Shown: positions 1 through 64,000 of the stretch, one piece after another
Layout: each line of letters begins with the position of its first letter
Numbering within the stretch: the stretch's first letter is position 1
DNA from: Fusobacterium perfoetens
GTDB lineage: Bacteria > Fusobacteriota > Fusobacteriia > Fusobacteriales > Fusobacteriaceae
Direction of reading: 5' to 3'
Assembly: GCF_021531595.1 (NCBI RefSeq)
Contig: NZ_JADYUD010000011.1
Location: 1 to 64,000 of the forward strand
DNA length: 64,000 nucleotides
The notes under the pieces: generated by a model
Databases searched by the model: none
Told to the model about the DNA's origin: nothing
What the model saw: only the letters and a program-made list of their open reading frames with translations
Position numbers and translations under genes: made by a program

Positions 1-75
1 AACCTAGAAGTTAAGCCTGTAAACGCTGAAAGTACTTAGGGGGCAGCCCTTTGGGAGGATAGGAACTTGCCAATC
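1..75 (+). rRNA. rrf: 5S ribosomal RNA, 3' part
   Basis: The first 75 bases read like the 3' two thirds of a bacterial 5S rRNA: GAAGTTAAGCC near the start, a central GTACTTAGGGGGCAGCCC arm, and the closing GGAGGATAGGAACTTGCC before a T-rich tail. The 5' end lies outside the window. It would be the last gene of an rRNA operon, read towards the right. The exact 3' end is estimated from the family pattern. Confidence 0.9.
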
Positions 76-213
76 TTTTTTATTTTTTGGATTAAGAGAC
101 TGTTGTATTTTCTAAATCTTAAAATTTTATTTTTATAAATAAGAAAAAAATAAATTTATACTATTTTTTAAAGAAAATAGATAATTAAGAATTTCAAATA
201 AAGAATGAGAGTT

Positions 214-243
214 AAGAGCTGTTTTATAGAGCTCTTTTTTTAT
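214..243 (+). terminator. Rho-independent terminator after the rRNA operon
   Basis: A 7-bp perfect stem (AAGAGCT at 214-220 with AGCTCTT at 230-236) is followed by a run of T. It lies between the 5S rRNA and the next promoter, so it probably ends the rRNA transcript. The 76-213 stretch is AT-rich with no gene visible. Confidence 0.7.
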
Positions 244-278
244 TGTCTCAATGTAGCATAAATATAATAAAAAAACAT

Positions 279-307
279 TTGACACAAATACTAATTTAGG
301 TTATATT
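279..307 (+). promoter_or_regulatory. Promoter of the EamA permease gene
   Basis: TTGACA (279-284) is separated by 17 bp from TATATT (302-307), a near-consensus sigma-70 promoter about 50 bp before the start codon. Confidence 0.65.
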
Positions 308-355
308 CCATATTAATAATATTTTAAAATTTTAATAAAAGGGGAGGGGTAAGTC

Positions 356-1221
356 ATGTTTAAAAGTAAATTGATGCTTTTAACTGCTGTATTAATTTTT
401 GGGACACTGGCAGTCTTTGTAAGAAATATAAATCTTACTTCTAAAGAAATTGCTCTTTTGAGAGGAATTATAGGAAGTTTGTTTTTGATAATTGTAATGT
501 TGTTTTCAAAAGAAAAAATATCTTTTTCAGCAATAAAAAAAATAAGTTTCTTCTTATTGCCTCAGGGCTTGGAATAGGAGTAAACTGGATATTTCTTTTT
601 GAAGCTTATAAATATACAACAGTTTCTATTGCTACATTAAGTTATTATTGTGCCCCTATATTTGTTACTGTAATGGCACCAATAGTTTTAAAAGAGAAGA
701 TATCATTAGTAAAATTTTTATGTGTATGTACTGCAATGCTAGGTATGTTATGTATTGTCGGAACTAATAAAGGAACATCAGGAGAGGGATATAATCATCT
801 TTTAGGTATAGCTTATGGACTGAGTGCTGCAGTATTTTATGCAAGTGTAATCCTTATGAATAAATTTATTAAGGGGCTTAAAGGGGTTGAAACAACAGTG
901 ACGCAGCTTATTCTTGCTTCTCTTCTTCTTTTTCCTTATGTGATGATAACTTCTGGATTTGATTTTTCAAATATGACAAAAACATCATGGATATATATGA
1001 TATTTTTAGGAGTATTTAATACAGGGTTTGCATATGCTTTATATTTTACAGCAATAAAAAAGTTAAATGCACAGACTATAGCAGTTTTAAGTTACATAGA
1101 TCCAATTACTGCAGTGATTATTTCAGCAGTATTTTTCGGAGAGAAAATGACAATGTTCCAAATTATAGGTGGAATTCTTATTTTAGTATCAACTTTTATA
1201 AGTGAAAATATTAAAAAATAG
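356..1221 (+). pseudogene. DMT/EamA-family permease, frameshifted in a poly-A run
   Basis: The ATG at 356 follows a strong ribosome site (GGGGAGGGG). The first frame gives about 60 residues of an EamA-type membrane protein, then goes wrong and stops at 577. The rest of the protein (NKFLLIASGLGIGVNWIFLF onward, then two-thirds of a typical DMT permease ending at 1221) lies in the other frame. Adding one A to the 8-A run at 535-542 joins both halves into one normal protein of about 289 residues with roughly ten membrane segments. Such proteins export or import small metabolites; the substrate is not evident. The break may be a real mutation, a phase-variable or slippage-rescued site, or a sequencing error in the homopolymer. 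Confidence 0.85.
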
Positions 1222-1237
1222 TTATATAAATTTTATG

Positions 1238-1280
1238 AAAAAAGAGATGTTATAAATAACTTTATGCCATCTCTTTTTTA
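1238..1280 (+). terminator. Terminator after the EamA gene
   Basis: AAAAAAGAGATG (1238-1249) pairs perfectly with CATCTCTTTTTT (1268-1279), giving a 12-bp stem ending in a T tract. The symmetric A and T runs could also make it work in reverse. Confidence 0.8.
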
Positions 1281-1381
1281 TTGCAAAAAATTTTAAAATA
1301 AAGATTAAAATAAAAGAAATAAATCTGTGATTGTGGTAAAATATAATAGTCTGAAAATTTTTAAAAGAGGGAGAAATTTTT

Positions 1382-1933
1382 ATGAAAAACAAGGCAATTT
1401 TTTTAGACAGAGATGGAACTATAAATATAGATAAACATTATATGTATAAAATAGAAGATTTTGAATTTGTTGAAGGAGCAGAAAAAGGTCTGAAAATGTT
1501 CTATGATATGGGATATAAGCTTATAGTTGTAACAAATCAAGGCGGAATTGGAAGAGGATACTATACAGAAGAAGACTTAGAAAAATTAAATAACTATATG
1601 GAAAAAAGACTTCTTGAATCAGGAGTTAAAATTGAAAAATGTTACTTCTGCCCTCATCATGCAGAACATGGAATAGGAAAATATAAAAAAGACTGCAGCT
1701 GTAGAAAACCAAAGCCTGGAATGCTTATTGAAGGGATAAAGGAATTTGATATTGATCCAGAGAAATCTTATATGATAGGAGATAAAATGTCAGATGCAGA
1801 GGCTGGAATAAATGCAGGTGTAAAACCTATTATAGTAAAAACAGGAAAAGAGATTACAGAAGAAATAGAAAAAAGTGGTATTGAAATATATTCTTCTATT
1901 TATGAATTTGCATTAAGCCTACAAAAAAAATAA
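1382..1933 (+). CDS. gmhB: D-glycero-D-manno-heptose 1,7-bisphosphate 7-phosphatase
   Basis: This 183-residue protein is a HAD-superfamily phosphatase. It has the nucleophile motif FLDRDGT at residues 8-14, VVTNQGGIGRG (motif II), a zinc loop of the CxHH...CxC kind (CPHHAEHG...CSCRKPKPGM), and the acidic motif IGDKMSDAEAG. The zinc loop and length separate GmhB from histidinol-phosphatases, although the families are close. GmhB makes heptose-1-phosphate for ADP-heptose, the sugar of the LPS inner core, so it suggests a heptose-containing outer membrane. A TATAAT at 1342-1347 and a GAGGGAG ribosome site lie upstream. It precedes the cell-wall cluster but is separated by 86 bp and a possible promoter. 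Confidence 0.88.
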   Translation: MKNKAIFLDRDGTINIDKHYMYKIEDFEFVEGAEKGLKMFYDMGYKLIVVTNQGGIGRGYYTEEDLEKLNNYMEKRLLESGVKIEKCYFCPHHAEHGIGKYKKDCSCRKPKPGMLIEGIKEFDIDPEKSYMIGDKMSDAEAGINAGVKPIIVKTGKEITEEIEKSGIEIYSSIYEFALSLQKK

Positions 1934-1964
1934 CAAAATTAATCAGAAAAAATGACAGAAACAG

Positions 1965-1993
1965 TTGTAGTAAAAATTTTTAAATGATAAAAT
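1965..1993 (+). promoter_or_regulatory. Possible promoter of the murF-led cluster
   Basis: TTGTAG (1965-1970) and TAAAAT (1988-1993) are 17 bp apart, just before murF. The match is moderate; read-through from gmhB is equally possible since no terminator is seen between them. Confidence 0.35.
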
Positions 1994-2019
1994 AAAAGAT
2001 ATGCAAAAAGGAAATAAAA

Positions 2020-3300
2020 ATGAATAAATTGACTGAAATTATTACAAAAGTGTTATCATTAAAAGATAAAAATATAAATATATCAGGCGTAAAAATGGAC
2101 AGCAGAAAAATAGAAAAAGGTGATGTATTTTTTGCATTGAATAATGGAAAAAATTATATTGCTGATGTTTTAGAAAAGGGAGCTTCTCTTGTTGTCTGTG
2201 ATGATAAAAAATGGGAAAATAATGAAAAAGTTGCTGTTGTTGAAGATACTCTTTCAGCTATGCAGAAGATAGCTAATGAATATAGAAAATCACTTTCTGT
2301 AAAAATAATAGGAATAGTTGGAAGCAATGGGAAAACAACAACAAAAGATATAGTATATTCTATTTTATCTTCAAAATATAAGTGCAGAAAAACAGAGGGA
2401 AATTATAATAATCATATAGGTGTTCCTTATACAATTCTTCAGCTTAAAGAAGATGACGAATTTTCTGTTGTTGAAATGGGTATGAGCAGCCGTGGTGAAA
2501 TTAAAGCACTTTGTGATATAGCTCTTCCTGATTATGGAGTGATTACAAATATAGGGGATTCTCATTTGGAATTTCTTTTAAATAGAGAAAATGTTTTTAT
2601 TGAAAAAAGTGAAATAAAAAATTATGTTTCAAGTGAAAATTTAATTCTTTTCGGAGATGATTATTATCTTAAAAATCTTGAAGGAATAAAAACAGGGTTC
2701 GGAGATAGCAATGAATACATTATAAAAGACTATGAAGAAAAAGAAAATGGTGTAAACTTCAAAATAGACGGAGAAGAATATTTCTTTGGAATGAATGGTA
2801 AACATAACTGTATAAATGCTGCAATGGGAGTTACAGTAGGAAAAAGAATAGGACTTTCTGCTGAAGAGATTAGAAAAGGACTGAAAGACTGTTCAGTGAC
2901 TCCTATGAGATTTCAGAAAATTGAAAAAAATGGAATTAAATATATAAATGATTCTTATAATGCAAGTCCTATATCAATGAAATATTCTTTAGAAACTTTA
3001 AACAACGCCTATAGAGGAATTTCAAAAATAGCTGTTCTTGCAGATATGGGAGAACTTGGAAAAGATGAACTTAAATATCATGAAGAAGTTTTAAAATATG
3101 CTCTTTCTCTTGATATTGAAAAAATTATTATTCTTGGAGAAATTATGAAAGAAGCTGCAAAATCTCTTGAGAATAAAGAAAAATTAATTATTGCAGAAAC
3201 AAAAGAAGAAATAAAAAATATTATCAGAAAAGATTTTGCAGATAGAGTTATACTTCTTAAAGGCTCAAACTTCAATCATCTTTGGGAGATAATGGAATAG
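2020..3300 (+). CDS. murF: UDP-N-acetylmuramoyl-tripeptide--D-alanyl-D-alanine ligase
   Basis: MurF adds D-Ala-D-Ala to the UDP-MurNAc-tripeptide in the cytoplasm, the last soluble step of the peptidoglycan precursor. The 426-residue length is usual. Visible are the N-terminal substrate domain with VKMDSRKIEKGDVFFAL, the ATP loop GIVGSNGKTTTK near residue 100, the Mur-ligase signature EMGMSSRGEI, and the C-terminal domain with NDSYNASPISM. It ends 11 bp before mraY and opens the division/cell-wall gene cluster. murE, which makes its substrate, is not in this window. Confidence 0.95.
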   Translation: MNKLTEIITKVLSLKDKNINISGVKMDSRKIEKGDVFFALNNGKNYIADVLEKGASLVVCDDKKWENNEKVAVVEDTLSAMQKIANEYRKSLSVKIIGIVGSNGKTTTKDIVYSILSSKYKCRKTEGNYNNHIGVPYTILQLKEDDEFSVVEMGMSSRGEIKALCDIALPDYGVITNIGDSHLEFLLNRENVFIEKSEIKNYVSSENLILFGDDYYLKNLEGIKTGFGDSNEYIIKDYEEKENGVNFKIDGEEYFFGMNGKHNCINAAMGVTVGKRIGLSAEEIRKGLKDCSVTPMRFQKIEKNGIKYINDSYNASPISMKYSLETLNNAYRGISKIAVLADMGELGKDELKYHEEVLKYALSLDIEKIIILGEIMKEAAKSLENKEKLIIAETKEEIKNIIRKDFADRVILLKGSNFNHLWEIME

Positions 3301-3311
3301 GAGAAAGAGAA

Positions 3312-4400
3312 ATGTTATACATGCTTGGGCTGTATTATAAACAGCTGGAATTTTTAAAATCTATATATTTTAGAACATTTATAGGATTTACTTTATCTTT
3401 TTTAGTGGTTTTAATAATAGGACAGCCTTTTATTAAATTTTTAAAAAAGAAAAAGTTTGGTGAAGAAATAAGAGAAGATGGGCCAGCATCTCACTATAGT
3501 AAAAAAGGAACTCCTACAATGGGGGGAGTACTTATGCTTTTTGGTTCTCTTCTAACAATTCTTGTAGCAGGAAATCTTTATAATAAATTTACAATACTTC
3601 TTATAATAACGACTTTGTGTTTCAGTGCAATCGGTTTTGTAGATGATTATAAAAAATTTACAGTCAATAAAAACGGGCTGTCTGGAAAGAAAAAACTTTT
3701 CGGTCAGAGTCTTATTTCTATAATTGTATGGGTTTTTATTAAGGAATTTGGTCTTACAGGGTCAAAGGCTGTAGATTTTTCTCTTTCTAATCCGATAGTT
3801 CCGAACTCGTTCTTTTATATAGGAAGTTTTTTTATGCTTCTTTTTATTATGCTTGTAGTAAATGGAACTTCTAATGCAGTAAATATAACAGATGGTCTTG
3901 ATGGCCTTGCAATAATGCCTGTAATAATAAGTTGTTCTATTTTAGGGACAATAGCTTATTTCAGTGGGCATATAGAGCTTAGCACTCACCTTCATCTGTT
4001 TTCTATTCCAGGATCAGGAGAGATAGCAGTATTTCTTTCAACTGTGATAGGAGCAGGACTTGCATTTTTATGGTATAACTGTTATCCTGCACAGATATTT
4101 ATGGGAGACACAGGTTCTCTTGCTCTGGGAGGAGTTATAGGAGTTATTTCAATTCTTCTGAAACAGGAACTTCTTCTTCCAATAATAGGAGGAGTATTTG
4201 TAGGAGAAGCTGTTTCAGTTATTCTTCAGGTTGGATCATATAAATTGAGAAAAAAGAGAATATTTAGAATGGCACCTATTCATCATCATTTTGAACTTAT
4301 GGGTGTTCCTGAAAATAAGGTAACCATGAGATTTTGGATTGTAGCTCTTCTTTTTGGAATAGCTGCACTTGGAATGATAAGATTAAGAGGAATTATGTAA
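3312..4400 (+). CDS. mraY: Phospho-N-acetylmuramoyl-pentapeptide transferase (lipid I synthase)
   Basis: MraY moves phospho-MurNAc-pentapeptide onto undecaprenyl phosphate at the inner membrane, forming lipid I. The 362-residue protein is highly hydrophobic with about ten membrane segments. It contains the family motifs FVDDYKKFTVNKNGLSGKKK, NGTSNAVNITDGLDGLA and the C-terminal MAPIHHHFELMG. The ATG at 3312 is preferred because AGGAGAAAGAG precedes it; an in-frame ATG 30 bp upstream lies inside murF and has no ribosome site. Confidence 0.95.
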   Translation: MLYMLGLYYKQLEFLKSIYFRTFIGFTLSFLVVLIIGQPFIKFLKKKKFGEEIREDGPASHYSKKGTPTMGGVLMLFGSLLTILVAGNLYNKFTILLIITTLCFSAIGFVDDYKKFTVNKNGLSGKKKLFGQSLISIIVWVFIKEFGLTGSKAVDFSLSNPIVPNSFFYIGSFFMLLFIMLVVNGTSNAVNITDGLDGLAIMPVIISCSILGTIAYFSGHIELSTHLHLFSIPGSGEIAVFLSTVIGAGLAFLWYNCYPAQIFMGDTGSLALGGVIGVISILLKQELLLPIIGGVFVGEAVSVILQVGSYKLRKKRIFRMAPIHHHFELMGVPENKVTMRFWIVALLFGIAALGMIRLRGIM

Positions 4401-4472
4401 GAGGCTGACTGTGAAAACAGTTATCCTCTTTTAGTTGTTCATAGAGAAACATTTTTGGAGGCAGAATTTAAG

Positions 4473-5795
4473 ATGAAAGTTGGAATGGTCTTTGGAGACG
4501 GAGTCAGTGGAAAAGGGGCAAAAGAGGTCCTAAAAAAAATGAAATATGAGATAATAATGGTAGATGATAAGACGGGAATGTCTTCAGATTCAGCAGAAGA
4601 ACTTTTGGATAAGACAAATGTTTTTATAAAAAGTCCTGGAATACCTTACACACATCTTGTAAATAAAGCATTTGAAATGAATGTAGAAGTTATTGATGAA
4701 ATAGAACTAGCCTACAGATATATGAAAAGTTCAGGAATAAAAACAAAGATAGTTGCAGTTACAGGAAGTAATGGTAAGACAACAGTGACAAGCAAAATAA
4801 CAGAGCTTCTTCAAAGAGCAGGATTTAAATGTGAACATGCAGGAAACATAGGAAATTCTTTTGGAGAGCTTATATGCAGCAGAAATGATTTAGATTATAT
4901 TGTACTTGAATTAAGTTCGTATCAGCTTGAAAATTTAAAAACATTTAAAGCTGATATAGCTATGGTGATAAATCTTTCTCCAGATCATTTAAGCAGATAT
5001 AAATCAAAAGAAGAATATTTTGATGCAAAATTCAATATAGGAAAAAATCAGACAGAGGAAGATATTTTTATTTATAACTTAAATGATAAAGATTCTCTGA
5101 AAAGATTAAGCAGAATAACAGGAAATAAACAAGGGGTTACTGTAAATACAGGAAAAGAAAAAGCTGTTTGTTTCACTGATGGAGAAAGTGTTATATATAA
5201 AGGAGAAAAAGTCCTTAATGTGAAAGAGCTTTCTTTAAAAGGAAAACATAATCTTGAAAATGTTTTATTTATTGTTGCAGCAGCAGAAAATATTGGAATA
5301 GATAAAGAGATTGTAAAAGAGTTTTTATATACAACAAAACCTCTTGAACATAGAATGGAAAGATTCTATAAGTGGAAAAATGTTCTTTTTGTAAATGACT
5401 CAAAAGGAACAAATATAGATTCTACATGCTTTGCAATAGATGCTTATAAGGGAGCTGTGCTTATATGTGGAGGAAAAGAAAAAGGTCTTCCATTAGATGA
5501 GCTTGTAGAAAAAATAAGAGAGAACATTGAAGAAGTTTATCTTATAGGAGAAATGACAGAAAGATTTAAAGAAGCCCTTTTACTTGGAGGATATCCTAAC
5601 AGAAGAATTTATGCTGCTGGAGATATGAAAAATGCAGTTAAAATGTTAAGAGAAAAACTTTCAGGAGATGAAGAAAAAACTATTCTTCTTTCTCCGTCAA
5701 CTTCAAGTTTTGACCAGTTTCCTAATTTTGAAACAAGAGGAAAAGTTTTTAAAGAACTTGTAAAAGAGTATTTTGAAGAGGGAGAAGAACTGTGA
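4473..5795 (+). CDS. murD: UDP-N-acetylmuramoyl-L-alanine--D-glutamate ligase
   Basis: MurD adds D-glutamate to UDP-MurNAc-L-Ala. The Rossmann-like N-terminus GDGVSGKGAKEVL, the ATP loop VTGSNGKTTVTSK near residue 105, ELSSYQLEN, NLSPDHLSR, and VNDSKGTNIDST in the third domain identify it. The ATG at 4473 has GGAGG 11 bp upstream; a TTG at 4455 would add six residues and put the ribosome site inside the gene. It overlaps murG by four bases (GTGA), so the two are translationally coupled. The ftsW gene often found between them in other phyla is absent. Confidence 0.93.
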   Translation: MKVGMVFGDGVSGKGAKEVLKKMKYEIIMVDDKTGMSSDSAEELLDKTNVFIKSPGIPYTHLVNKAFEMNVEVIDEIELAYRYMKSSGIKTKIVAVTGSNGKTTVTSKITELLQRAGFKCEHAGNIGNSFGELICSRNDLDYIVLELSSYQLENLKTFKADIAMVINLSPDHLSRYKSKEEYFDAKFNIGKNQTEEDIFIYNLNDKDSLKRLSRITGNKQGVTVNTGKEKAVCFTDGESVIYKGEKVLNVKELSLKGKHNLENVLFIVAAAENIGIDKEIVKEFLYTTKPLEHRMERFYKWKNVLFVNDSKGTNIDSTCFAIDAYKGAVLICGGKEKGLPLDELVEKIRENIEEVYLIGEMTERFKEALLLGGYPNRRIYAAGDMKNAVKMLREKLSGDEEKTILLSPSTSSFDQFPNFETRGKVFKELVKEYFEEGEEL

Positions 5796-6859
5796 AAAAA
5801 GTTATTATAACAACAGGAGGAACAGGAGGACATATATATCCTGCTCTCTCTGTAGCAAAAGGATTAATAAAAAGAGATGTTGATGTTTTATTTGTAGGAA
5901 GCGACAGCAGAATGGAAAAGGACATGGTTCCTAAAGAAAATATAAGATTTGCAGGTCTTGAAATATATCCTATAAAATCATTTAAAACATTTTTCAAACT
6001 GATTTCAGCTGTAATAAAATCAGTAAAAATAATAAGAGAAGAAAAACCAGATGTTGTAATAGGTTTTGGAAATTATATTTCACTTCCTATGATAACAGCA
6101 GCTTTTCTTACAAGAACAAGTTTTTATCTTCAGGAACAGAATGCTAATCTTGGAATGACAAATAAAGTTTATTATAAATTTGCCAAAAAAACATTTTTAG
6201 CTTTTGAAAAAACTTATGATGATATACCTATGAAATATCAGCATAAGTTTAAAGTGACAGGAAACCCTTTAAGAGAAGAAATTTATAGCATTGACAGCAA
6301 AGAGGAAAGAGAAAGTCTTAAAGCTGAAGAGGGAGAAAAAATTCTTCTTATAACAGGGGGAAGTCTTGGAGCAAAAAGTATTAATGATGCTGTGTTAGAT
6401 GAATGGGAAAAATTAAAAGAGGAAAAAAATATAAGAATATACTGGGCAACAGGAAAAACACATTACGATAAAATATTTGATAGAATAGAAAAAAGAAATA
6501 TGAAAGATATTATAAAGCCTTATTTTGATAATCTTATAAATATAATGGCAGCAGCAGATCTTGTAATATGCAGAGCAGGAGCTCTTACTATATCAGAACT
6601 TATTGAACTTAAAAAACCGTCAGTTCTTATTCCTTATAATTCAGTAAAAGTTGGACAGTATGAAAATGCTGTGATTTTAGAAGAGAGAGAGGGAGCTCTT
6701 GTTTTTAATAACAATGAGGCTGATGAGGCTGTAAAAACAGCTATTGATTTGATACAAGATGATGAACAGCTTCAAAAGATGAAGCTGAGAATAAAGGCAT
6801 TGAGAAATATGAATGCCACAGAAAATTTAATTAACAGTTTGGATATTTGGAGGAATTAA
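5792..6859 (+). CDS. murG: UDP-GlcNAc:lipid I GlcNAc transferase
   Basis: MurG adds GlcNAc to lipid I on the inner face of the membrane to form lipid II. The 355-residue GT28 protein starts at a GTG overlapping the murD stop. The glycine-rich loop TTGGTGGHIYPALSVAKGL is at residues 7-25, the second loop ITGGSLGAKSIN is near residue 190, and RAGALTISELIELKKPSVLIPY marks the donor-binding domain. All expected motifs are intact. Confidence 0.95.
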   Translation: MKKVIITTGGTGGHIYPALSVAKGLIKRDVDVLFVGSDSRMEKDMVPKENIRFAGLEIYPIKSFKTFFKLISAVIKSVKIIREEKPDVVIGFGNYISLPMITAAFLTRTSFYLQEQNANLGMTNKVYYKFAKKTFLAFEKTYDDIPMKYQHKFKVTGNPLREEIYSIDSKEERESLKAEEGEKILLITGGSLGAKSINDAVLDEWEKLKEEKNIRIYWATGKTHYDKIFDRIEKRNMKDIIKPYFDNLINIMAAADLVICRAGALTISELIELKKPSVLIPYNSVKVGQYENAVILEEREGALVFNNNEADEAVKTAIDLIQDDEQLQKMKLRIKALRNMNATENLINSLDIWRN

Positions 6860-6862
6860 TTA

Positions 6863-8215
6863 ATGGAAAATGTGTTTTTTGTGGGAATAAACGGGATTGG
6901 AATGAGTGGTCTTGCTAAAATAATGAGAGAACTTAATTATAATGTTGCAGGATCAGATCCAAGCAGCAGCTATCTTACTGAAGAAATGAGAAAACAAGGA
7001 ATAAAAATTTATTCTGAACATAAAAAAGAAAATATTGAAAATATGGATACTCTTATTGTTTCTACAGCAATAAGCAGAGAAAATCCAGAATATAAGAGAG
7101 CATTGGAAGAAGGAATACCTGTTCTTAAAAGAGGACAGCTTTTAGCAGAGCTTTTAAATCAGAAAACAGGTGTTGCAGTTGCAGGAACTCATGGAAAAAC
7201 TACTACAAGTTCTATGCTTGCAACAATTCTTTTAGAAAAGGATCCTACAGTTGTTGTAGGAGGAATAGTTGATGCAATAAAATCAAATGCAAGATATGGA
7301 GCAGGAGAATATTTTGTTGCAGAAGCAGATGAAAGTGACAACTCTTTTCTTTATATGAGACCAAAATATTCAGTGATAACAAATATAGAGGCAGATCATC
7401 TTGAAAAGCATGGATCTTTAGAAAACATAAAAAAATCATTTAATATTTTTATGCAGCAGACAGAAAAAGAAATCATAGTATGTCTTGATAATAAAAATGT
7501 TCAAGACTTAATAGGATATAAAGACAATGTCATAACTTATAGCCTTGAAGATAAAAGTGCAGATATATATGCAGAGGGAATAAAAATTTCTGAAGGAAAA
7601 ACATTATATGATGTTTATATAAAAGGTGAATATACAGGGGAATTTTCACTTTCTATTCCAGGAAAACATAATATTTATAACTCTCTTCCAGTTATATATC
7701 TTGCAAAAGAATTTGGGCTTGATATGAATGAAGTTAAAAAGAAAATAAATGAATTCAAGGGAGCAAAAAGAAGATATGATGTTCTTTATGATGATGGGAA
7801 TATAAAAGTAATAGATGACTATGCACATCACCCAACAGAAATAGAAGCTACTCTTCAAGGAGCAAGAAGTATAGAGGATAAACATATAACTGTTATATTC
7901 CAGCCTCATAGATACAGCAGAGTGAAATTTCTTCTTGAAGAATTTGCAGGAACATTTAAAAATGCAGATGAACTTATTCTTATGCCTGTTTACAGTGCAG
8001 GGGAAAAAGATGAATTTGGAGTTTCTCTTGAAGATCTTTTAAATAAAATAGGTCATAAAAACAGCAGAATTATAAAAGATAAAAATGAACTTGAAGAAGA
8101 ACTTTCTAAAAGAAATGAAAGTCATGTTTATCTTTTTATGGGAGCAGGAAGCATTTCATCTTTTGCTCATGAGTTTGCAGAAAAACTAGAAAAACAGAAG
8201 AAGGGAATCAATTAA
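6863..8215 (+). CDS. murC: UDP-N-acetylmuramate--L-alanine ligase
   Basis: MurC attaches L-alanine to UDP-MurNAc, the first peptide step. The 450-residue protein shows the N-terminal GINGIGMSGLAKIM nucleotide fold, the ATP loop VAGTHGKTTTSSM near residue 110, AEADESDNSFL, and the third-domain motif DDYAHHPTEIEATL followed by FQPHRYSRV. It starts three bases after murG and its stop overlaps the murB start by one base. Confidence 0.95.
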   Translation: MENVFFVGINGIGMSGLAKIMRELNYNVAGSDPSSSYLTEEMRKQGIKIYSEHKKENIENMDTLIVSTAISRENPEYKRALEEGIPVLKRGQLLAELLNQKTGVAVAGTHGKTTTSSMLATILLEKDPTVVVGGIVDAIKSNARYGAGEYFVAEADESDNSFLYMRPKYSVITNIEADHLEKHGSLENIKKSFNIFMQQTEKEIIVCLDNKNVQDLIGYKDNVITYSLEDKSADIYAEGIKISEGKTLYDVYIKGEYTGEFSLSIPGKHNIYNSLPVIYLAKEFGLDMNEVKKKINEFKGAKRRYDVLYDDGNIKVIDDYAHHPTEIEATLQGARSIEDKHITVIFQPHRYSRVKFLLEEFAGTFKNADELILMPVYSAGEKDEFGVSLEDLLNKIGHKNSRIIKDKNELEEELSKRNESHVYLFMGAGSISSFAHEFAEKLEKQKKGIN

Positions 8216-9054
8216 TGAGAATATTAGAAAATTATAATATGAAAAAACATTCTAATATGAAAATAGGCGGAGATGCCAGAAAATTCATAGAAATAGAAAA
8301 TAAAGAGGAGCTTCCTGAGTTATTAAAAGAGCTTAAAAGCTATTTTATAATAGGAAATGGAACTAACACTCTTTTAAATGATAAATATCTTGATACAACA
8401 TTTATATCTTTAAAAAAACTTAATAAAATTACAGATAAGGGAGAAGGAAGAATAAATGTTGAAGCAGGTCTTGATTTTGGAAAACTTATAAAATATATGG
8501 GAGAAAATAATCTTTCAGGACTTGAAGAACTTGCAGGAATACCAGGAACTGTAGGAGGACTTGTTTTTATGAACGGGGGAGCTTACGGAAAAGAGATATT
8601 TGACTGCATAGAATCTGTTGAAATTTTAGATGAGGAAAAAAATATAAAAGTGATTCCAAAGGAAAATCTAAAAATTGATTATAGAAAAACAGAGATAAAA
8701 GAAAATCACTGGATAATTATAAGTGCAAACTTTAAATTTGAAAATGGTTATAAAAAAGATTTAGTAAAAGAGATACAAACAAAAAGAGAAAATAATCAGC
8801 CTCTTGAAATGCCTAATCTTGGAAGTACATTTAAAAATCCTAAAGGATATTTTGCTGCAAGACTTATAATAGAAGCTGGGGCACAGGGATTAAAAATCGG
8901 AGGGGCTCAGATGTCAATGAAACATCCAAATTTCATAGTTAATGATGGAACAGCTACTTTTGATGATGTAATAAATCTTATAGCAGAAGTTAAAAAAATG
9001 GTAAAAGAAAAATCAGGTATAGAACTAGAAAGAGAAATTATAATTTTAAGATAA
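8215..9054 (+). CDS. murB: UDP-N-acetylenolpyruvoylglucosamine reductase
   Basis: MurB reduces UDP-GlcNAc-enolpyruvate to UDP-MurNAc using FAD and NADPH. The 279 residues fit the shorter type II enzyme: NMKIGGDA, GNGTNTLLND, the FAD-loop segment GLEELAGIPGTVGGLVFMNGGAYG, NLGSTFKNPKG with its catalytic serine region, and AGAQGLKIGGAQMSMKHPNFIVN. It is coupled to murC by an ATG overlapping the murC stop. Confidence 0.94.
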   Translation: MRILENYNMKKHSNMKIGGDARKFIEIENKEELPELLKELKSYFIIGNGTNTLLNDKYLDTTFISLKKLNKITDKGEGRINVEAGLDFGKLIKYMGENNLSGLEELAGIPGTVGGLVFMNGGAYGKEIFDCIESVEILDEEKNIKVIPKENLKIDYRKTEIKENHWIIISANFKFENGYKKDLVKEIQTKRENNQPLEMPNLGSTFKNPKGYFAARLIIEAGAQGLKIGGAQMSMKHPNFIVNDGTATFDDVINLIAEVKKMVKEKSGIELEREIIILR

Positions 9055-9096
9055 TCTATTTTTGTACATAAACAGAGAAAAGGGAGTGTAAATTTT

Positions 9097-9966
9097 ATGA
9101 AAATAGCAGTTTTTATGGGAGGAATTTCTTCTGAAAAAGAAGTATCTTTAAGAACAGGGACAGCAATACTTAACAGCCTTTTAAAACAAGGATATGATGC
9201 TTATGGTATAGTGCTTGATAAAAATAATCTGCTTTCAGCATTTACAGATAATGAATATGACTTAGCATATCTTGCTCTTCATGGAGAATATGGGGAAGAT
9301 GGAAGAATACAAGGACTTCTTGATATACTTGGAAAAAAATATACAGGATGTGGAATGATTTCAAGTGCTGTATCTATGGATAAAGATCTTACTAAAAAAA
9401 TAGCTCAGGCTGTAGGTGTGAGAACAGCAAAATCTTATACAAGAGAAGATGTGGAAAATATAACAGAATATCCAGTTGTTGTTAAGCCTTCAACAGAGGG
9501 TTCAACAGTAGGTTTATATATTTGTCATAATTTAGAAGAACTTAAAGATGCAATAGAAAAATCAGGAGACAAAGATCTTGTTATAGAAGAATTTATAAAA
9601 GGAGAAGAACTTACTGTAGGTGTAGTAGAAGGAGAAGCTTTGGGCGTACTTAAGATAACTCCTAAGATAGGGTTATATGATTATAAATCAAAATATACAG
9701 CAGGAATGACAGAATATGAATATCCTGCAAAAATAAGTGAAAAAGCCTACCAAGAAGCCATGGAATATGCTACAATAATTCATAATAGCTTAAAAATGAA
9801 GGGAATTTCAAGAAGCGATTTTATATTAAAAGATGAGAAACTATATTTTCTTGAAGTAAATAGCTGTCCTGGAATGACTGAAACAAGTCTTGTTCCAAAA
9901 CTTGCAACTTTAAAAGGATATACTTTTGATGATCTTACAAGAAAAATTGTTGAAAAATTCAGATAA
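9097..9966 (+). CDS. ddl: D-alanine--D-alanine ligase
   Basis: Ddl joins two D-alanines to make the dipeptide used by MurF. The 289-residue ATP-grasp protein is at the short end for the family. MGGISSEKEVSLRTG, LHGEYGEDGRIQGLLDI, VVKPSTEGSTVG, EEFIKGEELTVGV and the metal-binding FLEVNSCPGMTETS are all present. The start has AAGGGAG upstream. It sits between murB and ftsQ, as in many division clusters. Confidence 0.94.
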   Translation: MKIAVFMGGISSEKEVSLRTGTAILNSLLKQGYDAYGIVLDKNNLLSAFTDNEYDLAYLALHGEYGEDGRIQGLLDILGKKYTGCGMISSAVSMDKDLTKKIAQAVGVRTAKSYTREDVENITEYPVVVKPSTEGSTVGLYICHNLEELKDAIEKSGDKDLVIEEFIKGEELTVGVVEGEALGVLKITPKIGLYDYKSKYTAGMTEYEYPAKISEKAYQEAMEYATIIHNSLKMKGISRSDFILKDEKLYFLEVNSCPGMTETSLVPKLATLKGYTFDDLTRKIVEKFR

Positions 9967-9998
9967 ATAATGGATAATTAAAGAGACAGGTGATTTTG

Positions 9999-10691
9999 TT
10001 GAAATTAATCTTTAGAATAGCTTTAATAACTCTTCTTACTTTGGGAGTAATTAAGACAGATAGGTTTTTTCTGACAAAACCTGTGTTTAAAATAGAAGAT
10101 GTAAGAATAGAGGGAGCTTCTGAAAAACTTGAAAAAAGTTTTGCTCCTTTAAAAGAACAGCTTATTGGAAAAAATATAAATGACATAAATCTTGAAGAAA
10201 TAAAAAAAAGAGTCCTTGAAGATGTAAGAGTCAAAAATGGAAAAGTTAAAAGAGAGGCTCTTAATAAAATATTGATAACAATAGAAGAAAGAGAGCCAGA
10301 ATATTACCTTCAGTATAAAAAAAATATTTATATTTTAGATAAAGAGGGAAAAATTTATGGATATTTAAATGATTTAAAAACAAAAGATTTTCCTTTTATA
10401 GTAGCAAAGACAGAAGAAGAGATAGAAATTCTTCTTGGAGTGCTTGATAAGGGAGAAGCAACAGACTTTAAGGATATAATATCACAGATATACATAAAAG
10501 ACAGCAGCAGTATAAATATAGTTCTTTCAGACGGAGCTGTGATAAAGACAGATAAAGAAGTGACAAAAGAAAAATATGACATTGGAAGTTATCTTTTCTT
10601 TGATTTATCAAGCAGAAAAAAAATAGACTATATTGATCTTCGTTATGAAGATTATATAGTAAAATATGTGGAGGATAAAAATGGAAGATAG
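9999..10691 (+). CDS. ftsQ: FtsQ/DivIB-type cell division protein
   Basis: This small (about 230 residues) protein has one N-terminal membrane segment (LIFRIALITLLTLGV), then a POTRA-like region beginning KIEDVRIEGASEKL and a beta-rich extracytoplasmic domain ending YIDLRYEDYIVKYVE. Both the fold pattern and the place between ddl and ftsA point to FtsQ/DivIB, which links early and late divisome proteins. The start is uncertain: TTG at 9999 with AGGTGAT just upstream is favoured, but GTG at 9990 and TTG at 9996 are in frame. It overlaps ftsA by 11 bases. Confidence 0.82.
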   Translation: MKLIFRIALITLLTLGVIKTDRFFLTKPVFKIEDVRIEGASEKLEKSFAPLKEQLIGKNINDINLEEIKKRVLEDVRVKNGKVKREALNKILITIEEREPEYYLQYKKNIYILDKEGKIYGYLNDLKTKDFPFIVAKTEEEIEILLGVLDKGEATDFKDIISQIYIKDSSSINIVLSDGAVIKTDKEVTKEKYDIGSYLFFDLSSRKKIDYIDLRYEDYIVKYVEDKNGR

Positions 10692-11955
10692 TATTATAAA
10701 ATTTATCCTGGATGTAGGAAATTCAAAAATTAAAATGCTTGCAGGAGAGCTCAGCAATTATGGAGAAAAACTAAGAGTATTGAAATATATTGAAGTTCCT
10801 AGCAGAGGAATCAGAAAAAATGTGATAGAAAACCAGATTTATCTGAGCGAAAGTATAGCTGATGCTGTAAAAGAAATGGAAGCAGCAACAGGACTTGAGG
10901 TTAAAAAAGTAATCTTAGGTATAGGTGGAACAAATATCTATTCAAGAACCAAAAATATAAAACTGACTTTTGATGAAGAAAAGGTTATAACTAATGACCA
11001 TATTACAGAACTTTTTCTTACAGCAGAAAAAGAACTTAAACAAAAAGCAGAACAAGTTCTTGAAAGTGAAATGTATAATATAAGAGTAAATAACTCTGGT
11101 ATTGTAAAAAATCCTGTAGGACTTACAGGAAGAGAACTTCAGGCAGATGTTCATCTTATTTTTGTAAATGAAAATGAAGTTGAAGAACTTACAGAAGCAG
11201 TAAACAGAGCAAAACTTGAAGTTGACAGCATAGTTTTAAATCCATATGCTTCAGCAAAAGCAACACTTATGGAAGAAGATAAAACAATGGGAGTTGCTCT
11301 TATTGATATAGGAGAGGGAACAACTGACATTATTATCTATAAAAATAATAAACTTATCTATGCAAAATCACTTCCTCTTGGAGGAATGCATTATGTAAGT
11401 GATTTGGAATATATATTCAGTATTCCTAAATCAGAAGCTCAGGAAATAATAAGACAGATAAGCGAATCAAAAGATAAAAAAGAATTTAATTTCCCAGTGA
11501 GTGGAAATAAATATATTTCTATAGGAAATGTAAGAAAAGTTATAGATGCAAGAACAGGAGATCTTGTTACATTTATAAAAAAAGCAATAGAAGAATCTGG
11601 ATTTACTGGATATCTTGGAAAGGGAATATACCTTACAGGAGGAGCTACAAAACTGGACGAAATATTTGAAGGTGTAAAGAGCAATCTAGGTTATTCTGTA
11701 AAGAGAGTTCTTCCAGTACAGCTTGCAGGTCTTGAAGATGTAAGACCAGAGATGTCTGCAGCAGTAGGAATTCTTTTAGAGGTAATGGAGAAGGAATATA
11801 ATAACCTTGAAAAAGAAAGAAAGAAAAAAGAAGAACAGGAAAATCTTCTAAAAACAAGTATGAAATTAAACGATGACAAAACTGAAGAAAAACAACCAAA
11901 AGTAAAAAAAGAGAGATTTAAATCTGTAAAAGAATGGCTTTCAAATTTTATATAA
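10681..11955 (+). CDS. ftsA: Cell division protein FtsA
   Basis: FtsA is the actin-like protein that ties FtsZ filaments to the membrane. The N-terminal ILDVGNSKIKMLAG, the ALIDIGEGTTDIIIY phosphate-2 loop and the YLTGGATKLDEI adenosine motif are clear, and AAVGILLEV follows. The C-terminus ends in a charged linker and RFKSVKEWLSNFI, a likely amphipathic membrane-targeting helix. ATG 10681 is chosen because GGAGG sits eight bases upstream; an earlier ATG (10666) would contain that site. Confidence 0.94.
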   Translation: MEDSIIKFILDVGNSKIKMLAGELSNYGEKLRVLKYIEVPSRGIRKNVIENQIYLSESIADAVKEMEAATGLEVKKVILGIGGTNIYSRTKNIKLTFDEEKVITNDHITELFLTAEKELKQKAEQVLESEMYNIRVNNSGIVKNPVGLTGRELQADVHLIFVNENEVEELTEAVNRAKLEVDSIVLNPYASAKATLMEEDKTMGVALIDIGEGTTDIIIYKNNKLIYAKSLPLGGMHYVSDLEYIFSIPKSEAQEIIRQISESKDKKEFNFPVSGNKYISIGNVRKVIDARTGDLVTFIKKAIEESGFTGYLGKGIYLTGGATKLDEIFEGVKSNLGYSVKRVLPVQLAGLEDVRPEMSAAVGILLEVMEKEYNNLEKERKKKEEQENLLKTSMKLNDDKTEEKQPKVKKERFKSVKEWLSNFI

Positions 11956-11975
11956 TTCTGGGGAGGTAAAACAAT

Positions 11976-13046
11976 ATGGAGAACAATATCGTAAAAATAA
12001 AAGTTCTTGGTGCTGGTGGTGCTGGTGGAAATGCAATCAACGACATGATTTCAGCAGGAGTGTCTGGAGTTGAATTTATAGCAGCCAATACAGATGCACA
12101 AGATTTAGGAAAATCTCTTGCTGATGTAAGAATTCAGCTTGGAGAAAAACTTACAAGAGGACTTGGAGCAGGAGCAAATCCTGAAATAGGAAAACAATCA
12201 GCAGAAGAAGATTTAGAAAAATTAAAACAGCTTCTGGAAGATACAGATATGCTTTTCATAACAGCCGGAATGGGTGGAGGAACAGGAACTGGTTCATCTC
12301 CTGTAATAGCTAAAATAGCAAAAGAATTAGGAGTTCTTACAGTAGGTATAGTAACAAAACCGTTTGGATTTGAAGGCGGAAAAAGAAGAGCAAATGCAGA
12401 AAAGGGAATAGAGGAATTAAAAGAGTTTGTAGACTCTCTTGTTGTAATTCCAAATGATAAATTGTTTGAACTTCCAGATAAAACAATAACACTTCAAAAT
12501 GCTTTTAAAGAAGCAAATAATATTTTAAAAATAGGTATTAAAGGTGTTGCTGATCTTATGATTGGAAATGGACTTATAAACCTTGACTTTGCTGATATAA
12601 AGACAACTATGCAAAATTCTGGAATAGCTGTTCTTGGATTTGGTGAAGGAGAAGGAGAAAACAGAGCTATAAAAGCAACTGAAAAAGCTTTAATGTCTCC
12701 ATTACTTGAAAAATCAATTTCAGGAGCAAGTAAAATTCTTCTTAACATAGCAGGATCATCAGACCTTACTCTTATGGAAGCACAATCTATAGCAAATATT
12801 GTTAAAGATGCAGCTGGTAAAAGTGCAGATGATGTAATGTTTGGAGTAAATTTAAATGAAGATTTAAAAGATGGAATTCAAGTTACAATTATAGCTAATA
12901 ACTTTGTTGATGCTGTTGAAAAAAATGAGCCTTTCATAAATGTAGCTATAAATAAAACAGAAGAACAAAAAGAGGAAACTAAAGCAGCTGAAGAAGAAAA
13001 AAGAATAGAGCTTGATCTTCCACCTTGGATAAGAAGCAGCAAATAA
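11976..13046 (+). CDS. ftsZ: Cell division protein FtsZ
   Basis: FtsZ is the tubulin-like GTPase that forms the division ring. The 356-residue protein has VLGAGGAGGNAIND at the N-terminus, the tubulin signature GMGGGTGTGSSPVIAK near residue 105, the KRRANAEKGI segment, and NIAGSSDLTLMEA in the C-terminal domain. It ends in LDLPPWIRSSK, the conserved peptide that binds FtsA and other partners. GGGGAGG is 11 bases upstream. The next gene has its own promoter. Confidence 0.97.
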   Translation: MENNIVKIKVLGAGGAGGNAINDMISAGVSGVEFIAANTDAQDLGKSLADVRIQLGEKLTRGLGAGANPEIGKQSAEEDLEKLKQLLEDTDMLFITAGMGGGTGTGSSPVIAKIAKELGVLTVGIVTKPFGFEGGKRRANAEKGIEELKEFVDSLVVIPNDKLFELPDKTITLQNAFKEANNILKIGIKGVADLMIGNGLINLDFADIKTTMQNSGIAVLGFGEGEGENRAIKATEKALMSPLLEKSISGASKILLNIAGSSDLTLMEAQSIANIVKDAAGKSADDVMFGVNLNEDLKDGIQVTIIANNFVDAVEKNEPFINVAINKTEEQKEETKAAEEEKRIELDLPPWIRSSK

Positions 13047-13061
13047 AATTTTATAAAATAG

Positions 13062-13090
13062 TTGAAAATAAAAGGATATTATGATATAAT
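13062..13090 (+). promoter_or_regulatory. Promoter of rpsF-rpsR
   Basis: TTGAAA (13062-13067), a 17-bp gap and a perfect TATAAT (13085-13090) precede rpsF. Expected transcript start is near 13097. Confidence 0.75.
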
Positions 13091-13094
13091 AATT

Positions 13095-13150
13095 CTTGCC
13101 CTGCTCAAGAACAGTAAGTTTTTTGGGCTAAAACCATAGGGAGGAGGTAA
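13095..13150 (+). promoter_or_regulatory. Candidate structured leader of rpsF
   Basis: The 5' untranslated region can pair GCCC (about 13098) with GGGC (about 13126), and a downstream CC could pair near the AGGGAGGAGG ribosome site. Bacterial rpsF leaders that bind S6:S18 are known, but a match to that motif is not shown here; this is only a candidate. Confidence 0.3.
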
Positions 13151-13157
13151 AAAACGA

Positions 13158-13442
13158 ATGACTAAATACGAAATTATGTACATCATCAACCCAACAATAT
13201 TAGAAGAGGGAAGAGATGCAGTTATCGCTAAAGTTGATGCTATATTAACAGAAGCTGGAGCTACTCTTACTAAAACTGAAAAATGGGGAGAAAGAAAGTT
13301 AGCTTATCCTATTGACAAAAAGAAAACAGGATTTTATGTACTAACTACTTTAGAAATGGACGGTACAAGATTAGTAGAAGTAGAAAGAAAACTTAACATA
13401 ACTGAAGAAGTTATGAGATATATCATCGTAAAACAAGACTAA
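13158..13442 (+). CDS. rpsF: 30S ribosomal protein S6
   Basis: The 94-residue protein begins MTKYEIMYIINPTI and contains KWGERKLAYPIDKKKTGFYVL, both standard for S6, which binds S18 and 16S rRNA in the platform of the small subunit. A very strong ribosome site (GGGAGGAGG) precedes it. It is followed directly by rpsR; the single-strand binding protein gene often found between them is missing here. Confidence 0.97.
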   Translation: MTKYEIMYIINPTILEEGRDAVIAKVDAILTEAGATLTKTEKWGERKLAYPIDKKKTGFYVLTTLEMDGTRLVEVERKLNITEEVMRYIIVKQD

Positions 13443-13499
13443 TTTCTATTAAATTAATCAAAGTATCAAAAGTTTATTTCAAATAAGGAGGTATTTAAA

Positions 13500-13718
13500 A
13501 TGGCTGAATTCAGAAGAAGAAGAGCAAAATTAAGAGTTAAAGCTTCAGAAATTGATTATAAAAACGTAGACCTTTTAAAAAGATTTGTTTCTGATAAAGG
13601 AAGAATCAATCCTTCTAGAGTAACTGGTGCTAACGCTAAGTTACAAAGAAAAATAGCTAAAGCTATTAAAAGAGCTAGAAACATCGCTTTAATTCCTTAC
13701 ACAAGAACAGAAAAATAA
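13500..13718 (+). CDS. rpsR: 30S ribosomal protein S18
   Basis: The 72-residue basic protein contains [25 protein letters not shown] and [16 protein letters not shown], the usual S18 core. S18 forms a heterodimer with S6, encoded just upstream. AAGGAGG precedes the ATG. Confidence 0.97.
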
Positions 13719-13725
13719 TTTCACA

Positions 13726-13757
13726 TAAAAAAGAGATGAATTTCATCTCTTTTTTTG
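13726..13757 (+). terminator. Terminator of rpsF-rpsR
   Basis: AAAAAAGAGATGAA pairs with TTCATCTCTTTTTTT around a tiny loop, giving a strong stem and T tract directly after rpsR. Confidence 0.9.
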
Positions 13758-13842
13758 TTTTTTGGAAATAAATGATATAATGCCTTTATAGAAATAAAAT
13801 TTTATTTATGTAAATATGAGAGAGGAATGGAAAAAATAAAAG

Positions 13843-15057
13843 ATGGAATTATATAAAGATTTAGAGACAGTAACAAAATGGTTTAAGGCTCTTGAACCAA
13901 TAGGTACAGATAAGAAAGGAGGAGTCACAAGACTTGGGTATTCAAAAACAGAAGATGTCATGCACGGGGCTATAAGAAATATTGCAAGAAATCTTGGACT
14001 AAAATCTTCAGGTGATGAAGTTGGAAATACTTATATTCATGAAAAAAATTATGACAAATATTATGTAATAGGTTCTCATCTTGACTCTGTTATAAACGGA
14101 GGAAGATATGACGGTGTAGCAGGGATACTTTCAGGTCTTTTAGTGTTAAAGTGGATAAAAGAAGAAGGGCTTAATATTCCTGTGAAAGTAGCAGCCTTTA
14201 GATGTGAGGAATCAAGTGCTTTTGGAATAGCAACAGTGGGAAGTTCTCTTATCACTCATACTCTTGATGTTGATATAATGAAGCAGGTAAAAAATCAGGA
14301 GGGAAACTCTCTTTATGAAACTTTAAAATCAAAAGGATATAATCCTCATTGTAAAAAAATAGAGGGAGTTTTGGGATATTTTGAACTTCATATAGAACAA
14401 GGAAGAGTTCTTGAAGTTTCAAATAAAAAAATAGGAATAGTAAATGCAATAGCAGCTGCAACAAGATATTGGCTTTTTATTGAAGGAAGACAGGATCACT
14501 CTGGTGCAACTCCTATGGGAATAAGAAAAGATGCTTTGTGTGCAGCAGCAGAAATAGTTACTGAGCTTGAAAAATATGCAGATGAAGAGGCAGCAAACAG
14601 TACAGTTGGGACAATAGGATATATTGCAAATTCTCCTAATGCTTTCAATGTAATTCCTGGGAATGTAAAAATGGGAATAGATATAAGGGGAATTGATAAA
14701 AAAAGTATTAATAAAGTTGACGATGAGATTGTAGAATTTATAAAAAAGGTTTGTGAAAAAAGAGGATTAAAATATAAACTAGTACCAATTTCAAAGGCTA
14801 AACCTGTAAAATTAGATGAAGAGTTAAAATTAAATCTTGCAAAGACAGCAGAAGAACTAAAGGAAGAATATATGATAATGAACAGTGGTGCAGGACACGA
14901 TGCAATGAAATTTGCAGAGATAACTCCTACAGGAATGGTATTTATTCCATGCAGAGATGGGGTAAGCCATAATAAAGATGAGGATATTAATTTTGAAGAT
15001 GTGGTAAGAGGAAGTAAAATTATATTTGAGCAATTAAAAAAACTTGCATTACAATAA
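13843..15057 (+). CDS. M20-family Zn amidohydrolase (N-carbamoyl-amino acid hydrolase / allantoate amidohydrolase type)
   Basis: The 404-residue protein has the di-metal M20 pattern: IGSHLDSVINGGRYDGVAGI (metal His and Asp), FRCEESSAFGIATVGS (Glu pair), FELHIEQGRVLE, and DHSGATPMGIRKDA in the lid domain, closing with SGAGHDAM. These fit the hydantoinase/carbamoylase branch, which cleaves N-carbamoyl amino acids, ureidoglycolate-type compounds or allantoate. The exact substrate cannot be read from sequence. A TATAAT at 13776-13781 lies upstream. It is followed 14 bp later by a P1-family peptidase, so the two may work together on modified amino acids or peptides. Confidence 0.85.
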   Translation: MELYKDLETVTKWFKALEPIGTDKKGGVTRLGYSKTEDVMHGAIRNIARNLGLKSSGDEVGNTYIHEKNYDKYYVIGSHLDSVINGGRYDGVAGILSGLLVLKWIKEEGLNIPVKVAAFRCEESSAFGIATVGSSLITHTLDVDIMKQVKNQEGNSLYETLKSKGYNPHCKKIEGVLGYFELHIEQGRVLEVSNKKIGIVNAIAAATRYWLFIEGRQDHSGATPMGIRKDALCAAAEIVTELEKYADEEAANSTVGTIGYIANSPNAFNVIPGNVKMGIDIRGIDKKSINKVDDEIVEFIKKVCEKRGLKYKLVPISKAKPVKLDEELKLNLAKTAEELKEEYMIMNSGAGHDAMKFAEITPTGMVFIPCRDGVSHNKDEDINFEDVVRGSKIIFEQLKKLALQ

Positions 15058-15071
15058 AAAAGGGGGGATTT

Positions 15072-16049
15072 ATGGACGGGCTTTTAAAAGAAATAAAAAT
15101 ATCTGAAATTGAAAATGTAAAAATAGGACATGCTGAAAACTTTGAAAGTGGTACAGGGTGTACAGTGATTATTTGTGAAAAAGGAGCTCCAGCTGGTGTT
15201 GATGTAAGAGGGGGAGGACCTGCTTCAAGAGAAACAGAACTTTTAAATCCTGTTGCAGATTGTAAAGGAATTCATGCTCTTCTTTTAAGTGGAGGAAGTG
15301 CATATGGTCTTGATGGGGCTGGAGGAGTAATGAAATATCTTGAAGAAAAAGAAATAGGATTTCCAGTGGGAAAAACAGTTGTTCCTCTTGTGTGTGCTTC
15401 ATGCCTTTTTGATTTAAATGTGGGAGATTATAAAGTAAGACCTGATGCAGAGATGGCTTACAGAGCCTGTGAAGATGCAGAAAATTTAAGAGATGATTCA
15501 GGATGTATAGGAGCAGGTACTGGAGCAACAGTAGGAAAGTTTTTAGGGCCAGAACATACTATGAAGTCAGGGCTTGGATGTTATGCAGTGCAGATAGGAG
15601 AACTGAAAGTAGGTGCAGTTGTTGCAGTTAATGCTCTTGGAGATATTTTTGATGAAAAAACTGGTAAAAAACTTGCAGGAATTTTAAATGAAGATAAAAC
15701 AGGATTCGGAGATACAGAAACAGAATTTTATAAAGTATATAGCAGAATGAAAAATCTTTTTACAGGAAATACAACAATAGGAGCTATAATTACAAATGGA
15801 AAATTTGATAAAGTACAGATGAAAAAGATAGCAGCTATGGCACAGAATGGTTATGCAAGAACTATTCGTCCAGTCCATACTACAGCTGATGGTGACAGTA
15901 TATATGGACTTTCTTCAGGAGATGTAGAAGCAGATTTAAATGTTACTGGAACACTTGCTTCTCTTGTAATGGCTCGTGCTGTAAATAAAGCAATTTTATC
16001 TGCCCAATCAATGTATGGTTATCTTTCTGCAAAAGATGTTCAGAAATAA
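15072..16049 (+). CDS. P1-family (DmpA/BapA-like) N-terminal-nucleophile peptidase
   Basis: The 325-residue protein matches the DmpA-type fold that self-cleaves to free a catalytic Ser or Thr. Signs are VKIGHAENFESGTGCTVIICEKGAPAG at the start (in pieces), RGGGPASRETELLNP, LLSGGSAYGLDGAGGVMKYLEE, the GAGTGATVGK loop, and NTTIGAIITNGKFDK, where a threonine is the probable nucleophile. Known relatives are L-aminopeptidases/D-amidases or beta-peptidyl aminopeptidases. It probably forms an operon with the M20 hydrolase just upstream and has a GGGGGGAT ribosome site. Confidence 0.85.
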   Translation: MDGLLKEIKISEIENVKIGHAENFESGTGCTVIICEKGAPAGVDVRGGGPASRETELLNPVADCKGIHALLLSGGSAYGLDGAGGVMKYLEEKEIGFPVGKTVVPLVCASCLFDLNVGDYKVRPDAEMAYRACEDAENLRDDSGCIGAGTGATVGKFLGPEHTMKSGLGCYAVQIGELKVGAVVAVNALGDIFDEKTGKKLAGILNEDKTGFGDTETEFYKVYSRMKNLFTGNTTIGAIITNGKFDKVQMKKIAAMAQNGYARTIRPVHTTADGDSIYGLSSGDVEADLNVTGTLASLVMARAVNKAILSAQSMYGYLSAKDVQK

Positions 16050-16070
16050 TATTATTTTAAATAAAGATAC

Positions 16071-16098
16071 AAAGCGGGAAAATTTTACTCCCGCTTTT
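16071..16098 (+). terminator. Terminator after the P1 peptidase gene
   Basis: AAAGCGGG (16071-16078) pairs with CCCGCTTT about 12 bases later and runs into T. A compact GC stem in AT-rich DNA. Confidence 0.88.
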
Positions 16099-16233
16099 TA
16101 TAATTGCACTTATATGATAGAATAGAGAAAAGAGAATATAAAAAACTTTACTTTTTTAATAGAAAATCTGTATATTAAATGCGGATTGTGGTATAATTAA
16201 AAAAAATTTGTCTGACAGAATTAGGAGCGTAGA

Positions 16234-17244
16234 ATGAGAATAGTTGTTGATGGTATGGGGGGAGACAGAGGAACTGCTGAAGTTTTAAAAGGAGTGAGAC
16301 TAGCTCTTCTTGAAATGCCTGAAATAGAAATTACTGTTGTTGGTAAAGAAGAAATTATAAAAAAAGAACTTTCAAAACATAAATATGATGAAAACCGTCT
16401 TACAGTTGTAAATGCTGATGAGGTTATAGAAATGACAGATGAACCTATGCAGGCTGTAAGAAAGAAAAAAAATTCATCAATGAATGTTGCTCTTGAACTG
16501 GTTAAGAATGGAGAAGGAGATGCTTTTGTATCAGCAGGAAACACAGGAGCACTTATATCTGCAAGCCAGCTTAAATTAAGAAGAATAAAAGGAGTGCTTA
16601 GACCTGCAATAGCAACAGTTTTTCCGGCAAAGGGGAAAAATATTGTTCTTATGGATGTTGGAGCCAATGCAGATACAAAGCCAGAGTTTATAAATCAGTT
16701 TGCTGTAATAGGATGCAAATTTGCAGAAGAAATTCTTCACAGAAAAAATCCTACAGCTGCACTTCTTAATATAGGAAGTGAAGAGGGAAAAGGAAATGAG
16801 CTTACAAGAGAAGCTTACAATCTTATGAAGAATAATAAAAATATAAATTTTGCAGGAAATATTGAAAGCAGAGATATGATGTCAGGAAAAGTAGATGTTG
16901 TTGTTACAGATGGATTTACAGGAAATATGGTTCTTAAAACAAGTGAAGGTATTGCAAAGTATATTTTTGAATGTCTGAAAGAGGAAATAAAAGATAGTTT
17001 TCTTGCAAAGATAGGTGTATTTTTTATGATGCCTGTCTTAAAAAAATTAAAGAAAAGACTGGATTCATCAGAGTATGGAGGAGCATTGTTTTTAGGACTT
17101 AATGGAATATCAATAAAGGCTCATGGAAACTCAGATGCAAATGGAATAAAAAATGCAATAAGAGTGGCAAAAGAATTTGCAGAAAATAAATTTGTGGAAA
17201 AATTAAAAGATATGATAGGTTCACAGGAGGAAGAAGAGTGTTAA
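16234..17244 (+). CDS. plsX: Phosphate acyltransferase
   Basis: PlsX converts acyl-ACP into acyl-phosphate, the first step of phosphatidic acid synthesis in organisms using the PlsY route. The 336 residues show MRIVVDGMGGDRGTAEVLKG, GEGDAFVSAGNTGALISAS, LMDVGANADTKPE, VVTDGFTGNMVLKTSEG and GLNGISIKAHGNSDANGI. An extended -10 TGGTATAAT ends at 16197. Its end overlaps the fabH start, the usual plsX-fabH coupling. Confidence 0.95.
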   Translation: MRIVVDGMGGDRGTAEVLKGVRLALLEMPEIEITVVGKEEIIKKELSKHKYDENRLTVVNADEVIEMTDEPMQAVRKKKNSSMNVALELVKNGEGDAFVSAGNTGALISASQLKLRRIKGVLRPAIATVFPAKGKNIVLMDVGANADTKPEFINQFAVIGCKFAEEILHRKNPTAALLNIGSEEGKGNELTREAYNLMKNNKNINFAGNIESRDMMSGKVDVVVTDGFTGNMVLKTSEGIAKYIFECLKEEIKDSFLAKIGVFFMMPVLKKLKKRLDSSEYGGALFLGLNGISIKAHGNSDANGIKNAIRVAKEFAENKFVEKLKDMIGSQEEEEC

Positions 17245-18227
17245 AAAGTGTTGGAATAGTTGGATTAGGTATTTATGCACCTGAAAAGGTAATGACTAAT
17301 GCTGACTGGGAAAAATTAGTAGATACATCAGATGAATGGATAAGAACAAGAACAGGAATACAAGAAAGAAGATATGTAACAGAAGGACAAGGAACATCAG
17401 ACCTTGCTACAGAAGCAGCAAAAAAAGCTCTTGAAGATGCAGGAATGGTTCCTGAAGATGTGGAATTTATAATTCTTGCAACATGTACTCCTGATTACAG
17501 AGCACAAAATGCTTCATCTCTTGTTCAGGCAAAATTAGGAGCAAAAAATGCAGCTGCTTTTGATTTAAGTGCAGCATGCAGTGGGTTTATATATGCTCTT
17601 TCTATAGGAAAATCAATGATACAGTCAGGAATGTATAAAAATATTCTTGTAATAGCAGCAGAGTCTGTATCAAAACTTTTAAATATGAAGGATAGAAATA
17701 CAGCTATTCTATTTGGAGACGGAGCAGCTGCAGCAGTTTTAAAAGAAGTTGAAGATGGATATGGAATTATCTCATCTTTCTTAGGAACAGAAGGAGTACT
17801 TGATGAAACTCTTAGAATAAACTATGGAGGAACTCTTCATCCAGTTACTCACGAAGCTATAGATAACGGAGACATATATTTAAAAATGAATGGTCAGGAA
17901 GTATTTAAATTTGCAGTAAAAGCACTTCCAAAATCAACAAAAGAAGCTCTTGCAACAGGAAATATAAATGTTGAAGATTTAGACATGGTAATTCCTCATC
18001 AGGCAAATATGAGAATAATAGAAGCAGCAGCAAAAAGACTTAAACTGCCAATGGATAAATTTTATGTAAATCTTCAGAAATATGGAAACACTTCAGCAGC
18101 TTCAGTAGGACTTGCACTTGGAGAGGCAGTACAGGAAGGAAAAATTAAAAAAGGAGATTTATTGGCACTTACAGGATTTGGAGCAGGACTTACTTATGGA
18201 TCTGTTGTAATAAAATGGGCTAAATAA
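17238..18227 (+). CDS. fabH: 3-oxoacyl-ACP synthase III
   Basis: FabH starts fatty-acid chains by condensing an acyl-CoA with malonyl-ACP. The triad is visible: Cys in DLSAACSGFIYAL, His in VIPHQANMR and Asn in YGNTSAASVGLAL. TSDEWIRTRTGIQERRY and GFGAGLTYGSVVIKW complete the family picture at 329 residues. It starts at GTG seven bases before the plsX stop, preceded by GGAGGAAGA inside plsX. Confidence 0.96.
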   Translation: MLKSVGIVGLGIYAPEKVMTNADWEKLVDTSDEWIRTRTGIQERRYVTEGQGTSDLATEAAKKALEDAGMVPEDVEFIILATCTPDYRAQNASSLVQAKLGAKNAAAFDLSAACSGFIYALSIGKSMIQSGMYKNILVIAAESVSKLLNMKDRNTAILFGDGAAAAVLKEVEDGYGIISSFLGTEGVLDETLRINYGGTLHPVTHEAIDNGDIYLKMNGQEVFKFAVKALPKSTKEALATGNINVEDLDMVIPHQANMRIIEAAAKRLKLPMDKFYVNLQKYGNTSAASVGLALGEAVQEGKIKKGDLLALTGFGAGLTYGSVVIKWAK

Positions 18228-18261
18228 ATTAACCTTAGTTAATTATAACTTAAAAGATTAA

Positions 18262-18290
18262 TTGACACAGAAAATAATGTTATGATAAAA
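18262..18290 (+). promoter_or_regulatory. Possible promoter of fabD inside the repeat array
   Basis: TTGACA (18262-18267) lies about 16 bp before GATAAA (18284-18289), which is part of the first tandem repeat. Each later repeat could offer another -10-like element at 20-bp steps. An imperfect dyad, TTAGTTAATTATAACTTAA (18235-18253), just upstream could be a fatty-acid regulator site, which is inference only. Confidence 0.4.
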
Positions 18291-18338
18291 TTACATATGT
18301 AATGATAAAATTACATATGTAATGATAAAATTACATTT
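18282..18338 (+). repeat. Tandem 20-bp repeats with TTACATATGTAA palindromes before fabD
   Basis: The unit ATGATAAAATTACATATGTA occurs at 18282-18301 and 18302-18321, with a third, degenerate copy from 18322. The first two junctions each create the perfect 12-bp palindrome TTACATATGTAA (18291-18302 and 18311-18322), exactly 20 bp apart and so nearly on the same helix face. This looks like an operator array or a slippage-prone repeat. Confidence 0.85.
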
Positions 18339-18354
18339 ATTTTTAGGAGGAAGT

Positions 18355-19266
18355 ATGGGCAAAACAGCTTTCGTTTTTCCAGGACAAGGGGCACAGTTCG
18401 TTGGAATGGGAAAAGATATTTACGAAAATAATGAAATAGCAAAGCAAGAATTTGACAAAATATTTTCAAGTCTTTCTTTTGACCTAAAAACAGCTATGTT
18501 TGAAGGACCTGAAGAAACACTTAAAAAGACAAAATATACTCAGCCAGCTATTGTGGCAATGAGTCTTGTGCTTGAAAAACTTGTAAGAGAAAAAGGAATA
18601 AAACCTGATTTTGTTGCAGGGCACTCTGTAGGAGAATATGCAGCATTTGGTTCAGGAGAATTTCTTACTCTTTCTGATGCAGTAAAACTTACTGCATTCA
18701 GAGGGGAAACAATGAATGAAATAGCAGAATCTGTAAATGGAGGAATGGCTGCTATAATAGGAATGGAATCTTCAAAGATAGAAGAAGTTTTAAAAACTGT
18801 TGAAGGAGTTGTTGAAGCGGTAAACTTTAACGAACCTAAGCAAACAGTTATAGCAGGACAGAAAGATGCTATAGAAAGAGCATGTGTAGCTTTAAAAGAA
18901 GCAGGAGCAAAAAGAGCTCTTCCTCTTGCAGTATCAGGACCTTTCCATTCATCACTTATGAAGCCTGCAGGAGAAAAACTTAAATCAGAAGCAGAAAAAT
19001 ATGACTTCAAAGAAGGTACAGCAAAGCTTATAGCTAACACAACTGCAGAAATCATTTCAACACCAGCTGAAATAAAAGCAGAAATTTATGCTCAAAGTTT
19101 CGGACCTGTAAAATGGGTTGATACAGTAAATAAATTAAAAGAAAATGGTGTTGATACAATATATGAAATAGGGCCTGGAAAAGTTTTAGCTGGTCTTATT
19201 AAAAAGATTGATAAAGAATTAACTGTTATAAATGTAAATTCTTTAGATGATATTGAAAAATTATAA
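18355..19266 (+). CDS. fabD: Malonyl-CoA:ACP transacylase
   Basis: FabD loads malonyl groups on ACP. FVFPGQGAQFVGMGKD opens the protein, the nucleophile lies in GHSVGEYAAFG near residue 90, and the catalytic histidine lies in VSGPFHSSLMKPAG. ATG 18355 is chosen because TAGGAGGAAGT directly precedes it; an in-frame ATG at 18322 lies in the upstream repeat and would add eleven residues not seen in the family. With this start the protein has 303 residues, a normal length. Confidence 0.95.
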   Translation: MGKTAFVFPGQGAQFVGMGKDIYENNEIAKQEFDKIFSSLSFDLKTAMFEGPEETLKKTKYTQPAIVAMSLVLEKLVREKGIKPDFVAGHSVGEYAAFGSGEFLTLSDAVKLTAFRGETMNEIAESVNGGMAAIIGMESSKIEEVLKTVEGVVEAVNFNEPKQTVIAGQKDAIERACVALKEAGAKRALPLAVSGPFHSSLMKPAGEKLKSEAEKYDFKEGTAKLIANTTAEIISTPAEIKAEIYAQSFGPVKWVDTVNKLKENGVDTIYEIGPGKVLAGLIKKIDKELTVINVNSLDDIEKL

Positions 19267-19332
19267 AATAAGCAGAAAAAGGGACTTTTTGACAGAAATG
19301 TCCTAATATGAAAATTTTATTTTGATAAAAAG

Positions 19333-19361
19333 TTGAAAACTATAAACAAATTTGATAATAT
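19333..19361 (+). promoter_or_regulatory. Promoter of acpP
   Basis: TTGAAA (19333-19338) and TAATAT (19356-19361) are 17 bp apart, 45 bp before acpP. This allows acpP to be made in larger amounts than its neighbours. Confidence 0.55.
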
Positions 19362-19406
19362 TATAGTGAAAATAAAAATTTATTTAAAGAAATTGAGGAG
19401 GAAAAG

Positions 19407-19631
19407 ATGTTAGATAAAATTAAAGAAATAGTAGTAGAACAATTAGGAGTAGATGCAGATCAAGTAACTCCAGATGCAAACTTCGTAGATGATTTAGGAG
19501 CAGATTCATTAGATACAGTTGAATTAATCATGGCGTTTGAAGAAGAATTTGATATAGAAATTCCTGATACAGATGCAGAAAAAATCAAAACTGTACAAGA
19601 TGTAATGGACTACATAGAAGAAAACAAGTAG
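19407..19631 (+). CDS. acpP: Acyl carrier protein
   Basis: The 74-residue acidic protein carries the prosthetic-group site [20 protein letters not shown]; Ser34 is the attachment point for 4'-phosphopantetheine. It shuttles growing acyl chains between the Fab enzymes and to PlsX. GAGGAGG precedes the start. It has its own likely promoter and terminator. Confidence 0.97.
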
Positions 19632-19641
19632 TAATGAACAG

Positions 19642-19677
19642 TAAAGGGGATACAGAAATGGTCCCCTTTAATTTTTA
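19642..19677 (+). terminator. Terminator after acpP
   Basis: TAAAGGGGA (19642-19650) pairs perfectly with TCCCCTTTA (19662-19670), then ATTTTTAT. The weak T tract may allow partial read-through into fabF. Confidence 0.7.
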
Positions 19678-19724
19678 TAAGCAGAAATATTTTACATAAA
19701 AATTTCAACTAGAGAGGTGATAAC

Positions 19725-20954
19725 ATGAGAAGAGTTGTTGTAACAGGACTTGGTCTTATAACAGCTTTAGGAACAGGAATAGAAAAATCTTGGGCTGGAA
19801 TCATAAGTGGAAAAACTGGAGTTAAAACAATAGAAGCTTTTGATACAGAAGATACTCCTGTAAAAGTTGCAGGGGAAGTAAGAGATTTTGAACCTGAAGC
19901 ATTTGGAATAGAGAAAAAAGAGATTAAAAAACTTGCAAGAAATACTCAGTTTGCAATAGGAGCAGCTAAAATGGCTCTTAGTGATTCTGGGCTTGTAATA
20001 GATGAAAATAATGCTGAAAGAGTGGGAGTAATAGTTTCTTCTGGTATAGGAGGAATGGAAATATTTGAAGCACAACATGAAGTTCTTTTAAATAAAGGAC
20101 CTAAAAGAGTATCTCCTTTCACAATTCCAGGAATGATAGCTAATATGGCATCAGGAAATGTAGGAATATATCTAGGAGCAAAAGGGCCTAATAAATCAAT
20201 AGTAACAGCATGTGCAGCAGGAACTCACTCAATAGGAGATGCTTTTGAAACAATAAAACTTGGAAAAGCAGATGTAATGCTTGCAGGAGGAACTGAAGCA
20301 TGCATAACAAAATTTGCTGTAAACAGTTTCGCTAACATGAAAGCTCTTTCAACAAATCCAGATCCTAATACAGCATCAAGACCATTTACAATAGACAGAG
20401 ATGGATTTGTAATGGGAGAAGGAGCAGGAGTTCTTGTTCTTGAAGAACTTGAACATGCACTTGCAAGAAATGCAAAAATATATGCAGAAGTTACAGGTTA
20501 CGGAGAAACTTGTGACGCTCACCATATTACAGCACCAGCAGTTGACGGAGCTGTAAGAGCATTTAAAATGGCTCTTAAAGAATCAGGAGCAGATGTTTCA
20601 GAAGTTGACTATATAAATGCTCATGGAACTTCAACAGGTCTTAATGATAAAAATGAAACTGCAGCAATAAAAGAAGTATTTGGAGAAGATGCAAGAAGAC
20701 TTAATATTTCTTCAACAAAAGGAGCAACAGGACATGTTCTTGGAGGAGCAGGGGGAATAGAAGGAGTTATTCTTGCAAAGAGTATTTCTGAAGGAATTAT
20801 ACCTCCTACAGCAAACTATGAAAATCCAGATCCAGAATGTGATTTAAACTATACACCAAATAAAGCTGTTGAGAAAGAAATCAGAGTAGGAATGTCAAGT
20901 TCTCTTGGATTTGGTGGACACAATGCAGTAATTGTGATGAAAAAATACAAATAA
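19725..20954 (+). CDS. fabF: 3-oxoacyl-ACP synthase II
   Basis: FabF elongates fatty acids by condensing acyl-ACP with malonyl-ACP. The 409-residue protein has the Cys in VTACAAGTHSIGDAFE, His in YINAHGTSTGLNDKNE and His in STKGATGHVLGGAGGIEG, plus the C-terminal GFGGHNAVIVMKKY. AGAGAGGTGAT precedes the ATG. The usual neighbour fabG is not present in this cluster. Confidence 0.96.
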   Translation: MRRVVVTGLGLITALGTGIEKSWAGIISGKTGVKTIEAFDTEDTPVKVAGEVRDFEPEAFGIEKKEIKKLARNTQFAIGAAKMALSDSGLVIDENNAERVGVIVSSGIGGMEIFEAQHEVLLNKGPKRVSPFTIPGMIANMASGNVGIYLGAKGPNKSIVTACAAGTHSIGDAFETIKLGKADVMLAGGTEACITKFAVNSFANMKALSTNPDPNTASRPFTIDRDGFVMGEGAGVLVLEELEHALARNAKIYAEVTGYGETCDAHHITAPAVDGAVRAFKMALKESGADVSEVDYINAHGTSTGLNDKNETAAIKEVFGEDARRLNISSTKGATGHVLGGAGGIEGVILAKSISEGIIPPTANYENPDPECDLNYTPNKAVEKEIRVGMSSSLGFGGHNAVIVMKKYK

Positions 20955-20967
20955 AAGGGGAAAAACA

Positions 20968-21663
20968 GTGGAAGTGAAATTAGAGTCTTTAGAAAAAGAA
21001 ATAGGTTATTTTTTTAAGAATATAGATTTATTAAAAACTTCACTTGTCCATAGATCTTTTGGTAATGAAAACAAAAAATACAAAAAAATAAATAATGAGA
21101 GACTAGAACTGCTAGGAGATGCAGTTCTAGATCTTATTGTTGCAGAATATTTATATAAACATTTTCAAAATTATTCAGAAGGCGATTTAGCAAAAATAAA
21201 ATCTATGGCAGTAAGTGAACCAGTTTTGGCTAAAGTGGCAAAGAAATTAGGAATGGGAAAATATCTTATGCTTAGTAAAGGGGAAGAACTAACAGGAGGA
21301 CGCGAAAGAAGCTCTATACTTTGTGATGTTTTTGAAGCTGTTCTAGGGGCAATATACCTTGATTCTGACTTTGACACAGCCAGAAAAATAGTATTAAACC
21401 ATCTTGAAAACTATATAAATCATATAGAAGAAGATGAAGATATTCTTGATTTTAAAACAATTTTACAAGAATACAGCCAAAAAGAGTATAAGACAGTACC
21501 TGTTTACGAAGTAATAGGAGAAAAAGGGCCTGATCATAAGAAAACCTTTGAAATTTTAGTTAAAATTGGAGACAATGCTGAAGCAGTGGGGACAGGGAAA
21601 AGTAAAAAAACAGCAGAACAAGGGGCAGCAAAAGCTCTTTGTAAAAAATTAGGTGTAAACTGA
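20968..21663 (+). CDS. rnc: Ribonuclease III
   Basis: RNase III cuts double-stranded RNA, including rRNA precursors. The catalytic signature ERLELLGDAVLDLIVAEYLY is near residue 45, a second acidic site lies in CDVFEAVLGAIYLD, and a C-terminal dsRNA-binding domain spans about residues 155-230 (DFKTILQEYSQK...KKTAEQGAAKALCKKL). It starts at GTG with AAAGGGG upstream, 14 bp after fabF, and overlaps the next gene by one base. Confidence 0.96.
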   Translation: MEVKLESLEKEIGYFFKNIDLLKTSLVHRSFGNENKKYKKINNERLELLGDAVLDLIVAEYLYKHFQNYSEGDLAKIKSMAVSEPVLAKVAKKLGMGKYLMLSKGEELTGGRERSSILCDVFEAVLGAIYLDSDFDTARKIVLNHLENYINHIEEDEDILDFKTILQEYSQKEYKTVPVYEVIGEKGPDHKKTFEILVKIGDNAEAVGTGKSKKTAEQGAAKALCKKLGVN

Positions 21664-22700
21664 TGGAAAAGAAGCATTATAACATACCTGTTTTTATAAG
21701 TCATTTTGGGTGTCCTAATGCCTGTGTATTCTGTAATCAAAAAAAGATTAACGGAAGAGAGACAGATGTTACTTTAGAAGATCTTGAAAAAATCATAGAA
21801 GAATATCTTGAAATTCTTCCAAAAGATTCATATAAAGAAGTGGCTTTTTTTGGAGGAACATTTACAGGTATATCTATGGAAAAGCAAAAAGAATATTTAG
21901 AGGGAGTAAAAAAATATCTGGACAGAGGGCTTGTTCAGGGGATAAGACTTTCAACAAGACCTGACTATATAAACCATGAAGTTATGGAACAGCTTAAAAA
22001 ATATAATGTGACAACTATAGAGCTGGGAGTTCAGTCTTTTAATGAGGAAGTACTGAAAAAAAGTGCCAGATATTATCCAGTGGAAACAGTGTATAAAGCC
22101 TGTGAAATGATAAAATCTTATGGAATAGATTTAGGAATTCAGCTTATGCCTGGACTTCCTGGATCTACATTTGAAACAGACATTGAAAGTGCTAAAAAAA
22201 CTGTTGAGATAGGACCTCAGAATGCAAGAGTTTATCCTACGCTTATAATAAAAGATACAGAGATGGAGAGAATGTATCAGCGTGGAGAATACGAAGTTTT
22301 TTCTCTGGAAGAGGCAATTAAAAGATGCAGAAAAATATGTGCTCTTCTTGAGATAAATGGAATAAATATAATAAGAGTGGGACTTCAGCCTTCAGATGAT
22401 TTAAGAAATGGCGGAGTTGCAGTTGAAGGAGCTTTTCATCCAGCTTTTAGAGAGCTAGTTGATGGAGAGATTTATTTTGATTTTTTGAAAAAAATAAAAG
22501 ACAGAGATGGATTTCTTAATATAAAAGCCTGCGAAAAAAATATATCTAAAATAGTGGGCATAAAAAAGAAAAACAGTATCAGACTGGAAAAATTTCAGCT
22601 TGATATAGATAACAGCTTAGATACATCTGAAATAGAGGTAAATGGTAATAAATATATCAGAAAAGATATTTTAAAAGAAGAATTGAGTGGTTGCAGATGA
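21663..22700 (+). CDS. Elp3-like radical SAM protein
   Basis: The 345-residue protein has the radical SAM cluster motif CPNACVFCNQKK (CxxxCxxC) at residues 17-25. It then carries the Elp3-type pieces VAFFGGTFTGI, IRLSTRPDYI, TTIELGVQSFNEEVL and LGIQLMPGLPG. It resembles the radical SAM half of Elp3 without the acetyltransferase domain. The role of this bacterial form is unclear; tRNA or protein modification is plausible. It is sandwiched, with overlapping ends, between rnc and rng, so a link to RNA metabolism is suggested by context only. Confidence 0.83.
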   Translation: MEKKHYNIPVFISHFGCPNACVFCNQKKINGRETDVTLEDLEKIIEEYLEILPKDSYKEVAFFGGTFTGISMEKQKEYLEGVKKYLDRGLVQGIRLSTRPDYINHEVMEQLKKYNVTTIELGVQSFNEEVLKKSARYYPVETVYKACEMIKSYGIDLGIQLMPGLPGSTFETDIESAKKTVEIGPQNARVYPTLIIKDTEMERMYQRGEYEVFSLEEAIKRCRKICALLEINGINIIRVGLQPSDDLRNGGVAVEGAFHPAFRELVDGEIYFDFLKKIKDRDGFLNIKACEKNISKIVGIKKKNSIRLEKFQLDIDNSLDTSEIEVNGNKYIRKDILKEELSGCR

Positions 22701-24163
22701 ATAGAATAATTATCAGTGTGAACAGCTTTCAGAAAAAGGCCGCTATAATTGAAGATGGAAGAGTTGTAGAGGTTCTTACAGAAAGAGAAGATGAATCAAA
22801 TATAATAAAAAATATTTATAAAGGTCGTGTAGCTAATGTTCTTCCAGGAATGGAATCTGCATTTGTAGATATTGGACTTGAGAAGAACAGCTTTCTTTTT
22901 GTAGATGATTTAAGAGAGTTTGAAGAAAAATATTTAAATGGAATAGTAAATAGTGGAAAACCTATAGAAGATCTTCTTACAGTAGGGGATAAAGTTGTGG
23001 TTCAGGTTCTTAATGTTCCAAGAGGAACAAAAGGAGCAAGGGTTACAACAAATTTTACAATTCCAGGAAAATATGTGGTTCTTATGCCTAACAGCGATCA
23101 TATAGCAATTTCTAAAAAAATAAAAGATGAAGATGAAAGAGCAAGACTTCAGGAAATCTTTGAAGAAATAAAGCCAGCTAAAATGGGAGTTATAATAAGA
23201 ACTGCTGCTCAGGGAAAATCTGTTTACCATTTTGAAAGAGAAATAAGTTATCTTGTAAAAAAATGGGAGGATATAGAGAAGAGAATCTCAAAGGCAGCTA
23301 TAGGTGAAGTCCTTTATAATGATAACAGTATAGTAACAACTGTTTTAAGAGATATACTTTCAAATGATATAGATGAACTTGTAGTTGACAATGAAGAAGT
23401 TTACTGGGAGATTATAGACTATATAAATGCTTTCAGTGAAAATAATTTTAAAACAAAAGTAAAACTCTTTGATGATAACAGAGATATTTTTGATGAATAT
23501 AATGTAAACAAAGAGATAGAAAAGGCTCTTGATAAAAATGTATGGCTTGACTGTGGAGGATATCTTGTAATAGAAAAGACAGAGGCTCTTGTAAGTATAG
23601 ATGTAAATACAGGAAAAAATACAGGAAGCTTTAATCTTGAAAAAACAGTTCTTAATACAAATCTTGATGCAGCAAGAGAGATTCCTAAACAGCTTAGGCT
23701 AAGAAATTTAAGTGGAATAATAATAATAGACTTTATTGATATGAAGCTGCAGGAAGATAAAGATTTAGTTCTTCAGCAGCTTGATGCAGAACTTAAAAAA
23801 GACAGAACAAAGAATAATATAGTTCATTTTACTGATTTAGGTCTTGTAGAAATGACAAGAAAAAGAGTGGGAAGAAATTTAAGTTATTTTTATGAAGAAG
23901 AATGTCCTACATGTCATGGAAAAGGAAAAGTAAAATCAGTTGATTCTATTATTGAAGATATAATAAAAGATTTTAAAAAGGCAGCAGAAGAAAAAGATAT
24001 TCGTCATATAAGCATAGCTTCTTCAAAAAGAGTAATAACTAAATTAAAAGAAGTTTATTATGACATTATGAGTGAGTATCTTAAAAGCAGAGGAAAAGAG
24101 CTTTCTCTTTCTTCAGAAGAAATTAATAATATTACAGGATATGATATATTCCTGAAAAAATAG
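22697..24163 (+). CDS. rng: Ribonuclease E/G family endoribonuclease
   Basis: The 488-residue protein matches RNase G. An N-terminal S1-like RNA-binding region (IYKGRVANVLPGMESAFVDIGLEKNSFLF) leads into the catalytic core. VSIDVNTGKN and IIIDFIDM carry the two metal-binding aspartates, and CPTCHGKG is the zinc-link motif. Such enzymes process rRNA and decay mRNA. ATG 22697 overlaps the upstream stop (ATGA), favouring coupling; a TTG two codons earlier is possible. It lacks the long C-terminal scaffold of RNase E. Confidence 0.92.
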   Translation: MNRIIISVNSFQKKAAIIEDGRVVEVLTEREDESNIIKNIYKGRVANVLPGMESAFVDIGLEKNSFLFVDDLREFEEKYLNGIVNSGKPIEDLLTVGDKVVVQVLNVPRGTKGARVTTNFTIPGKYVVLMPNSDHIAISKKIKDEDERARLQEIFEEIKPAKMGVIIRTAAQGKSVYHFEREISYLVKKWEDIEKRISKAAIGEVLYNDNSIVTTVLRDILSNDIDELVVDNEEVYWEIIDYINAFSENNFKTKVKLFDDNRDIFDEYNVNKEIEKALDKNVWLDCGGYLVIEKTEALVSIDVNTGKNTGSFNLEKTVLNTNLDAAREIPKQLRLRNLSGIIIIDFIDMKLQEDKDLVLQQLDAELKKDRTKNNIVHFTDLGLVEMTRKRVGRNLSYFYEEECPTCHGKGKVKSVDSIIEDIIKDFKKAAEEKDIRHISIASSKRVITKLKEVYYDIMSEYLKSRGKELSLSSEEINNITGYDIFLKK

Positions 24164-24173
24164 GAGGCTTTCA

Positions 24174-24668
24174 GTGAGAGTTGGAGTTTATGCAGGAAGT
24201 TTTGATCCAATAACAAAAGGACATCAGGATATAATAGACAGAGCCAGCAGACTTTTTGACAAGCTTGTAATACTGGTATCAAATAACAGTGAGAAAAAAT
24301 ACTGGTTTACACTTAAAGAAAGAGAAGAAATGGTTGGAAAAGTACTAGAAAAATATGATAATATAGTTATAGAAACATATTCAGGACTTGTGGTGAACTA
24401 TTGCGAAGAAAATAATATAAATACAATCGTAAGAGGAATAAGAACTGTTGATGACTGTGGACTTGAACTTTATTTTGCAAGTGGAAACATGGATATATCA
24501 GAAGGAAAGGTAGACAGTATTTTTCTTCCTGCACTTAAAGAATATATTTATGTAAGCTCTACTGCTGCAAGAGAAATAGCAAGATATGGTGGAAAAGTGA
24601 CAGCTTATGTAGATGAAAGAATAGCTGACATGGTAACAGAAAGAGGAAAAAAATACAGACCTGAATAA
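24174..24668 (+). CDS. coaD: Phosphopantetheine adenylyltransferase
   Basis: CoaD makes dephospho-CoA from phosphopantetheine and ATP. The 164-residue protein starts RVGVYAGSFDPITKGHQDIIDRA (the TxGH nucleotidyl-transfer motif) and ends with the YVSSTAAREIARYGG region. The start is GTG, with GGAGG nine bases upstream. It follows rng by ten bases and precedes radA. Confidence 0.96.
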   Translation: MRVGVYAGSFDPITKGHQDIIDRASRLFDKLVILVSNNSEKKYWFTLKEREEMVGKVLEKYDNIVIETYSGLVVNYCEENNINTIVRGIRTVDDCGLELYFASGNMDISEGKVDSIFLPALKEYIYVSSTAAREIARYGGKVTAYVDERIADMVTERGKKYRPE

Positions 24669-24689
24669 ATCTGAAAAAAAGGTGATACA

Positions 24690-26072
24690 GTGGCTAAAGG
24701 TAAATCAGTATATGTATGCAGTGAATGTGGATATAAAACATCTAAATGGATGGGAAAATGTATGAACTGTGGTTCTTGGGGAACTGTGGAGGAACAGGAA
24801 GAAGTATCTTCATTTGCAGGAACATCTTCTAAAGTTTCTAAAAACTCTTTATCTTTAGTTGATACTGAAAAAAAAGTATCTTCATTTTCAAATATTAAAA
24901 TAGAAGAAAATTTTAGATTTAAAACTAAGCAAAGTGAATTTGACAGACTTCTTGGAGGAGGACTTGTTCAGGGAGAAGTGGTTCTTCTTACAGGAAATCC
25001 AGGAATAGGAAAGTCTACACTTCTTCTGCAGATGGCAAAAGAGTACAGTGACTATGGAGATGTACTTTATGTATCTGGGGAAGAATCTCCTGCTCAAATA
25101 AAAAGCAGAGGAGAAAGATTGGGAATAAAGAGCAGAACTCTTTATCTTATGTCTGAAACAGATATAGATAAAATTTCAGAATATATTTCAATAAAAAAAC
25201 CTAAGGTTGTAATTATAGATTCTATTCAGACTCTTTACAGTGAAAACAGTGATTCAATAGCAGGAACACCTACTCAGATAAGAGAGGCAACTTTAAAAAT
25301 AGTTGAACTTGCAAAAAGACTAGGGATATCTTTCTTTATAGTTGGGCATATAACAAAAGATGGAAAGGTTGCAGGGCCTAAACTTTTAGAACATATGGTT
25401 GATGCTGTATTTAGTTTTGAAGGAGAAGAAGGTCTTTTTTATAGAATTTTAAGAAGTACAAAAAATAGATTTGGTTCTACTAATGAACTTGCAGTGTACA
25501 GTATGGAAGAAGAGGGAATGAGAGAAGTTCAAAATTCTTCTGAATTTTTCCTCAGTGAAAGAGAGGAAAAAAATATAGGAAGTATGATAGTCCCAGTTCT
25601 TGAAGGGACAAAAGTATTCCTTCTTGAGATACAGAGCCTTCTTACTGAAAGTGGTGGAATAGGAATTCCTAAAAGAATTGTACAGGGATTTGACAGAAAC
25701 AGAATTCAGATTCTTATGGCAATAGGAGAAAAAAGAATGGGAATGAATCTGGGAATGAAAGATGTATTTATAAATATTCCTGGAGGAATAGCAATAAAAG
25801 ATCCTTCAGCAGATTTAGGAGCCCTTATATCCTTACTTTCTGTATATAAGAATGTGGCAATCAGTCAGAAGATAGCAGCAATAGGTGAACTTGGATTAAG
25901 AGGAGAAATAAGAAAAGTATTTTTTATAGATAAAAGACTGAGAGAGTTGGAAAAATTAGGCTTTAAAGGGGTGTATGTACCTGAAGCAAACAGAAAAGAG
26001 ATAGAAAAAAAAGATTATAACTTAAAGCTTATTTATTTGAAAAATTTAGAAGAATTTTTAGAAAGGATGTAG
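24690..26072 (+). CDS. radA: DNA repair protein RadA
   Basis: RadA is a RecA-like motor that helps branch migration in recombination. Visible are the N-terminal zinc finger CSECGYKTSKWMGKCMNCGSW, Walker A GNPGIGKSTL near residue 95, the RadA-specific KNRFGSTNE, and a C-terminal Lon-protease-like domain ending in GLRGEIRKV...VYVPEANRKEI. The 460-residue length is normal. The GTG start has AAAAGGTGAT upstream. It is paired with disA, as in many Firmicutes. Confidence 0.95.
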   Translation: MAKGKSVYVCSECGYKTSKWMGKCMNCGSWGTVEEQEEVSSFAGTSSKVSKNSLSLVDTEKKVSSFSNIKIEENFRFKTKQSEFDRLLGGGLVQGEVVLLTGNPGIGKSTLLLQMAKEYSDYGDVLYVSGEESPAQIKSRGERLGIKSRTLYLMSETDIDKISEYISIKKPKVVIIDSIQTLYSENSDSIAGTPTQIREATLKIVELAKRLGISFFIVGHITKDGKVAGPKLLEHMVDAVFSFEGEEGLFYRILRSTKNRFGSTNELAVYSMEEEGMREVQNSSEFFLSEREEKNIGSMIVPVLEGTKVFLLEIQSLLTESGGIGIPKRIVQGFDRNRIQILMAIGEKRMGMNLGMKDVFINIPGGIAIKDPSADLGALISLLSVYKNVAISQKIAAIGELGLRGEIRKVFFIDKRLRELEKLGFKGVYVPEANRKEIEKKDYNLKLIYLKNLEEFLERM

Positions 26073-26075
26073 AAT

Positions 26076-27128
26076 ATGGAAAGAACAGAGTGGGAAAGAA
26101 TATTGTCTCTTGTAGCACCAGGTTCAAAGCTGCGTGAAGGTCTTGATAATATTCTTGACGGGCAGAAGGGTGCTCTTATAGTAGTTGGAAAAGATGAAGA
26201 AGTAGAAAAAGTTCTTGACGGCGGTTTTGCTCTTGACTGTGAATACACTCCAGAAAGACTGTTTGAACTTTCTAAAATGGACGGAGCTATAATCTTAGAT
26301 GATAATATAGAACATATACTTTATGCTAATGTTCATCTTCAGCCTGATAAAAGATATGTGACAGATGAAAGTGGAACAAGACACAGAACAGCTCAGCGTA
26401 TAGCAAAACAACTGGACAGAGTAGTAATAGCTATTTCTGAAAGAAAAAGAGTTCAGACTCTTTATAAGGGAGAAGTAAGATATAAATTAAGATCTGTTGA
26501 AGATTTAATGAGTGAAGCATCACAGGGAATAAATACTCTTGAAAGATACAGATATGTTCTTGATAAGGCCCTTATAAATCTTACCCTTTTAGAACTTGAT
26601 GGAATAGCAACAGTTGAAGAAGTATGTATAGTTCTTCAGAAATTTGAAATGTTTAAGAGAATAAAAATAGATGTTGTAGAATGTCTTTTTGAACTTGGAA
26701 GCGAAGGAAAACTTTTAAGACTTCAGATGGAAGACTTAATTTTCGGTTTAAGAGATGAAAAACTAGAATTTTTAAAAGACTATTATCTGGAGGGAGATGA
26801 AAAGGAAGAAGAACTTTCTCAAGAAATGGCTGCTCTTGATGATAGTGAACTTTTAGATCTTGCTAAACTTTCAGCAGTTCTTGGATATGGTAAAACTTCT
26901 AAATCTTTAGATAATCCTGTTATAACAAAAGGATATCGTCTTTTAAGCAAATTTGGAAAACTTACTAAAAAAGATGTAGACTGTCTTGTGGAAAAATTCG
27001 GTCAGCTTAGCAAAATACAAGAAGCGTCAATTGAAGAGCTTTCAGAAGTTTTAAGCAAATTTAAAGCAAATGCTGTTAAACGGGGATTTGAAAGAGTAAA
27101 ATTCATGACAGAACTTGGAAAAAAATAA
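26076..27128 (+). CDS. disA: DNA integrity scanning diadenylate cyclase
   Basis: DisA makes c-di-AMP from two ATP and stalls at branched DNA. The N-terminal DAC domain has the active-site motifs MDGAIILDD and SGTRHRTAQRIAKQ. A helical linker follows, then a C-terminal helix-hairpin-helix DNA-binding domain (residues about 285-350). It begins three bases after radA. c-di-AMP often controls potassium uptake, and trkA/trkH lie further along this window, although a link is only inference. Confidence 0.95.
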   Translation: MERTEWERILSLVAPGSKLREGLDNILDGQKGALIVVGKDEEVEKVLDGGFALDCEYTPERLFELSKMDGAIILDDNIEHILYANVHLQPDKRYVTDESGTRHRTAQRIAKQLDRVVIAISERKRVQTLYKGEVRYKLRSVEDLMSEASQGINTLERYRYVLDKALINLTLLELDGIATVEEVCIVLQKFEMFKRIKIDVVECLFELGSEGKLLRLQMEDLIFGLRDEKLEFLKDYYLEGDEKEEELSQEMAALDDSELLDLAKLSAVLGYGKTSKSLDNPVITKGYRLLSKFGKLTKKDVDCLVEKFGQLSKIQEASIEELSEVLSKFKANAVKRGFERVKFMTELGKK

Positions 27129-27134
27129 AAAATA

Positions 27135-27187
27135 AAAAAGCAGAAAATAGAGTTTTTATAAATTTTATTTTCTGTTTTTATTTTTTC
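27135..27187 (+). terminator. Terminator after disA
   Basis: CAGAAAATA (27141-27149) pairs with TATTTTCTG (27166-27174), flanked by A-rich and T-rich tails that extend the stem. Confidence 0.75.
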
Positions 27188-27212
27188 AAACAATATGTAA
27201 ATCAAATAAAAT

Positions 27213-27265
27213 TTGACACAAAGTTCAATGAATGATAATATAAATATAGGGGGGTACCCTATATT
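27213..27265 (+). promoter_or_regulatory. copA promoter with CsoR-type operator
   Basis: TTGACA (27213-27218) and TAATAT (27236-27241) form a promoter with 17-bp spacing. Directly downstream the dyad AATATAGGG-GGGTA-CCCTATATT (27243-27265) covers the probable transcript start. G/C-rich centres flanked by TATA arms are typical of CsoR copper-sensor operators, and a csoR gene lies in the same operon. Confidence 0.75.
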
Positions 27266-27290
27266 CAAAAAAAGAAAGAAGGCATAGAAT

Positions 27291-30080
27291 ATGGATAAAA
27301 AATATAAATTAACAGGTGTCGGTTGCATGAAATGTGTTGCAAAAATAGAAAAAAATATTTCAGAATTAAAAGGCACAGAAAAGGTAAAAGTTGATGTAAA
27401 TACAAAGATAATGGATATTTCTTTTGATGAAGAAAAAATAAGTTTTGACGAGATTAAAGATAAGCTGGAAGAACTTGGATATGGTGTTGAAAGAGAAGTT
27501 TCAGCTAGTGAAGAAATTTCTTGTGAAACTAATATGGAAGAAAATAAATGCAGTGTAAAAGAGGAACAAAAAGATATTTCAGAAGAAAAAACAGATATAG
27601 AAAATATTGAGAAAAAGCAATTTAAACTTTCAGGTGTTACATGTCAGGCTTGTGTAAGAAGGATAGAAACAAAAGTAGGAAAAATGAAAGGTGTGAAATC
27701 AGCTGTAGTAAATCTTGCTACAGAAGAACTTACAGTTTTGTATGACTATGAACAGCTGAATAAAAATGATATAGAAAATGAAGTAAAATCAATTGGATAT
27801 GGGATTGATGAAAAAATAGAAGCTTCAGAACTTTTAGTAAATATAGAAGGAATAAGCTGTCAGGCTTGTGTTGCAAATATAGAAAGAAAGGTAAAAAAGC
27901 TTGATGGAATTATAAGTGCAGAAGTAAATCTTGCTACAAACAGAGGAAGATTTCTTTATGACAGTAAAAGAATAAAGGGTTCAGAGATAATAGGAGTAAT
28001 AAATGGAATCGGAGGGTATAAAGCTGTAAGAAATGAAGAGGCAAAACCTGAAGATGAAATGAAAAAAGAAGAAGAGGCAAAAAAGGAACTGAGAGAATTT
28101 AAAACGGCAATAATTCTTGCAGCGATTGTATTTTATATAACAATGGGGCATATGATAGGCTTTCCTCTTCCAAGTATAATTTCTCCAGATGTAAATCCAA
28201 TAAATTATGCTTTGATTCAGCTAGTGCTTACAATACCTGTAACAATTATAGGAAGAAGATTTTATACAGTGGGAATAAGAGCACTTGTAAAAAGAGCTCC
28301 CAATATGGATTCTTTAATAGCAACAGGAACAGGGGCAGCACTTATTTACAGCATCTATGGAACATATGAAATTATAAAAGGAAATAATGCTTATGTTCAT
28401 GCTCTTTATTATGAATCTGCAGTTGTTATTATTGCCCTTATAATGTTTGGAAAACTTCTTGAAAAGAGAAGTAAGGGAAAAACTTCAGATGCTATTAAAA
28501 AACTTATGGGGCTTCAGTCTAAAAAAGCTTCTCTTGTAAAAAATAATGAAATTGTTCTTGTAGATATAGAAGAAGTGGAAGAAGGAGATATTGTTCTTGT
28601 AAAACCTGGAGAAAGTATTCCAGTTGACGGAAAAGTTGTAGAAGGAAATACTAATGTTGATGAGTCAATGCTTACAGGAGAAAGTATTCCTGTAAGAAAA
28701 AAAGCAGGGGACAATGTTTTTGGAGCTACAATAAATAAAAATGGAAGTATAAAAATAAAAGCTACGGCAATAGGAAAAGATACAGTTCTTGCTAAAATTA
28801 TAAAACTTGTGGAAGATGCTCAAGGTTCAAAAGCTCCTATTGCAAGAATGGCAGATATAATTTCAGGATACTTTGTTCCTGTGGTAATATTTATTGCAGC
28901 AGTATCAAGTATAGTATGGTATGCAGTTGGAAAAACTGGAATAGCAACTCTTCCTATGGCACCTAGTATTTTTGCCCTTACTATATTTATTTCAGTCTTA
29001 GTTATAGCTTGTCCATGCTCTTTAGGGCTTGCAACTCCTACAGCAATAATGGTTGGAACAGGAAGGGGAGCTGAACTTGGAATTTTAATAAAATCAGGTG
29101 AGGCTCTGGAAAAAGCACATAAACTTAATATGATTGTTTTTGATAAAACAGGAACAATTACAGAAGGAAAACCTGTAATAACAGATATTGTAATAGGAGA
29201 TGAAAGCATTTCAGAAGAGGAATTTTTAAGTATTACAGCCTCACTTGAGCAACATTCAGAACATCCTTTAGGAGAAGCTGTAGTTGAAGAAGTTAAGAAA
29301 AGAGGAATAGCTACAAGAAATGTAAAAGATTTCATAAGTATTTCAGGTGAAGGAATAATAGGAGAAGTTGACGGAAAAAAAGTTATTGCAGGAAACTACA
29401 AACTATTTGATAATAATGGTATAATAATTCCTGAAAATAACGAAAGTGAAAGAATGGCAAAAGAAGGAAAGACTCCAATATTTGTTGGAATAGATGGAAA
29501 ATATTCAGGACTTATAGCTGTTGCAGATGTTGTTAAAGAAAATTCAAAAGAAAGTGTAGAACTTTTAAAATCTATGGGACTTAAAGTTGCTATGATAACA
29601 GGAGACAACAGAAAAACAGCTGAAGTTATAGCAGAACAAGTGGGAATAGATATTGTCCTTGCAGAAGTAAGCCCTGAGGATAAATACTTAGAGGTAAAAA
29701 GACTTCAGAATGATGGTATGAAAGTAGGAATGGTAGGAGACGGAATAAATGACTCACCTGCTCTTTCTCAGGCTGATGTAGGTATAGCAGTTGGAGGGGG
29801 AACAGATATTGCAATGGAAAGTGCTGATATAATTCTTATGAAAAAAGATTTAAGAGATGTGGCTGTTGCAATGAAATTAAGTCATGCAGTAATAAAAAAT
29901 ATAAAAGAGAATCTTTTCTGGGCATTTCTATACAACAGCCTTGGAATACCTGTGGCAGCAGGTGCTCTTTACTTAATAACAGGACATCTTTTAAATCCTA
30001 TGATAGCTGGAGGAGCTATGGCAATGAGTTCTGTGTCTGTTGTAACAAATGCTTTAAGACTTAGAAATTTTGGAAAATAA
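27291..30080 (+). CDS. copA: Copper-exporting P1B-type ATPase with three HMA domains
   Basis: The 929-residue pump has three N-terminal metal-binding domains with CxxC sites: GVGCMKC (about residue 8), GVTCQAC (about 116) and GISCQAC (about 188). Eight membrane segments follow, with the ion-path motif [13 protein letters not shown]. The TGES loop, [22 protein letters not shown] and [12 protein letters not shown] are intact. The CPC motif and csoR nearby argue for Cu(I) export. The first HMA domain is separated from the others by an acidic, lysine-rich linker and has an unusual GVGC in place of GMTC. Confidence 0.94.
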
Positions 30081-30105
30081 TTATTGTTTTCAATATGGAG
30101 GGAAA

Positions 30106-30432
30106 ATGGCTGAAAAAAAAGAAAAATTCAGACTGGAAGCAGAAGAATGTACAGGAAGATATTGTACTTCTGCTGAGACAAAACAGAAACTGAGAGCAAG
30201 ACTTAACAGAATAGAAGGACAAGTAAGAGGGATAGGAAATATGATAGAAAAAGATGCTTACTGTGATGATATTCTTAATCAGATAGCATCAGTGAGAGCT
30301 GCCCTTGCAGGTGTTTCAAAGCAAGTTCTTGAAGGACATTTAAAACACTGTGTTGTTGATGGAATAAAAGAGGGAAGAGAGGAACAAATAATAGAAGAAC
30401 TTATCGCTACTTTAAATAAAATGATGAAATAA
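30106..30432 (+). CDS. csoR: Copper-sensing transcriptional repressor CsoR
   Basis: This small helical regulator of the CsoR/RcnR family has the conserved core LRARLNRIEGQVRGIGNMIEKDAYCDDILNQI (in pieces), and the Cys-His-Cys copper ligands in YCDDI and GHLKHCV. Copper binding releases DNA. ATG 30106 is preferred because GGAGGG lies five bases upstream; an in-frame upstream ATG overlaps the end of copA. The protein is then 108 residues. It likely controls its own operon through the site before copA. Confidence 0.88.
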   Translation: MAEKKEKFRLEAEECTGRYCTSAETKQKLRARLNRIEGQVRGIGNMIEKDAYCDDILNQIASVRAALAGVSKQVLEGHLKHCVVDGIKEGREEQIIEELIATLNKMMK

Positions 30433-30456
30433 GAAATATATTAAGATAAGAAATTG

Positions 30457-30516
30457 AGAAATAAAATTCTCGGTATTAAAAATATCTGATATTTTTTCTT
30501 AGAGAATTTTATTTCT
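30457..30516. terminator. Nested hairpins after csoR
   Basis: A perfect 15-bp inverted repeat, AGAAATAAAATTCTC (30457-30471) with its complement (30502-30516), encloses a second one, AAAAATATC/GATATTTTT (30478-30496). The inner stem leads into a T run, so it is probably the terminator of copA-csoR; the outer arms are unusually long for that role. Confidence 0.55.
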
Positions 30517-30545
30517 AATTTTAAAACTAAATGATGGAGTAAAAT

Positions 30546-31346
30546 ATGAACTATTTTTTATTTTTAAATCACCCAAAAGGTGAAGAAGTATATAAAGTAA
30601 ACGAAGAAAATGAAAGAGCAGCAAGAAAATATTTTAAAACTATTCCTGTTATTGAAACAGAGGCAGAGATACAAGGAAAAAAATATAAGGCTGTAATTGA
30701 TTACGAAATGTTTGCTAAACCTTCAAATTTTGATTGCTTTAACTGCAATATAAACTGTTGCGCAGACAGTCCTTCAAAGCTTTCAAAAGAAAGCAGAAAA
30801 TTTCTTTTTGACAATATGGAAGAATTTGAAAGACTTACTTCAAATACAGAAATTGCAGAAGATATGGGATATGAAGCTTCAGATCTTATGGAAAATTTAG
30901 AAAATGAAGATGGAGAAAGAGATATAATTCCAGAGATAGAAGATGAAACAGAGATGTGTTTTTATGCATATAAAAAAGATAATAAAACTACATTATGTAG
31001 TCTTCATTCTATCTGTCTTGAAAAAGGGATGACAGGAAAAGAAATATGTGACACAAAACCTCTTGTATGTTCTCTTTGGCCTATTGAAATTTTATCTGAA
31101 GAGGATAACTCAGTTCTTTATATAACTCTTCCAGATGATTTTACTAATAGCTTTACAATAGAAGACTATTATACAATCCCTTGTATAAATGAAGATTTTG
31201 TTTCTTCAGCTCTTTTCAGAAGAAAAAACCCCAAAGGTTTTGAAGGAGAATATAAACCTGTTATTGAAACTTACAAAGATACAATAATAAACTGTCTGGG
31301 AGAAAATGTCTATAAAAAAATAAAAGAAAAATTAGATGAAGAATAG
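30546..31346 (+). CDS. Cysteine-cluster protein, DUF3109/YkgJ-like
   Basis: The 266-residue soluble protein has a CFNCNINCC cluster near residue 60 and further cysteines in MCFYAY, TTLCSLHSIC, EICDTKPLVCSLWPIEI and IPCINED. The spacing resembles the YkgJ/DUF3109 group, thought to bind a metal or Fe-S cluster. Its biochemical function is unknown. It stands alone between the copper operon and rplM, with a GATGGAG ribosome site. Confidence 0.65.
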   Translation: MNYFLFLNHPKGEEVYKVNEENERAARKYFKTIPVIETEAEIQGKKYKAVIDYEMFAKPSNFDCFNCNINCCADSPSKLSKESRKFLFDNMEEFERLTSNTEIAEDMGYEASDLMENLENEDGERDIIPEIEDETEMCFYAYKKDNKTTLCSLHSICLEKGMTGKEICDTKPLVCSLWPIEILSEEDNSVLYITLPDDFTNSFTIEDYYTIPCINEDFVSSALFRRKNPKGFEGEYKPVIETYKDTIINCLGENVYKKIKEKLDEE

Positions 31347-31401
31347 GCAGATAAAAAATATAAAATTATTTAAAAAAGTCTTTTAAAATAAATTAAAGAT
31401 G

Positions 31402-31430
31402 TTGACATTATTAAGGAAATCGGATATAAT
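31402..31430 (+). promoter_or_regulatory. Strong promoter of rplM-rpsI
   Basis: A perfect TTGACA (31402-31407), 17-bp gap and perfect TATAAT (31425-31430). Transcription should start near 31437, leaving a leader of about 70 nt. Confidence 0.9.
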
Positions 31431-31436
31431 ATTACG

Positions 31437-31500
31437 GTAAATTAACCTTTCCCACAAAGGACCGTTGCGTTATATTATGAAAATATAACTTATTTTAGGA
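31437..31500 (+). promoter_or_regulatory. Candidate structured leader of rplM
   Basis: The leader can form CCTTT-CCCAC-AAAGG (31446-31460) and TTATATT-ATGA-AAATATAA (31470-31489), followed by the ribosome site TTAGGAGG. Autoregulatory leaders before L13 genes are known; whether this belongs to such a class needs a covariance-model search. Confidence 0.4.
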
Positions 31501-31508
31501 GGAAAAAA

Positions 31509-31943
31509 GTGAATAAATACACTGTAATGCAAAGAAAAGAAGATGTAGTTAGAGATTGGTACCACTACGACGCTGAAGGAGTTGTTTTAGGAAGATTAGC
31601 AGTAGAAGTTACTAAAAAATTAATGGGAAAAGAAAAAGTTTCTTTCACTCCACATATTGACGGAGGAGACTATGTTATCGTAACAAACATTGAAAAATTA
31701 GTAGTTACTGGAAACAAAATGAAAGACAAACTTTACTATAGACATTCTGGATTCCCTGGAGGAATTAAGAAAAGAACTTTAGAAGAAGTTTTAAATGTTA
31801 AACCAGAAGATGCTTTAATGCTAGCTGTAAAAAGAATGCTTCCAAAAAACAGATTAGGAAGACAGCAATTAACAAGATTAAGATTATTTGTTGGTGCTGA
31901 ACACGATCACGCAGCACAAAAACCAGTAAAGGCTGAAATTTAA
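31509..31943 (+). CDS. rplM: 50S ribosomal protein L13
   Basis: The 144-residue protein contains [25 protein letters not shown], the [17 protein letters not shown] segment and [19 protein letters not shown], all standard L13. It starts at GTG after TTAGGAGGAAAA and precedes rpsI, the usual pair. Confidence 0.97.
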
Positions 31944-31956
31944 GGGGGTATTAACA

Positions 31957-32355
31957 GTGGCAGATATGAATCAATGTAGAGGAACTGGAAGAAGAAAAAC
32001 TTCTGTAGCAAGAGTAAGATTAATTCCTGGAGAAAAAGGAATTGTAATAAACGGTAAAGAAATGGCTCAATACTTTGGAGGAAGAGAAATCCTTTCTAAA
32101 ATAGTTGAACAGCCTTTAGTTTTAACTGAAACTTTAGATAAATACCAAGTAATCGTAAATGTTTACGGTGGAGGAAATGCTGGACAAGCTGGAGCAATCA
32201 GACACGGAATTTCTAGAGCATTACTTGAAGCTGATGAAACATTAAGAGGAGCTTTAAAAGAAGCTGGATTCTTAACAAGAGATTCAAGAATGGTTGAAAG
32301 AAAGAAATACGGAAAGAAAAAAGCAAGAAGATCACCTCAATTCTCAAAAAGATAA
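31957..32355 (+). CDS. rpsI: 30S ribosomal protein S9
   Basis: The 132-residue protein has [45 protein letters not shown] and the C-terminal [17 protein letters not shown], whose tail contacts P-site tRNA. The start is GTG with AAGGGGG upstream. Confidence 0.97.
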
Positions 32356-32372
32356 TTGTTGGAAGATTACAG

Positions 32373-32406
32373 ACCTCACAAACCTTGTGTTTGTGGGGTT
32401 TTTTGT
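32373..32406 (+). terminator. Terminator of rplM-rpsI
   Basis: CCTCACAAAC pairs with GTTTGTGGGG (one wobble) and is followed by TTTTTT. Confidence 0.92.
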
Positions 32407-32697
32407 TTATATGGATATTGAAAAAATAATAAAATATTACTCTTGTTATGTAGAAAATAGGTAACAAAAAATATTTATGCTGGCTTATATTAAAATAAAA
32501 TTCTTTTTATTTTAATAATAATGTTAGTTAGAAATGAGAAATAAAATTTTTGAAAAATATGAATATAGAATTAAAAGATATTCTGATATCTGAATATAAA
32601 AGTAACTTCACTAATATTTATAAATGTAAGAAAGATTAGGTATTTATTAGTTTTGATTTTTATTTATACAAAATTTTTTATATACCTCAATTTTAAT
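32407..32697. other. Gene-free AT-rich stretch
   Basis: About 290 bases between convergent transcription units. No gene, tRNA or clear promoter is visible. It contains fragments of an AAATAAAATT-type sequence (around 32490-32550) like those in several other intergenic stretches here. Confidence 0.6.
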
Positions 32698-32743
32698 GAA
32701 AAAACTGTACCCTCACTTATTATTTTAAGATTTTGGGTACAGT
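32698..32743 (-). terminator. Terminator of the minus-strand PLP-enzyme operon
   Basis: ACTGTACCC (32704-32712) and GGGTACAGT (32735-32743) form a 9-bp perfect stem. On the minus strand it ends in TTTTTTC, after the last gene of the operon. Confidence 0.8.
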
Positions 32744-32770
32744 ATAAATTTAATTTATAATATTTTAATT

Positions 32771-33967
32771 TTACTTATAAGCAGCTTCAAGAGCTTGAGT
32801 AAAGTCATTTATTAAATCTTGAGTATTTTCTATTCCTACTGATATTCTTAAAAGACCATCACTTATTCCAATAGCGAGTCTTTCTTCTCTTGTCATGTCA
32901 CTATGAGAACTCATAACAGGATAAGCTATAGAAGTTCTATACCCTCCAAGAGTCATTGCATAATGAGCAAGTTTTAAGTTTCTCATAAATTTATTCATTT
33001 TTTCTAAGTCTTCAGGAAGTTCAATACTCATCATACCACCATAATAATCTCCAAATTGTTCATGTGCTAATGTGTGTTGAGGATTACTTTTAAGACTTGG
33101 ATGATTTACTTTAAGGACATAAGGTGATTTTTCAAGTGCAGCAGCAAGAGCTGAAGCATTTTCACATTGCTTTTTAATTCTAAGTTCTAGAGTTCTCATT
33201 CCTCTCATTGTAAGCCAGCTTGTAAAAGGATCAGATTGAGTTCCAAGAAGAACTTGAAGATTATATATTTTTTTTATAAGTTCAGCTTTACCTGTAACAG
33301 CACCACATACAGCATCACTATGTCCATTTGCAAATTTTGTAAGAGAATTTACAACAAGGTCAGCTCCAAGTTTTAAAGGCTTTACTAAAGCTCCTGTCAT
33401 AAATGTATTGTCAACTATTAAAAGAGCATTATTTTTATGAGCAATTTCAGCTACAGCTTTTAAATTTGGTACTCCTATTAATGGATTTGAAACAGTTTCA
33501 GTGTATAACATAACTGTATTTGGTCTTATATTAGATTTTACTTCTTCTAAATCAGTAAAATCAACAAATGTAGTTTCAACGCCATATTTTCCAAGAATAT
33601 TTGTAAATATTTCAATAGTTTCTCCATAAAGAGTTTTATCAGAAAGAATATGGTCTCCAGCTTTAGTGTGAGCTATAACAGCAGATGAAATTGCAGCCAT
33701 ACCAGAAGAACATCCAATAGAATCTTCTCCTCCTTCCACATAATTCATTAATTCTATAAGAGCAGTTCTATTTGGGTTTCTATTTCTATTATAGCAAAAT
33801 CCTTTTTCATCATATCTTTTTTGAAGATCTGCAAGATCTTCAACATTATGTGCTGTTGACATATGTATTGGAAGAGCTTCTGGATTAGATGCAGATAATC
33901 TAAAATATGCACCAGCTTCAAGAATATTTGTTTCAAATGATAAAGTTTCATCAAAATCTTTAAACAT
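32771..33967 (-). CDS. Trans-sulfuration-family PLP enzyme (C-S lyase-like), copy 1
   Basis: The 398-residue protein has the Cys/Met-metabolism PLP fold: GCSSGMAAISSA for phosphate binding, VDNTFMTGAL with the pyridine-contact Asp, and the PLP lysine in NSLTKFANGHSD. Members include methionine gamma-lyase, cystathionine enzymes and O-acylhomoserine sulfhydrylases. Here the usual NPT is replaced by NPNRTAL, and the residue after YG that is Cys in methionine gamma-lyase is Glu (YGETIEIF), so the substrate is uncertain. It is the last gene of a three-gene operon with a DUF819 protein and an M14 deacylase. A related copy lies divergently at 36478. Confidence 0.85.
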   Translation of the reverse strand: MFKDFDETLSFETNILEAGAYFRLSASNPEALPIHMSTAHNVEDLADLQKRYDEKGFCYNRNRNPNRTALIELMNYVEGGEDSIGCSSGMAAISSAVIAHTKAGDHILSDKTLYGETIEIFTNILGKYGVETTFVDFTDLEEVKSNIRPNTVMLYTETVSNPLIGVPNLKAVAEIAHKNNALLIVDNTFMTGALVKPLKLGADLVVNSLTKFANGHSDAVCGAVTGKAELIKKIYNLQVLLGTQSDPFTSWLTMRGMRTLELRIKKQCENASALAAALEKSPYVLKVNHPSLKSNPQHTLAHEQFGDYYGGMMSIELPEDLEKMNKFMRNLKLAHYAMTLGGYRTSIAYPVMSSHSDMTREERLAIGISDGLLRISVGIENTQDLINDFTQALEAAYK

Positions 33968-34009
33968 ATAAATACCTCCATATTTTAAAATATATTTATT
34001 TGACTATAT

Positions 34010-35185
34010 TTATAATACACGCAGAATTTGTGCTAAAATTAAAACAACATATGTTCCAACAATATTACCTATGAATCCCATTAAAACTCCGAAAGAAATA
34101 TAATTAGGATTATGTTGGGCTGCTATAATAGGAGCAGAAGATACTCCACCAATATTAGCCATAGAAGCTACATGAGCTGTGAATAAATCAAATTTAAATA
34201 TTTTACTAGCTAAAAGCATTCCAATAAGGTGTACAAACAAGAAAATGAAACAGAAAATAATAAATACAGGAGCACCAGTACATTCTTTTAAATTAGACCA
34301 TGAAGCAGTATTAGCAAGACTTAAATATAAAAATACATTTGCAACTGTTGCAGCTGATTTTAAATGATGAAATCTAGTCATTCCTAATGAAATTCCTATA
34401 AGAGAAGAAATTAAAACTCTCCATGTTGAAATGCTCATAAAAGAATTTGTTGGCATTTTGCTAGAAATAAAATGTGTTATCCATGCTCCAGCAAAAGCGA
34501 CAGCAGCTAGTGTTAATAATTCTGTAAAATTTGGTGCAGTATTATCTTTTTTTTCTTGTTCTTTTCCTATTCTTGCAGCTATTTCTTCCAAAACGGATGT
34601 ATCTGCTTTCATTTTTTTATTAAACCAAGTAGTCATAGCATGACTACATGTAGAAAGTAAGAATGCAAACCAAATAGTATACCCAAAAGTATCCATTAAA
34701 ACACAATATGCAAAATCACTACCAGTTACTCCTAAAGCAGCAGCAGCGGCATTCATATTTAATGTATCTCCTATAAATGTTCCAGCTCCAGCACCACATA
34801 TAGCCCAAGCAAAATCAGGAAGCCATTTTTTTAAAACAATAAAAGCTACAATGAATCCAATACAAATAGAAATAGTTCCACAGAAAAATGCTAATATCAT
34901 GCGAGGTCCTAATTTTAATACTTGTCTTACATCACAAGTCAATAAAAACATACAAAGCATTAAAGGTAAAAAATCTTTACTAATCATAGATCTTGCGCCA
35001 TTTAGGCTATCAGAATTTCCATCAAAAAGTCCAAATGTAGCAAATAGAGACATTCCAACAAATATCCATAAAATTGCAGGGAATACTTGAAATAATTTTA
35101 AATGTCCATATTTATCAGTTATTATAAAAACTATTGCCATGAAAATAAGTAAAAAAGATATATAACCAAAGCCAGTTGTTATCAT
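34010..35185 (-). CDS. DUF819-family membrane protein (putative transporter)
   Basis: The 391-residue protein has about ten to twelve hydrophobic segments and the glycine/alanine-rich stretches GAGAGTFIGDTLNMNAAAAALG and ASMANIGGVSSAPIIAAQHNP typical of the DUF819 (YjcL-like) family. Its function is not established; the repeat-like halves suggest a carrier. Its place between the deacylase and the PLP enzyme suggests it imports their substrate, which is inference. A CCTCC complement (minus-strand GGAGGGATAAT) gives the ribosome site. Confidence 0.78.
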   Translation of the reverse strand: MITTGFGYISFLLIFMAIVFIITDKYGHLKLFQVFPAILWIFVGMSLFATFGLFDGNSDSLNGARSMISKDFLPLMLCMFLLTCDVRQVLKLGPRMILAFFCGTISICIGFIVAFIVLKKWLPDFAWAICGAGAGTFIGDTLNMNAAAAALGVTGSDFAYCVLMDTFGYTIWFAFLLSTCSHAMTTWFNKKMKADTSVLEEIAARIGKEQEKKDNTAPNFTELLTLAAVAFAGAWITHFISSKMPTNSFMSISTWRVLISSLIGISLGMTRFHHLKSAATVANVFLYLSLANTASWSNLKECTGAPVFIIFCFIFLFVHLIGMLLASKIFKFDLFTAHVASMANIGGVSSAPIIAAQHNPNYISFGVLMGFIGNIVGTYVVLILAQILRVL

Positions 35186-35208
35186 ATTATCCCTCCTAAT
35201 GTTTAAAA

Positions 35209-36168
35209 TTAAATACCATATGTAATAATAGGATCATCTTTATTTATTGCTAGTGATGTTGTCATGAAAAGAATAATACTATCAAAATCAGAATAATATT
35301 CTGCTAAAGTTTTACCAAAAACATCTTTAATTTCTCCTATTTTTTGTCCTTTTTTTACTCTTTCTTCAAGCTTTACACAAGGATACCAGCAACCAGAAGT
35401 AGTCGCATCAAGATAAACAGCTTTTGTAATTAAGGTAGGTTTTTCTAAAATTGATATAGGAGTCTCTGGTAAAATTTGAAGGAAACGCATAATATTTTTA
35501 ATATCATTTTTATAATTTTCAACTTCTTCTTTAGACCATAATCCTCTTCCGCCTCTTTCAATTAATAAAGATGGAATGCCTCTAATAGCAGCAGAATTAT
35601 AAGCACCAGTAGTAGCACTTGATTTTACTTTATATTTAGCATTAAGAAAATTTGTAGCAAGCTCTGCATAGGCTAAAGCATCTTTATTTTCCCCTATACC
35701 TGGATAATATACATATGGAGGAAGATATTCATGAATATCTCCACCATGAATATCTAAATAGAAGTCTGCTTTATCTTGATATTCTGTGGTCAAAACATAT
35801 GCAATTTTATCACCTAATGTTCCCTCTGGATTTCCAGGGAAAAGTCTATTTATATTTTTTCCATCTTCGGGAAGAATATAAGAAATTCTTGCATAGTAAG
35901 CTGAAATATTAACAGGATGTATTATTATTATTTGTCCTGAAATTTTTTGAGGATCAATTTCTTGAGCTAACTCTATAGCAGCTTCAATACAAGGATATTC
36001 TCCACCATGTATTCCACTTGTTATTAGTAAAGTCTTTCCTTCTTTACTACCATTAATAACAGTTAACGGAAAATTATAGTCTGTGTCTAAAACTTTAGCA
36101 AATCCTGTTTTTTTCTCTCCAGCAGAAACAATCAATCCTCCATAATTTATAGTTTCTTTTATATTCAT
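35209..36168 (-). CDS. Succinylglutamate desuccinylase/aspartoacylase-family (M14) hydrolase
   Basis: The 319-residue protein carries the zinc motifs SGIHGGEYPCIEA (His and Glu) and DFYLDIHGGDIHEY (second His), then IPSLLIERGGRG with a likely catalytic Glu. The C-terminus has a beta-barrel domain with VKKGQKIGEIKDVFGKTLAEY. Such enzymes remove acyl groups from amino acids. ATG 36168 is chosen for its GGAGGGAGC upstream; a longer in-frame start has none. As first gene of the operon it may release an amino acid that the PLP enzyme then splits; the actual substrate is unknown. Confidence 0.82.
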   Translation of the reverse strand: MNIKETINYGGLIVSAGEKKTGFAKVLDTDYNFPLTVINGSKEGKTLLITSGIHGGEYPCIEAAIELAQEIDPQKISGQIIIIHPVNISAYYARISYILPEDGKNINRLFPGNPEGTLGDKIAYVLTTEYQDKADFYLDIHGGDIHEYLPPYVYYPGIGENKDALAYAELATNFLNAKYKVKSSATTGAYNSAAIRGIPSLLIERGGRGLWSKEEVENYKNDIKNIMRFLQILPETPISILEKPTLITKAVYLDATTSGCWYPCVKLEERVKKGQKIGEIKDVFGKTLAEYYSDFDSIILFMTTSLAINKDDPIITYGI

Positions 36169-36263
36169 AAAGCTCCCTCCAATCAGCAATTTTTAATATA
36201 ACATAAAGTGTAACTATATGGCCAAAATAGTTTTCATGTTTTGTATAATAGAATTTTATTTTC

Positions 36264-36283
36264 TATAGTAACTATAGAGTCAA
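36264..36283 (-). promoter_or_regulatory. Promoter/operator box of the minus-strand operon
   Basis: On the minus strand this reads TTGACTCTATAGTTACTATA, in which TTGACT is a good -35 and the rest fills the spacer. It differs at two of 20 positions from the box facing the other way at 36389. A partial third copy, GTAACTATA, is at 36210-36218, near the gene start. Confidence 0.7.
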
Positions 36284-36388
36284 GAGTAAAAATAAAAAAA
36301 GTTCAAATTAAAAATAAATTGATTTATTTTTAGTCTAAAAAGCACAAAAGTAAACGAATAAATAATTTTAAAAAAGCTAAAAAAATAT

Positions 36389-36408
36389 TTGACTCTATTG
36401 CTACTATA
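36389..36408 (+). promoter_or_regulatory. Promoter/operator box of the plus-strand PLP-enzyme gene
   Basis: TTGACTCTATTGCTACTATA embeds a -35 (TTGACT); an AATAAA element follows at 36412-36417 with 17-bp spacing. The same 20-bp arrangement, 18 of 20 identical, faces away at 36264-36283. Both promoters probably answer to one regulator. Confidence 0.7.
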
Positions 36409-36477
36409 TAGAATAAACTTACAATATAAAAGAAAAACAATTAAATTTCAATTAATTTTTTTAAGGAGGATTATAAC

Positions 36478-37668
36478 ATGGAAAGAAAATGTTCTGAAGC
36501 AACAGAATTACTTTACAGAGGAAGAAAAGTTAAAGGAATGGACTTTAATAAACCAGAAGCATTCCCATTATTTACAACAACAGCATTTACAATGAACAGC
36601 TTAACAGAAGTTAAAGAAGCATATGCAAAAAAATATACATATATAAGAACATGTAACCCTAACAGAGATGCTCTTGCAGATATGGTAACATTCCTTGAAG
36701 CTGGAGAAAAATCATTAATATTCTCATCAGGAATGGGAGCAATTACTACTACATTAATGACAATTTTAAAACCTGGTGATCATGTAATTTGCAACAGAAA
36801 TATATATGGTGAAACATTTGATGTATTTACAAAATTAATGCCTAAATTTGGAATTAAAGCAGATCTTGTAGATTTTGATGATGTTGAAAACTGTAGAAAA
36901 GCTGTAAAACCTGAAACTAAATTAATTTATTCAGAAGTTTTTGCTAATCCTACATTAAATATAGCAGACATTCCAACTCTTGCAGAAATAGCTCATAAAA
37001 ATGGTGCATTATTAATGATAGATAATACATTCTCTTCACCAATTGCTATTAAACCAATAAAATTTGGTGCAGATATAGTTATCAACAGTATGACTAAATT
37101 TATGAATGGTCACAGTGATGCAATCGCAGGTTCAATTACTTCAACAGCAGAAATAATAGATGCAATTCACCCTGTAAGAATGCTTTGTGGAACTCCTGGT
37201 GATCCACATGCAGCTCATGCAATGATGAAAAGTTTTGCAACAATGGATCTTCGTATAAAAAAACAAATGGCAAGTGCAGCTAAATTAGCTAAAGCATTAG
37301 AAGAAAACAAATATATATCTAAAGTAAACCACCCAAGTCTTGAAAGTTTTAAACACCATGATTTAGCTCTAAAACTATTTGGTTCAAATGAAACAATGAG
37401 TGGAATGATGAGTTTTATAGTTCCAGAAGATTCTGAAAAAATAGATAAATTTTTATTAAGATTAAACTTCGCTCACTATGCAATGACATTAGGAGGAGTT
37501 CGTACAACTCTTGTTCACCCAGTAACAAGTTCTCATAGCCATATGCCAGATGAAGCAAGAAGAGCAATGGGAATCACTCCAGGATTATTTAGACTTTCAG
37601 TTGGAATTGAAGATGTTGATGATTTAATTGCAGATTTTACTCAAGCTCTTGAAGTGTTTGGAGAATAA
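36478..37668 (+). CDS. Trans-sulfuration-family PLP enzyme (C-S lyase-like), copy 2
   Basis: This 396-residue protein is a paralogue of the one at 32771-33967. It shares FSSGMGAITTT, IDNTFSSPIAIKP, the PLP lysine in NSMTKFMNGHSDAI, FAHYAMTLGGVRT and the C-terminal LSVGIEDVDDLI. It also has the same unusual NPNRDAL and YGETFDVF segments instead of NPT and YGC/YGG. The two copies therefore form one subgroup distinct from standard methionine gamma-lyases. A strong AAGGAGG site precedes the ATG. It is divergent from the deacylase operon and ends at its own terminator. Confidence 0.87.
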   Translation: MERKCSEATELLYRGRKVKGMDFNKPEAFPLFTTTAFTMNSLTEVKEAYAKKYTYIRTCNPNRDALADMVTFLEAGEKSLIFSSGMGAITTTLMTILKPGDHVICNRNIYGETFDVFTKLMPKFGIKADLVDFDDVENCRKAVKPETKLIYSEVFANPTLNIADIPTLAEIAHKNGALLMIDNTFSSPIAIKPIKFGADIVINSMTKFMNGHSDAIAGSITSTAEIIDAIHPVRMLCGTPGDPHAAHAMMKSFATMDLRIKKQMASAAKLAKALEENKYISKVNHPSLESFKHHDLALKLFGSNETMSGMMSFIVPEDSEKIDKFLLRLNFAHYAMTLGGVRTTLVHPVTSSHSHMPDEARRAMGITPGLFRLSVGIEDVDDLIADFTQALEVFGE

Positions 37669-37692
37669 TCTGATATAATTTATCAAACTGTT

Positions 37693-37719
37693 AAAGGGTG
37701 TCAAAAAAGACACCCTTTT
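37693..37719 (+). terminator. Terminator after PLP-enzyme copy 2
   Basis: AAAGGGTGTC pairs perfectly with GACACCCTTT around AAAAAA. It overlaps a spurious upstream start of the following gene. Confidence 0.93.
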
Positions 37720-37745
37720 ATTATAAATATCAAAAAGGAGAGAAT

Positions 37746-38408
37746 ATGAGAATAGCGATAGATAACAGTGTAAAAGAAAAAGTTGAGAGTGTAAGGCTTG
37801 GATGTTTGATTTATGATACAGAGGTTAAAGAAAAGAATGAAGAGTTGTGGAGAAAGTTTGAGGATGAAATTTTTCCACAGCTTATCTCTGCAATAGAAGA
37901 AAAAGGAATCAGTGGAATTGAAAATGTTTCTTCATCTAAAAAAGCATATAAATATTTAGGAAAAGATCCAAATCGTTATAGAGTTTCTTCAGAAGCTCTT
38001 TATAGGAGAATAAAGCAAAGAAAGGGACTATATCAAATAAACACAGTAGTTGATGTAAATAATTTAATATCTTTAGAAACAGGTTTTTCAGTAGGTTCTT
38101 ATGATTTAAAGAATGTAAAAGGGGATATTATTTTAAGAAAAGGAAAAGAAGGAGAAACTTATAAAGGAATAGGAAAAGATGATATAAATATAGAAAATCT
38201 TCCAATACTTACTGATAGTGAGGGAGCTTTTGGAAGCCCAACAAGTGATAGCACAAGAGTTATGGTTACATTAGATTCTAAAAAAATACTTACACTTATT
38301 TATTGTTTTTCAAAAAATGAAAATTTAAATATAACTTTAGAGAGTTCAAAAGTGTATTTAGAGGAATATGCTGGAGCAAAAAATATAGAATTATTTATAA
38401 TAGAATAA
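37746..38408 (+). CDS. B3/B4-domain protein (PheT-like editing domain, stand-alone)
   Basis: The roughly 220-residue protein resembles the free-standing B3/B4 fold of phenylalanyl-tRNA synthetase beta subunit: LGKDPNRYRVSSEALYRRIKQRKGLYQINTVVDVNN (in pieces), SLETGFSVGSYD and DSEGAFGSPTSDSTR. Such proteins may edit misacylated tRNA or amino acids, but evidence is thin. ATG 37746 follows AAAGGAGAG; an earlier ATG at 37698 lies within a terminator and is rejected. It probably shares a transcript with the EamA and MATE genes after it. Confidence 0.78.
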   Translation: MRIAIDNSVKEKVESVRLGCLIYDTEVKEKNEELWRKFEDEIFPQLISAIEEKGISGIENVSSSKKAYKYLGKDPNRYRVSSEALYRRIKQRKGLYQINTVVDVNNLISLETGFSVGSYDLKNVKGDIILRKGKEGETYKGIGKDDINIENLPILTDSEGAFGSPTSDSTRVMVTLDSKKILTLIYCFSKNENLNITLESSKVYLEEYAGAKNIELFIIE

Positions 38409-38424
38409 AGATATGGTGGTGAAA

Positions 38425-39309
38425 ATGAAAAAAATATCATATTTATTAGTTATAACAGCAGCTGTTCTTTGGGGAGCAATAGGTTTTTTTTCAAAGACAG
38501 CAGGAGGAATAGGATTTACTCCCATTGATATGTGTTTTATTCGTTCTGTTTTTTCAGTAATTATTTTGGGAGTTTTCTTTTTTATAAAGGATAGAAGTAT
38601 TTTTAAATTAGAGAGTATAAAAGATTTAAAATATTTTGTAGGGACAGGAATAATAAGTTTTTCTCTATATAACTGGAGTTATATAGCTGCAATTAAAGAA
38701 ACTTCAATGGGAGTTGCAGCAATACTTTTATATACTGCTCCATCAATAATAATGGTACTTTCAGCAATACTTTTTAATGAAAAAATAACAAAAGTAAAAT
38801 TAGTGGCATTAATTATAACTTTTATAGGTTGTATGTTAGTTACAGGAATTTTTGAAGGTGGAAATATAATATCTTTAAAAGGATTTATATATGGAATTCT
38901 TTCGGGAATAGGTTATGGGCTTTATAGTATTTTTGGGAAATATGCTCTTAGAAAATACTCTTCAGTTACAGTAGTGTTTTATACTTTTTTAATGTCAGGA
39001 ATTTTATTTAGTATATTAGGAAATCCTATTAATATAATTTCAAAAATAGGTGCAACAAATTCTTGGCTTTTCATAATTGCTTTTGCAGCTTTTTCAGCAG
39101 CTATTCCTTACATATTATATACTAAAGGTCTTTCAGGTATAGAAGCAAGTAAAGCATCAATTCTTGCTAATATGGAACCAGTAGTAGCATCAATTATAGG
39201 TATTGTCGTATTTTCAGAAGAAGCAGGATTTTTAAAGCTTTTTGGAATATTTATGGTAATAGGTGCTGTATGTATGATAAATTTAAGTGAAAGTTTTGAA
39301 AAAAAATAA
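38425..39309 (+). CDS. DMT/EamA-family permease
   Basis: The protein of about 294 residues has two EamA repeats with ten membrane segments. The N-terminus is LVITAAVLWGAIGFFSKTAGG, and GIEASKASILANMEPVVASIIGIVVFSEE is the typical end of repeat two. The substrate is unknown. ATG 38425 follows GGTGGTGA; an ATG four codons earlier has no ribosome site. It is intact, unlike the related gene at the left end of the window. Confidence 0.85.
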   Translation: MKKISYLLVITAAVLWGAIGFFSKTAGGIGFTPIDMCFIRSVFSVIILGVFFFIKDRSIFKLESIKDLKYFVGTGIISFSLYNWSYIAAIKETSMGVAAILLYTAPSIIMVLSAILFNEKITKVKLVALIITFIGCMLVTGIFEGGNIISLKGFIYGILSGIGYGLYSIFGKYALRKYSSVTVVFYTFLMSGILFSILGNPINIISKIGATNSWLFIIAFAAFSAAIPYILYTKGLSGIEASKASILANMEPVVASIIGIVVFSEEAGFLKLFGIFMVIGAVCMINLSESFEKK

Positions 39310-39329
39310 AAGCAATTTGGAAGTGGCTT

Positions 39330-40637
39330 ATGGAAAATAAAAATATAATAACACAAAAAGAATTTTTATATTTAATGATTCCATTTATCTTTTCAGCAGT
39401 GACACAACCTCTTCTTGGAGCTGTAGATGTTGCTGTTGTAGGAAGGCTTAATAATGCCAATTATATTTCAGGAGTTTCAATAGGAGCACTTATTTTTAAT
39501 ACAATATATTGGGTTTTTGGATTTTTAAGGGTTAGTACAACTGCTTTTAGTGCTCAAAGTATAGAATGGGAAAGTAAAGAAAAAGTTAGTGATGCTTTTT
39601 TTAGACCTTTATTTACAGCTTGTATAATAAGTTTTTTAATTATTATATTTCAAAATATAATTTTTAAAGGATCAATGAAATTTATAAATCCTGAAATAGA
39701 AATACAAAAAATAGTAAGTATTTATTTTAAAATATTAGTATGGGGAGCACCTTTAGTGCTTTGTAATTATGTTATTCTTGGTTGGCTTATGGGACAGGGG
39801 AATATAAAAGGTTCTGTAATGATGCAAATGAGTAGTAATATTTTAAATATAATTTTAGATATATTTTTTGTTACAGTTATGGATTTAAAAGTGGAAGGAG
39901 TAGCAATAGCTACTTTTATATCTCAAGGAATTTCAACTTGTCTAGGAATATATTTTATTCTTCCCTATAAGTATGAAAAATCTTTTAATATGAGAAGTAT
40001 TTTAGATAGAAAAGAACTTAGAAAAGTTTTAAGTGGAAATAAGGATCTTATGATAAGAACAGTTTGTCTACTTATGCATGATAACATGATTATGGCAGCA
40101 AGTGCATCTTTAGGTGGTTGGATATTAAGTACAAATGCAGTTTTGCTTCACATACTTGAAATGATTTCTTACAGTTTTGAAGGTTTAGCTAATGCTTCAA
40201 GTGTATTTTCAGGCAGAGCTGTAGGTGGAAAAAATAAAGAATTAATGAAAGCAGCGTGGAAGAAAACAATTCAGTGGGGAATAGTTTTTGCAGTATTTAC
40301 TTCAGGAATTTTTACTATATTTAATGATAATATAGTAAAAATGTTTACAGATATTCCTGAAATTATTTCTTTATCAGAAAAATATGGATTTTGGATTATA
40401 ATTTTTCCTTTTATAAGTGTTTTAGGACTTATATTTTATGGTGTATTTACAGGAGCAGGATCAACATTTCCTGTTATGATTTCAACTGTAGGAGCATTTA
40501 TAGTTTTTTTCTTTTCTTGGAAATTTACAATACCACTATATAAAAATAATGGTATTTGGTTTTCATTAATGACTTTTTATTTTTTTAGGGGGATATTTTT
40601 AGTTCCAAATTTAAAAAAACTTTTAAAAAAAATATAA
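39330..40637 (+). CDS. MATE-family efflux protein (DinF-like)
   Basis: The 435-residue protein has twelve hydrophobic segments in two bundles and the DinF-type start FLYLMIPFIFSAVTQPLLGAVDVAVVGRL. MATE proteins export drugs or metabolites using sodium or proton gradients. It follows the EamA gene by 20 bp and ends at a strong terminator shared with the convergent MerR gene. Confidence 0.87.
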   Translation: MENKNIITQKEFLYLMIPFIFSAVTQPLLGAVDVAVVGRLNNANYISGVSIGALIFNTIYWVFGFLRVSTTAFSAQSIEWESKEKVSDAFFRPLFTACIISFLIIIFQNIIFKGSMKFINPEIEIQKIVSIYFKILVWGAPLVLCNYVILGWLMGQGNIKGSVMMQMSSNILNIILDIFFVTVMDLKVEGVAIATFISQGISTCLGIYFILPYKYEKSFNMRSILDRKELRKVLSGNKDLMIRTVCLLMHDNMIMAASASLGGWILSTNAVLLHILEMISYSFEGLANASSVFSGRAVGGKNKELMKAAWKKTIQWGIVFAVFTSGIFTIFNDNIVKMFTDIPEIISLSEKYGFWIIIFPFISVLGLIFYGVFTGAGSTFPVMISTVGAFIVFFFSWKFTIPLYKNNGIWFSLMTFYFFRGIFLVPNLKKLLKKI

Positions 40638-40641
40638 TCTT

Positions 40642-40685
40642 AAAAAAGGTTACTGCATTGTGTGTATACTGCAATAACCTTTTTT
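40642..40685. terminator. Bidirectional terminator between the MATE and MerR genes
   Basis: AAAAAAGGTTA...TAACCTTTTTT (40642-40652 with 40675-40685), reinforced by an inner TGCA/TGCA pair. A and T runs on both sides allow it to serve both strands. Confidence 0.9.
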
Positions 40686-40703
40686 ATTATTTAAAAGTAA
40701 AAT

Positions 40704-41510
40704 TTATTCTTGAGGAATTAAAATTTGTACTTCATAGACAGCTCTTGAATATTCATGCAAGCTATTTTCATATTCATTTGCAAGGACAATAGCTGGTTTC
40801 TTTTTTCCTTGAAAGAAAAGTTTTGTTAAATAAGGATTCCATCCTTCGCTTAAAATTCTTGCTTTAAAACATAAGTAATCTCCAGCAGGAATTTCAAGAA
40901 TATTTTTTGAATGTTCTTCAGGTGCATCTTTTATAAACATTCCTAAATAAAGTGGTTTTAATTCACCATTCATTAAAGCATCGTAATCCAGAATATATGA
41001 AAATTGTCTCATATATTTAAGGTGTTTACATTCGTTACTGTTTCTAATTTCATTGAGTCTTATATGAAAATCTTCTTTTGGTTCATTTTCTATAATTTTT
41101 GTTGCTACTATATGTCTTTCTTCAAGATGAAGAATATAGGAGTGATCATCTATACTTCCTTCTCCTACATAAGTGAAATAATCTTTATACCATTTAATAC
41201 TATCGATAGTATCCTTTAATTTACTTATTTCTTCTTCTAAAGAATTTTTACATTTGTCTAGGTATTTTACAAGAATATCTATATTATCTTCAGCCAAAAT
41301 TTCTTTTATTTCTTCAAGAGATAGACCGAATTTTTGAAGATATTTTATTCTATCAATAAAGTGAAATTGATTGACAGAATAATAACGATATCCTGTAGAA
41401 GGATTTATATATTTTGGAGCAAGTAAATTAATATTATCATAATGTCTTAATGTTTGTACGGAAACTCCCATTATTTCAGCAACTTCACCAATTGAGTATA
41501 AATCTTTCAT
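40704..41510 (-). CDS. MerR-family regulator with effector-binding domain
   Basis: The 268-residue protein begins with a MerR winged helix (LYSIGEVAEIMGVSVQTLRHYDNINLLAPKYI in pieces; then TGYRYYSVNQFHFIDRIKYLQKFGLSLEEIKEIL). A coiled coil at about residues 80-110 and a GyrI-like ligand domain follow. This build is that of BmrR/BltR multidrug regulators. It lies between two MATE pump genes, divergent from the second. A minus-strand TATAAT (around 41560) and AAAGGAGAAA precede it. It may control one or both pumps; no operator is proven. Confidence 0.87.
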   Translation of the reverse strand: MKDLYSIGEVAEIMGVSVQTLRHYDNINLLAPKYINPSTGYRYYSVNQFHFIDRIKYLQKFGLSLEEIKEILAEDNIDILVKYLDKCKNSLEEEISKLKDTIDSIKWYKDYFTYVGEGSIDDHSYILHLEERHIVATKIIENEPKEDFHIRLNEIRNSNECKHLKYMRQFSYILDYDALMNGELKPLYLGMFIKDAPEEHSKNILEIPAGDYLCFKARILSEGWNPYLTKLFFQGKKKPAIVLANEYENSLHEYSRAVYEVQILIPQE

Positions 41511-41847
41511 TTTTTCTCCTTTCTTTGAAAAAATAATGTCTTGATGATAAATAAATTATATCATTTTTACTTATAGACATACAAATATAGAATAAGATTA
41601 TTTTTTATATTTAAAATAAAAAACTTAGATATAGAAATTAAGATATTTTTATTTTATTATACTTAGTTATGAATAAATATATAAATATAAATAAAATATA
41701 ATATATTTTTATCTAATATATATATTCTAGATTTTACAAGGATATTTTTATAGAATGTATATTTTTTTAAGATTTAAATTGAAATTTTCCTAAAATTATG
41801 TATAATAATATGGCAATATATAAAATGACAAATTAAGGGGAAACATA
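41511..41847. promoter_or_regulatory. Divergent promoter region between merR-like gene and MATE gene
   Basis: This very AT-rich 337-bp gap has no gene. The plus-strand promoter TTGAAA (41779-41784) with TATAAT (41801-41806), 16 bp apart, serves the MATE gene. A minus-strand TATAAT near 41560 serves the regulator. TA-rich dyads around 41695-41735 are too low in complexity to call an operator. Confidence 0.5.
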
Positions 41848-43188
41848 ATGAGAAAAAAATTAGATTTAGAAAAAGGAAATCTTTCAGAACTTTTCATAAG
41901 TTTTGCTATGCCAGCTACCATAAGTTTGATTATGACATTTTTGTATTCAGTAGCTGATGGTATTTTTATCACAAGAGGAGTAGGAAGCAATGGGATTGCT
42001 GCTGTAAATATAGGATATCCAATTATTAATTTTACAGTTGCTTTAAGTCTTATGTTTGGAATAGGGGGAGCAACTCTTATAACTTTTAAAAAAGGGAATA
42101 TCAGACTTCAGAACAGATATTTTACACATATAATTTTTCTGAATGTAGTTGTTTATATTATAGTGGCAGCAATAATATTTTTATTTACCAATCCAGTGAT
42201 GATGGCACTTGGAGCAAGTGAAGAACTTCTTCCTATGATTAAAGGATATATGTATCCATGTACTGTATCAACTTCTTTTTTAATGATAGCCACATCTTTA
42301 AATGCTGTAGTAAGAAGTGACAATGCACCAAAAAGAGCAATGCAGTCAACTCTTATTGGAGCTGGAATGAATATAGTTTTGGACTATCTTTTTATTTTTA
42401 AATTTCATTTAGGAATAGAGGGGGGAGCTTATGCTACTGCCATAAGTCAGATAGCTGCAGCAATATATCTTTGCAGACATTTTGTTGGTTCAACTTTTAA
42501 ATTGGATTTATCTTGGAGAAAATTAAATTTTAAAATAATGAGGAGAATAATAAATATAGGTTTTCCTTCATTTATATTAGAATTTGCTGTAGCTGTTATC
42601 ACTGTTTTATTAAACATAGCTTTTATGAAAGAAGCAGGGGTTTTTGCAGCATCAGCTTATGGAATTATTTCATATAGTTTTATGCTTTTCAGAATGTTGT
42701 TTACAGGTCTTTCTCAAGGGATACAACCTATTGTAAGTTATAATTATGGAAAAAGAAATTATGAAAGGACAAAGGAAATTCTTGCTTATACTCATAAAGT
42801 AACTTTTGTAATTTCATTGATATCATTAGTTTTAATTATATTCTTTGGTAAATACATGGTAAATATTTTTACTTCAGACAAAGAACTGCTTAAAGAGTCA
42901 GTAAAAGGATTTATACTTTATTCAGCTGCTCTTTCATTTTTAGGATTTAACTTTGTAAATATAGCTTATCTTCAAGCTATTGATAAACCAAGAATATCAA
43001 ATGTAATCTGTATGTCAAGAAGTTTTGTTTTTGTATTTATTGGGCTTTTAATTCTTCCAAAATTTTGGGGGATAAATGGAATTTGGCTTTCACTTCCTTT
43101 TGCAGATTTTGTAACAGCAATATTAACATTGCCATTTTATAAGAAGATAACAAATAGTTATAATGAAGCTTTAAAAAACAAAGCTTAA
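41848..43188 (+). CDS. MATE-family efflux protein (MepA-like)
   Basis: The 446-residue protein has twelve membrane segments. It starts with KGNLSELFISFAMPATISLIMTFLYSVADGIFITRGVG, typical of the MepA branch, and has the second-half counterpart INIGFPSFILEFAVAVITVLLN with GLSQGIQPIVSYNYGKRNYER. The branch includes multidrug exporters. It is divergent from a MerR regulator of the drug-sensing type. Confidence 0.88.
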   Translation: MRKKLDLEKGNLSELFISFAMPATISLIMTFLYSVADGIFITRGVGSNGIAAVNIGYPIINFTVALSLMFGIGGATLITFKKGNIRLQNRYFTHIIFLNVVVYIIVAAIIFLFTNPVMMALGASEELLPMIKGYMYPCTVSTSFLMIATSLNAVVRSDNAPKRAMQSTLIGAGMNIVLDYLFIFKFHLGIEGGAYATAISQIAAAIYLCRHFVGSTFKLDLSWRKLNFKIMRRIINIGFPSFILEFAVAVITVLLNIAFMKEAGVFAASAYGIISYSFMLFRMLFTGLSQGIQPIVSYNYGKRNYERTKEILAYTHKVTFVISLISLVLIIFFGKYMVNIFTSDKELLKESVKGFILYSAALSFLGFNFVNIAYLQAIDKPRISNVICMSRSFVFVFIGLLILPKFWGINGIWLSLPFADFVTAILTLPFYKKITNSYNEALKNKA

Positions 43189-43227
43189 AAACTAAAAATT
43201 ATTAATGTAAAGATAATGTAAAAAAAT

Positions 43228-43256
43228 TTGAAAACATGGAAAATAAAATATATAAT
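43228..43256 (+). promoter_or_regulatory. Promoter of the HlyC/CorC-type gene
   Basis: TTGAAA (43228-43233) and TATAAT (43251-43256) are 17 bp apart, with AGGAGG just before the ATG at 43299. Confidence 0.72.
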
Positions 43257-43298
43257 GAATTTTAATTATAAGTTAAATATAAATTCAGGAGGTTTTTT

Positions 43299-44618
43299 AT
43301 GGACGAATCGGACACGGCAAATATTTTTTCTCAGTTATTATTGCTTATTTTTTTAACATTGGTAAATGCTTTTTTTGCCAGTGCAGAAATGGCAGCAGTT
43401 TCAGTTAATAAGAATAAGATTAAAATTCTTGCAGAAAATGAGGATAACAAGAAAGCAAAATTAATTTTAGAACTTTTAGAAGAGCCTACAAAATTTTTAT
43501 CAACAATTCAGGTAGCAATAACATTATCAGGATTTTTAGCAAGTGCTTCAGCAGCTACAAGTTTTTCTAAACCTTTAGGTAAACTTCTGACACAATGTGG
43601 AATATCATATCCTTATAATGAAAATATATCTCTTATTTTTGTAACAATTATTTTATCTTATTTTACACTTGTTTTTGGAGAGTTAGTTCCTAAAAGAATA
43701 GCTTTACAGAAAGCTGAATTTATAAGTTTATTTTCAGTAAAAATGATACTTACTATTTCTAAAATAACTTCTCCGTTTATAAAGCTATTATCCCTTTCAA
43801 CTAATTTTGTTCTTCATATATTGGGAATGAAAGATGAAAAATTAGAGGAAAAAATCTCAAAGGAAGAGATTAAATCTATGATAGAAGCTGGACAGGCTAA
43901 TGGTGTTTTTAATGAAACTGAAAAAGAGATGATAAATTCAATTTTTGAATTTGATGATATCACAGTGGGAGAAATAATGACAGCGAGAACAGATGTTTTT
44001 ATGGTAAATATAGATGTTCCTGTGTCTGAGTACATTGATAATCTTCTTTCTAAAAAGTATGCAAGAGTTCCTGTTTATCAAAATACATCTGATAACATTA
44101 TAGGGACTTTACATCTGAAAGATTTAATAATAGAAGCAAGAAAAAATGGATTTGAAAATATAGATGTAAAATCAATTATCCGTAAACCTTACCTTATTCC
44201 AGAAAGTAAGAAAATAGATGAACTTTTTAAGGAAATGCAGAAGAGTAAAAAATCCATGGCAATTATCATAGATGAATATGGTGGATTTGCTGGAATAGTT
44301 ACAATGGAAGATTTAGTGGAGGAAGTTATGGGAGAAATAGAAGATGAACATGATATAAGTTCTCCTCAGATAACTAGAATTGATAAATTTACATATATAG
44401 TAAATGGGCTTATTTCTTTAGATGAGTTAAATGAAAAATTTGGAACAGATATTGAAAATCATGGGTATAATACATTGTCTGGATATATAACTTCAATTAT
44501 TGGAGTAGTTCCTAATAAAACTTATGAAGGAAAAGAACTTGAAATAGATAAATTAAGATTAAAAATAGAAGAAACAAAAGAAAATAGAATTGAAAAAGTA
44601 AAAGTAATATTAAAATAA
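43299..44618 (+). CDS. HlyC/CorC (CNNM)-family transporter with CBS domains
   Basis: The 439-residue protein has an N-terminal DUF21 membrane domain (residues about 10-190, with FFASAEMAAVSVNK and LVFGELVPKRIALQ). A CBS pair follows (about 210-335, with IMTARTDVFMV and YGGFAGIVTMEDLVEEVMGEI), then a C-terminal CorC domain. Relatives export magnesium or act as divalent-cation regulators; the haemolysin label is historical. Monocistronic, with its own promoter, and followed by a large palindrome. Confidence 0.88.
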   Translation: MDESDTANIFSQLLLLIFLTLVNAFFASAEMAAVSVNKNKIKILAENEDNKKAKLILELLEEPTKFLSTIQVAITLSGFLASASAATSFSKPLGKLLTQCGISYPYNENISLIFVTIILSYFTLVFGELVPKRIALQKAEFISLFSVKMILTISKITSPFIKLLSLSTNFVLHILGMKDEKLEEKISKEEIKSMIEAGQANGVFNETEKEMINSIFEFDDITVGEIMTARTDVFMVNIDVPVSEYIDNLLSKKYARVPVYQNTSDNIIGTLHLKDLIIEARKNGFENIDVKSIIRKPYLIPESKKIDELFKEMQKSKKSMAIIIDEYGGFAGIVTMEDLVEEVMGEIEDEHDISSPQITRIDKFTYIVNGLISLDELNEKFGTDIENHGYNTLSGYITSIIGVVPNKTYEGKELEIDKLRLKIEETKENRIEKVKVILK

Positions 44619-44624
44619 TTATAG

Positions 44625-44828
44625 AAAGAGCTGTTACATTTTCTAATTTATAAAAATAAAGTTTTAGAGTATTGAAAATATTTTTGTAATTTATGCAGTG
44701 AGTTGAACGCTGAAAAATGACACTGTTTGAACGAAGTGAGTTTGTCATTTTTAGTGAAACGAACAATATAAATAAAAAATATTTTCACAAGATAAAACTT
44801 TATTTTTATAGATTTGTAATAGCTTTTT
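44625..44828. repeat. 204-bp imperfect palindromic element (possible MITE/REP-like)
   Basis: Nested complementary arms run from both ends to the centre: AAAGAGCTGTTACA (44625) with TGTAATAGCTTTTT (44816); an 18-bp perfect arm at 44649-44666 with 44793-44810; GAAAATATTTTT (44674-44685) with its complement (44775-44786); and AAAAATGACA (44713-44722) with TGTCATTTTT (44743-44752). The centre contains GAACGAAGTGAGTT. No transposase is present. The whole could fold as one long RNA or DNA cruciform. Confidence 0.75.
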
Positions 44829-44915
44829 TTATTTATAAAGAATTATATAAAAAGCTGTTTTGATTTTATGTTTCAAATGGTAAAATATTCTTGAAAAATA
44901 TCAAGGAGGAAAAAT

Positions 44916-47747
44916 TTGGAAAATATTTTACTTGAAAGTTTAAAGACAAGTCTTTTAGATACCAATATAGAATCAAGCCAAAATTACCAGCATAGGCTTT
45001 TATGTAATAAAGATGAAAAAATAATAATAGATTTAAGGAAAGAACTGGAAAACTGTGATGAATTTATAATCTCTGTAGCTTTTATAACTGAAGGAGGGCT
45101 TTCTCTTATTCTTGAACAGTTAAAAATTCTTGAAGAAAAGGGGATACAGGGAAAAATTCTTACAGGAGATTATCTTACCTTCACAGAACCTAAAGCTCTT
45201 AAAAGAATTTTAAAGTATAAAAATATTGAGCTTAAAATTCTTTCAGGAGAAAAATTTCATGCAAAGGGATATTTTTTTAAGAGAGGTAATCTGTGGACAA
45301 TGGTAGTTGGCAGCAGTAACCTTACACAGCAGGCTCTTACAGTAAATTTTGAATGGAATCTTAAAATAAATTCATTGGAAACAGGAAAGACTGCCTGTGA
45401 TATTATAGGGAAGTTTAATAAAATCTTTAATAATCTTCCAAAAACAGATGAAAAAATCATTGAAGATTATGAAATAGCATATAAAAAGGCAAAAGAATAT
45501 GAAAGGGAGAGAAAGAAGACAAGAGAGAGGGAAAAAGAAAGAAATATAACTCCTAACATAATGCAGGAAAGAGCACTTGAAAGCCTTAAAGATTTAAGAA
45601 AAAAAGAAAATAGAGGTCTTCTTATAAGTGCAACAGGAACAGGAAAAACATATCTTTCAGCCTTTGATGTAAAAAATGCAAATCCTAAAAAAATTCTTTT
45701 TACTGCTCATAGAAAAACAATTCTTCAGAAAGCAAGAAAGACTTTTGAAAGTATAATGGGAAATTTAAAAACAGCAATATATGGAGAAGAGGATATATCA
45801 GGGGCAGACTGTATTTTTGCAATGATACAGACACTTAGCAGAGAGAATCACTTAAAAAAATTTTTACCAGAAGAATTTGATTATATAATAGTTGATGAAG
45901 TACATCACAGTGGTGCAAAAAGTTATCAGAAAGTTATAAATTATTTTAAGCCTGAATTTATGCTTGGAATGACAGCAACTCCAGAAAGAACAGATGATTT
46001 TGATATATATGGACTTTTTAATCATAATATAGCTTATGAAATAAGACTTTATGATGCTTTGGAAGAAAATCTTCTTTGTCCTTTTCATTATTTTGGTATA
46101 TCAGATATTATTATAGATGGAGAAAGTATAGATGAAAAAACTGCTGTTAAAAAACTTGTGATGGAGGAAAGAGTAAATCATATAATAGAAAAAAGCAGAT
46201 ATTATGGTTATAGTGGAGATAAACTTCATGGGCTTATTTTTGTTTCAAGAAAAGAGGAAGCTGAAATTCTATGTGAAAAGTTTAATGAAAAAGGTGTAAA
46301 AACAGCTTTTCTTATAGGGGACGACAGTGATGAAAAAAGAGAAAAAACAATAGAACAGCTTGAAAAAGGAGAGATAGAATATATAATCACAGTGGATATT
46401 TTTAATGAAGGGGTAGACATTCCATGTGTAAATCAAGTTATTCTTTTAAGACCTACAGAATCTTCTATTGTATATATACAACAGCTTGGAAGAGGGCTTA
46501 GAAAAGATCCTGATAAAGAATTTGTTGTTGTTCTTGACTTTATAGGAAACTATGAGAAAAACTTTTTAATTCCAACTGCAATTTCTCAAAATAACAGCTT
46601 TGATAAGGATTTTATGAAAAGATTTCTTATGAATGGAACAAATATGATTCCTGGAGAAAGCTCTGTTATCTTTGAAGAGGTTGTAAAAGAAAGAATTTTT
46701 GAAAATATAGGTAAAACAAATTTTTCTACTAAAAAGAATATTGAGCATGACTTTAAACTCCTAGAAAAACAACTTGGAAGAATTCCTATGCTATATGATT
46801 TTTTTGAAAGAAATATGATAGAACCTTCTGTTATTTTAAAGTATAAGAAAAATTATGATGAGGTTTTAAGAATTTTAAAGCCAAGAGAAGAATTCCCATA
46901 CCTTTCAGATGAAGAAAAAAATTATCTTACATTTCTATCTTCATTTTTCACACCAGCTAAGAGAGTGCATGAGATGGTATTTTTAAATGAATGCTTAAGA
47001 AGTGGAAGGATAACATCTGCTTTTGGAGAAGAGATTCTTTTTGAAAAATATGGGCTTAAAAATCAGAAAGAAGCAGTTTTAAATGCACTTAAGCATTTAG
47101 CAAAGGAGATTTTTAAAAGCTTATCAACTGCCAAAGAATTTAATCCTATATTTATAAATAAAAATGGAGTGTATGAATTATCTTGTGGCTTTAAAGAGTG
47201 CTATGATAAAAATAGTTATTTTAAATCCCTTATAGATGATTTAATAAAATATAATTTGGCTTACACTGAAAAAAATTATAAGCAGAATGAAGAAGAAACG
47301 ATTTTAAAGTATAAGGAATATACAAAACAAGAAGCTTTCTGGAATCTTAACCTTGATTTTAATAATGGATATCAGGTAAGTGGATACACAGTTTTTGAAG
47401 AGGAAAAAAAGGTAATGCTTTTTATAACTCTTGAGGATACAAATCCTCTTTCAAACTATCAAAATAATTTTATAGATTCTCAAAGATTTCCATGGTTTTC
47501 AAAAAGCAACAGATGTCTTTCAAGAAATGGTATTTTAACAGCAGAAGGAAAAATTGCTGAAAACATTTATACAATGTATGCTTTTGCAAAGAAAAAGTCA
47601 GGAGAGAAATTTTATTATTTAGGAGAAGTGGAAAAGGTTTTAAATGCACAGGAGATAGAGGGAAAAAGAGGAGAGCCACTTGTAAAATATGAGCTTAAGC
47701 TTAAATATGAGGTTAAGAAAGAACTTTTTGATTATTTACATGGATAA
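44916..47747 (+). CDS. PLD-domain DEAD/DEAH helicase with DUF3427 C-terminus
   Basis: The 943-residue protein begins with a phospholipase-D-like nuclease region (about 30-190) with HAKGYFFKRG...VVGSSNLTQQAL. A superfamily 2 helicase follows: Walker A SATGTGKTYLS near residue 240, DEVHHSGA, TATPERTDD, and the second RecA domain with VDIFNEGVDIPCVNQV and QQLGRGLRK. The last 350 residues match the DUF3427 layout. Such proteins are scattered in bacteria and are suspected to act in DNA repair or defence; the precise role is unknown. The start is TTG at 44916, supported by AAGGAGG seven bases upstream. It stands alone after the palindrome. Confidence 0.85.
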   Translation: MENILLESLKTSLLDTNIESSQNYQHRLLCNKDEKIIIDLRKELENCDEFIISVAFITEGGLSLILEQLKILEEKGIQGKILTGDYLTFTEPKALKRILKYKNIELKILSGEKFHAKGYFFKRGNLWTMVVGSSNLTQQALTVNFEWNLKINSLETGKTACDIIGKFNKIFNNLPKTDEKIIEDYEIAYKKAKEYERERKKTREREKERNITPNIMQERALESLKDLRKKENRGLLISATGTGKTYLSAFDVKNANPKKILFTAHRKTILQKARKTFESIMGNLKTAIYGEEDISGADCIFAMIQTLSRENHLKKFLPEEFDYIIVDEVHHSGAKSYQKVINYFKPEFMLGMTATPERTDDFDIYGLFNHNIAYEIRLYDALEENLLCPFHYFGISDIIIDGESIDEKTAVKKLVMEERVNHIIEKSRYYGYSGDKLHGLIFVSRKEEAEILCEKFNEKGVKTAFLIGDDSDEKREKTIEQLEKGEIEYIITVDIFNEGVDIPCVNQVILLRPTESSIVYIQQLGRGLRKDPDKEFVVVLDFIGNYEKNFLIPTAISQNNSFDKDFMKRFLMNGTNMIPGESSVIFEEVVKERIFENIGKTNFSTKKNIEHDFKLLEKQLGRIPMLYDFFERNMIEPSVILKYKKNYDEVLRILKPREEFPYLSDEEKNYLTFLSSFFTPAKRVHEMVFLNECLRSGRITSAFGEEILFEKYGLKNQKEAVLNALKHLAKEIFKSLSTAKEFNPIFINKNGVYELSCGFKECYDKNSYFKSLIDDLIKYNLAYTEKNYKQNEEETILKYKEYTKQEAFWNLNLDFNNGYQVSGYTVFEEEKKVMLFITLEDTNPLSNYQNNFIDSQRFPWFSKSNRCLSRNGILTAEGKIAENIYTMYAFAKKKSGEKFYYLGEVEKVLNAQEIEGKRGEPLVKYELKLKYEVKKELFDYLHG

Positions 47748-47990
47748 AAAAATTATAAAATAAAATTTTATATTATGAAAATTATTTTCTATTTTATAAA
47801 ATTTTATTTCATAAATTTATAAAAGGTGCAGTAACTTAAAATCTGTTATAGTACAACGAAAATAAATCTTGTATGTGTCTTAAAAAATATGATAAAATAA
47901 TTGTGTATATCTTGAATGTAAAGAAATAATACTTTTGCAGTAATATTGAGACAAAAAATATTAATAACTTATAAGGAAGTGATGTATAAA
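47748..47990. other. AT-rich gap with inverted repeats before the CoA-transferase gene
   Basis: The first 75 bases hold interlocking dyads of the AAATAAAATTTTATA kind (around 47758-47773 and 47800-47817), probably terminating the helicase transcript. The remaining bases must contain the CoA-transferase promoter, but no strong match is evident. Confidence 0.45.
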
Positions 47991-49322
47991 ATGACAACTT
48001 TTGAAAAAGAGTATCAAAGCAAATTAGTTTCGGCTGACGAGGCAGCTGCAGTAATAAAATCAGGAGATTTTGTTGACTATGGTTGGTGTGCTGCTACAAC
48101 TGATGCAGTAGATGCTGCTCTTGCAAAAAGAATGCCTGAACTTAAAGATATAAAATTAAGAGGAGGAATTCTTTTAAAAGAGCCTGCAGTATTTAAAATT
48201 GATAAACCAGAAGAACACTTTACATGGAACTCTTGGCATATGACAGGAATTGAAAGAAAAGCAGCTGCTAAAGGTTTCGCTTTTTATGGACCTATCAGAT
48301 ATTCTGAGCTTCCAAGATATTACAGAGACGGAGGAGCAAAAGTTGATGTTGCTGTAATGCAAGTTGCTCCAATGGACGAAAAAGGATTCTTTAACTTTGG
48401 TGTAAGCCCTTCTCATATGATGGCTGTATGTGAAATGGCAAAAACTGTAATAGTTGAAGTTAATGAAAAAATGCCAGTATGTTTAGGTGGAATGGAAAAC
48501 TGCATCCACATTTCTAAAGTAGATATGATAGTTGAAGGAAATAACCCTGATATAGCTGTTCTTCCAGGACCTACTCCATCAGAAGTAGATATGAAAGTTG
48601 CAGAACTAATCGTTGAAGAATTATCAGATGGTTGCTGTGTTCAACTTGGAATAGGAGCAATGCCTACAGCTGTTGGATCTCTTATTGCAAAATCAAACTT
48701 AAAAGACCTAAGTGTTCACTCTGAAATGTATGTTGACGCTTTCGTTGAAATGGCTAAAGCTGGAAAAGTTACTGGAGCTAAAAAGAATATAGACAGATTC
48801 AGACAAACATTTACATTCGCTGCTGGTGGAAAAGAAATGTATGACTACTTAAATAACAACCCTGAAATCATGGCAGCACCAGTTGATTATGTAAACGATG
48901 TAAGAGTAGTTTCTTCTCTTGACAAATTCGTTTCTATAAACAATGCAGTTGATATTGACTTATATGGACAAGTTAATGCTGAAAGTGCTGGAATAAAACC
49001 TATAAGTGGAGCAGGAGGACAACTTGACTTCGTTCTTGGAGCTTACTTATCTAAAGGTGGAAAAACATTTATCTGCTTATCTTCAACATATAAAACAAAA
49101 GACGGTCAATTAAAATCAAGAATCAGACCTACTCTTGAAAATGGATCTATCGTAACAGACACAAGATCAAATGTTCAATATGTTGTTACTGAATATGGAA
49201 AAGTAAACTTAAAAGGTAAAGTAGGTTGGGAAAGAGCAGAAGCTTTAATAAGCATAGCTCACCCAGACTTCAGAGAAGAATTAACAGAAGCTGCTAAAAA
49301 AATGGGACTTTGGAGAAAATAA
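47991..49322 (+). CDS. Acetyl-CoA hydrolase/transferase-family CoA-transferase (butyryl-CoA:acetate or 4-hydroxybutyrate type)
   Basis: The roughly 443-residue protein fits the But/AbfT group. It has [23 protein letters not shown] at the N-terminus, the catalytic Glu in [11 protein letters not shown], the oxyanion loop [19 protein letters not shown], and [13 protein letters not shown] near the end. These enzymes swap CoA between butyryl-CoA (or 4-hydroxybutyryl-CoA) and acetate, the last step of butyrate formation in amino-acid-fermenting anaerobes. The donor cannot be fixed from sequence. The start is ambiguous between ATG 47982 and 47991; GGAAGTGAT fits both. The gene has more C-rich codons than its neighbours, a sign of high expression. 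Confidence 0.85.
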
Positions 49323-49333
49323 TAAAATAAAAA

Positions 49334-49368
49334 TAAAGGGGCTGCAATAAAGCAGTCCCTATTTTTTT
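49334..49368. terminator. Terminator between the CoA-transferase and trkH
   Basis: AGGGGCTGC and GCAGTCCCT form a stem with a one-base imperfection, then ATTTTTTT. trkH ends at its right edge on the opposite strand. Confidence 0.85.
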
Positions 49369-50839
49369 ATTTCTTTAAAGGATTTCTTTTATGCCATTTC
49401 TTATAAAGTTCAGGAGAGAACAGAATAAGAACTGGGAATATTTCAAGTCTTCCAAGAAGCATACTGAAAGAAAGAATAATTTTATTTATATCAGTAAGAG
49501 TTGAGTAATTTTGTGTAGGCCCTACAACTTCAAATCCTGGACCTATATTATTAAATGTTGCTGCAACAGCACTGAAGGCTGAAGCAAGATCAGGAATACT
49601 TACAGATATACCAAGAAGAATAATTACAAACACACCTATATAAACTATAAGATAACTTGAAATTCCTTCCATTAAATCTTTTGTTACAGGTTTTTCCTCC
49701 ATTTTAAGACTTACAATTCTATTTATATTTCCAAGTTTTTTAAATTCTCTTATTGCACTTTTCATAAGAATAACAACTCTTGAAACTTTAAGTCCTCCTG
49801 CTGTTGAACCTGCACATCCTCCCATAAACATAAGGAAAAGAAGAATAACTTTTGAGAAAAGAGGCCATTTGTCAAAGTCTGCAGTAGAATATCCTGTTGT
49901 TGAAACAATAGATGCAACAGTGAAGAAAACATCTCTTACAAGACGGAAAACACTGTCGTACATTGAATGAATATTTATACATATAAATAAAACAGAACAG
50001 AAAACTATTGAGAAAAACCATTTCATCTCTTCACTTTTAAAAAATTGTTTTATATTTCCCAGAAGAAGAATGTAATAAAGGTTAAAGTTAAGACTGAATA
50101 AAAGCATTCCTATTCCAATAGTATAATCTATTACAGAGCTGTTATAATAAGCAATACTTGTATTTTTTATTCCAAATCCTCCAGTTCCTGCTGTTCCAAA
50201 AGCATGAAGAACAGAATCAAATACAGGCATTCCTTCAAGAGCAAGAACCACAGTAAGAAGAACTGTCATTAAAATATAGATAATATATAAAATTCTTGAG
50301 TTATAACTCATTTTTGCAACAAACTTACCAAATGTAGGGCCGGGAACTTCAGCTTTCATAAGATGAAGTGATTGATTATTACTTTTTGGAATAATAGCCA
50401 GAGCCAAAACCAGAACTCCCATACCTCCCACAAGATGTGTGAAACTTCTCCAGAAAAGAAGTGATCTTGGAAGAGCCTCAACATTTGTAAGAATACTTGC
50501 CCCTGTTGTTGTAAATCCACTTACTGTTTCAAAATAAGCATCTATAAAAGATGGAATAAACCCTGAAAATACAAAGGGCATAGCTCCAAAGAAAGAAAGA
50601 AATATCCATGAAAGAGAAACACTTACAAGCCCCTCTTTTGCAAACATTTTCTGACTTTTTGGAAGTTTTCTTGAAAGAGCAAATCCTGCAGTAAGCAGAA
50701 GTATTATTGTGTAAAAATAAGCTTTGTGCATAGACATATCTTCTTTAAAATAAAAGCTTACAAAAAGAGGAAGACAGATAAATCCAGCTTCAAGCTTTAA
50801 GATATATCCAATGATATACTTTATCATCTGAGTATTCAT
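49367..50839 (-). CDS. trkH: Potassium uptake protein TrkH (channel subunit)
   Basis: The 490-residue membrane protein shows the four-fold pore repeat: VSGFTTTGASILTN, AFGTAGTGGFGIKN, VSTTGYSTADFDKW and FNNIGPGFEVVGPT. GGCAGSTAGGLKVSR and the membrane helices complete the pattern. It pairs with TrkA, which starts the operon two bases upstream on the minus strand. It imports K+. Confidence 0.94.
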   Translation of the reverse strand: MNTQMIKYIIGYILKLEAGFICLPLFVSFYFKEDMSMHKAYFYTIILLLTAGFALSRKLPKSQKMFAKEGLVSVSLSWIFLSFFGAMPFVFSGFIPSFIDAYFETVSGFTTTGASILTNVEALPRSLLFWRSFTHLVGGMGVLVLALAIIPKSNNQSLHLMKAEVPGPTFGKFVAKMSYNSRILYIIYILMTVLLTVVLALEGMPVFDSVLHAFGTAGTGGFGIKNTSIAYYNSSVIDYTIGIGMLLFSLNFNLYYILLLGNIKQFFKSEEMKWFFSIVFCSVLFICINIHSMYDSVFRLVRDVFFTVASIVSTTGYSTADFDKWPLFSKVILLFLMFMGGCAGSTAGGLKVSRVVILMKSAIREFKKLGNINRIVSLKMEEKPVTKDLMEGISSYLIVYIGVFVIILLGISVSIPDLASAFSAVAATFNNIGPGFEVVGPTQNYSTLTDINKIILSFSMLLGRLEIFPVLILFSPELYKKWHKRNPLKK

Positions 50840-50841
50840 AT

Positions 50842-52224
50842 TTATATCTCCTTATTGAAGAAATCAAAATTTATAATCTGGTCAATATCGTCAAGATACT
50901 GCTGAGTAGTTATAATAATAACAGTGTCATAAGGTTTTATTACATCAAGCCCTCCAGGCATAATAAGTTTTCCTTCTCTTATTATATAAGGAATAAGAAC
51001 ATTTTCTTTTATATGAAGGTCTTTTAAAGGAATACCTGCAACACGGCTGTATTCTCCCACAGAAAATTCTATAGCTTCAACCCTGTTGTCAGCAAGTCTG
51101 TAAAGGTTCTGAATATTGTTTTCTCCTTGAGCACCAGCAAAAGATCTTACAATTTTTACAATATAGTCTGCAATGATTTTTTTAGGTGTAAGTATAGATT
51201 GAAGCCCTACAAAATCAAGAACATTTAAAAGAGAAGTACTGTTGATTTTTGTTATAGTTTTTTTGATTCCTATTTTGTCAGCAAACATTGAAATAATAAT
51301 ATTTTCTTCATCAATTCCTGTAAGAGATACACAGGCATCATAGCTGCTGAAGTTTTCCTCTTCAAGAAGATCTAAATCAATTCCATTTCCATTTATAATT
51401 TCTGCATTTTCAAAAGTTTCACTCAGTTCTTTTGCTCTTTCCTCTTTAAGTTCAACTATTTTAAGTTTCATTTTTTTCTTAAGAAGAATGTCAGCAAGAT
51501 AGTGGGTAATACGCCCTCCTCCAACTATAAATACAGATTTTATTCTTTCTCCTGAGTGTCCAAGAGATTTATAAAATTCTCCTAAGTCAGCATGAGCCCC
51601 TGTTACATATATTCTGTCATCAGCTTTTAAAACAAAGTTTCCTGTTGGAACATAAACTTCAGGCCCTCTCTGAACTATACATACAAGAAGGTTTCTAAAA
51701 TGATTTCTTTTAAAATCAACAAGCTTAAGTCCGTCAAGATAAGAATTTTCCTCTACAAGAATTTCCACAAGATTTACTTTATTTTTAGCAAAAGAATCTA
51801 CATTTAAGGCATTAGGATATTCAAGATTTTTACGGATAAAATCTGCAGCCTCTGCCTCAGGATTAAGCATAATATCAATACCAAGAGATTCCTTCATAAA
51901 CTGCATCTGTTCAGAATATTCAGGATTTCTTACTCTGGCAATAGTATATTTTGCTCCCATTTTTTTAGCCATTACAGATGAAATAAGGTTTATTTCGTCG
52001 TTGGTAGTTACAGCAATAAAGATATCAGCACTATGAACACCTGCATCAGCAAGAACTTCACGGTTTGCTCCATTTCCTACAATCCCCATAATATCAGATA
52101 CAGAAAGAACTCTGTCAAGAATTTTTGCTTCTTGCTCTATAAGGGTTATATCATTTCCTTCAGTGGAAAGATCTCTGCAAAGAATTTCTCCAATCTTTCC
52201 TGCTCCTACAATTACAATTTTCAT
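50842..52224 (-). CDS. trkA: Potassium uptake regulatory protein TrkA
   Basis: The 460-residue cytoplasmic protein has two tandem RCK units, each with a Rossmann NAD-binding fold (MKIVIVGAGKIGEILCRDL at residue 1 and SVFIVGGGRITHYLADILLKK near residue 230) and a C-terminal RCK_C domain. TrkA gates TrkH in response to nucleotides. It leads the trkA-trkH operon with GGGAG upstream. RCK_C domains in relatives bind c-di-AMP; disA is in this window, but regulation is not shown. Confidence 0.94.
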   Translation of the reverse strand: MKIVIVGAGKIGEILCRDLSTEGNDITLIEQEAKILDRVLSVSDIMGIVGNGANREVLADAGVHSADIFIAVTTNDEINLISSVMAKKMGAKYTIARVRNPEYSEQMQFMKESLGIDIMLNPEAEAADFIRKNLEYPNALNVDSFAKNKVNLVEILVEENSYLDGLKLVDFKRNHFRNLLVCIVQRGPEVYVPTGNFVLKADDRIYVTGAHADLGEFYKSLGHSGERIKSVFIVGGGRITHYLADILLKKKMKLKIVELKEERAKELSETFENAEIINGNGIDLDLLEEENFSSYDACVSLTGIDEENIIISMFADKIGIKKTITKINSTSLLNVLDFVGLQSILTPKKIIADYIVKIVRSFAGAQGENNIQNLYRLADNRVEAIEFSVGEYSRVAGIPLKDLHIKENVLIPYIIREGKLIMPGGLDVIKPYDTVIIITTQQYLDDIDQIINFDFFNKEI

Positions 52225-52256
52225 AAATATACTCCCGTGTTAAAATGATTAAAATT

Positions 52257-52285
52257 ATTATATCAAAAATAACAGTTCTTCTCAA
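52257..52285 (-). promoter_or_regulatory. Promoter of trkA-trkH
   Basis: On the minus strand TTGAGA (52280-52285) is followed after 17 bp by a perfect TATAAT (52257-52262). Confidence 0.75.
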
Positions 52286-52298
52286 ATAAGAAATTAAA

Positions 52299-53174
52299 TT
52301 ACTTCCTATTTATTAATGAAGAAGAGAGGAAATCCATGAATTTTTCAGTACCTGATTTTCTTCTGCTTTCTCCAGTGCAGCAAATGGGAAAACACATTTC
52401 AGAAATTCTGTCTTTTATTCTTGTGCCAAAGGTTTTTACAATGGCACATTTTAAATTGTCTCTGCTGTACTCAAGATTTGTTGTGATTATAAGAGGTTTT
52501 TCAGCCCTGTATCTTGTGTCAATTAAAAGAAATATCTTTTCAAGACTCCACTCTGATATTTTTTCACAACCTAAGTCATCAATAATAAGAAGGTCACAGA
52601 GAGATATTTTTTCAAGAATTTCATTTTCAGCCTTTCCCCATTCAACCTTAAGCTTTCCAAGATAAAGCCCAAGATTTATAGCAATAACTGTTTTTCTCCT
52701 TTCAGTGAGATAATTTCCTATACAGGCAGCAGCAAAAGTTTTTCCAGTTCCAGAGTTTCCATAAAATAAAATTCCTGCATCTCCTTTGGACTTCATAAAG
52801 CTTTCAGCATATTTAAGAGATATTTCCATATGCCTTCCTGTTAAATCTGCTTTTTCAAAGGTTGAATTTAAAAACCTTGAATCAATAATAGAAAAATTTT
52901 TGTATTTATTCACCTTGTTTTTTATTCTTTCCTCCCTTGCCTTTCTGTCAAATTCAGCAAGATCCCTTTCATAGAGAGTTTCATGGCAGGTACAGCTTGG
53001 AATATATCTTATCTTGTCCCCTAAAATATTAATCATCTCTTCAGGAAGAGTGTGATTTTTTATATATGGCTTTCCACAGATACTGCATTTTTTAAAACTG
53101 TGATATTCAGGTTCTTTTGCTTTTAAATCTTTATTTTCAAAATCTAAAATATTATTTCTAGTTATTATTTTCAT
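52299..53174 (-). CDS. DnaC/IstB-type AAA+ ATPase (helicase loader-like)
   Basis: The 291-residue protein has an N-terminal zinc-like cluster (CSICGKPY near residue 31 and CTCHETLY) and then an AAA+ core. Walker A is GNSGTGKTFAAACIGNYL near residue 140, Walker B is LLIIDDLGCEK, and RPLIITTNL-like sensor 1 reads KPLIITTNLEYS. It matches DnaC/DnaI helicase loaders and the IstB family. There is no adjacent transposase, so a replication role is favoured. It is the last gene of a four-gene minus cassette whose second gene resembles DnaD. Confidence 0.8.
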   Translation of the reverse strand: MKIITRNNILDFENKDLKAKEPEYHSFKKCSICGKPYIKNHTLPEEMINILGDKIRYIPSCTCHETLYERDLAEFDRKAREERIKNKVNKYKNFSIIDSRFLNSTFEKADLTGRHMEISLKYAESFMKSKGDAGILFYGNSGTGKTFAAACIGNYLTERRKTVIAINLGLYLGKLKVEWGKAENEILEKISLCDLLIIDDLGCEKISEWSLEKIFLLIDTRYRAEKPLIITTNLEYSRDNLKCAIVKTFGTRIKDRISEMCFPICCTGESRRKSGTEKFMDFLSSSLINRK

Positions 53175-53177
53175 AAT

Positions 53178-53972
53178 TTAAAACCCCATTTTCTTAAGTG
53201 CTTCAAGGGCTTCTTCATCTTCCTGATAGAGAGGCTCTTCTGTAATTTTGTTTTTTACAGGATTTCTTTCTGAATAAGTTCCATTAAGGGCTTTTTTTAG
53301 ATTTTTTATATTAAATATCATGTTAATGCTGAAGGTCTTTGCATATTCATTCTGACTCATAATCTCCATAGCCTTAAAGAGCCGTGAAGCTCCAAGAGCC
53401 TGAATACAATTTACAAAAACACTGTTTTCAGGAAGAAATTCATAACTAGGAAGTCCAAGTTCAGCATATTTTTTCATAATGTCCTGAATAAAAGGGGGAC
53501 AATTTTCAGGCATTATATATTTATTTATGATTTTATTAGTATGATTATTATTAGTATGATCTTTGGTATGAAAATTTTTCATAGGGGGGCATGAAATTTT
53601 TTCATCGCCCCCTTGAAGATTTTTCATGGGAGGGGGTGAAAGTTTTTCATATGCTTTCCCAAGAGAAAAATATAAATATGTTCCTGATTTATTATTTTTT
53701 TCATTTTTTACTGTTTTTCTTAAAAATCCTTTTTCACAAAGCTTTGAAATTCTGTTTATAAGAGTTCTTTCAGTTCCAATAATTGGGATTTCATTTAAAA
53801 TATATTTATAAGTGAGCCATATATATTTTATGCTGTTTTCACAGATAACTTCAAATTTATCAGATGTGCTGAAAAACATATCTGCAATAACCCTTAAAAT
53901 AAGGGCATCTTCTGAATTTAAACCATATTCCATAAGGATATCCTGAGGATAGCCATATATATTAAATTTCAT
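53178..53972 (-). CDS. DnaD-like replication protein with winged-helix N-terminus
   Basis: The 264-residue protein has a likely winged-helix region (about 15-110: LNSEDALILRVIADMF...GTERTLINRISKLCEKGFLRKTVK), as in replication initiators and DnaD. A low-complexity linker contains a duplicated PPMKN (SPPPMKNLQ and CPPMKNFH) and HTNNNHTNK. The helical C-terminal domain (about 160-235) fits a DnaB/DnaD-type domain. It ends three bases before the helicase-loader gene. A chromosomal loader pair or a relic of a phage or plasmid are both possible. Confidence 0.6.
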   Translation of the reverse strand: MKFNIYGYPQDILMEYGLNSEDALILRVIADMFFSTSDKFEVICENSIKYIWLTYKYILNEIPIIGTERTLINRISKLCEKGFLRKTVKNEKNNKSGTYLYFSLGKAYEKLSPPPMKNLQGGDEKISCPPMKNFHTKDHTNNNHTNKIINKYIMPENCPPFIQDIMKKYAELGLPSYEFLPENSVFVNCIQALGASRLFKAMEIMSQNEYAKTFSINMIFNIKNLKKALNGTYSERNPVKNKITEEPLYQEDEEALEALKKMGF

Positions 53973-53993
53973 TTTCTCCCTCCTGATTTAATT

Positions 53994-54452
53994 TTAGTCT
54001 CTTAAAAATGGAAGAATACCTTCAGTTACAATAAATTTTCTTTTTCCTCTTTTAAAAGAAAGTATCTCTCCATTGTCTATAGCTTTATAAATGCTGTTTT
54101 GATTCATTTTTAAAAATCTTGAAAGCTCTTTCACTGAAGTGACAGTCCCTAGCTCTTTTTTCATTTTATCAAGGAGCATTTTTTCAAATTCACTTCTTGG
54201 TTTAGAAGCTTTTATAAGGTATTCATTAATTTCATCTTCTATATTTTCAGCCATTTTCCATATTCTCCTTTGTTTATTTTCCCTTCTTATTTCTTTTTTT
54301 ATGATTTTAATTTTTTCATCAAGTTCTTGTTTTTCTCTTTGGGCACAGACGAGCCTGAACTCGTCTATGTCAAGATTATCAAAGAGAAATCTAAATCTTT
54401 CCCTTACACACTGAGAACTGTTTATACTTAAATCTTTCTTTTCAGTGTTCAT
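53994..54452 (-). CDS. Helix-turn-helix protein, cassette gene 2
   Basis: The 152-residue protein has a charged coiled-coil-like middle (EKQELDEKIKIIKKEIRRENKQ in pieces). Its C-terminal DNA-binding segment VKELSRFLKMNQNSIYKAIDNGEI...FIVTEGILPFL resembles excisionase/MerR-type helix-turn-helix domains. The same C-terminal pattern occurs in the overlapping upstream gene. It starts inside the end of that gene (11-base overlap). Function unknown; regulation of the cassette is plausible. Confidence 0.6.
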   Translation of the reverse strand: MNTEKKDLSINSSQCVRERFRFLFDNLDIDEFRLVCAQREKQELDEKIKIIKKEIRRENKQRRIWKMAENIEDEINEYLIKASKPRSEFEKMLLDKMKKELGTVTSVKELSRFLKMNQNSIYKAIDNGEILSFKRGKRKFIVTEGILPFLRD

Positions 54453-54891
54453 GTTTTATCCTTTGATGAGGTTTTATTATGCTTAAGAAAGGAAAAATTT
54501 CTTTTGTTTTAATTGAGTATAAGCTGTTGCATGAAATACATGGAATAATTCCAGTTTCAACAGCATCTAAGACTATATCTACATCAATATCAAGGAAATC
54601 AGCAAGAAGGTGAGGTTTTGTAAGAGCCCCAAGTATTTTTATAGCTTTTTCCATATAGTTGTATTCAAAGGGATCTTTTGTTGTCTTGGGGATATAAGAT
54701 AAGGGATCAGTTAAAAAGGTTGAACATTTACGGTAATAGCAGAATATTTGTTTTTGAAGCTTTTCAAGAGGTTCATCACTTTGAAAAAAGTTGATATACT
54801 CTTGTTCTTTAATATAATTTCTTCTTCTTAGCAGCTCTTTGGCTGTTAGTTTTTTACTTTTTGCATTTTTTCTTCTGGGTTTTTTAATCAT
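54442..54891 (-). CDS. Helix-turn-helix protein, cassette gene 1
   Basis: The roughly 149-residue protein has a strongly basic start (MIKKPRRKNAKSKKLTAKELLRRRNY) and a C-terminal segment HLLADFLDIDVDIVLDAVETGIIP...KEIFPFL. That segment parallels the C-terminus of the next gene. The start at 54891 is chosen because AAGGAGAAA precedes it and because the consensus promoter at 54965-54993 would lie inside a longer reading. Function unknown. Confidence 0.58.
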   Translation of the reverse strand: MIKKPRRKNAKSKKLTAKELLRRRNYIKEQEYINFFQSDEPLEKLQKQIFCYYRKCSTFLTDPLSYIPKTTKDPFEYNYMEKAIKILGALTKPHLLADFLDIDVDIVLDAVETGIIPCISCNSLYSIKTKEIFPFLSIIKPHQRIKHEH

Positions 54892-54964
54892 TTTAGTTTT
54901 TCTCCTTTTCTTTAAAAAATTTAAGCAGAGAAATTTCTCTAAAACAAACCACATGTGTGACAGA

Positions 54965-54993
54965 ATTATATAAAAAAGTTTCAAAAATGTCAA
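54965..54993 (-). promoter_or_regulatory. Consensus promoter of the replication-like cassette
   Basis: Minus strand TTGACA (54988-54993), 17 bp, TATAAT (54965-54970): a perfect sigma-70 promoter. Upstream of it lies the 16-bp dyad AAAAGTGAACACTTTT (55056-55071), a possible regulator site. Confidence 0.8.
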
Positions 54994-55153
54994 AAATAAA
55001 AACGGTCAAAAGTTACACAAAGTGGCTTATAATGCACAAGAAGTCACCAATTTCCAAAAGTGAACACTTTTAAAATGAGAAAAAATTTGAAATAAAAAAA
55101 ATTTATAAAAAAACTTTAAGAATTTAAAAAAACTTAAATTTGAAAAAAAGTGC

Positions 55154-55182
55154 TTGACATTTAAAAAGTGCAGTACTATACT
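55154..55182 (+). promoter_or_regulatory. Promoter of a candidate small RNA
   Basis: TTGACA (55154-55159), 17 bp, TATACT (55177-55182). The nearest downstream signal is a terminator only about 100 bp on, with no reading frame between. Confidence 0.75.
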
Positions 55183-55188
55183 TAAATT

Positions 55189-55290
55189 GAATATATTTGA
55201 AAAATATAGAGTGAATTTTACAAAAAATAGTATAAATAATTTTAACTAATTAAACAGTTTGATTTCCCCTTAAGTCAGACTGTTTTTTTA
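55189..55290 (+). ncRNA. Candidate small RNA upstream of autotransporter 1
   Basis: A strong promoter and a clear terminator enclose about 100 nt. The terminator stem (55252-55262 with 55275-55285, 11 bp with one wobble) is followed by seven T. Its 12-nt loop is TTTCCCCTTAAG. This loop can pair over 11 bp with TTTAAGGGGGA at 55376-55386, close to the expected 5' end of the autotransporter mRNA. It may instead be an attenuator in a longer leader. No homology to a known RNA family was established. Confidence 0.6.
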
Positions 55291-55344
55291 TTACTCTTAT
55301 ATATAAAAGTAATAGAAAAAAAGCCAGATTACCATATTTCTAGG

Positions 55345-55373
55345 TTGTAGAAAAATTTAAAAGTAATTATACA
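55345..55373 (+). promoter_or_regulatory. Promoter of autotransporter 1
   Basis: TTGTAG (55345-55350), 17 bp, TATACA (55368-55373). It would give an mRNA starting about 55375-55380 and separate from the candidate sRNA. Confidence 0.5.
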
Positions 55374-55471
55374 ATTTTAAGGGGGATAAAATATTATAAT
55401 TGCTTTTGATAGGTTAAAAAAAAGAGGTCAAAAAGGAAAGAATTTACAGGTTTTACAGGAGGGATTTTGGT

Positions 55472-58438
55472 ATGGGAAAAAATTATGTAGAAAATTCACT
55501 TAAAAGATTTCTTAAAAGAAAAGTGAAAATTACAATGGGGGTTGTGGTTTCATTTTTAATTACAGGAGCAGTGGCTTTTGGAGCTGAAAACTATGAAGAT
55601 ATAACAGTAGAAAAAGGACCAGTTTTAAAAATAGAAAATAATGATGTTTTCATGAATTATGGGGATTTAGAAACAAAAGATTCTACTGCTGGAATTATAG
55701 GTTTAGAAGTAAATGGAAATGGGATATTATATAACTATGGAAATATAACTACACAAAAAGGTAGAGCAATACAGACCTCAAATAAAGAAGTGCATAACTA
55801 TGGAACTTTAAAAGGTTCATTTAATGTGTTAACAACTACTAATAAAGGGAATGTAAAAATATATAATCATGAAAGTGGAAAAATTATAGGTAAACAAGGT
55901 GTTATTTCATCATTTTTTGGAAGTGAAAAATTATCAATATATAATGATGGATATATAGAAAGTATAAATTCCATTGCAGTTAATGGTAGTGGTGATTTGG
56001 AAATATATAATTCTGGAACTATAAAAACATTAACAAATACAAGTTATGTTTTAGGTAATGGAGTAAAAGAAAATAAAGTATATTTAGAAAATCATGGGAA
56101 AGTTTTAGGAGGTCAATTACCTCTTTTAGAGTTTGCCTCTACAAAAAACTTTTTTGAATTAGACAACTACGGATTTGTTAGTCCTAAAAGTGGAATAACA
56201 TTGAGACTTAATGGAGTTCAAGAAGATTTAAAAGAAAATATAAAAAATTATGGAACAATTCAATCAGGAATAACTGTAACTGGTAAACAAACTAAAACAT
56301 CTTTATTGAATTTAGGTTTAATAAAAGGAAATGTTCCAACAAACTCTGGTGCTACAGGTGGTGTTAATAATAAAGGTGTTATTATTGCTACAAATAAAGA
56401 TATAAATACTTTTAACTGGGCAGTCTTTGATAATAATCAAGGTGCAGTATTACAAAAACAAGATGATGGAACATATAAATTATTAAATACTGATACTTTA
56501 GAAAATAATAAACAAAATGAAACAATAATAGTTCATGGCGTTGTTAAAGATATGTCTGATAAAACAGAAATAAATTCTAATAATACAGCAGACAATATGT
56601 TTATAAATAATAAATCTTTAACTCTTAATCTTGGAGATAAAGTAACAGGAAAAACAATAACTGCTGTATCTCAAGCAAAAGAAAATGTAGTTTTAGATAA
56701 TGATACTGACGGAGATAAAGTATCAGGAAAAAATAATTTAACTCTAGATAATACATCTATTGTTGGATATTTTGAAAAAGATGGAACTCTTTTAAAAGTT
56801 GATGGAGATTTAACTTTAACAGGAAATTCTATAATAAATGCAGTAGCTGCAAGAGATGAAAATGGAGATATTTTAAAAGATGCTCAAAATGTTGTGGCTG
56901 TTGATGTCTTTGGAAAATTAACTTATACAGAGGGAGAAAGCCATATTTTTGGAACAATTAAAGGTGGAGAAGGTTCTAAAATTGTAGTAAATGGAACAGA
57001 AACAACAAATCCAAATGAACTTACTGAAACTTTATCAAGTTCAGGAAATATATATCTTAATGGACAAAAATGGACAAAGGGAGAAACAGGAAGTATTGAG
57101 TTAACAGGAGGAACTGTTCATATTGATAATGGAAATGGAACTCTTGTAGGATATCTTTTTGGAGATAATCAAGATGGAAAAACAACTCTTGATGGAATGA
57201 TTACAGGAAAAGGAACTTTAAATGTAAATGAAATAAGATTTGATTTAGGAAATTTAGAAATAAATAATATGGAAGATACATATAAAGTTAATGGTAATAA
57301 AGATATTGCAGTTCAAGATGCTCTTAATAAAATTAATGTATCAGGAATATTTAACAAAAAAACAGATGGAAATGGAAATTTAATTCTTTCTCTTAAATCA
57401 GCAGAAGAAATGGGAATTCATGATCCTTCAAAACAAAAAGAATACGAAGAACTTATTAAAAACTTTAAAGATTCAGAAGAATTTTATAACTTAGTAAATA
57501 CAGGAAATGCTGAAGCTATAAGAAAATATCTTGGTATTCTTGATAAAGTTATGGAACTTCTTGGAACAGCAGGAGTAAAAATTACAAGAGATATAACAGG
57601 AGCATTTACAGATGCAGTTGTTGAATTTGATAAAAAAGCAAATAAAGGTGAATGGTTAACTAATGCAAAATATATTGGTTCTGACATGGAATATGATGGA
57701 ACAAAACATATAAATGGTTATGACAGCGATATTAAATCTATGATTGGTATGGCTGAATATGGAATAACAGAAAATACATCTTTAGGATTTGCTCTTGGTG
57801 GAGGAGATACAGAGGTTGATTTAAAAACTCTTAATGGAAAATCTACTTCTTTTGATGGTAAAAACTATTATGCAGGAATTTATGCTAAACATTCTATAAA
57901 TGGTTTTGATATGACTGGAAGCCTTGGATACACTATAAGCGATTTAGATGTTGAAAAAGGTGGAAGTGCAGATTCAGAAGCTGTAACTCTTGCAGGATAT
58001 ATTAAAAAAGATGTGTATGTAACTGATACTGTAAAACTTGAACCAAACTTATCATTTACTTATGACTATATTATGCAAGATAAAGCAGAAATGGGAGAAG
58101 GAATGACAATAGACAGTGGAGATTCTCATGTATTTGAAGCTGGTGCAGGATTAAATCTTGTTAAAGAATTTGCACTTGAAAAAGGAAGCTTAAAACTTAA
58201 AACAGGTGTTAAATATTCTATGACAAATATAGAAAGAAATAAAGATGTAACAGGAAAATTCTATAATGCAGATGTAAACTTAGGAAACCCTGATATAGAT
58301 GATAAAGAAGGAAAAGCTCATGTAGGATTTGACTATGAACATGAAACAGGTTTCGGAGTAAATGGAAAATATGAAATGATGTGGAGTGATTCAGGAGACG
58401 ATTCAAGAATTACAGCAGGAATCTCTTATAGATTTTAG
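55472..58438 (+). CDS. Type V autotransporter, fusobacterial N-terminal type (1)
   Basis: The 988-residue surface protein starts with the lysine-rich extended signal MGKNYVENSLKRFLKRKVK, then the hydrophobic core ITMGVVVSFLITGAVAFGA. The passenger (about 40-700) has many short N-x-G-x-I units (NYGDL, NYGNI, NYGTL, NDGYI, NSGTI, NHGKV, NYGTI), consistent with a right-handed beta helix. The last 270 residues alternate like a 12-strand barrel and end in ITAGISYRF, with the terminal Phe needed for outer-membrane insertion. Function (adhesion or other) is unknown. AGGAGGG precedes the ATG. A second gene of the same type follows. Confidence 0.92.
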   Translation: MGKNYVENSLKRFLKRKVKITMGVVVSFLITGAVAFGAENYEDITVEKGPVLKIENNDVFMNYGDLETKDSTAGIIGLEVNGNGILYNYGNITTQKGRAIQTSNKEVHNYGTLKGSFNVLTTTNKGNVKIYNHESGKIIGKQGVISSFFGSEKLSIYNDGYIESINSIAVNGSGDLEIYNSGTIKTLTNTSYVLGNGVKENKVYLENHGKVLGGQLPLLEFASTKNFFELDNYGFVSPKSGITLRLNGVQEDLKENIKNYGTIQSGITVTGKQTKTSLLNLGLIKGNVPTNSGATGGVNNKGVIIATNKDINTFNWAVFDNNQGAVLQKQDDGTYKLLNTDTLENNKQNETIIVHGVVKDMSDKTEINSNNTADNMFINNKSLTLNLGDKVTGKTITAVSQAKENVVLDNDTDGDKVSGKNNLTLDNTSIVGYFEKDGTLLKVDGDLTLTGNSIINAVAARDENGDILKDAQNVVAVDVFGKLTYTEGESHIFGTIKGGEGSKIVVNGTETTNPNELTETLSSSGNIYLNGQKWTKGETGSIELTGGTVHIDNGNGTLVGYLFGDNQDGKTTLDGMITGKGTLNVNEIRFDLGNLEINNMEDTYKVNGNKDIAVQDALNKINVSGIFNKKTDGNGNLILSLKSAEEMGIHDPSKQKEYEELIKNFKDSEEFYNLVNTGNAEAIRKYLGILDKVMELLGTAGVKITRDITGAFTDAVVEFDKKANKGEWLTNAKYIGSDMEYDGTKHINGYDSDIKSMIGMAEYGITENTSLGFALGGGDTEVDLKTLNGKSTSFDGKNYYAGIYAKHSINGFDMTGSLGYTISDLDVEKGGSADSEAVTLAGYIKKDVYVTDTVKLEPNLSFTYDYIMQDKAEMGEGMTIDSGDSHVFEAGAGLNLVKEFALEKGSLKLKTGVKYSMTNIERNKDVTGKFYNADVNLGNPDIDDKEGKAHVGFDYEHETGFGVNGKYEMMWSDSGDDSRITAGISYRF

Positions 58439-58484
58439 TAAATAAAATCTAAATTAAATAAGCACCCAAATAAAAATCCTTAAT

Positions 58485-58536
58485 AAAAACAGAACTCAGT
58501 CTTGGTGTGAAAACACTGGGGCTGAGTTTTGTTTTT
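58485..58536 (+). terminator. Terminator after autotransporter 1
   Basis: AAAAACAGAACTCAG (58485-58499) pairs with CTGAGTTTTGTTTTT (58522-58536) with one wobble. The loop arm also pairs (GGTGT with ACACT). Nearly the same sequence ends autotransporter 2. Confidence 0.9.
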
Positions 58537-58629
58537 GTATATAAAAATATATATTTAAAATAATTAAAAAAATTTTTTACGATTTTTATTGAAAAAAACA
58601 TATTAAAAATTTGCATGTATAAAAAATAT

Positions 58630-58658
58630 TTGGAAATATGAAAAACATGTACTATACT
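58630..58658 (+). promoter_or_regulatory. Promoter of autotransporter 2
   Basis: TTGGAA (58630-58635), 17 bp, TATACT (58653-58658). The spacer begins AAATATGAAAA (from about 58634), as does the one before the toxI repeats. The 58540-58816 gap has no gene; a TTCATAAA...TTTATGAA dyad lies just before the ribosome site. Confidence 0.65.
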
Positions 58659-58816
58659 CATAAAAAGGGTGAAACTATGTAAATACTAATAAAAACAAAA
58701 TATATGAAAGAGGGCATAAGATATATATTTTATTTTTAAAATTTTAAGAATTATTTAAGGGTGTAAATTCATAAATTATTTTTATGAATAAAATAAAAAA
58801 TTGGAGGGATTTTAAA

Positions 58817-61800
58817 ATGGGTAAAAATTATGTGGAAAGTTCATTAAAAAGATTTCTAAAAAGAAAAGTGAAAATCACTTTGGGACTGGTTGTTGCTTTT
58901 ATGATTACAGGAGGGGTAAGTTTTGGAATAAAAGGACCTTTTGTTGCTCATGATAATGATGGAACAAATTATCAAGTTAAAAAACTTGAAGATGAGAATA
59001 TTACTATAACTGGTGGACTTATAGGATTAGAATATGGAACAGTATCAAAATATGGTCAAGCAGGAGCAACTGGTTCTATACTAGCTTTAAATGGTGGAAC
59101 TGTAAACATAGGTAATGAAAAAACTAAAAAAATAAATTTAATTTCTACTGGAATTTATGCTCAAACATTATCATCAGATAATAGTTATGGCTCTTCTGAA
59201 ACAGGGAAAGGTGGAATAATTAATGTTATTACAGATGAACTTAATATAGAAGCTCATGGAAAAAAAGGAAAATCTAATTATGCTATAGGTATTTATGCTC
59301 TTAATAGGTCAACGAAAGCTAGTTCAGAAAATGTTTCAAAGATTATAATTAATTCCAAAAAAACTACTATCAATTGTACTATAGAAGAAGGAAGAAGTAG
59401 TGGAATACAAGCATGGTCACAAGGACAGGTATTCATAAATGAAGGAACTCTTGAAGTTAAAGCAGATGATATTATTAAAACAAGAGGAAAATCTTTAGTA
59501 CAACTAAATGCAAAAAATAATTCTCAAAATACCATGAAATTAGATGGTGATATTAATTTTGCATATAATGCTACACAATCTGGAACAACAGTTGATTCAG
59601 ATATAATAATTAATTTATCAAATAAAGATTCGTATTTTAATGGAAAAATATATTCTTCAGGAAATCCCACTGCAGGAAAATCTATAGTTAATGGAATGAA
59701 ATTAGGGCTTTATAATGGTGGAACATGGAATGTAACAGGAGACAGTTTTGCAAATGAAATAGTTATAAAAGATGGTGGAAAAATTTCTTTTGGAAATGGT
59801 GAAGATAAAACATTAGAAATGTGGAATAGAGAAGAAGCAACAGATAAATTAGCTGCTTATGATAAAGGTATTCAAATGCAAGGTGGAGCTATAATTGAAG
59901 GAAATGGAAATATTGTAGCTTATGACCTTGATTTAACAGGAAATACTCCAGAAACTGAAAGTTTAACTAAAACAGTTTATGGTAATGCTATTACAGTAAC
60001 TAATAAAGGAAATATTCTAGCTCTTGGAAAAGATTCTTCTATAACAGGTAATGTTCTTATAGAAACTGGTGCAGAACTTACAAATAAAGGAATGTTTAAA
60101 GTAGTAGGAACAACAGATAAAGAAGTAGTATTAACAAATAAAGGAACTATTAATTTAGCTTCAGGGACATCAGTAACTCTTGGTGAAAAATCTTCATTTG
60201 AAAATAAAAAAGGAGCAACACTTAATGTAGAAAGTGGAGCAACAGCAGTTACAGGTGGAACAACAACAAATAATGGTGTAATTTCTCTTAAAGATACTGA
60301 TAATTCTGATAAAACTGTTTCAAAACTTCTTGCAGGTGGAACACTGACTAATGAAGGAACTATTGCTTTAGCAGACAGAGCAGAAGCGATGACAGATGAA
60401 AACTGGAATAAACTTTTAGAAACATTAATAACTGATAAAGGAACATTTACAAATAAAGGAATGGTTGTAGATAAAGCAGGAAATTCTATTTTCTCTGCAG
60501 GAACAACTATAGAAAGTGGTACAGCAGGAGAATTACTTGAAAGTGGAGTTGCAGGAAGTGGAGAAACAATAAAAATTGAAGATAAGCAAGATGGAACAAC
60601 TATTACAGGTTCAACTTCACAAGAAGGAATAGAAACAACTACAGATACTTTAAAAGATATAACAGTAAATGTTGAAGGAAATCTTAACTTAGCAGAAGGT
60701 TCAGGAGCAGGAGTTGTAATGGAAGATGTTACAATGAATGTTTCTAGTGGAAAAAATGTAACAGCAACAGGAGAAGGGCATAAATTATCAGGAAATGTAG
60801 TATTAAATGGAGAATCTTCTATAGTTGTTGGAGATGGAAAAGATACTTCTGATTCTAACTTAACATTAAGTGGAGCAGTTTCTCAAGGAGCAGTTGAGGA
60901 AAATAAAGCTGCAAAAATTGAAGTTAAAGAAAATGGAACACTAAACCTTGTTGATGCTACTGTAAATGTAGCAATAAATAGTGATGCAACAGGACAAACA
61001 GGAGCAGTAACATCAAAAGGAGAAACATCTATAAAAGATATAACAGCAAAATCTTTAGACATAAAAGAAGCAGGTAAAGAAGTTAATATTACTACTATTG
61101 ATGGAAATGTTAATATAGGAACAATAACTGTAGGAGATAGCATAAATACTAAAGGTGAAAAAACAAATATTTTAGTATTATCAGCAGATACAGTTTTAGG
61201 AACACCTTCTTCAACTAGAGCAAGATTATTTAGAGCACCAGCTGGTACATCAACAAATACAATAAAAATAGGTGGAGAAAATGGACAGCTTGCTCTTGAA
61301 TTAGGAGAAAATGGGAAAAATGCTTTAGGAAACTCTAGTGGAATAGAAATAATAGGAACTTCAACAGATAAAAATAATAAAGATTTATTAATAAAAACAG
61401 CAGGTTTATCAGGTAAAGAAAATACAATAAATTTAGGAGATAATAAATTTGAAAAAGTTGGAGTTACATCAGACTCTAAAATTTATTTATTAGATACAAT
61501 ATTAAATGAAAATGCTGGAGATAGTAATAATACAACAGTAATATTAAAATATAATAATGAGTTATATAAAGGAAATTCAATCCTTAACAATATAAATGCT
61601 CAAGCATTTGATGTATCTAACTTCTTTAGTTCTGATGAAGCTGAAAGAGAAGTTCAATTAGATAAAATTTATTCATCTAACATCTATTCTGAAACAGTAA
61701 AAGCAGCTTATGATACTGTTAAAATGAATGAAGAAGCAGTTCTTTCTCTTGCTAGAAAATCTGAAGTAGGAAAATGGACAGCTGAAGGTAAAGCACTTTA

Positions 61801-62584
61801 CTCTAAAGATGAATATGATAGAAAAGGAACTGTAGGAGAATATTCTTCTGAAATAGAATCAACAGGACTAATGGCAGCATTTGGTTATGGATTAAATGAA
61901 ACTACTACAGCTGGAATTGCTTTCTCTGGTGTAAAACAAGATGTTGATACAGATGGCGGAAGTGCAGATGCTGATTTATTCTACTTAGGAGTATATGGAA
62001 ATAAAATTGTTGGAAACTATGACTTCACAGCAGGATTAGGATACCAATTTGGAGAATATGAAGCAGATAACACAATAACTAATGTTCATGGTTCAGATAA
62101 ATATGATTCTAAAGCATTAAGCGGATATGTACAAGGAAGATATACAGCAGACTTAGGAGATGGATTATCACTTCAACCTAGAGTAAGATTAGGATATACT
62201 TATGTAGAACAAGATGATACAAGAGATTCTTACTTTGGAGTAAGCGATGCAGAAATAACAACATTTGATGCAGAATTTGGTTTAGATACAGTTAAATCAG
62301 TTCAATTAGAAAAATCTAAAGTAGATGTAAAATTCGGAGTATCTTATGTAAGAACAATGGGAGATACAGATGATGAATTTACAGGAAGATTCTATGGAGC
62401 AACAGCAAGTGAAGGATTTAATGTATTAGGAGCAGAACTAGCAGAAAATGTAGTTAAATTTAACTTAGGAGCAGAAGTAACAAATGAAAACGGATTCTTC
62501 TATAATGGTGGATTAACTTATGAATTCGGAAGCAATGATACAGATGTTTATGGAGTTAATGTTGGTGTAGGATATAAATTCTAG
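58817..62584 (+). CDS. Type V autotransporter, fusobacterial N-terminal type (2)
   Basis: The roughly 1255-residue protein repeats the N-terminal signal of its neighbour (MGKNYVESSLKRFLKRKVKI, then a hydrophobic core ending SFG). Its long passenger is rich in T, G, N and S, with NKG and NNG turns of a beta helix (about 40-960). The final about 260 residues form a barrel domain beginning EVGKWTAEGKALYSKDEYDRKG (in pieces) and ending GVNVGVGYKF. ATG 58817 is chosen for GGAGGG nine bases upstream; an ATG at 58784 would add eleven residues before the conserved start. The passenger shares little with that of copy 1. Host-facing role likely but unproven. Confidence 0.92.
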   Translation: MGKNYVESSLKRFLKRKVKITLGLVVAFMITGGVSFGIKGPFVAHDNDGTNYQVKKLEDENITITGGLIGLEYGTVSKYGQAGATGSILALNGGTVNIGNEKTKKINLISTGIYAQTLSSDNSYGSSETGKGGIINVITDELNIEAHGKKGKSNYAIGIYALNRSTKASSENVSKIIINSKKTTINCTIEEGRSSGIQAWSQGQVFINEGTLEVKADDIIKTRGKSLVQLNAKNNSQNTMKLDGDINFAYNATQSGTTVDSDIIINLSNKDSYFNGKIYSSGNPTAGKSIVNGMKLGLYNGGTWNVTGDSFANEIVIKDGGKISFGNGEDKTLEMWNREEATDKLAAYDKGIQMQGGAIIEGNGNIVAYDLDLTGNTPETESLTKTVYGNAITVTNKGNILALGKDSSITGNVLIETGAELTNKGMFKVVGTTDKEVVLTNKGTINLASGTSVTLGEKSSFENKKGATLNVESGATAVTGGTTTNNGVISLKDTDNSDKTVSKLLAGGTLTNEGTIALADRAEAMTDENWNKLLETLITDKGTFTNKGMVVDKAGNSIFSAGTTIESGTAGELLESGVAGSGETIKIEDKQDGTTITGSTSQEGIETTTDTLKDITVNVEGNLNLAEGSGAGVVMEDVTMNVSSGKNVTATGEGHKLSGNVVLNGESSIVVGDGKDTSDSNLTLSGAVSQGAVEENKAAKIEVKENGTLNLVDATVNVAINSDATGQTGAVTSKGETSIKDITAKSLDIKEAGKEVNITTIDGNVNIGTITVGDSINTKGEKTNILVLSADTVLGTPSSTRARLFRAPAGTSTNTIKIGGENGQLALELGENGKNALGNSSGIEIIGTSTDKNNKDLLIKTAGLSGKENTINLGDNKFEKVGVTSDSKIYLLDTILNENAGDSNNTTVILKYNNELYKGNSILNNINAQAFDVSNFFSSDEAEREVQLDKIYSSNIYSETVKAAYDTVKMNEEAVLSLARKSEVGKWTAEGKALYSKDEYDRKGTVGEYSSEIESTGLMAAFGYGLNETTTAGIAFSGVKQDVDTDGGSADADLFYLGVYGNKIVGNYDFTAGLGYQFGEYEADNTITNVHGSDKYDSKALSGYVQGRYTADLGDGLSLQPRVRLGYTYVEQDDTRDSYFGVSDAEITTFDAEFGLDTVKSVQLEKSKVDVKFGVSYVRTMGDTDDEFTGRFYGATASEGFNVLGAELAENVVKFNLGAEVTNENGFFYNGGLTYEFGSNDTDVYGVNVGVGYKF

Positions 62585-62614
62585 GACATAATTACCCAGC
62601 ATAAATAAAACCCT

Positions 62615-62665
62615 AAAAACAGAACTCAGTCTTGGTGTAAAAACATCGGTCTGAGTTTTGTTTTA
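62615..62665 (+). terminator. Terminator after autotransporter 2
   Basis: AAAACAGAACTCAG (62616-62629) pairs with CTGAGTTTTGTTTT (62651-62664). Its left arm and part of the loop are identical to the terminator of autotransporter 1, suggesting the terminators were duplicated with the genes. Confidence 0.9.
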
Positions 62666-62693
62666 AAATCATATTGAACTTAAAATATAAACC

Positions 62694-62722
62694 TATTCAA
62701 AAATATGAAAATATGGTATACT
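62694..62722 (+). promoter_or_regulatory. Promoter of the toxI-toxN locus
   Basis: A perfect -10 box TATACT (62717-62722) lies just before the repeats; the -35 is weak (TATTCA, 62694-62699, 17-bp spacing). The AAATATGAAAA upstream of the -10 resembles the promoter of autotransporter 2. Confidence 0.55.
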
Positions 62723-62731
62723 TATGGTAAT

Positions 62732-62887
62732 AAAAGAGCGGTGATTCTCCACCATAAAGTGTAGAAACTAAAAGAGCGGTGTTTCCCCGCCATTAAGTAG
62801 GGAGTTAAAAGAGCGGTGTTTCCCCGCCATTAAGTAGGGAGTTAAAAGAGCGGTGTTTCCCCGCCATTAAGCAGGGAGTTAAAAGAG
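62732..62887 (+). ncRNA. toxI: ToxI-type antitoxin RNA: four tandem ~37-nt repeats
   Basis: Repeats start at 62732 (38 nt, divergent), 62770, 62807 and 62844 (37 nt each, nearly identical). A 7-nt stub of a fifth lies at 62881. Each opens with AAAAGAGCGGTG. Each can fold as an H-type pseudoknot. In repeat 2 GGTG (62778-62781) pairs with CGCC (62788-62791), and loop TTCCC (62783-62787) pairs with GGGAG (62800-62804). Repeat 1 has different bases that keep both stems (GGTG/CACC and TTCT/AGAA). In known type III systems the toxin cuts such RNA in the A-rich junctions and the free units inhibit it. Not a CRISPR array, as there are no spacers. Confidence 0.9.
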
Positions 62888-62888
62888 T

Positions 62889-62918
62889 AAGGTTGGTTAT
62901 TAAAAAACCAACCTTTTT
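62889..62918 (+). terminator. Terminator between toxI repeats and toxin gene
   Basis: AAGGTTGGTT (62889-62898) pairs perfectly with AACCAACCTT (62906-62915) and leads into T. In type III loci a terminator at this position sets a high ratio of antitoxin RNA to toxin mRNA. Confidence 0.95.
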
Positions 62919-62935
62919 ATATATAAGGAGATTAT

Positions 62936-63415
62936 ATGAAATTATATACAATTAATGAAGACTATATAAATTATTTAAGAAAATTTTCAGAAAATGTAAA
63001 ATATAATAAAAATGAAAGCAGACCATATGTTGGTATTGTATTAAAAATCAATGACCATAATTATTTTGCTCCACTTGGTTCTCCAAAACCTAAACATATA
63101 AAAATGAAAGAAGCTCTTGATTTTATTAAAATAGAAAATGGAAAAACTGGAGTTATAAACTTAAATAATATGATACCAGTATCAAAAGATTATATTACAA
63201 ATATCAAAACTAATACTTTATCTGATAAAAAATATGCTATTTTATTAGAAGACCAATTAAGATGGATTGAAAGAAATAAAGAGACTATAATTTCTAAAAG
63301 TCTTAAATTATATACATTAATTACTACAAAAGAAAATACCATATTTCATAAGAGAACCAATGATTTTAAATTTCTTGAAGAAAAAGCTCTTGAATACGAG
63401 AAAACAAATAATTAA
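62936..63415 (+). CDS. toxN: Type III toxin-antitoxin endoribonuclease, ToxN/AbiQ family
   Basis: The 159-residue protein matches ToxN/AbiQ in length and along its full sequence: KLYTINEDYINYLRKF at the start, RPYVGIVLKI (30-38), NYFAPLGSPKPKH (42-54), the GKTGVINLNNMIPV segment, and LLEDQLRWIERNKETIISKSLKLY. Ser49 and Lys51 in the SPK motif match the active-site region of the family. ToxN cuts RNA at A-rich sites and is held inactive by ToxI in a ring-like complex; phage infection frees it, giving abortive infection. AAGGAG lies seven bases upstream of the ATG. The promoter, repeats and terminator directly before it complete the classic layout. Confidence 0.93.
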   Translation: MKLYTINEDYINYLRKFSENVKYNKNESRPYVGIVLKINDHNYFAPLGSPKPKHIKMKEALDFIKIENGKTGVINLNNMIPVSKDYITNIKTNTLSDKKYAILLEDQLRWIERNKETIISKSLKLYTLITTKENTIFHKRTNDFKFLEEKALEYEKTNN

Positions 63416-63444
63416 AATATAAAACTTAATATTATTTATTAGAT

Positions 63445-63473
63445 TTGATTTCTTTTACCTTATAGTATATATT
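63445..63473 (+). promoter_or_regulatory. Possible promoter after toxN
   Basis: TTGATT (63445-63450), 17 bp, TATATT (63468-63473), in the gap between toxN and hipB. Confidence 0.4.
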
Positions 63474-63479
63474 TTAAGT

Positions 63480-63570
63480 AAGAAAGATTGTCAGGAAACT
63501 CAACCCGAGGAATAAAAATAGAGAATGAAAGAGTAAAGAAGAAGTTCTAAATTTTAGGACTTCTTTTTTA
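63480..63570 (+). ncRNA. Candidate small RNA or toxN 3' end
   Basis: About 90 nt lie between a possible promoter and the hairpin AAGAAGTTCT...AGGACTTCTTTTTTA (63538-63569). No reading frame is present. It contains AGGAAACTCAACCCGAGGAA, which is GC-richer than its surroundings. It may simply be the end of the toxN transcript. Confidence 0.4.
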
Positions 63571-63584
63571 TTTTAATTTAAAAA

Positions 63585-63604
63585 ATAGATAATATGTTAT
63601 CTAT
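63585..63604. promoter_or_regulatory. Probable HipB operator (with a second, looser copy at 63628-63643)
   Basis: ATAGATAATATGTTATCTAT is a perfect 8-bp inverted repeat around TATG. A related AGATAATATATTATAT lies at 63628-63643, over the -10 of the hipBA promoter. Centres are about 41 bp apart, near four helical turns. HipB proteins bind such paired dyads to repress their own operon; the match here is inferred from position. Confidence 0.6.
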
Positions 63605-63607
63605 TAA

Positions 63608-63636
63608 TTGACTTTTAATATGTTTTTAGATAATAT
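63608..63636 (+). promoter_or_regulatory. Promoter of hipB-hipA
   Basis: TTGACT (63608-63613), 17 bp, TAATAT (63631-63636). The transcript would start about 63643, at or just before the hipB ATG, implying a leaderless mRNA. Confidence 0.6.
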
Positions 63637-63643
63637 ATTATAT

Positions 63644-63928
63644 ATGAATTATGATTTTTTAGATATAAAAACACCAAAAGAAATTCAAATGGAAATAGCA
63701 AAAAATGTAAGAAAAAAAAGAAAAGAGTTGAAGCTGACACAGGAGGAATTTGCCAAAAAATCGGGGGTGAGTTTTGGTTCTATAAAGCGTTTTGAAAATA
63801 CAGGGGAAATTTCTCTTTTCTCTTTAGTAAAGATTGCGATTGTCTTAGATTGTGAAAATGAGTTAATGGAGCTTTTTAAGAAAAAAGAATATAGTTCCAT
63901 TGAGGAGATTATAAATGGAAAATATTAA
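63644..63928 (+). CDS. hipB: HipB-type HTH antitoxin (Xre family)
   Basis: This small protein (94 residues from ATG 63644) has one Xre helix-turn-helix domain, VRKKRKELKLTQEEFAKKSGVSFGSIKRFENTGEIS, followed by a short helical tail ELMELFKKKEY. The downstream gene begins like HipA and overlaps it, so HipB is the natural call: it neutralises HipA and represses the operon. Codons further upstream (a TTG at 63608) fall inside the promoter and are rejected. No ribosome site precedes 63644, and ATG 63689 is an alternative start. Confidence 0.8.
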   Translation: MNYDFLDIKTPKEIQMEIAKNVRKKRKELKLTQEEFAKKSGVSFGSIKRFENTGEISLFSLVKIAIVLDCENELMELFKKKEYSSIEEIINGKY

Positions 63929-64000
63929 ATCTTTGCAGGTATTTTATAATAATATAAAAGTAGGAAATTTAGCTGTTCTTCCTAATGGACTTACAGCTTT
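63915..64000 (+). CDS. hipA: HipA-type kinase toxin, N-terminal fragment cut by window end
   Basis: The reading from ATG 63915 gives MENIKSLQVFYNNIKVGNLA and then VLPNGLTA, which resembles the N-terminal subdomain of HipA (short beta strands with xVGxLA). Only 28 codons are in the window. GAGGAG precedes the ATG and the gene overlaps hipB by 14 bases. HipA kinases phosphorylate targets such as glutamyl-tRNA synthetase and cause dormancy; whether this copy is complete cannot be seen. Confidence 0.72.
   Translation, partial: MENIKSLQVFYNNIKVGNLAVLPNGLTA

What the first reader, a model, noticed from the sequence alone, without database searches (positions are those of the whole stretch)
32771..37668. 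Uncharacterised module: M14 deacylase, DUF819 protein and two atypical C-S lyase-like enzymes
Both PLP enzymes share NPNRxAL instead of NPT and YGET where methionine gamma-lyase has a catalytic Cys, so they form a separate subgroup. With a deacylase and a membrane protein of unknown substrate in one operon, a pathway importing an N-acyl or related amino-acid derivative, freeing the amino acid and then cleaving it is plausible. Products could include thiols, H2S or 2-oxo acids. The assignment is inference from context.
Basis: partly seen in the sequence, partly recalled or inferred. Interest (0 to 1): 0.62.

Follow-up and report, generated by a model that had tools for sequence, protein, structure and literature searches.

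The report
MerR-controlled toxic amino-acid lyase module
Two unusual vitamin-B6 enzymes in this gut-type anaerobe belong to a mobile, jointly regulated gene set that appears to import and break down a toxic amino-acid compound while a tRNA-proofreading-type protein keeps the poison out of proteins; the compound may be azetidine-2-carboxylate, possibly released from the plant metal chelator nicotianamine.

Summary
The four genes are real and the shared NPNR/YGET residues are confirmed. A tree puts both PLP enzymes in their own clade, apart from methionine gamma-lyase, CGS/CGL, OAH sulfhydrylase and canavanine gamma-lyase. They are not one operon: three genes run leftward, the second PLP gene rightward. 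Both arms carry the same MerR-type promoter (TTGACT, 19-bp spacer), the only two such sites in the genome. Among 98 Fusobacteriia genomes this B3/4 occurs in exactly the four with the first PLP enzyme; in Clostridia MAGs the pair recurs. M14 and DUF819 are a replaceable importer arm. Clostridial versions add a HAD hydrolase related to azetidine-2-carboxylate hydrolase, D-2-hydroxyacid dehydrogenase, 2-oxoacid:ferredoxin oxidoreductase and beta-alanyl-CoA ammonia-lyase, a complete putative route for azetidine-2-carboxylate (AZC), a toxic proline analogue. Best reading: lyases that split an amino-acid conjugate into 2-oxoacids and a toxic analogue, with tRNA proofreading. AZC, and nicotianamine as its source, are inferences. 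No evidence for thiols or H2S.

The parts
32771..33967 (-). PLP1, Cys/Met-metabolism PLP enzyme of the NPNR/YGET clade (E116, E119, R344)
   Evidence: PF01053 394 bits; tree; motif table
34010..35185 (-). DUF819 membrane protein, presumed importer
   Evidence: PF05684 E 4e-79; paired with M14 again in L041; a relative sits beside a dipeptide-epimerase-like gene in L201
35209..36168 (-). AstE/AspA-type M14 deacylase, presumed
   Evidence: PF24827 E 5e-23; metal ligands conserved; relatives sit with Nik/Cnt-type ABC and MATE genes in other Fusobacteriia
36253..36283 (-). MerR-type promoter of the left arm: TTGACT, 19 bp, TAAAAT
   Evidence: only two such sites in the genome
36389..36419 (+). MerR-type promoter of the right arm: TTGACT, 19 bp, TAAACT
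36478..37668 (+). PLP2, paralogue of PLP1 (E112, D115, R342)
   Evidence: PF01053 374 bits; tree
37693..37718 (+). hairpin followed by T-rich tract between PLP2 and the B3/4 gene (possible attenuator or terminator)
   Evidence: fold -18.4 kcal/mol for the 79-nt gap; similar hairpins in L094-L096 and different ones in L039/L040
37746..38408 (+). standalone B3/4 (tRNA-editing-type) protein
   Evidence: PF03483 E 3e-21; 4/98 genome co-occurrence with PLP1; next to PLP1 in 10 of 12 loci
38413..39309 (+). EamA/DMT transporter, presumed exporter
   Evidence: PF00892 E 1e-47; 86-88% identical and syntenic in L094-L096
39330..40637 (+). MATE transporter, probable member
   Evidence: PF01554; 54-62% to MATE genes beside M14 in other Fusobacteriia; absent from the module in L094-L096
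40704..41510 (-). MerR-family regulator
   Evidence: PF13411 E 2e-18; 69-87% identical in L039-L041 and L094-L096, always with the module

Best explanation
The finding is most of a MerR-controlled, horizontally spread module (32771-41510) for taking up and breaking down a toxic amino-acid compound. An importer arm (DUF819 plus M14 deacylase here; AGCS or a Nik/Opp-like ABC transporter in relatives) brings it in. Two paralogous PLP lyases of a distinct NPNR/YGET clade eliminate a leaving group, most likely an amine, giving 2-oxo acids. The released toxic analogue is kept out of proteins by the B3/4 protein, which would deacylate mischarged tRNA, and is exported by EamA (MATE), or, in Clostridia, opened by a HAD hydrolase and fermented. 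The analogue is most likely L-azetidine-2-carboxylate. Shown: gene content, clade, regulon, co-occurrence, linkage in other phyla. Inferred: every substrate, the C-N cleavage, the tRNA species, the direction of export.
For: Clade. MerR-type promoters on both arms, 0.10 expected and 2 found, none elsewhere in the genome. In G100, a genome of another phylum where the genes are unlinked, the same element precedes PLP2, the HAD gene, M14-DUF819-PLP1 and AGCS. B3/4 in exactly the 4 of 98 Fusobacteriia genomes with PLP1; PLP1 and B3/4 linked in 10 of 12 loci, including Clostridia MAGs. HAD in 7 of 8 non-fusobacterial carriers tested, nearest solved relatives include L-azetidine-2-carboxylate hydrolase. 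L155/L156 also encode D-2-hydroxyacid dehydrogenase, a VorB-type 2-oxoacid oxidoreductase and beta-alanyl-CoA:ammonia lyase (E 2e-45 to PDB 4mtu). Precedent: canavanine lyase with the B3/4 protein CtdA (PMC10018355). AZC is a toxic proline analogue opened by a HAD hydrolase (PMC8016842).
Against: The HAD is only about 30% identical to AC hydrolase and absent from all fusobacterial carriers tested, including the window genome. The scheme gives M14/DUF819 no necessary step. This B3/4 is not of the CtdA family (16-19% to inferred CtdA proxies) and no tRNA substrate is known for its type; Bacteroides relatives sit among housekeeping genes. Paralogues with the same YGET motif sit beside BCCT and NhaC carriers, so the motif does not fix one substrate. 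MAG loci carry binning risk.
Confidence: 0.42

Rival explanations
1. Canavanine utilisation: the PLP enzymes are canavanine gamma-lyases giving homoserine and hydroxyguanidine, and B3/4 is a canavanyl-tRNA(Arg) deacylase.
For: Same combination of a Cys/Met-type PLP lyase and a B3/4 protein as in the known system (PMC10018355); Glu in the YGET loop could bind a cationic group.
Against: Inferred canavanine-lyase proxies from rhizobial operons lack NPN/YGET and fall in another clade; B3/4 only 16-19% to CtdA proxies and E 0.001 to solved CtdA 9f7e; no guanidine riboswitch found by Rfam in the window segment or seven related loci; no homoserine dehydrogenase seen in the module; HAD and beta-alanyl-CoA lyase unexplained.
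Confidence: 0.1
2. 2,4-Diaminobutyrate or N-acetyl-diaminobutyrate breakdown: M14 removes the acyl group, the PLP enzyme gamma-eliminates ammonia to give 2-oxobutyrate.
For: M14's only NCBIfam hit is DoeB; a Klebsiella plasmid ectoine operon has doeA-doeB directly followed by a CGS-family PLP gene.
Against: M14 only 27% to that DoeB and far below cut-off; the Klebsiella PLP enzyme lacks YGET and lies outside the clade; near relatives with the same PLP pair have no M14 in the module; does not call for HAD.
Confidence: 0.13
3. Ordinary sulfur amino-acid lyases (Met, Cys, S-methylcysteine or similar) in a generic amino-acid fermentation cluster; the B3/4 link is incidental.
For: Fold and best solved relatives are methionine gamma-lyases; adjacent 2-oxoacid oxidoreductases.
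Against: MGL cysteine replaced by Glu throughout the clade and the R119/E339 pair swapped to E-or-D/R; the genome already has two canonical MGL-like enzymes with YGCT; B3/4 co-occurrence and shared regulon.
Confidence: 0.2
4. Self-protection against a peptide-borne antibiotic amino acid (Trojan-horse type): M14 and PLP enzymes destroy the warhead, EamA/MATE export it, B3/4 proofreads.
For: Two exporter-type genes, a MerR regulator and a tRNA-editing-type protein, mobile distribution.
Against: Catabolic partners in relatives (oxidoreductases, beta-alanyl-CoA lyase, importers) argue for nutrition rather than pure defence.
Confidence: 0.1

Closest known systems
Canavanine gamma-lyase plus CtdA system of Pseudomonas canavaninivorans and Rhizobium
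   Same: Cys/Met-type PLP lyase coupled to a standalone B3/4 protein and a transporter
   Different: Both protein families are different branches (32-36% and 16-19% identity to inferred proxies); no homoserine dehydrogenase/aldehyde dehydrogenase pair; MerR control
Methionine gamma-lyase (MegL; e.g. PDB 7bqw, 9qm6)
   Same: Fold, PLP lysine, carboxylate Arg, about 40% identity
   Different: YGET for YGCT, NPN for NPT, swapped 119/339 ion pair, separate clade
L-azetidine-2-carboxylate hydrolase (HAD) of Pseudomonas sp. A2C
   Same: HAD type II gene linked to PLP1 in Clostridia and, with a CsaA gene, in L042 (CsaA beside AC hydrolase in A2C is from memory)
   Different: About 30% identity; absent from the fusobacterial carriers
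Ectoine catabolic operon with DoeB and a CGS-family PLP gene (Klebsiella plasmid, L167)
   Same: AstE/AspA-type deacylase directly beside a Cys/Met-type PLP enzyme
   Different: Different clades for both proteins, Ehu importer, no B3/4 in the stretch shown
Nik/Cnt (nickel, opine metallophore) ABC importers
   Same: Relatives of the window's M14 and MATE sit with such ABC genes; a Nik/Opp-like ABC precedes PLP1-B3/4 in L156
   Different: None in the window module, which has DUF819; the L156 binding protein is below the NikA and CntA cut-offs

Membership tests
Methionine gamma-lyase (TIGR01328) | score over the curated cut-off (549.7 bits) | tested here: not met
   PLP1 321, PLP2 314 bits
Methionine gamma-lyase (TIGR01328) | catalytic-loop Cys (YGCT) | tested here: not met
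   YGET in both and throughout the clade
Cys/Met-metabolism PLP enzymes (PF01053) | domain over cut-off, PLP lysine and carboxylate Arg kept | tested here: met
   394 and 374 bits, cut-off 27; TKF and RISVG/RLSVG
Canavanine gamma-lyase | falls in the clade of operon-linked proxies | tested here: not met
   separate, SH-aLRT 99 for the NPNR/YGET clade; proxies inferred from gene order only
Canavanine gamma-lyase | releases hydroxyguanidine from canavanine | not testable with these tools
   enzyme assay needed
Standalone B3/4 domain proteins (PF03483) | domain over cut-off without the rest of PheT | tested here: met
   76 bits, cut-off 29.3; 220 aa
CtdA canavanyl-tRNA deacylase | close sequence relation to CtdA | tested here: not met
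   16-19% to proxies; E 0.001 to 9f7e
AstE/AspA-type M14 deacylases (PF24827) | domain over cut-off and zinc ligands | tested here: met
   82 bits, cut-off 25; HGGE and IHGG
DoeB N-acetyl-diaminobutyrate deacetylase (TIGR02994) | score over the equivalog cut-off (402.7) | tested here: not met
   86.5 bits
DUF819 (PF05684) | domain over cut-off | tested here: met
   266.7 bits, cut-off 27
MerR-activated promoters | -35 and -10 separated by 19 bp with a dyad in the spacer | tested here: met
   both window sites and sites in L039-L041, L043, L094-L096; binding itself not tested
AC hydrolase (clostridial HAD) | HAD type II with DxxGT nucleophile motif, nearest to AC hydrolase | tested here: inconclusive
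   best hits 8hp5 and 3smv/8ywo, about 30% identity
beta-Alanyl-CoA:ammonia lyase (L156) | full-length match to the characterised enzyme | tested here: met
   4mtu E 2e-45, residues 1-137; below the lysine-pathway Kal cut-off, 151.7 of 160

The most novel reading that the evidence does not exclude
The module is a bacterial nicotianamine-degradation pathway. Two successive PLP gamma-lyases strip the two 3-amino-3-carboxypropyl units from the plant metallophore, using an amine as leaving group held by the YGET glutamate, giving two 2-oxobutyrate and one azetidine-2-carboxylate. The B3/4 protein is a new trans-editing factor for azetidinyl-tRNA(Pro); AZC is exported in Fusobacteria and fermented through 2-hydroxy-4-aminobutyrate, 4-amino-2-oxobutyrate and beta-alanyl-CoA in Clostridia.
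Probability: 0.2. Interest if true: 0.87.

Novelty: new variant of a known kind. Interest (0 to 1): 0.66.

Why it matters
Only one B3/4 trans-editing specificity (canavanyl-tRNA) was found in the papers searched here; this would be a second case in which bacteria pair destruction of a toxic amino acid with tRNA proofreading. If the AZC or nicotianamine reading holds, it gives a bacterial fate for a widespread plant metal chelator in animal guts, links diet, metal availability and a proteotoxic proline analogue, and makes a clade of 'methionine gamma-lyase-like' enzymes assignable by simple assays.

Tried and rejected
Canavanine: rejected as membership. Thiol/H2S production: no supporting partner found. 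A guanidine riboswitch: none. Reading the Glu339-to-Arg change as proof of an anionic substrate: dropped, because Lys/Arg there is common in OAH-sulfhydrylase-like sequences and it pairs with an acid at 119. Fold comparison: AlphaFold models of B3/4 (pLDDT 58) and DUF819 (pLDDT 36) were too poor to search with. The original AC hydrolase paper is not held. Literature on DUF819 gave only an M15-DUF819 pair in Neisseria and general fold papers.
Full report
What is there. The window lies in a 2.06-Mb fusobacterial-type genome (36 contigs; the taxon is inferred from the best match of a housekeeping gene to Fusobacterium, and from gene content). The four genes of the finding are real. PLP1 (32771-33967), DUF819 (34010-35185) and an AstE/AspA-type M14 protein (35209-36168) run leftward; PLP2 (36478-37668) runs rightward. 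They are therefore two divergent units, not one operon. To the right follow a standalone B3/4-domain protein (37746-38408), an EamA transporter (38413-39309), a MATE transporter (39330-40637) and a convergent MerR-family regulator (40704-41510).

The enzymes. PLP1 and PLP2 (46% identical) score 394 and 374 bits to PF01053 and are nearest to methionine gamma-lyases among solved structures, but every NCBIfam equivalog cut-off shown is missed by a wide margin. In an alignment of 103 full homologues the NPN and YGET motifs mark one group; catalytic Lys and carboxylate Arg are kept. Measured on the 29 YGE sequences, position 119 (human CGL numbering, from memory) is acidic and 339 is Arg in 25, Gln/Arg in 2, and both change together in the remaining 2; among 74 others the same acid/Arg pair occurs once. 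So the R119/E339 pair of CGL is replaced by an acid/Arg pair and a further Glu takes the place of the MGL cysteine. A maximum-likelihood tree (76 rows, quick mode) puts PLP1-type, PLP2-type and two MerR-linked paralogues in one clade (SH-aLRT 99), PLP1 (95) and PLP2 (100) each single, apart from MGL, CGS/CGL/MccB, OAHS and canavanine-lyase proxies.

The module and its regulation. In three complete relatives of another genus (G076-G078) the unit MerR, EamA, B3/4, PLP2, PLP1 is syntenic (78-96% identity), but PLP1 is followed by an AGCS amino-acid carrier, and M14 and DUF819 are missing from the unit. None of six other genomes of the window's own genus has PLP1 at this level. Clostridia MAGs L039/L040 have PLP1-PLP2-B3/4 beside MerR, and Bacillota MAG L041 has MerR, B3/4, M14-DUF819-PLP1. 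This pattern indicates horizontal spread. A 31-bp MerR-type promoter (TTGACT, 19-bp spacer, -10) lies in front of both arms: two exact hits in 64 kb against 0.10 expected, and these are the only two in the whole genome. The same element precedes both arms in G076-G078, PLP2 and the HAD gene in L039/L040, PLP2 in L043 and, more weakly, the PLP genes of L097 and L099. The best test is G100, where genes are unlinked: its four sites precede M14-DUF819-PLP1, PLP2, an AGCS carrier 61% identical to that of G076, and a HAD gene that runs off the contig. That is a regulon, found independently of gene order. MerR binding itself is inferred.

The B3/4 protein. In 98 Fusobacteriia genomes this B3/4 type occurs only in the four PLP1 carriers. 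The naive chance of the same four is 3e-7, but three of the four are close relatives, so the number overstates independence. Over PLP1 loci, B3/4 is within a few genes in 10 of 12; the other two, L042 and L043, end near a contig end. B3/4 domains edit mischarged tRNA in PheRS, and a standalone member, CtdA, deacylates canavanyl-tRNA(Arg) beside a canavanine gamma-lyase (PMC10018355). The window protein is not CtdA: 16-19% to proxies that I inferred from rhizobial operons holding B3/4, ABC, PLP, homoserine dehydrogenase and aldehyde dehydrogenase genes, and E 0.001 to the solved CtdA. The window genome has a second copy (77%) elsewhere among housekeeping genes.

Clues to the chemistry. In clostridial loci L153, L155 and L156, PLP1 and B3/4 sit with 2-oxoacid:ferredoxin oxidoreductases of two types, a HAD type II hydrolase, and (L155, L156) a D-2-hydroxyacid dehydrogenase. 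The HAD is present in 7 of 8 non-fusobacterial PLP1 carriers and none of the four fusobacterial ones. Its nearest solved relatives are (S)-2-haloacid dehalogenases and L-azetidine-2-carboxylate hydrolase, about 30% identical. In L042 the HAD remnant is followed by a CsaA-type tRNA-binding protein, the neighbour I recall for AC hydrolase in Pseudomonas A2C. AC hydrolase gives 2-hydroxy-4-aminobutyrate (PMC8016842). From that I predicted, in the notebook, oxidation to 4-amino-2-oxobutyrate, conversion to beta-alanyl-CoA, and a beta-alanyl-CoA ammonia-lyase; a Kal-family hit was already known, and the later PDB search returned beta-alanyl-CoA:ammonia lyase 2 as the only match, E 2e-45. L156 carries, in one direction, a Nik/Opp-like ABC importer, a sodium-pump decarboxylase beta subunit, PLP1, B3/4, the oxidoreductase, HAD, the dehydrogenase, IclR, this lyase and a third PLP enzyme.

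Proposed mechanism. AZC is a toxic proline analogue (PMC8016842). Nicotianamine is AZC carrying two 3-amino-3-carboxypropyl units (PMC10341464). Two gamma-lyases acting in turn would yield two 2-oxobutyrate and AZC, explain why carriers hold at least two enzymes of this clade or its sister clade, why an acidic residue that could bind a cation takes the place of the MGL cysteine, why 2-oxoacid oxidoreductases and metallophore-type importers recur, and why a tRNA editing factor is needed. These steps are inference. M14/DUF819 have no necessary step in it, and Fusobacteria lack the HAD, so they would have to export AZC. Relatives of the M14 and MATE genes travel with Nik/Cnt-type ABC genes in other Fusobacteriia, which at least fits a metallophore theme.

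Rivals. Canavanine is disfavoured on family membership. Diaminobutyrate has a real precedent in a Klebsiella ectoine operon where doeB is followed by a CGS-family PLP gene, but neither protein is an orthologue. Plain sulfur-amino-acid lyases cannot be excluded by sequence, yet the genome already has two YGCT enzymes and the B3/4 link would be unexplained.

Verdict. The subgroup claim is right, the operon claim wrong, the pathway idea right in outline and now sharper: a regulated, mobile, toxic-amino-acid catabolic module with a tRNA-proofreading-type partner. Substrate identity remains to be shown.

Noticed in passing
window 37693-37718; L094-L096, L039, L040: A hairpin followed by Ts lies between PLP2 and B3/4, with differing stems in relatives; B3/4 expression may be attenuated or separate.
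   Followed up: partly
L137 5383-6045 (G000 C8): Second standalone B3/4 copy, 77% identical, in the window genome among housekeeping genes.
   Followed up: partly
L095 7464-8130: B3/4 gene of G077 is split by a frameshift.
   Followed up: partly
L167 6672-10098: Klebsiella plasmid ectoine operon: doeA-doeB followed by a CGS-family PLP gene, possibly a diaminobutyrate lyase.
   Followed up: partly
L130-L136: Other Fusobacteriia carry Nik/Cnt-type ABC, often MATE, and an M14 relative side by side, a possible metallophore system.
   Followed up: partly
L057 1757, L058 7917, L052 3696: PLP homologues of Elusimicrobia and Bacillota with canavanine-lyase-like motifs; L057 and L058 group with the canavanine-lyase proxies in the tree.
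   Followed up: no
window 44916-47747: 943-aa protein that reads like a PLD-type plus helicase fusion.
   Followed up: no
window 13843-16049: Carbamoylase/M20-like gene followed by a DmpA-like (P1) peptidase gene, perhaps another amino-acid derivative pathway.
   Followed up: no
window 52299-54993 and 55472-62584: A block of small replication-type (DnaC-like) genes next to two autotransporter genes, possibly a mobile-element remnant.
   Followed up: no
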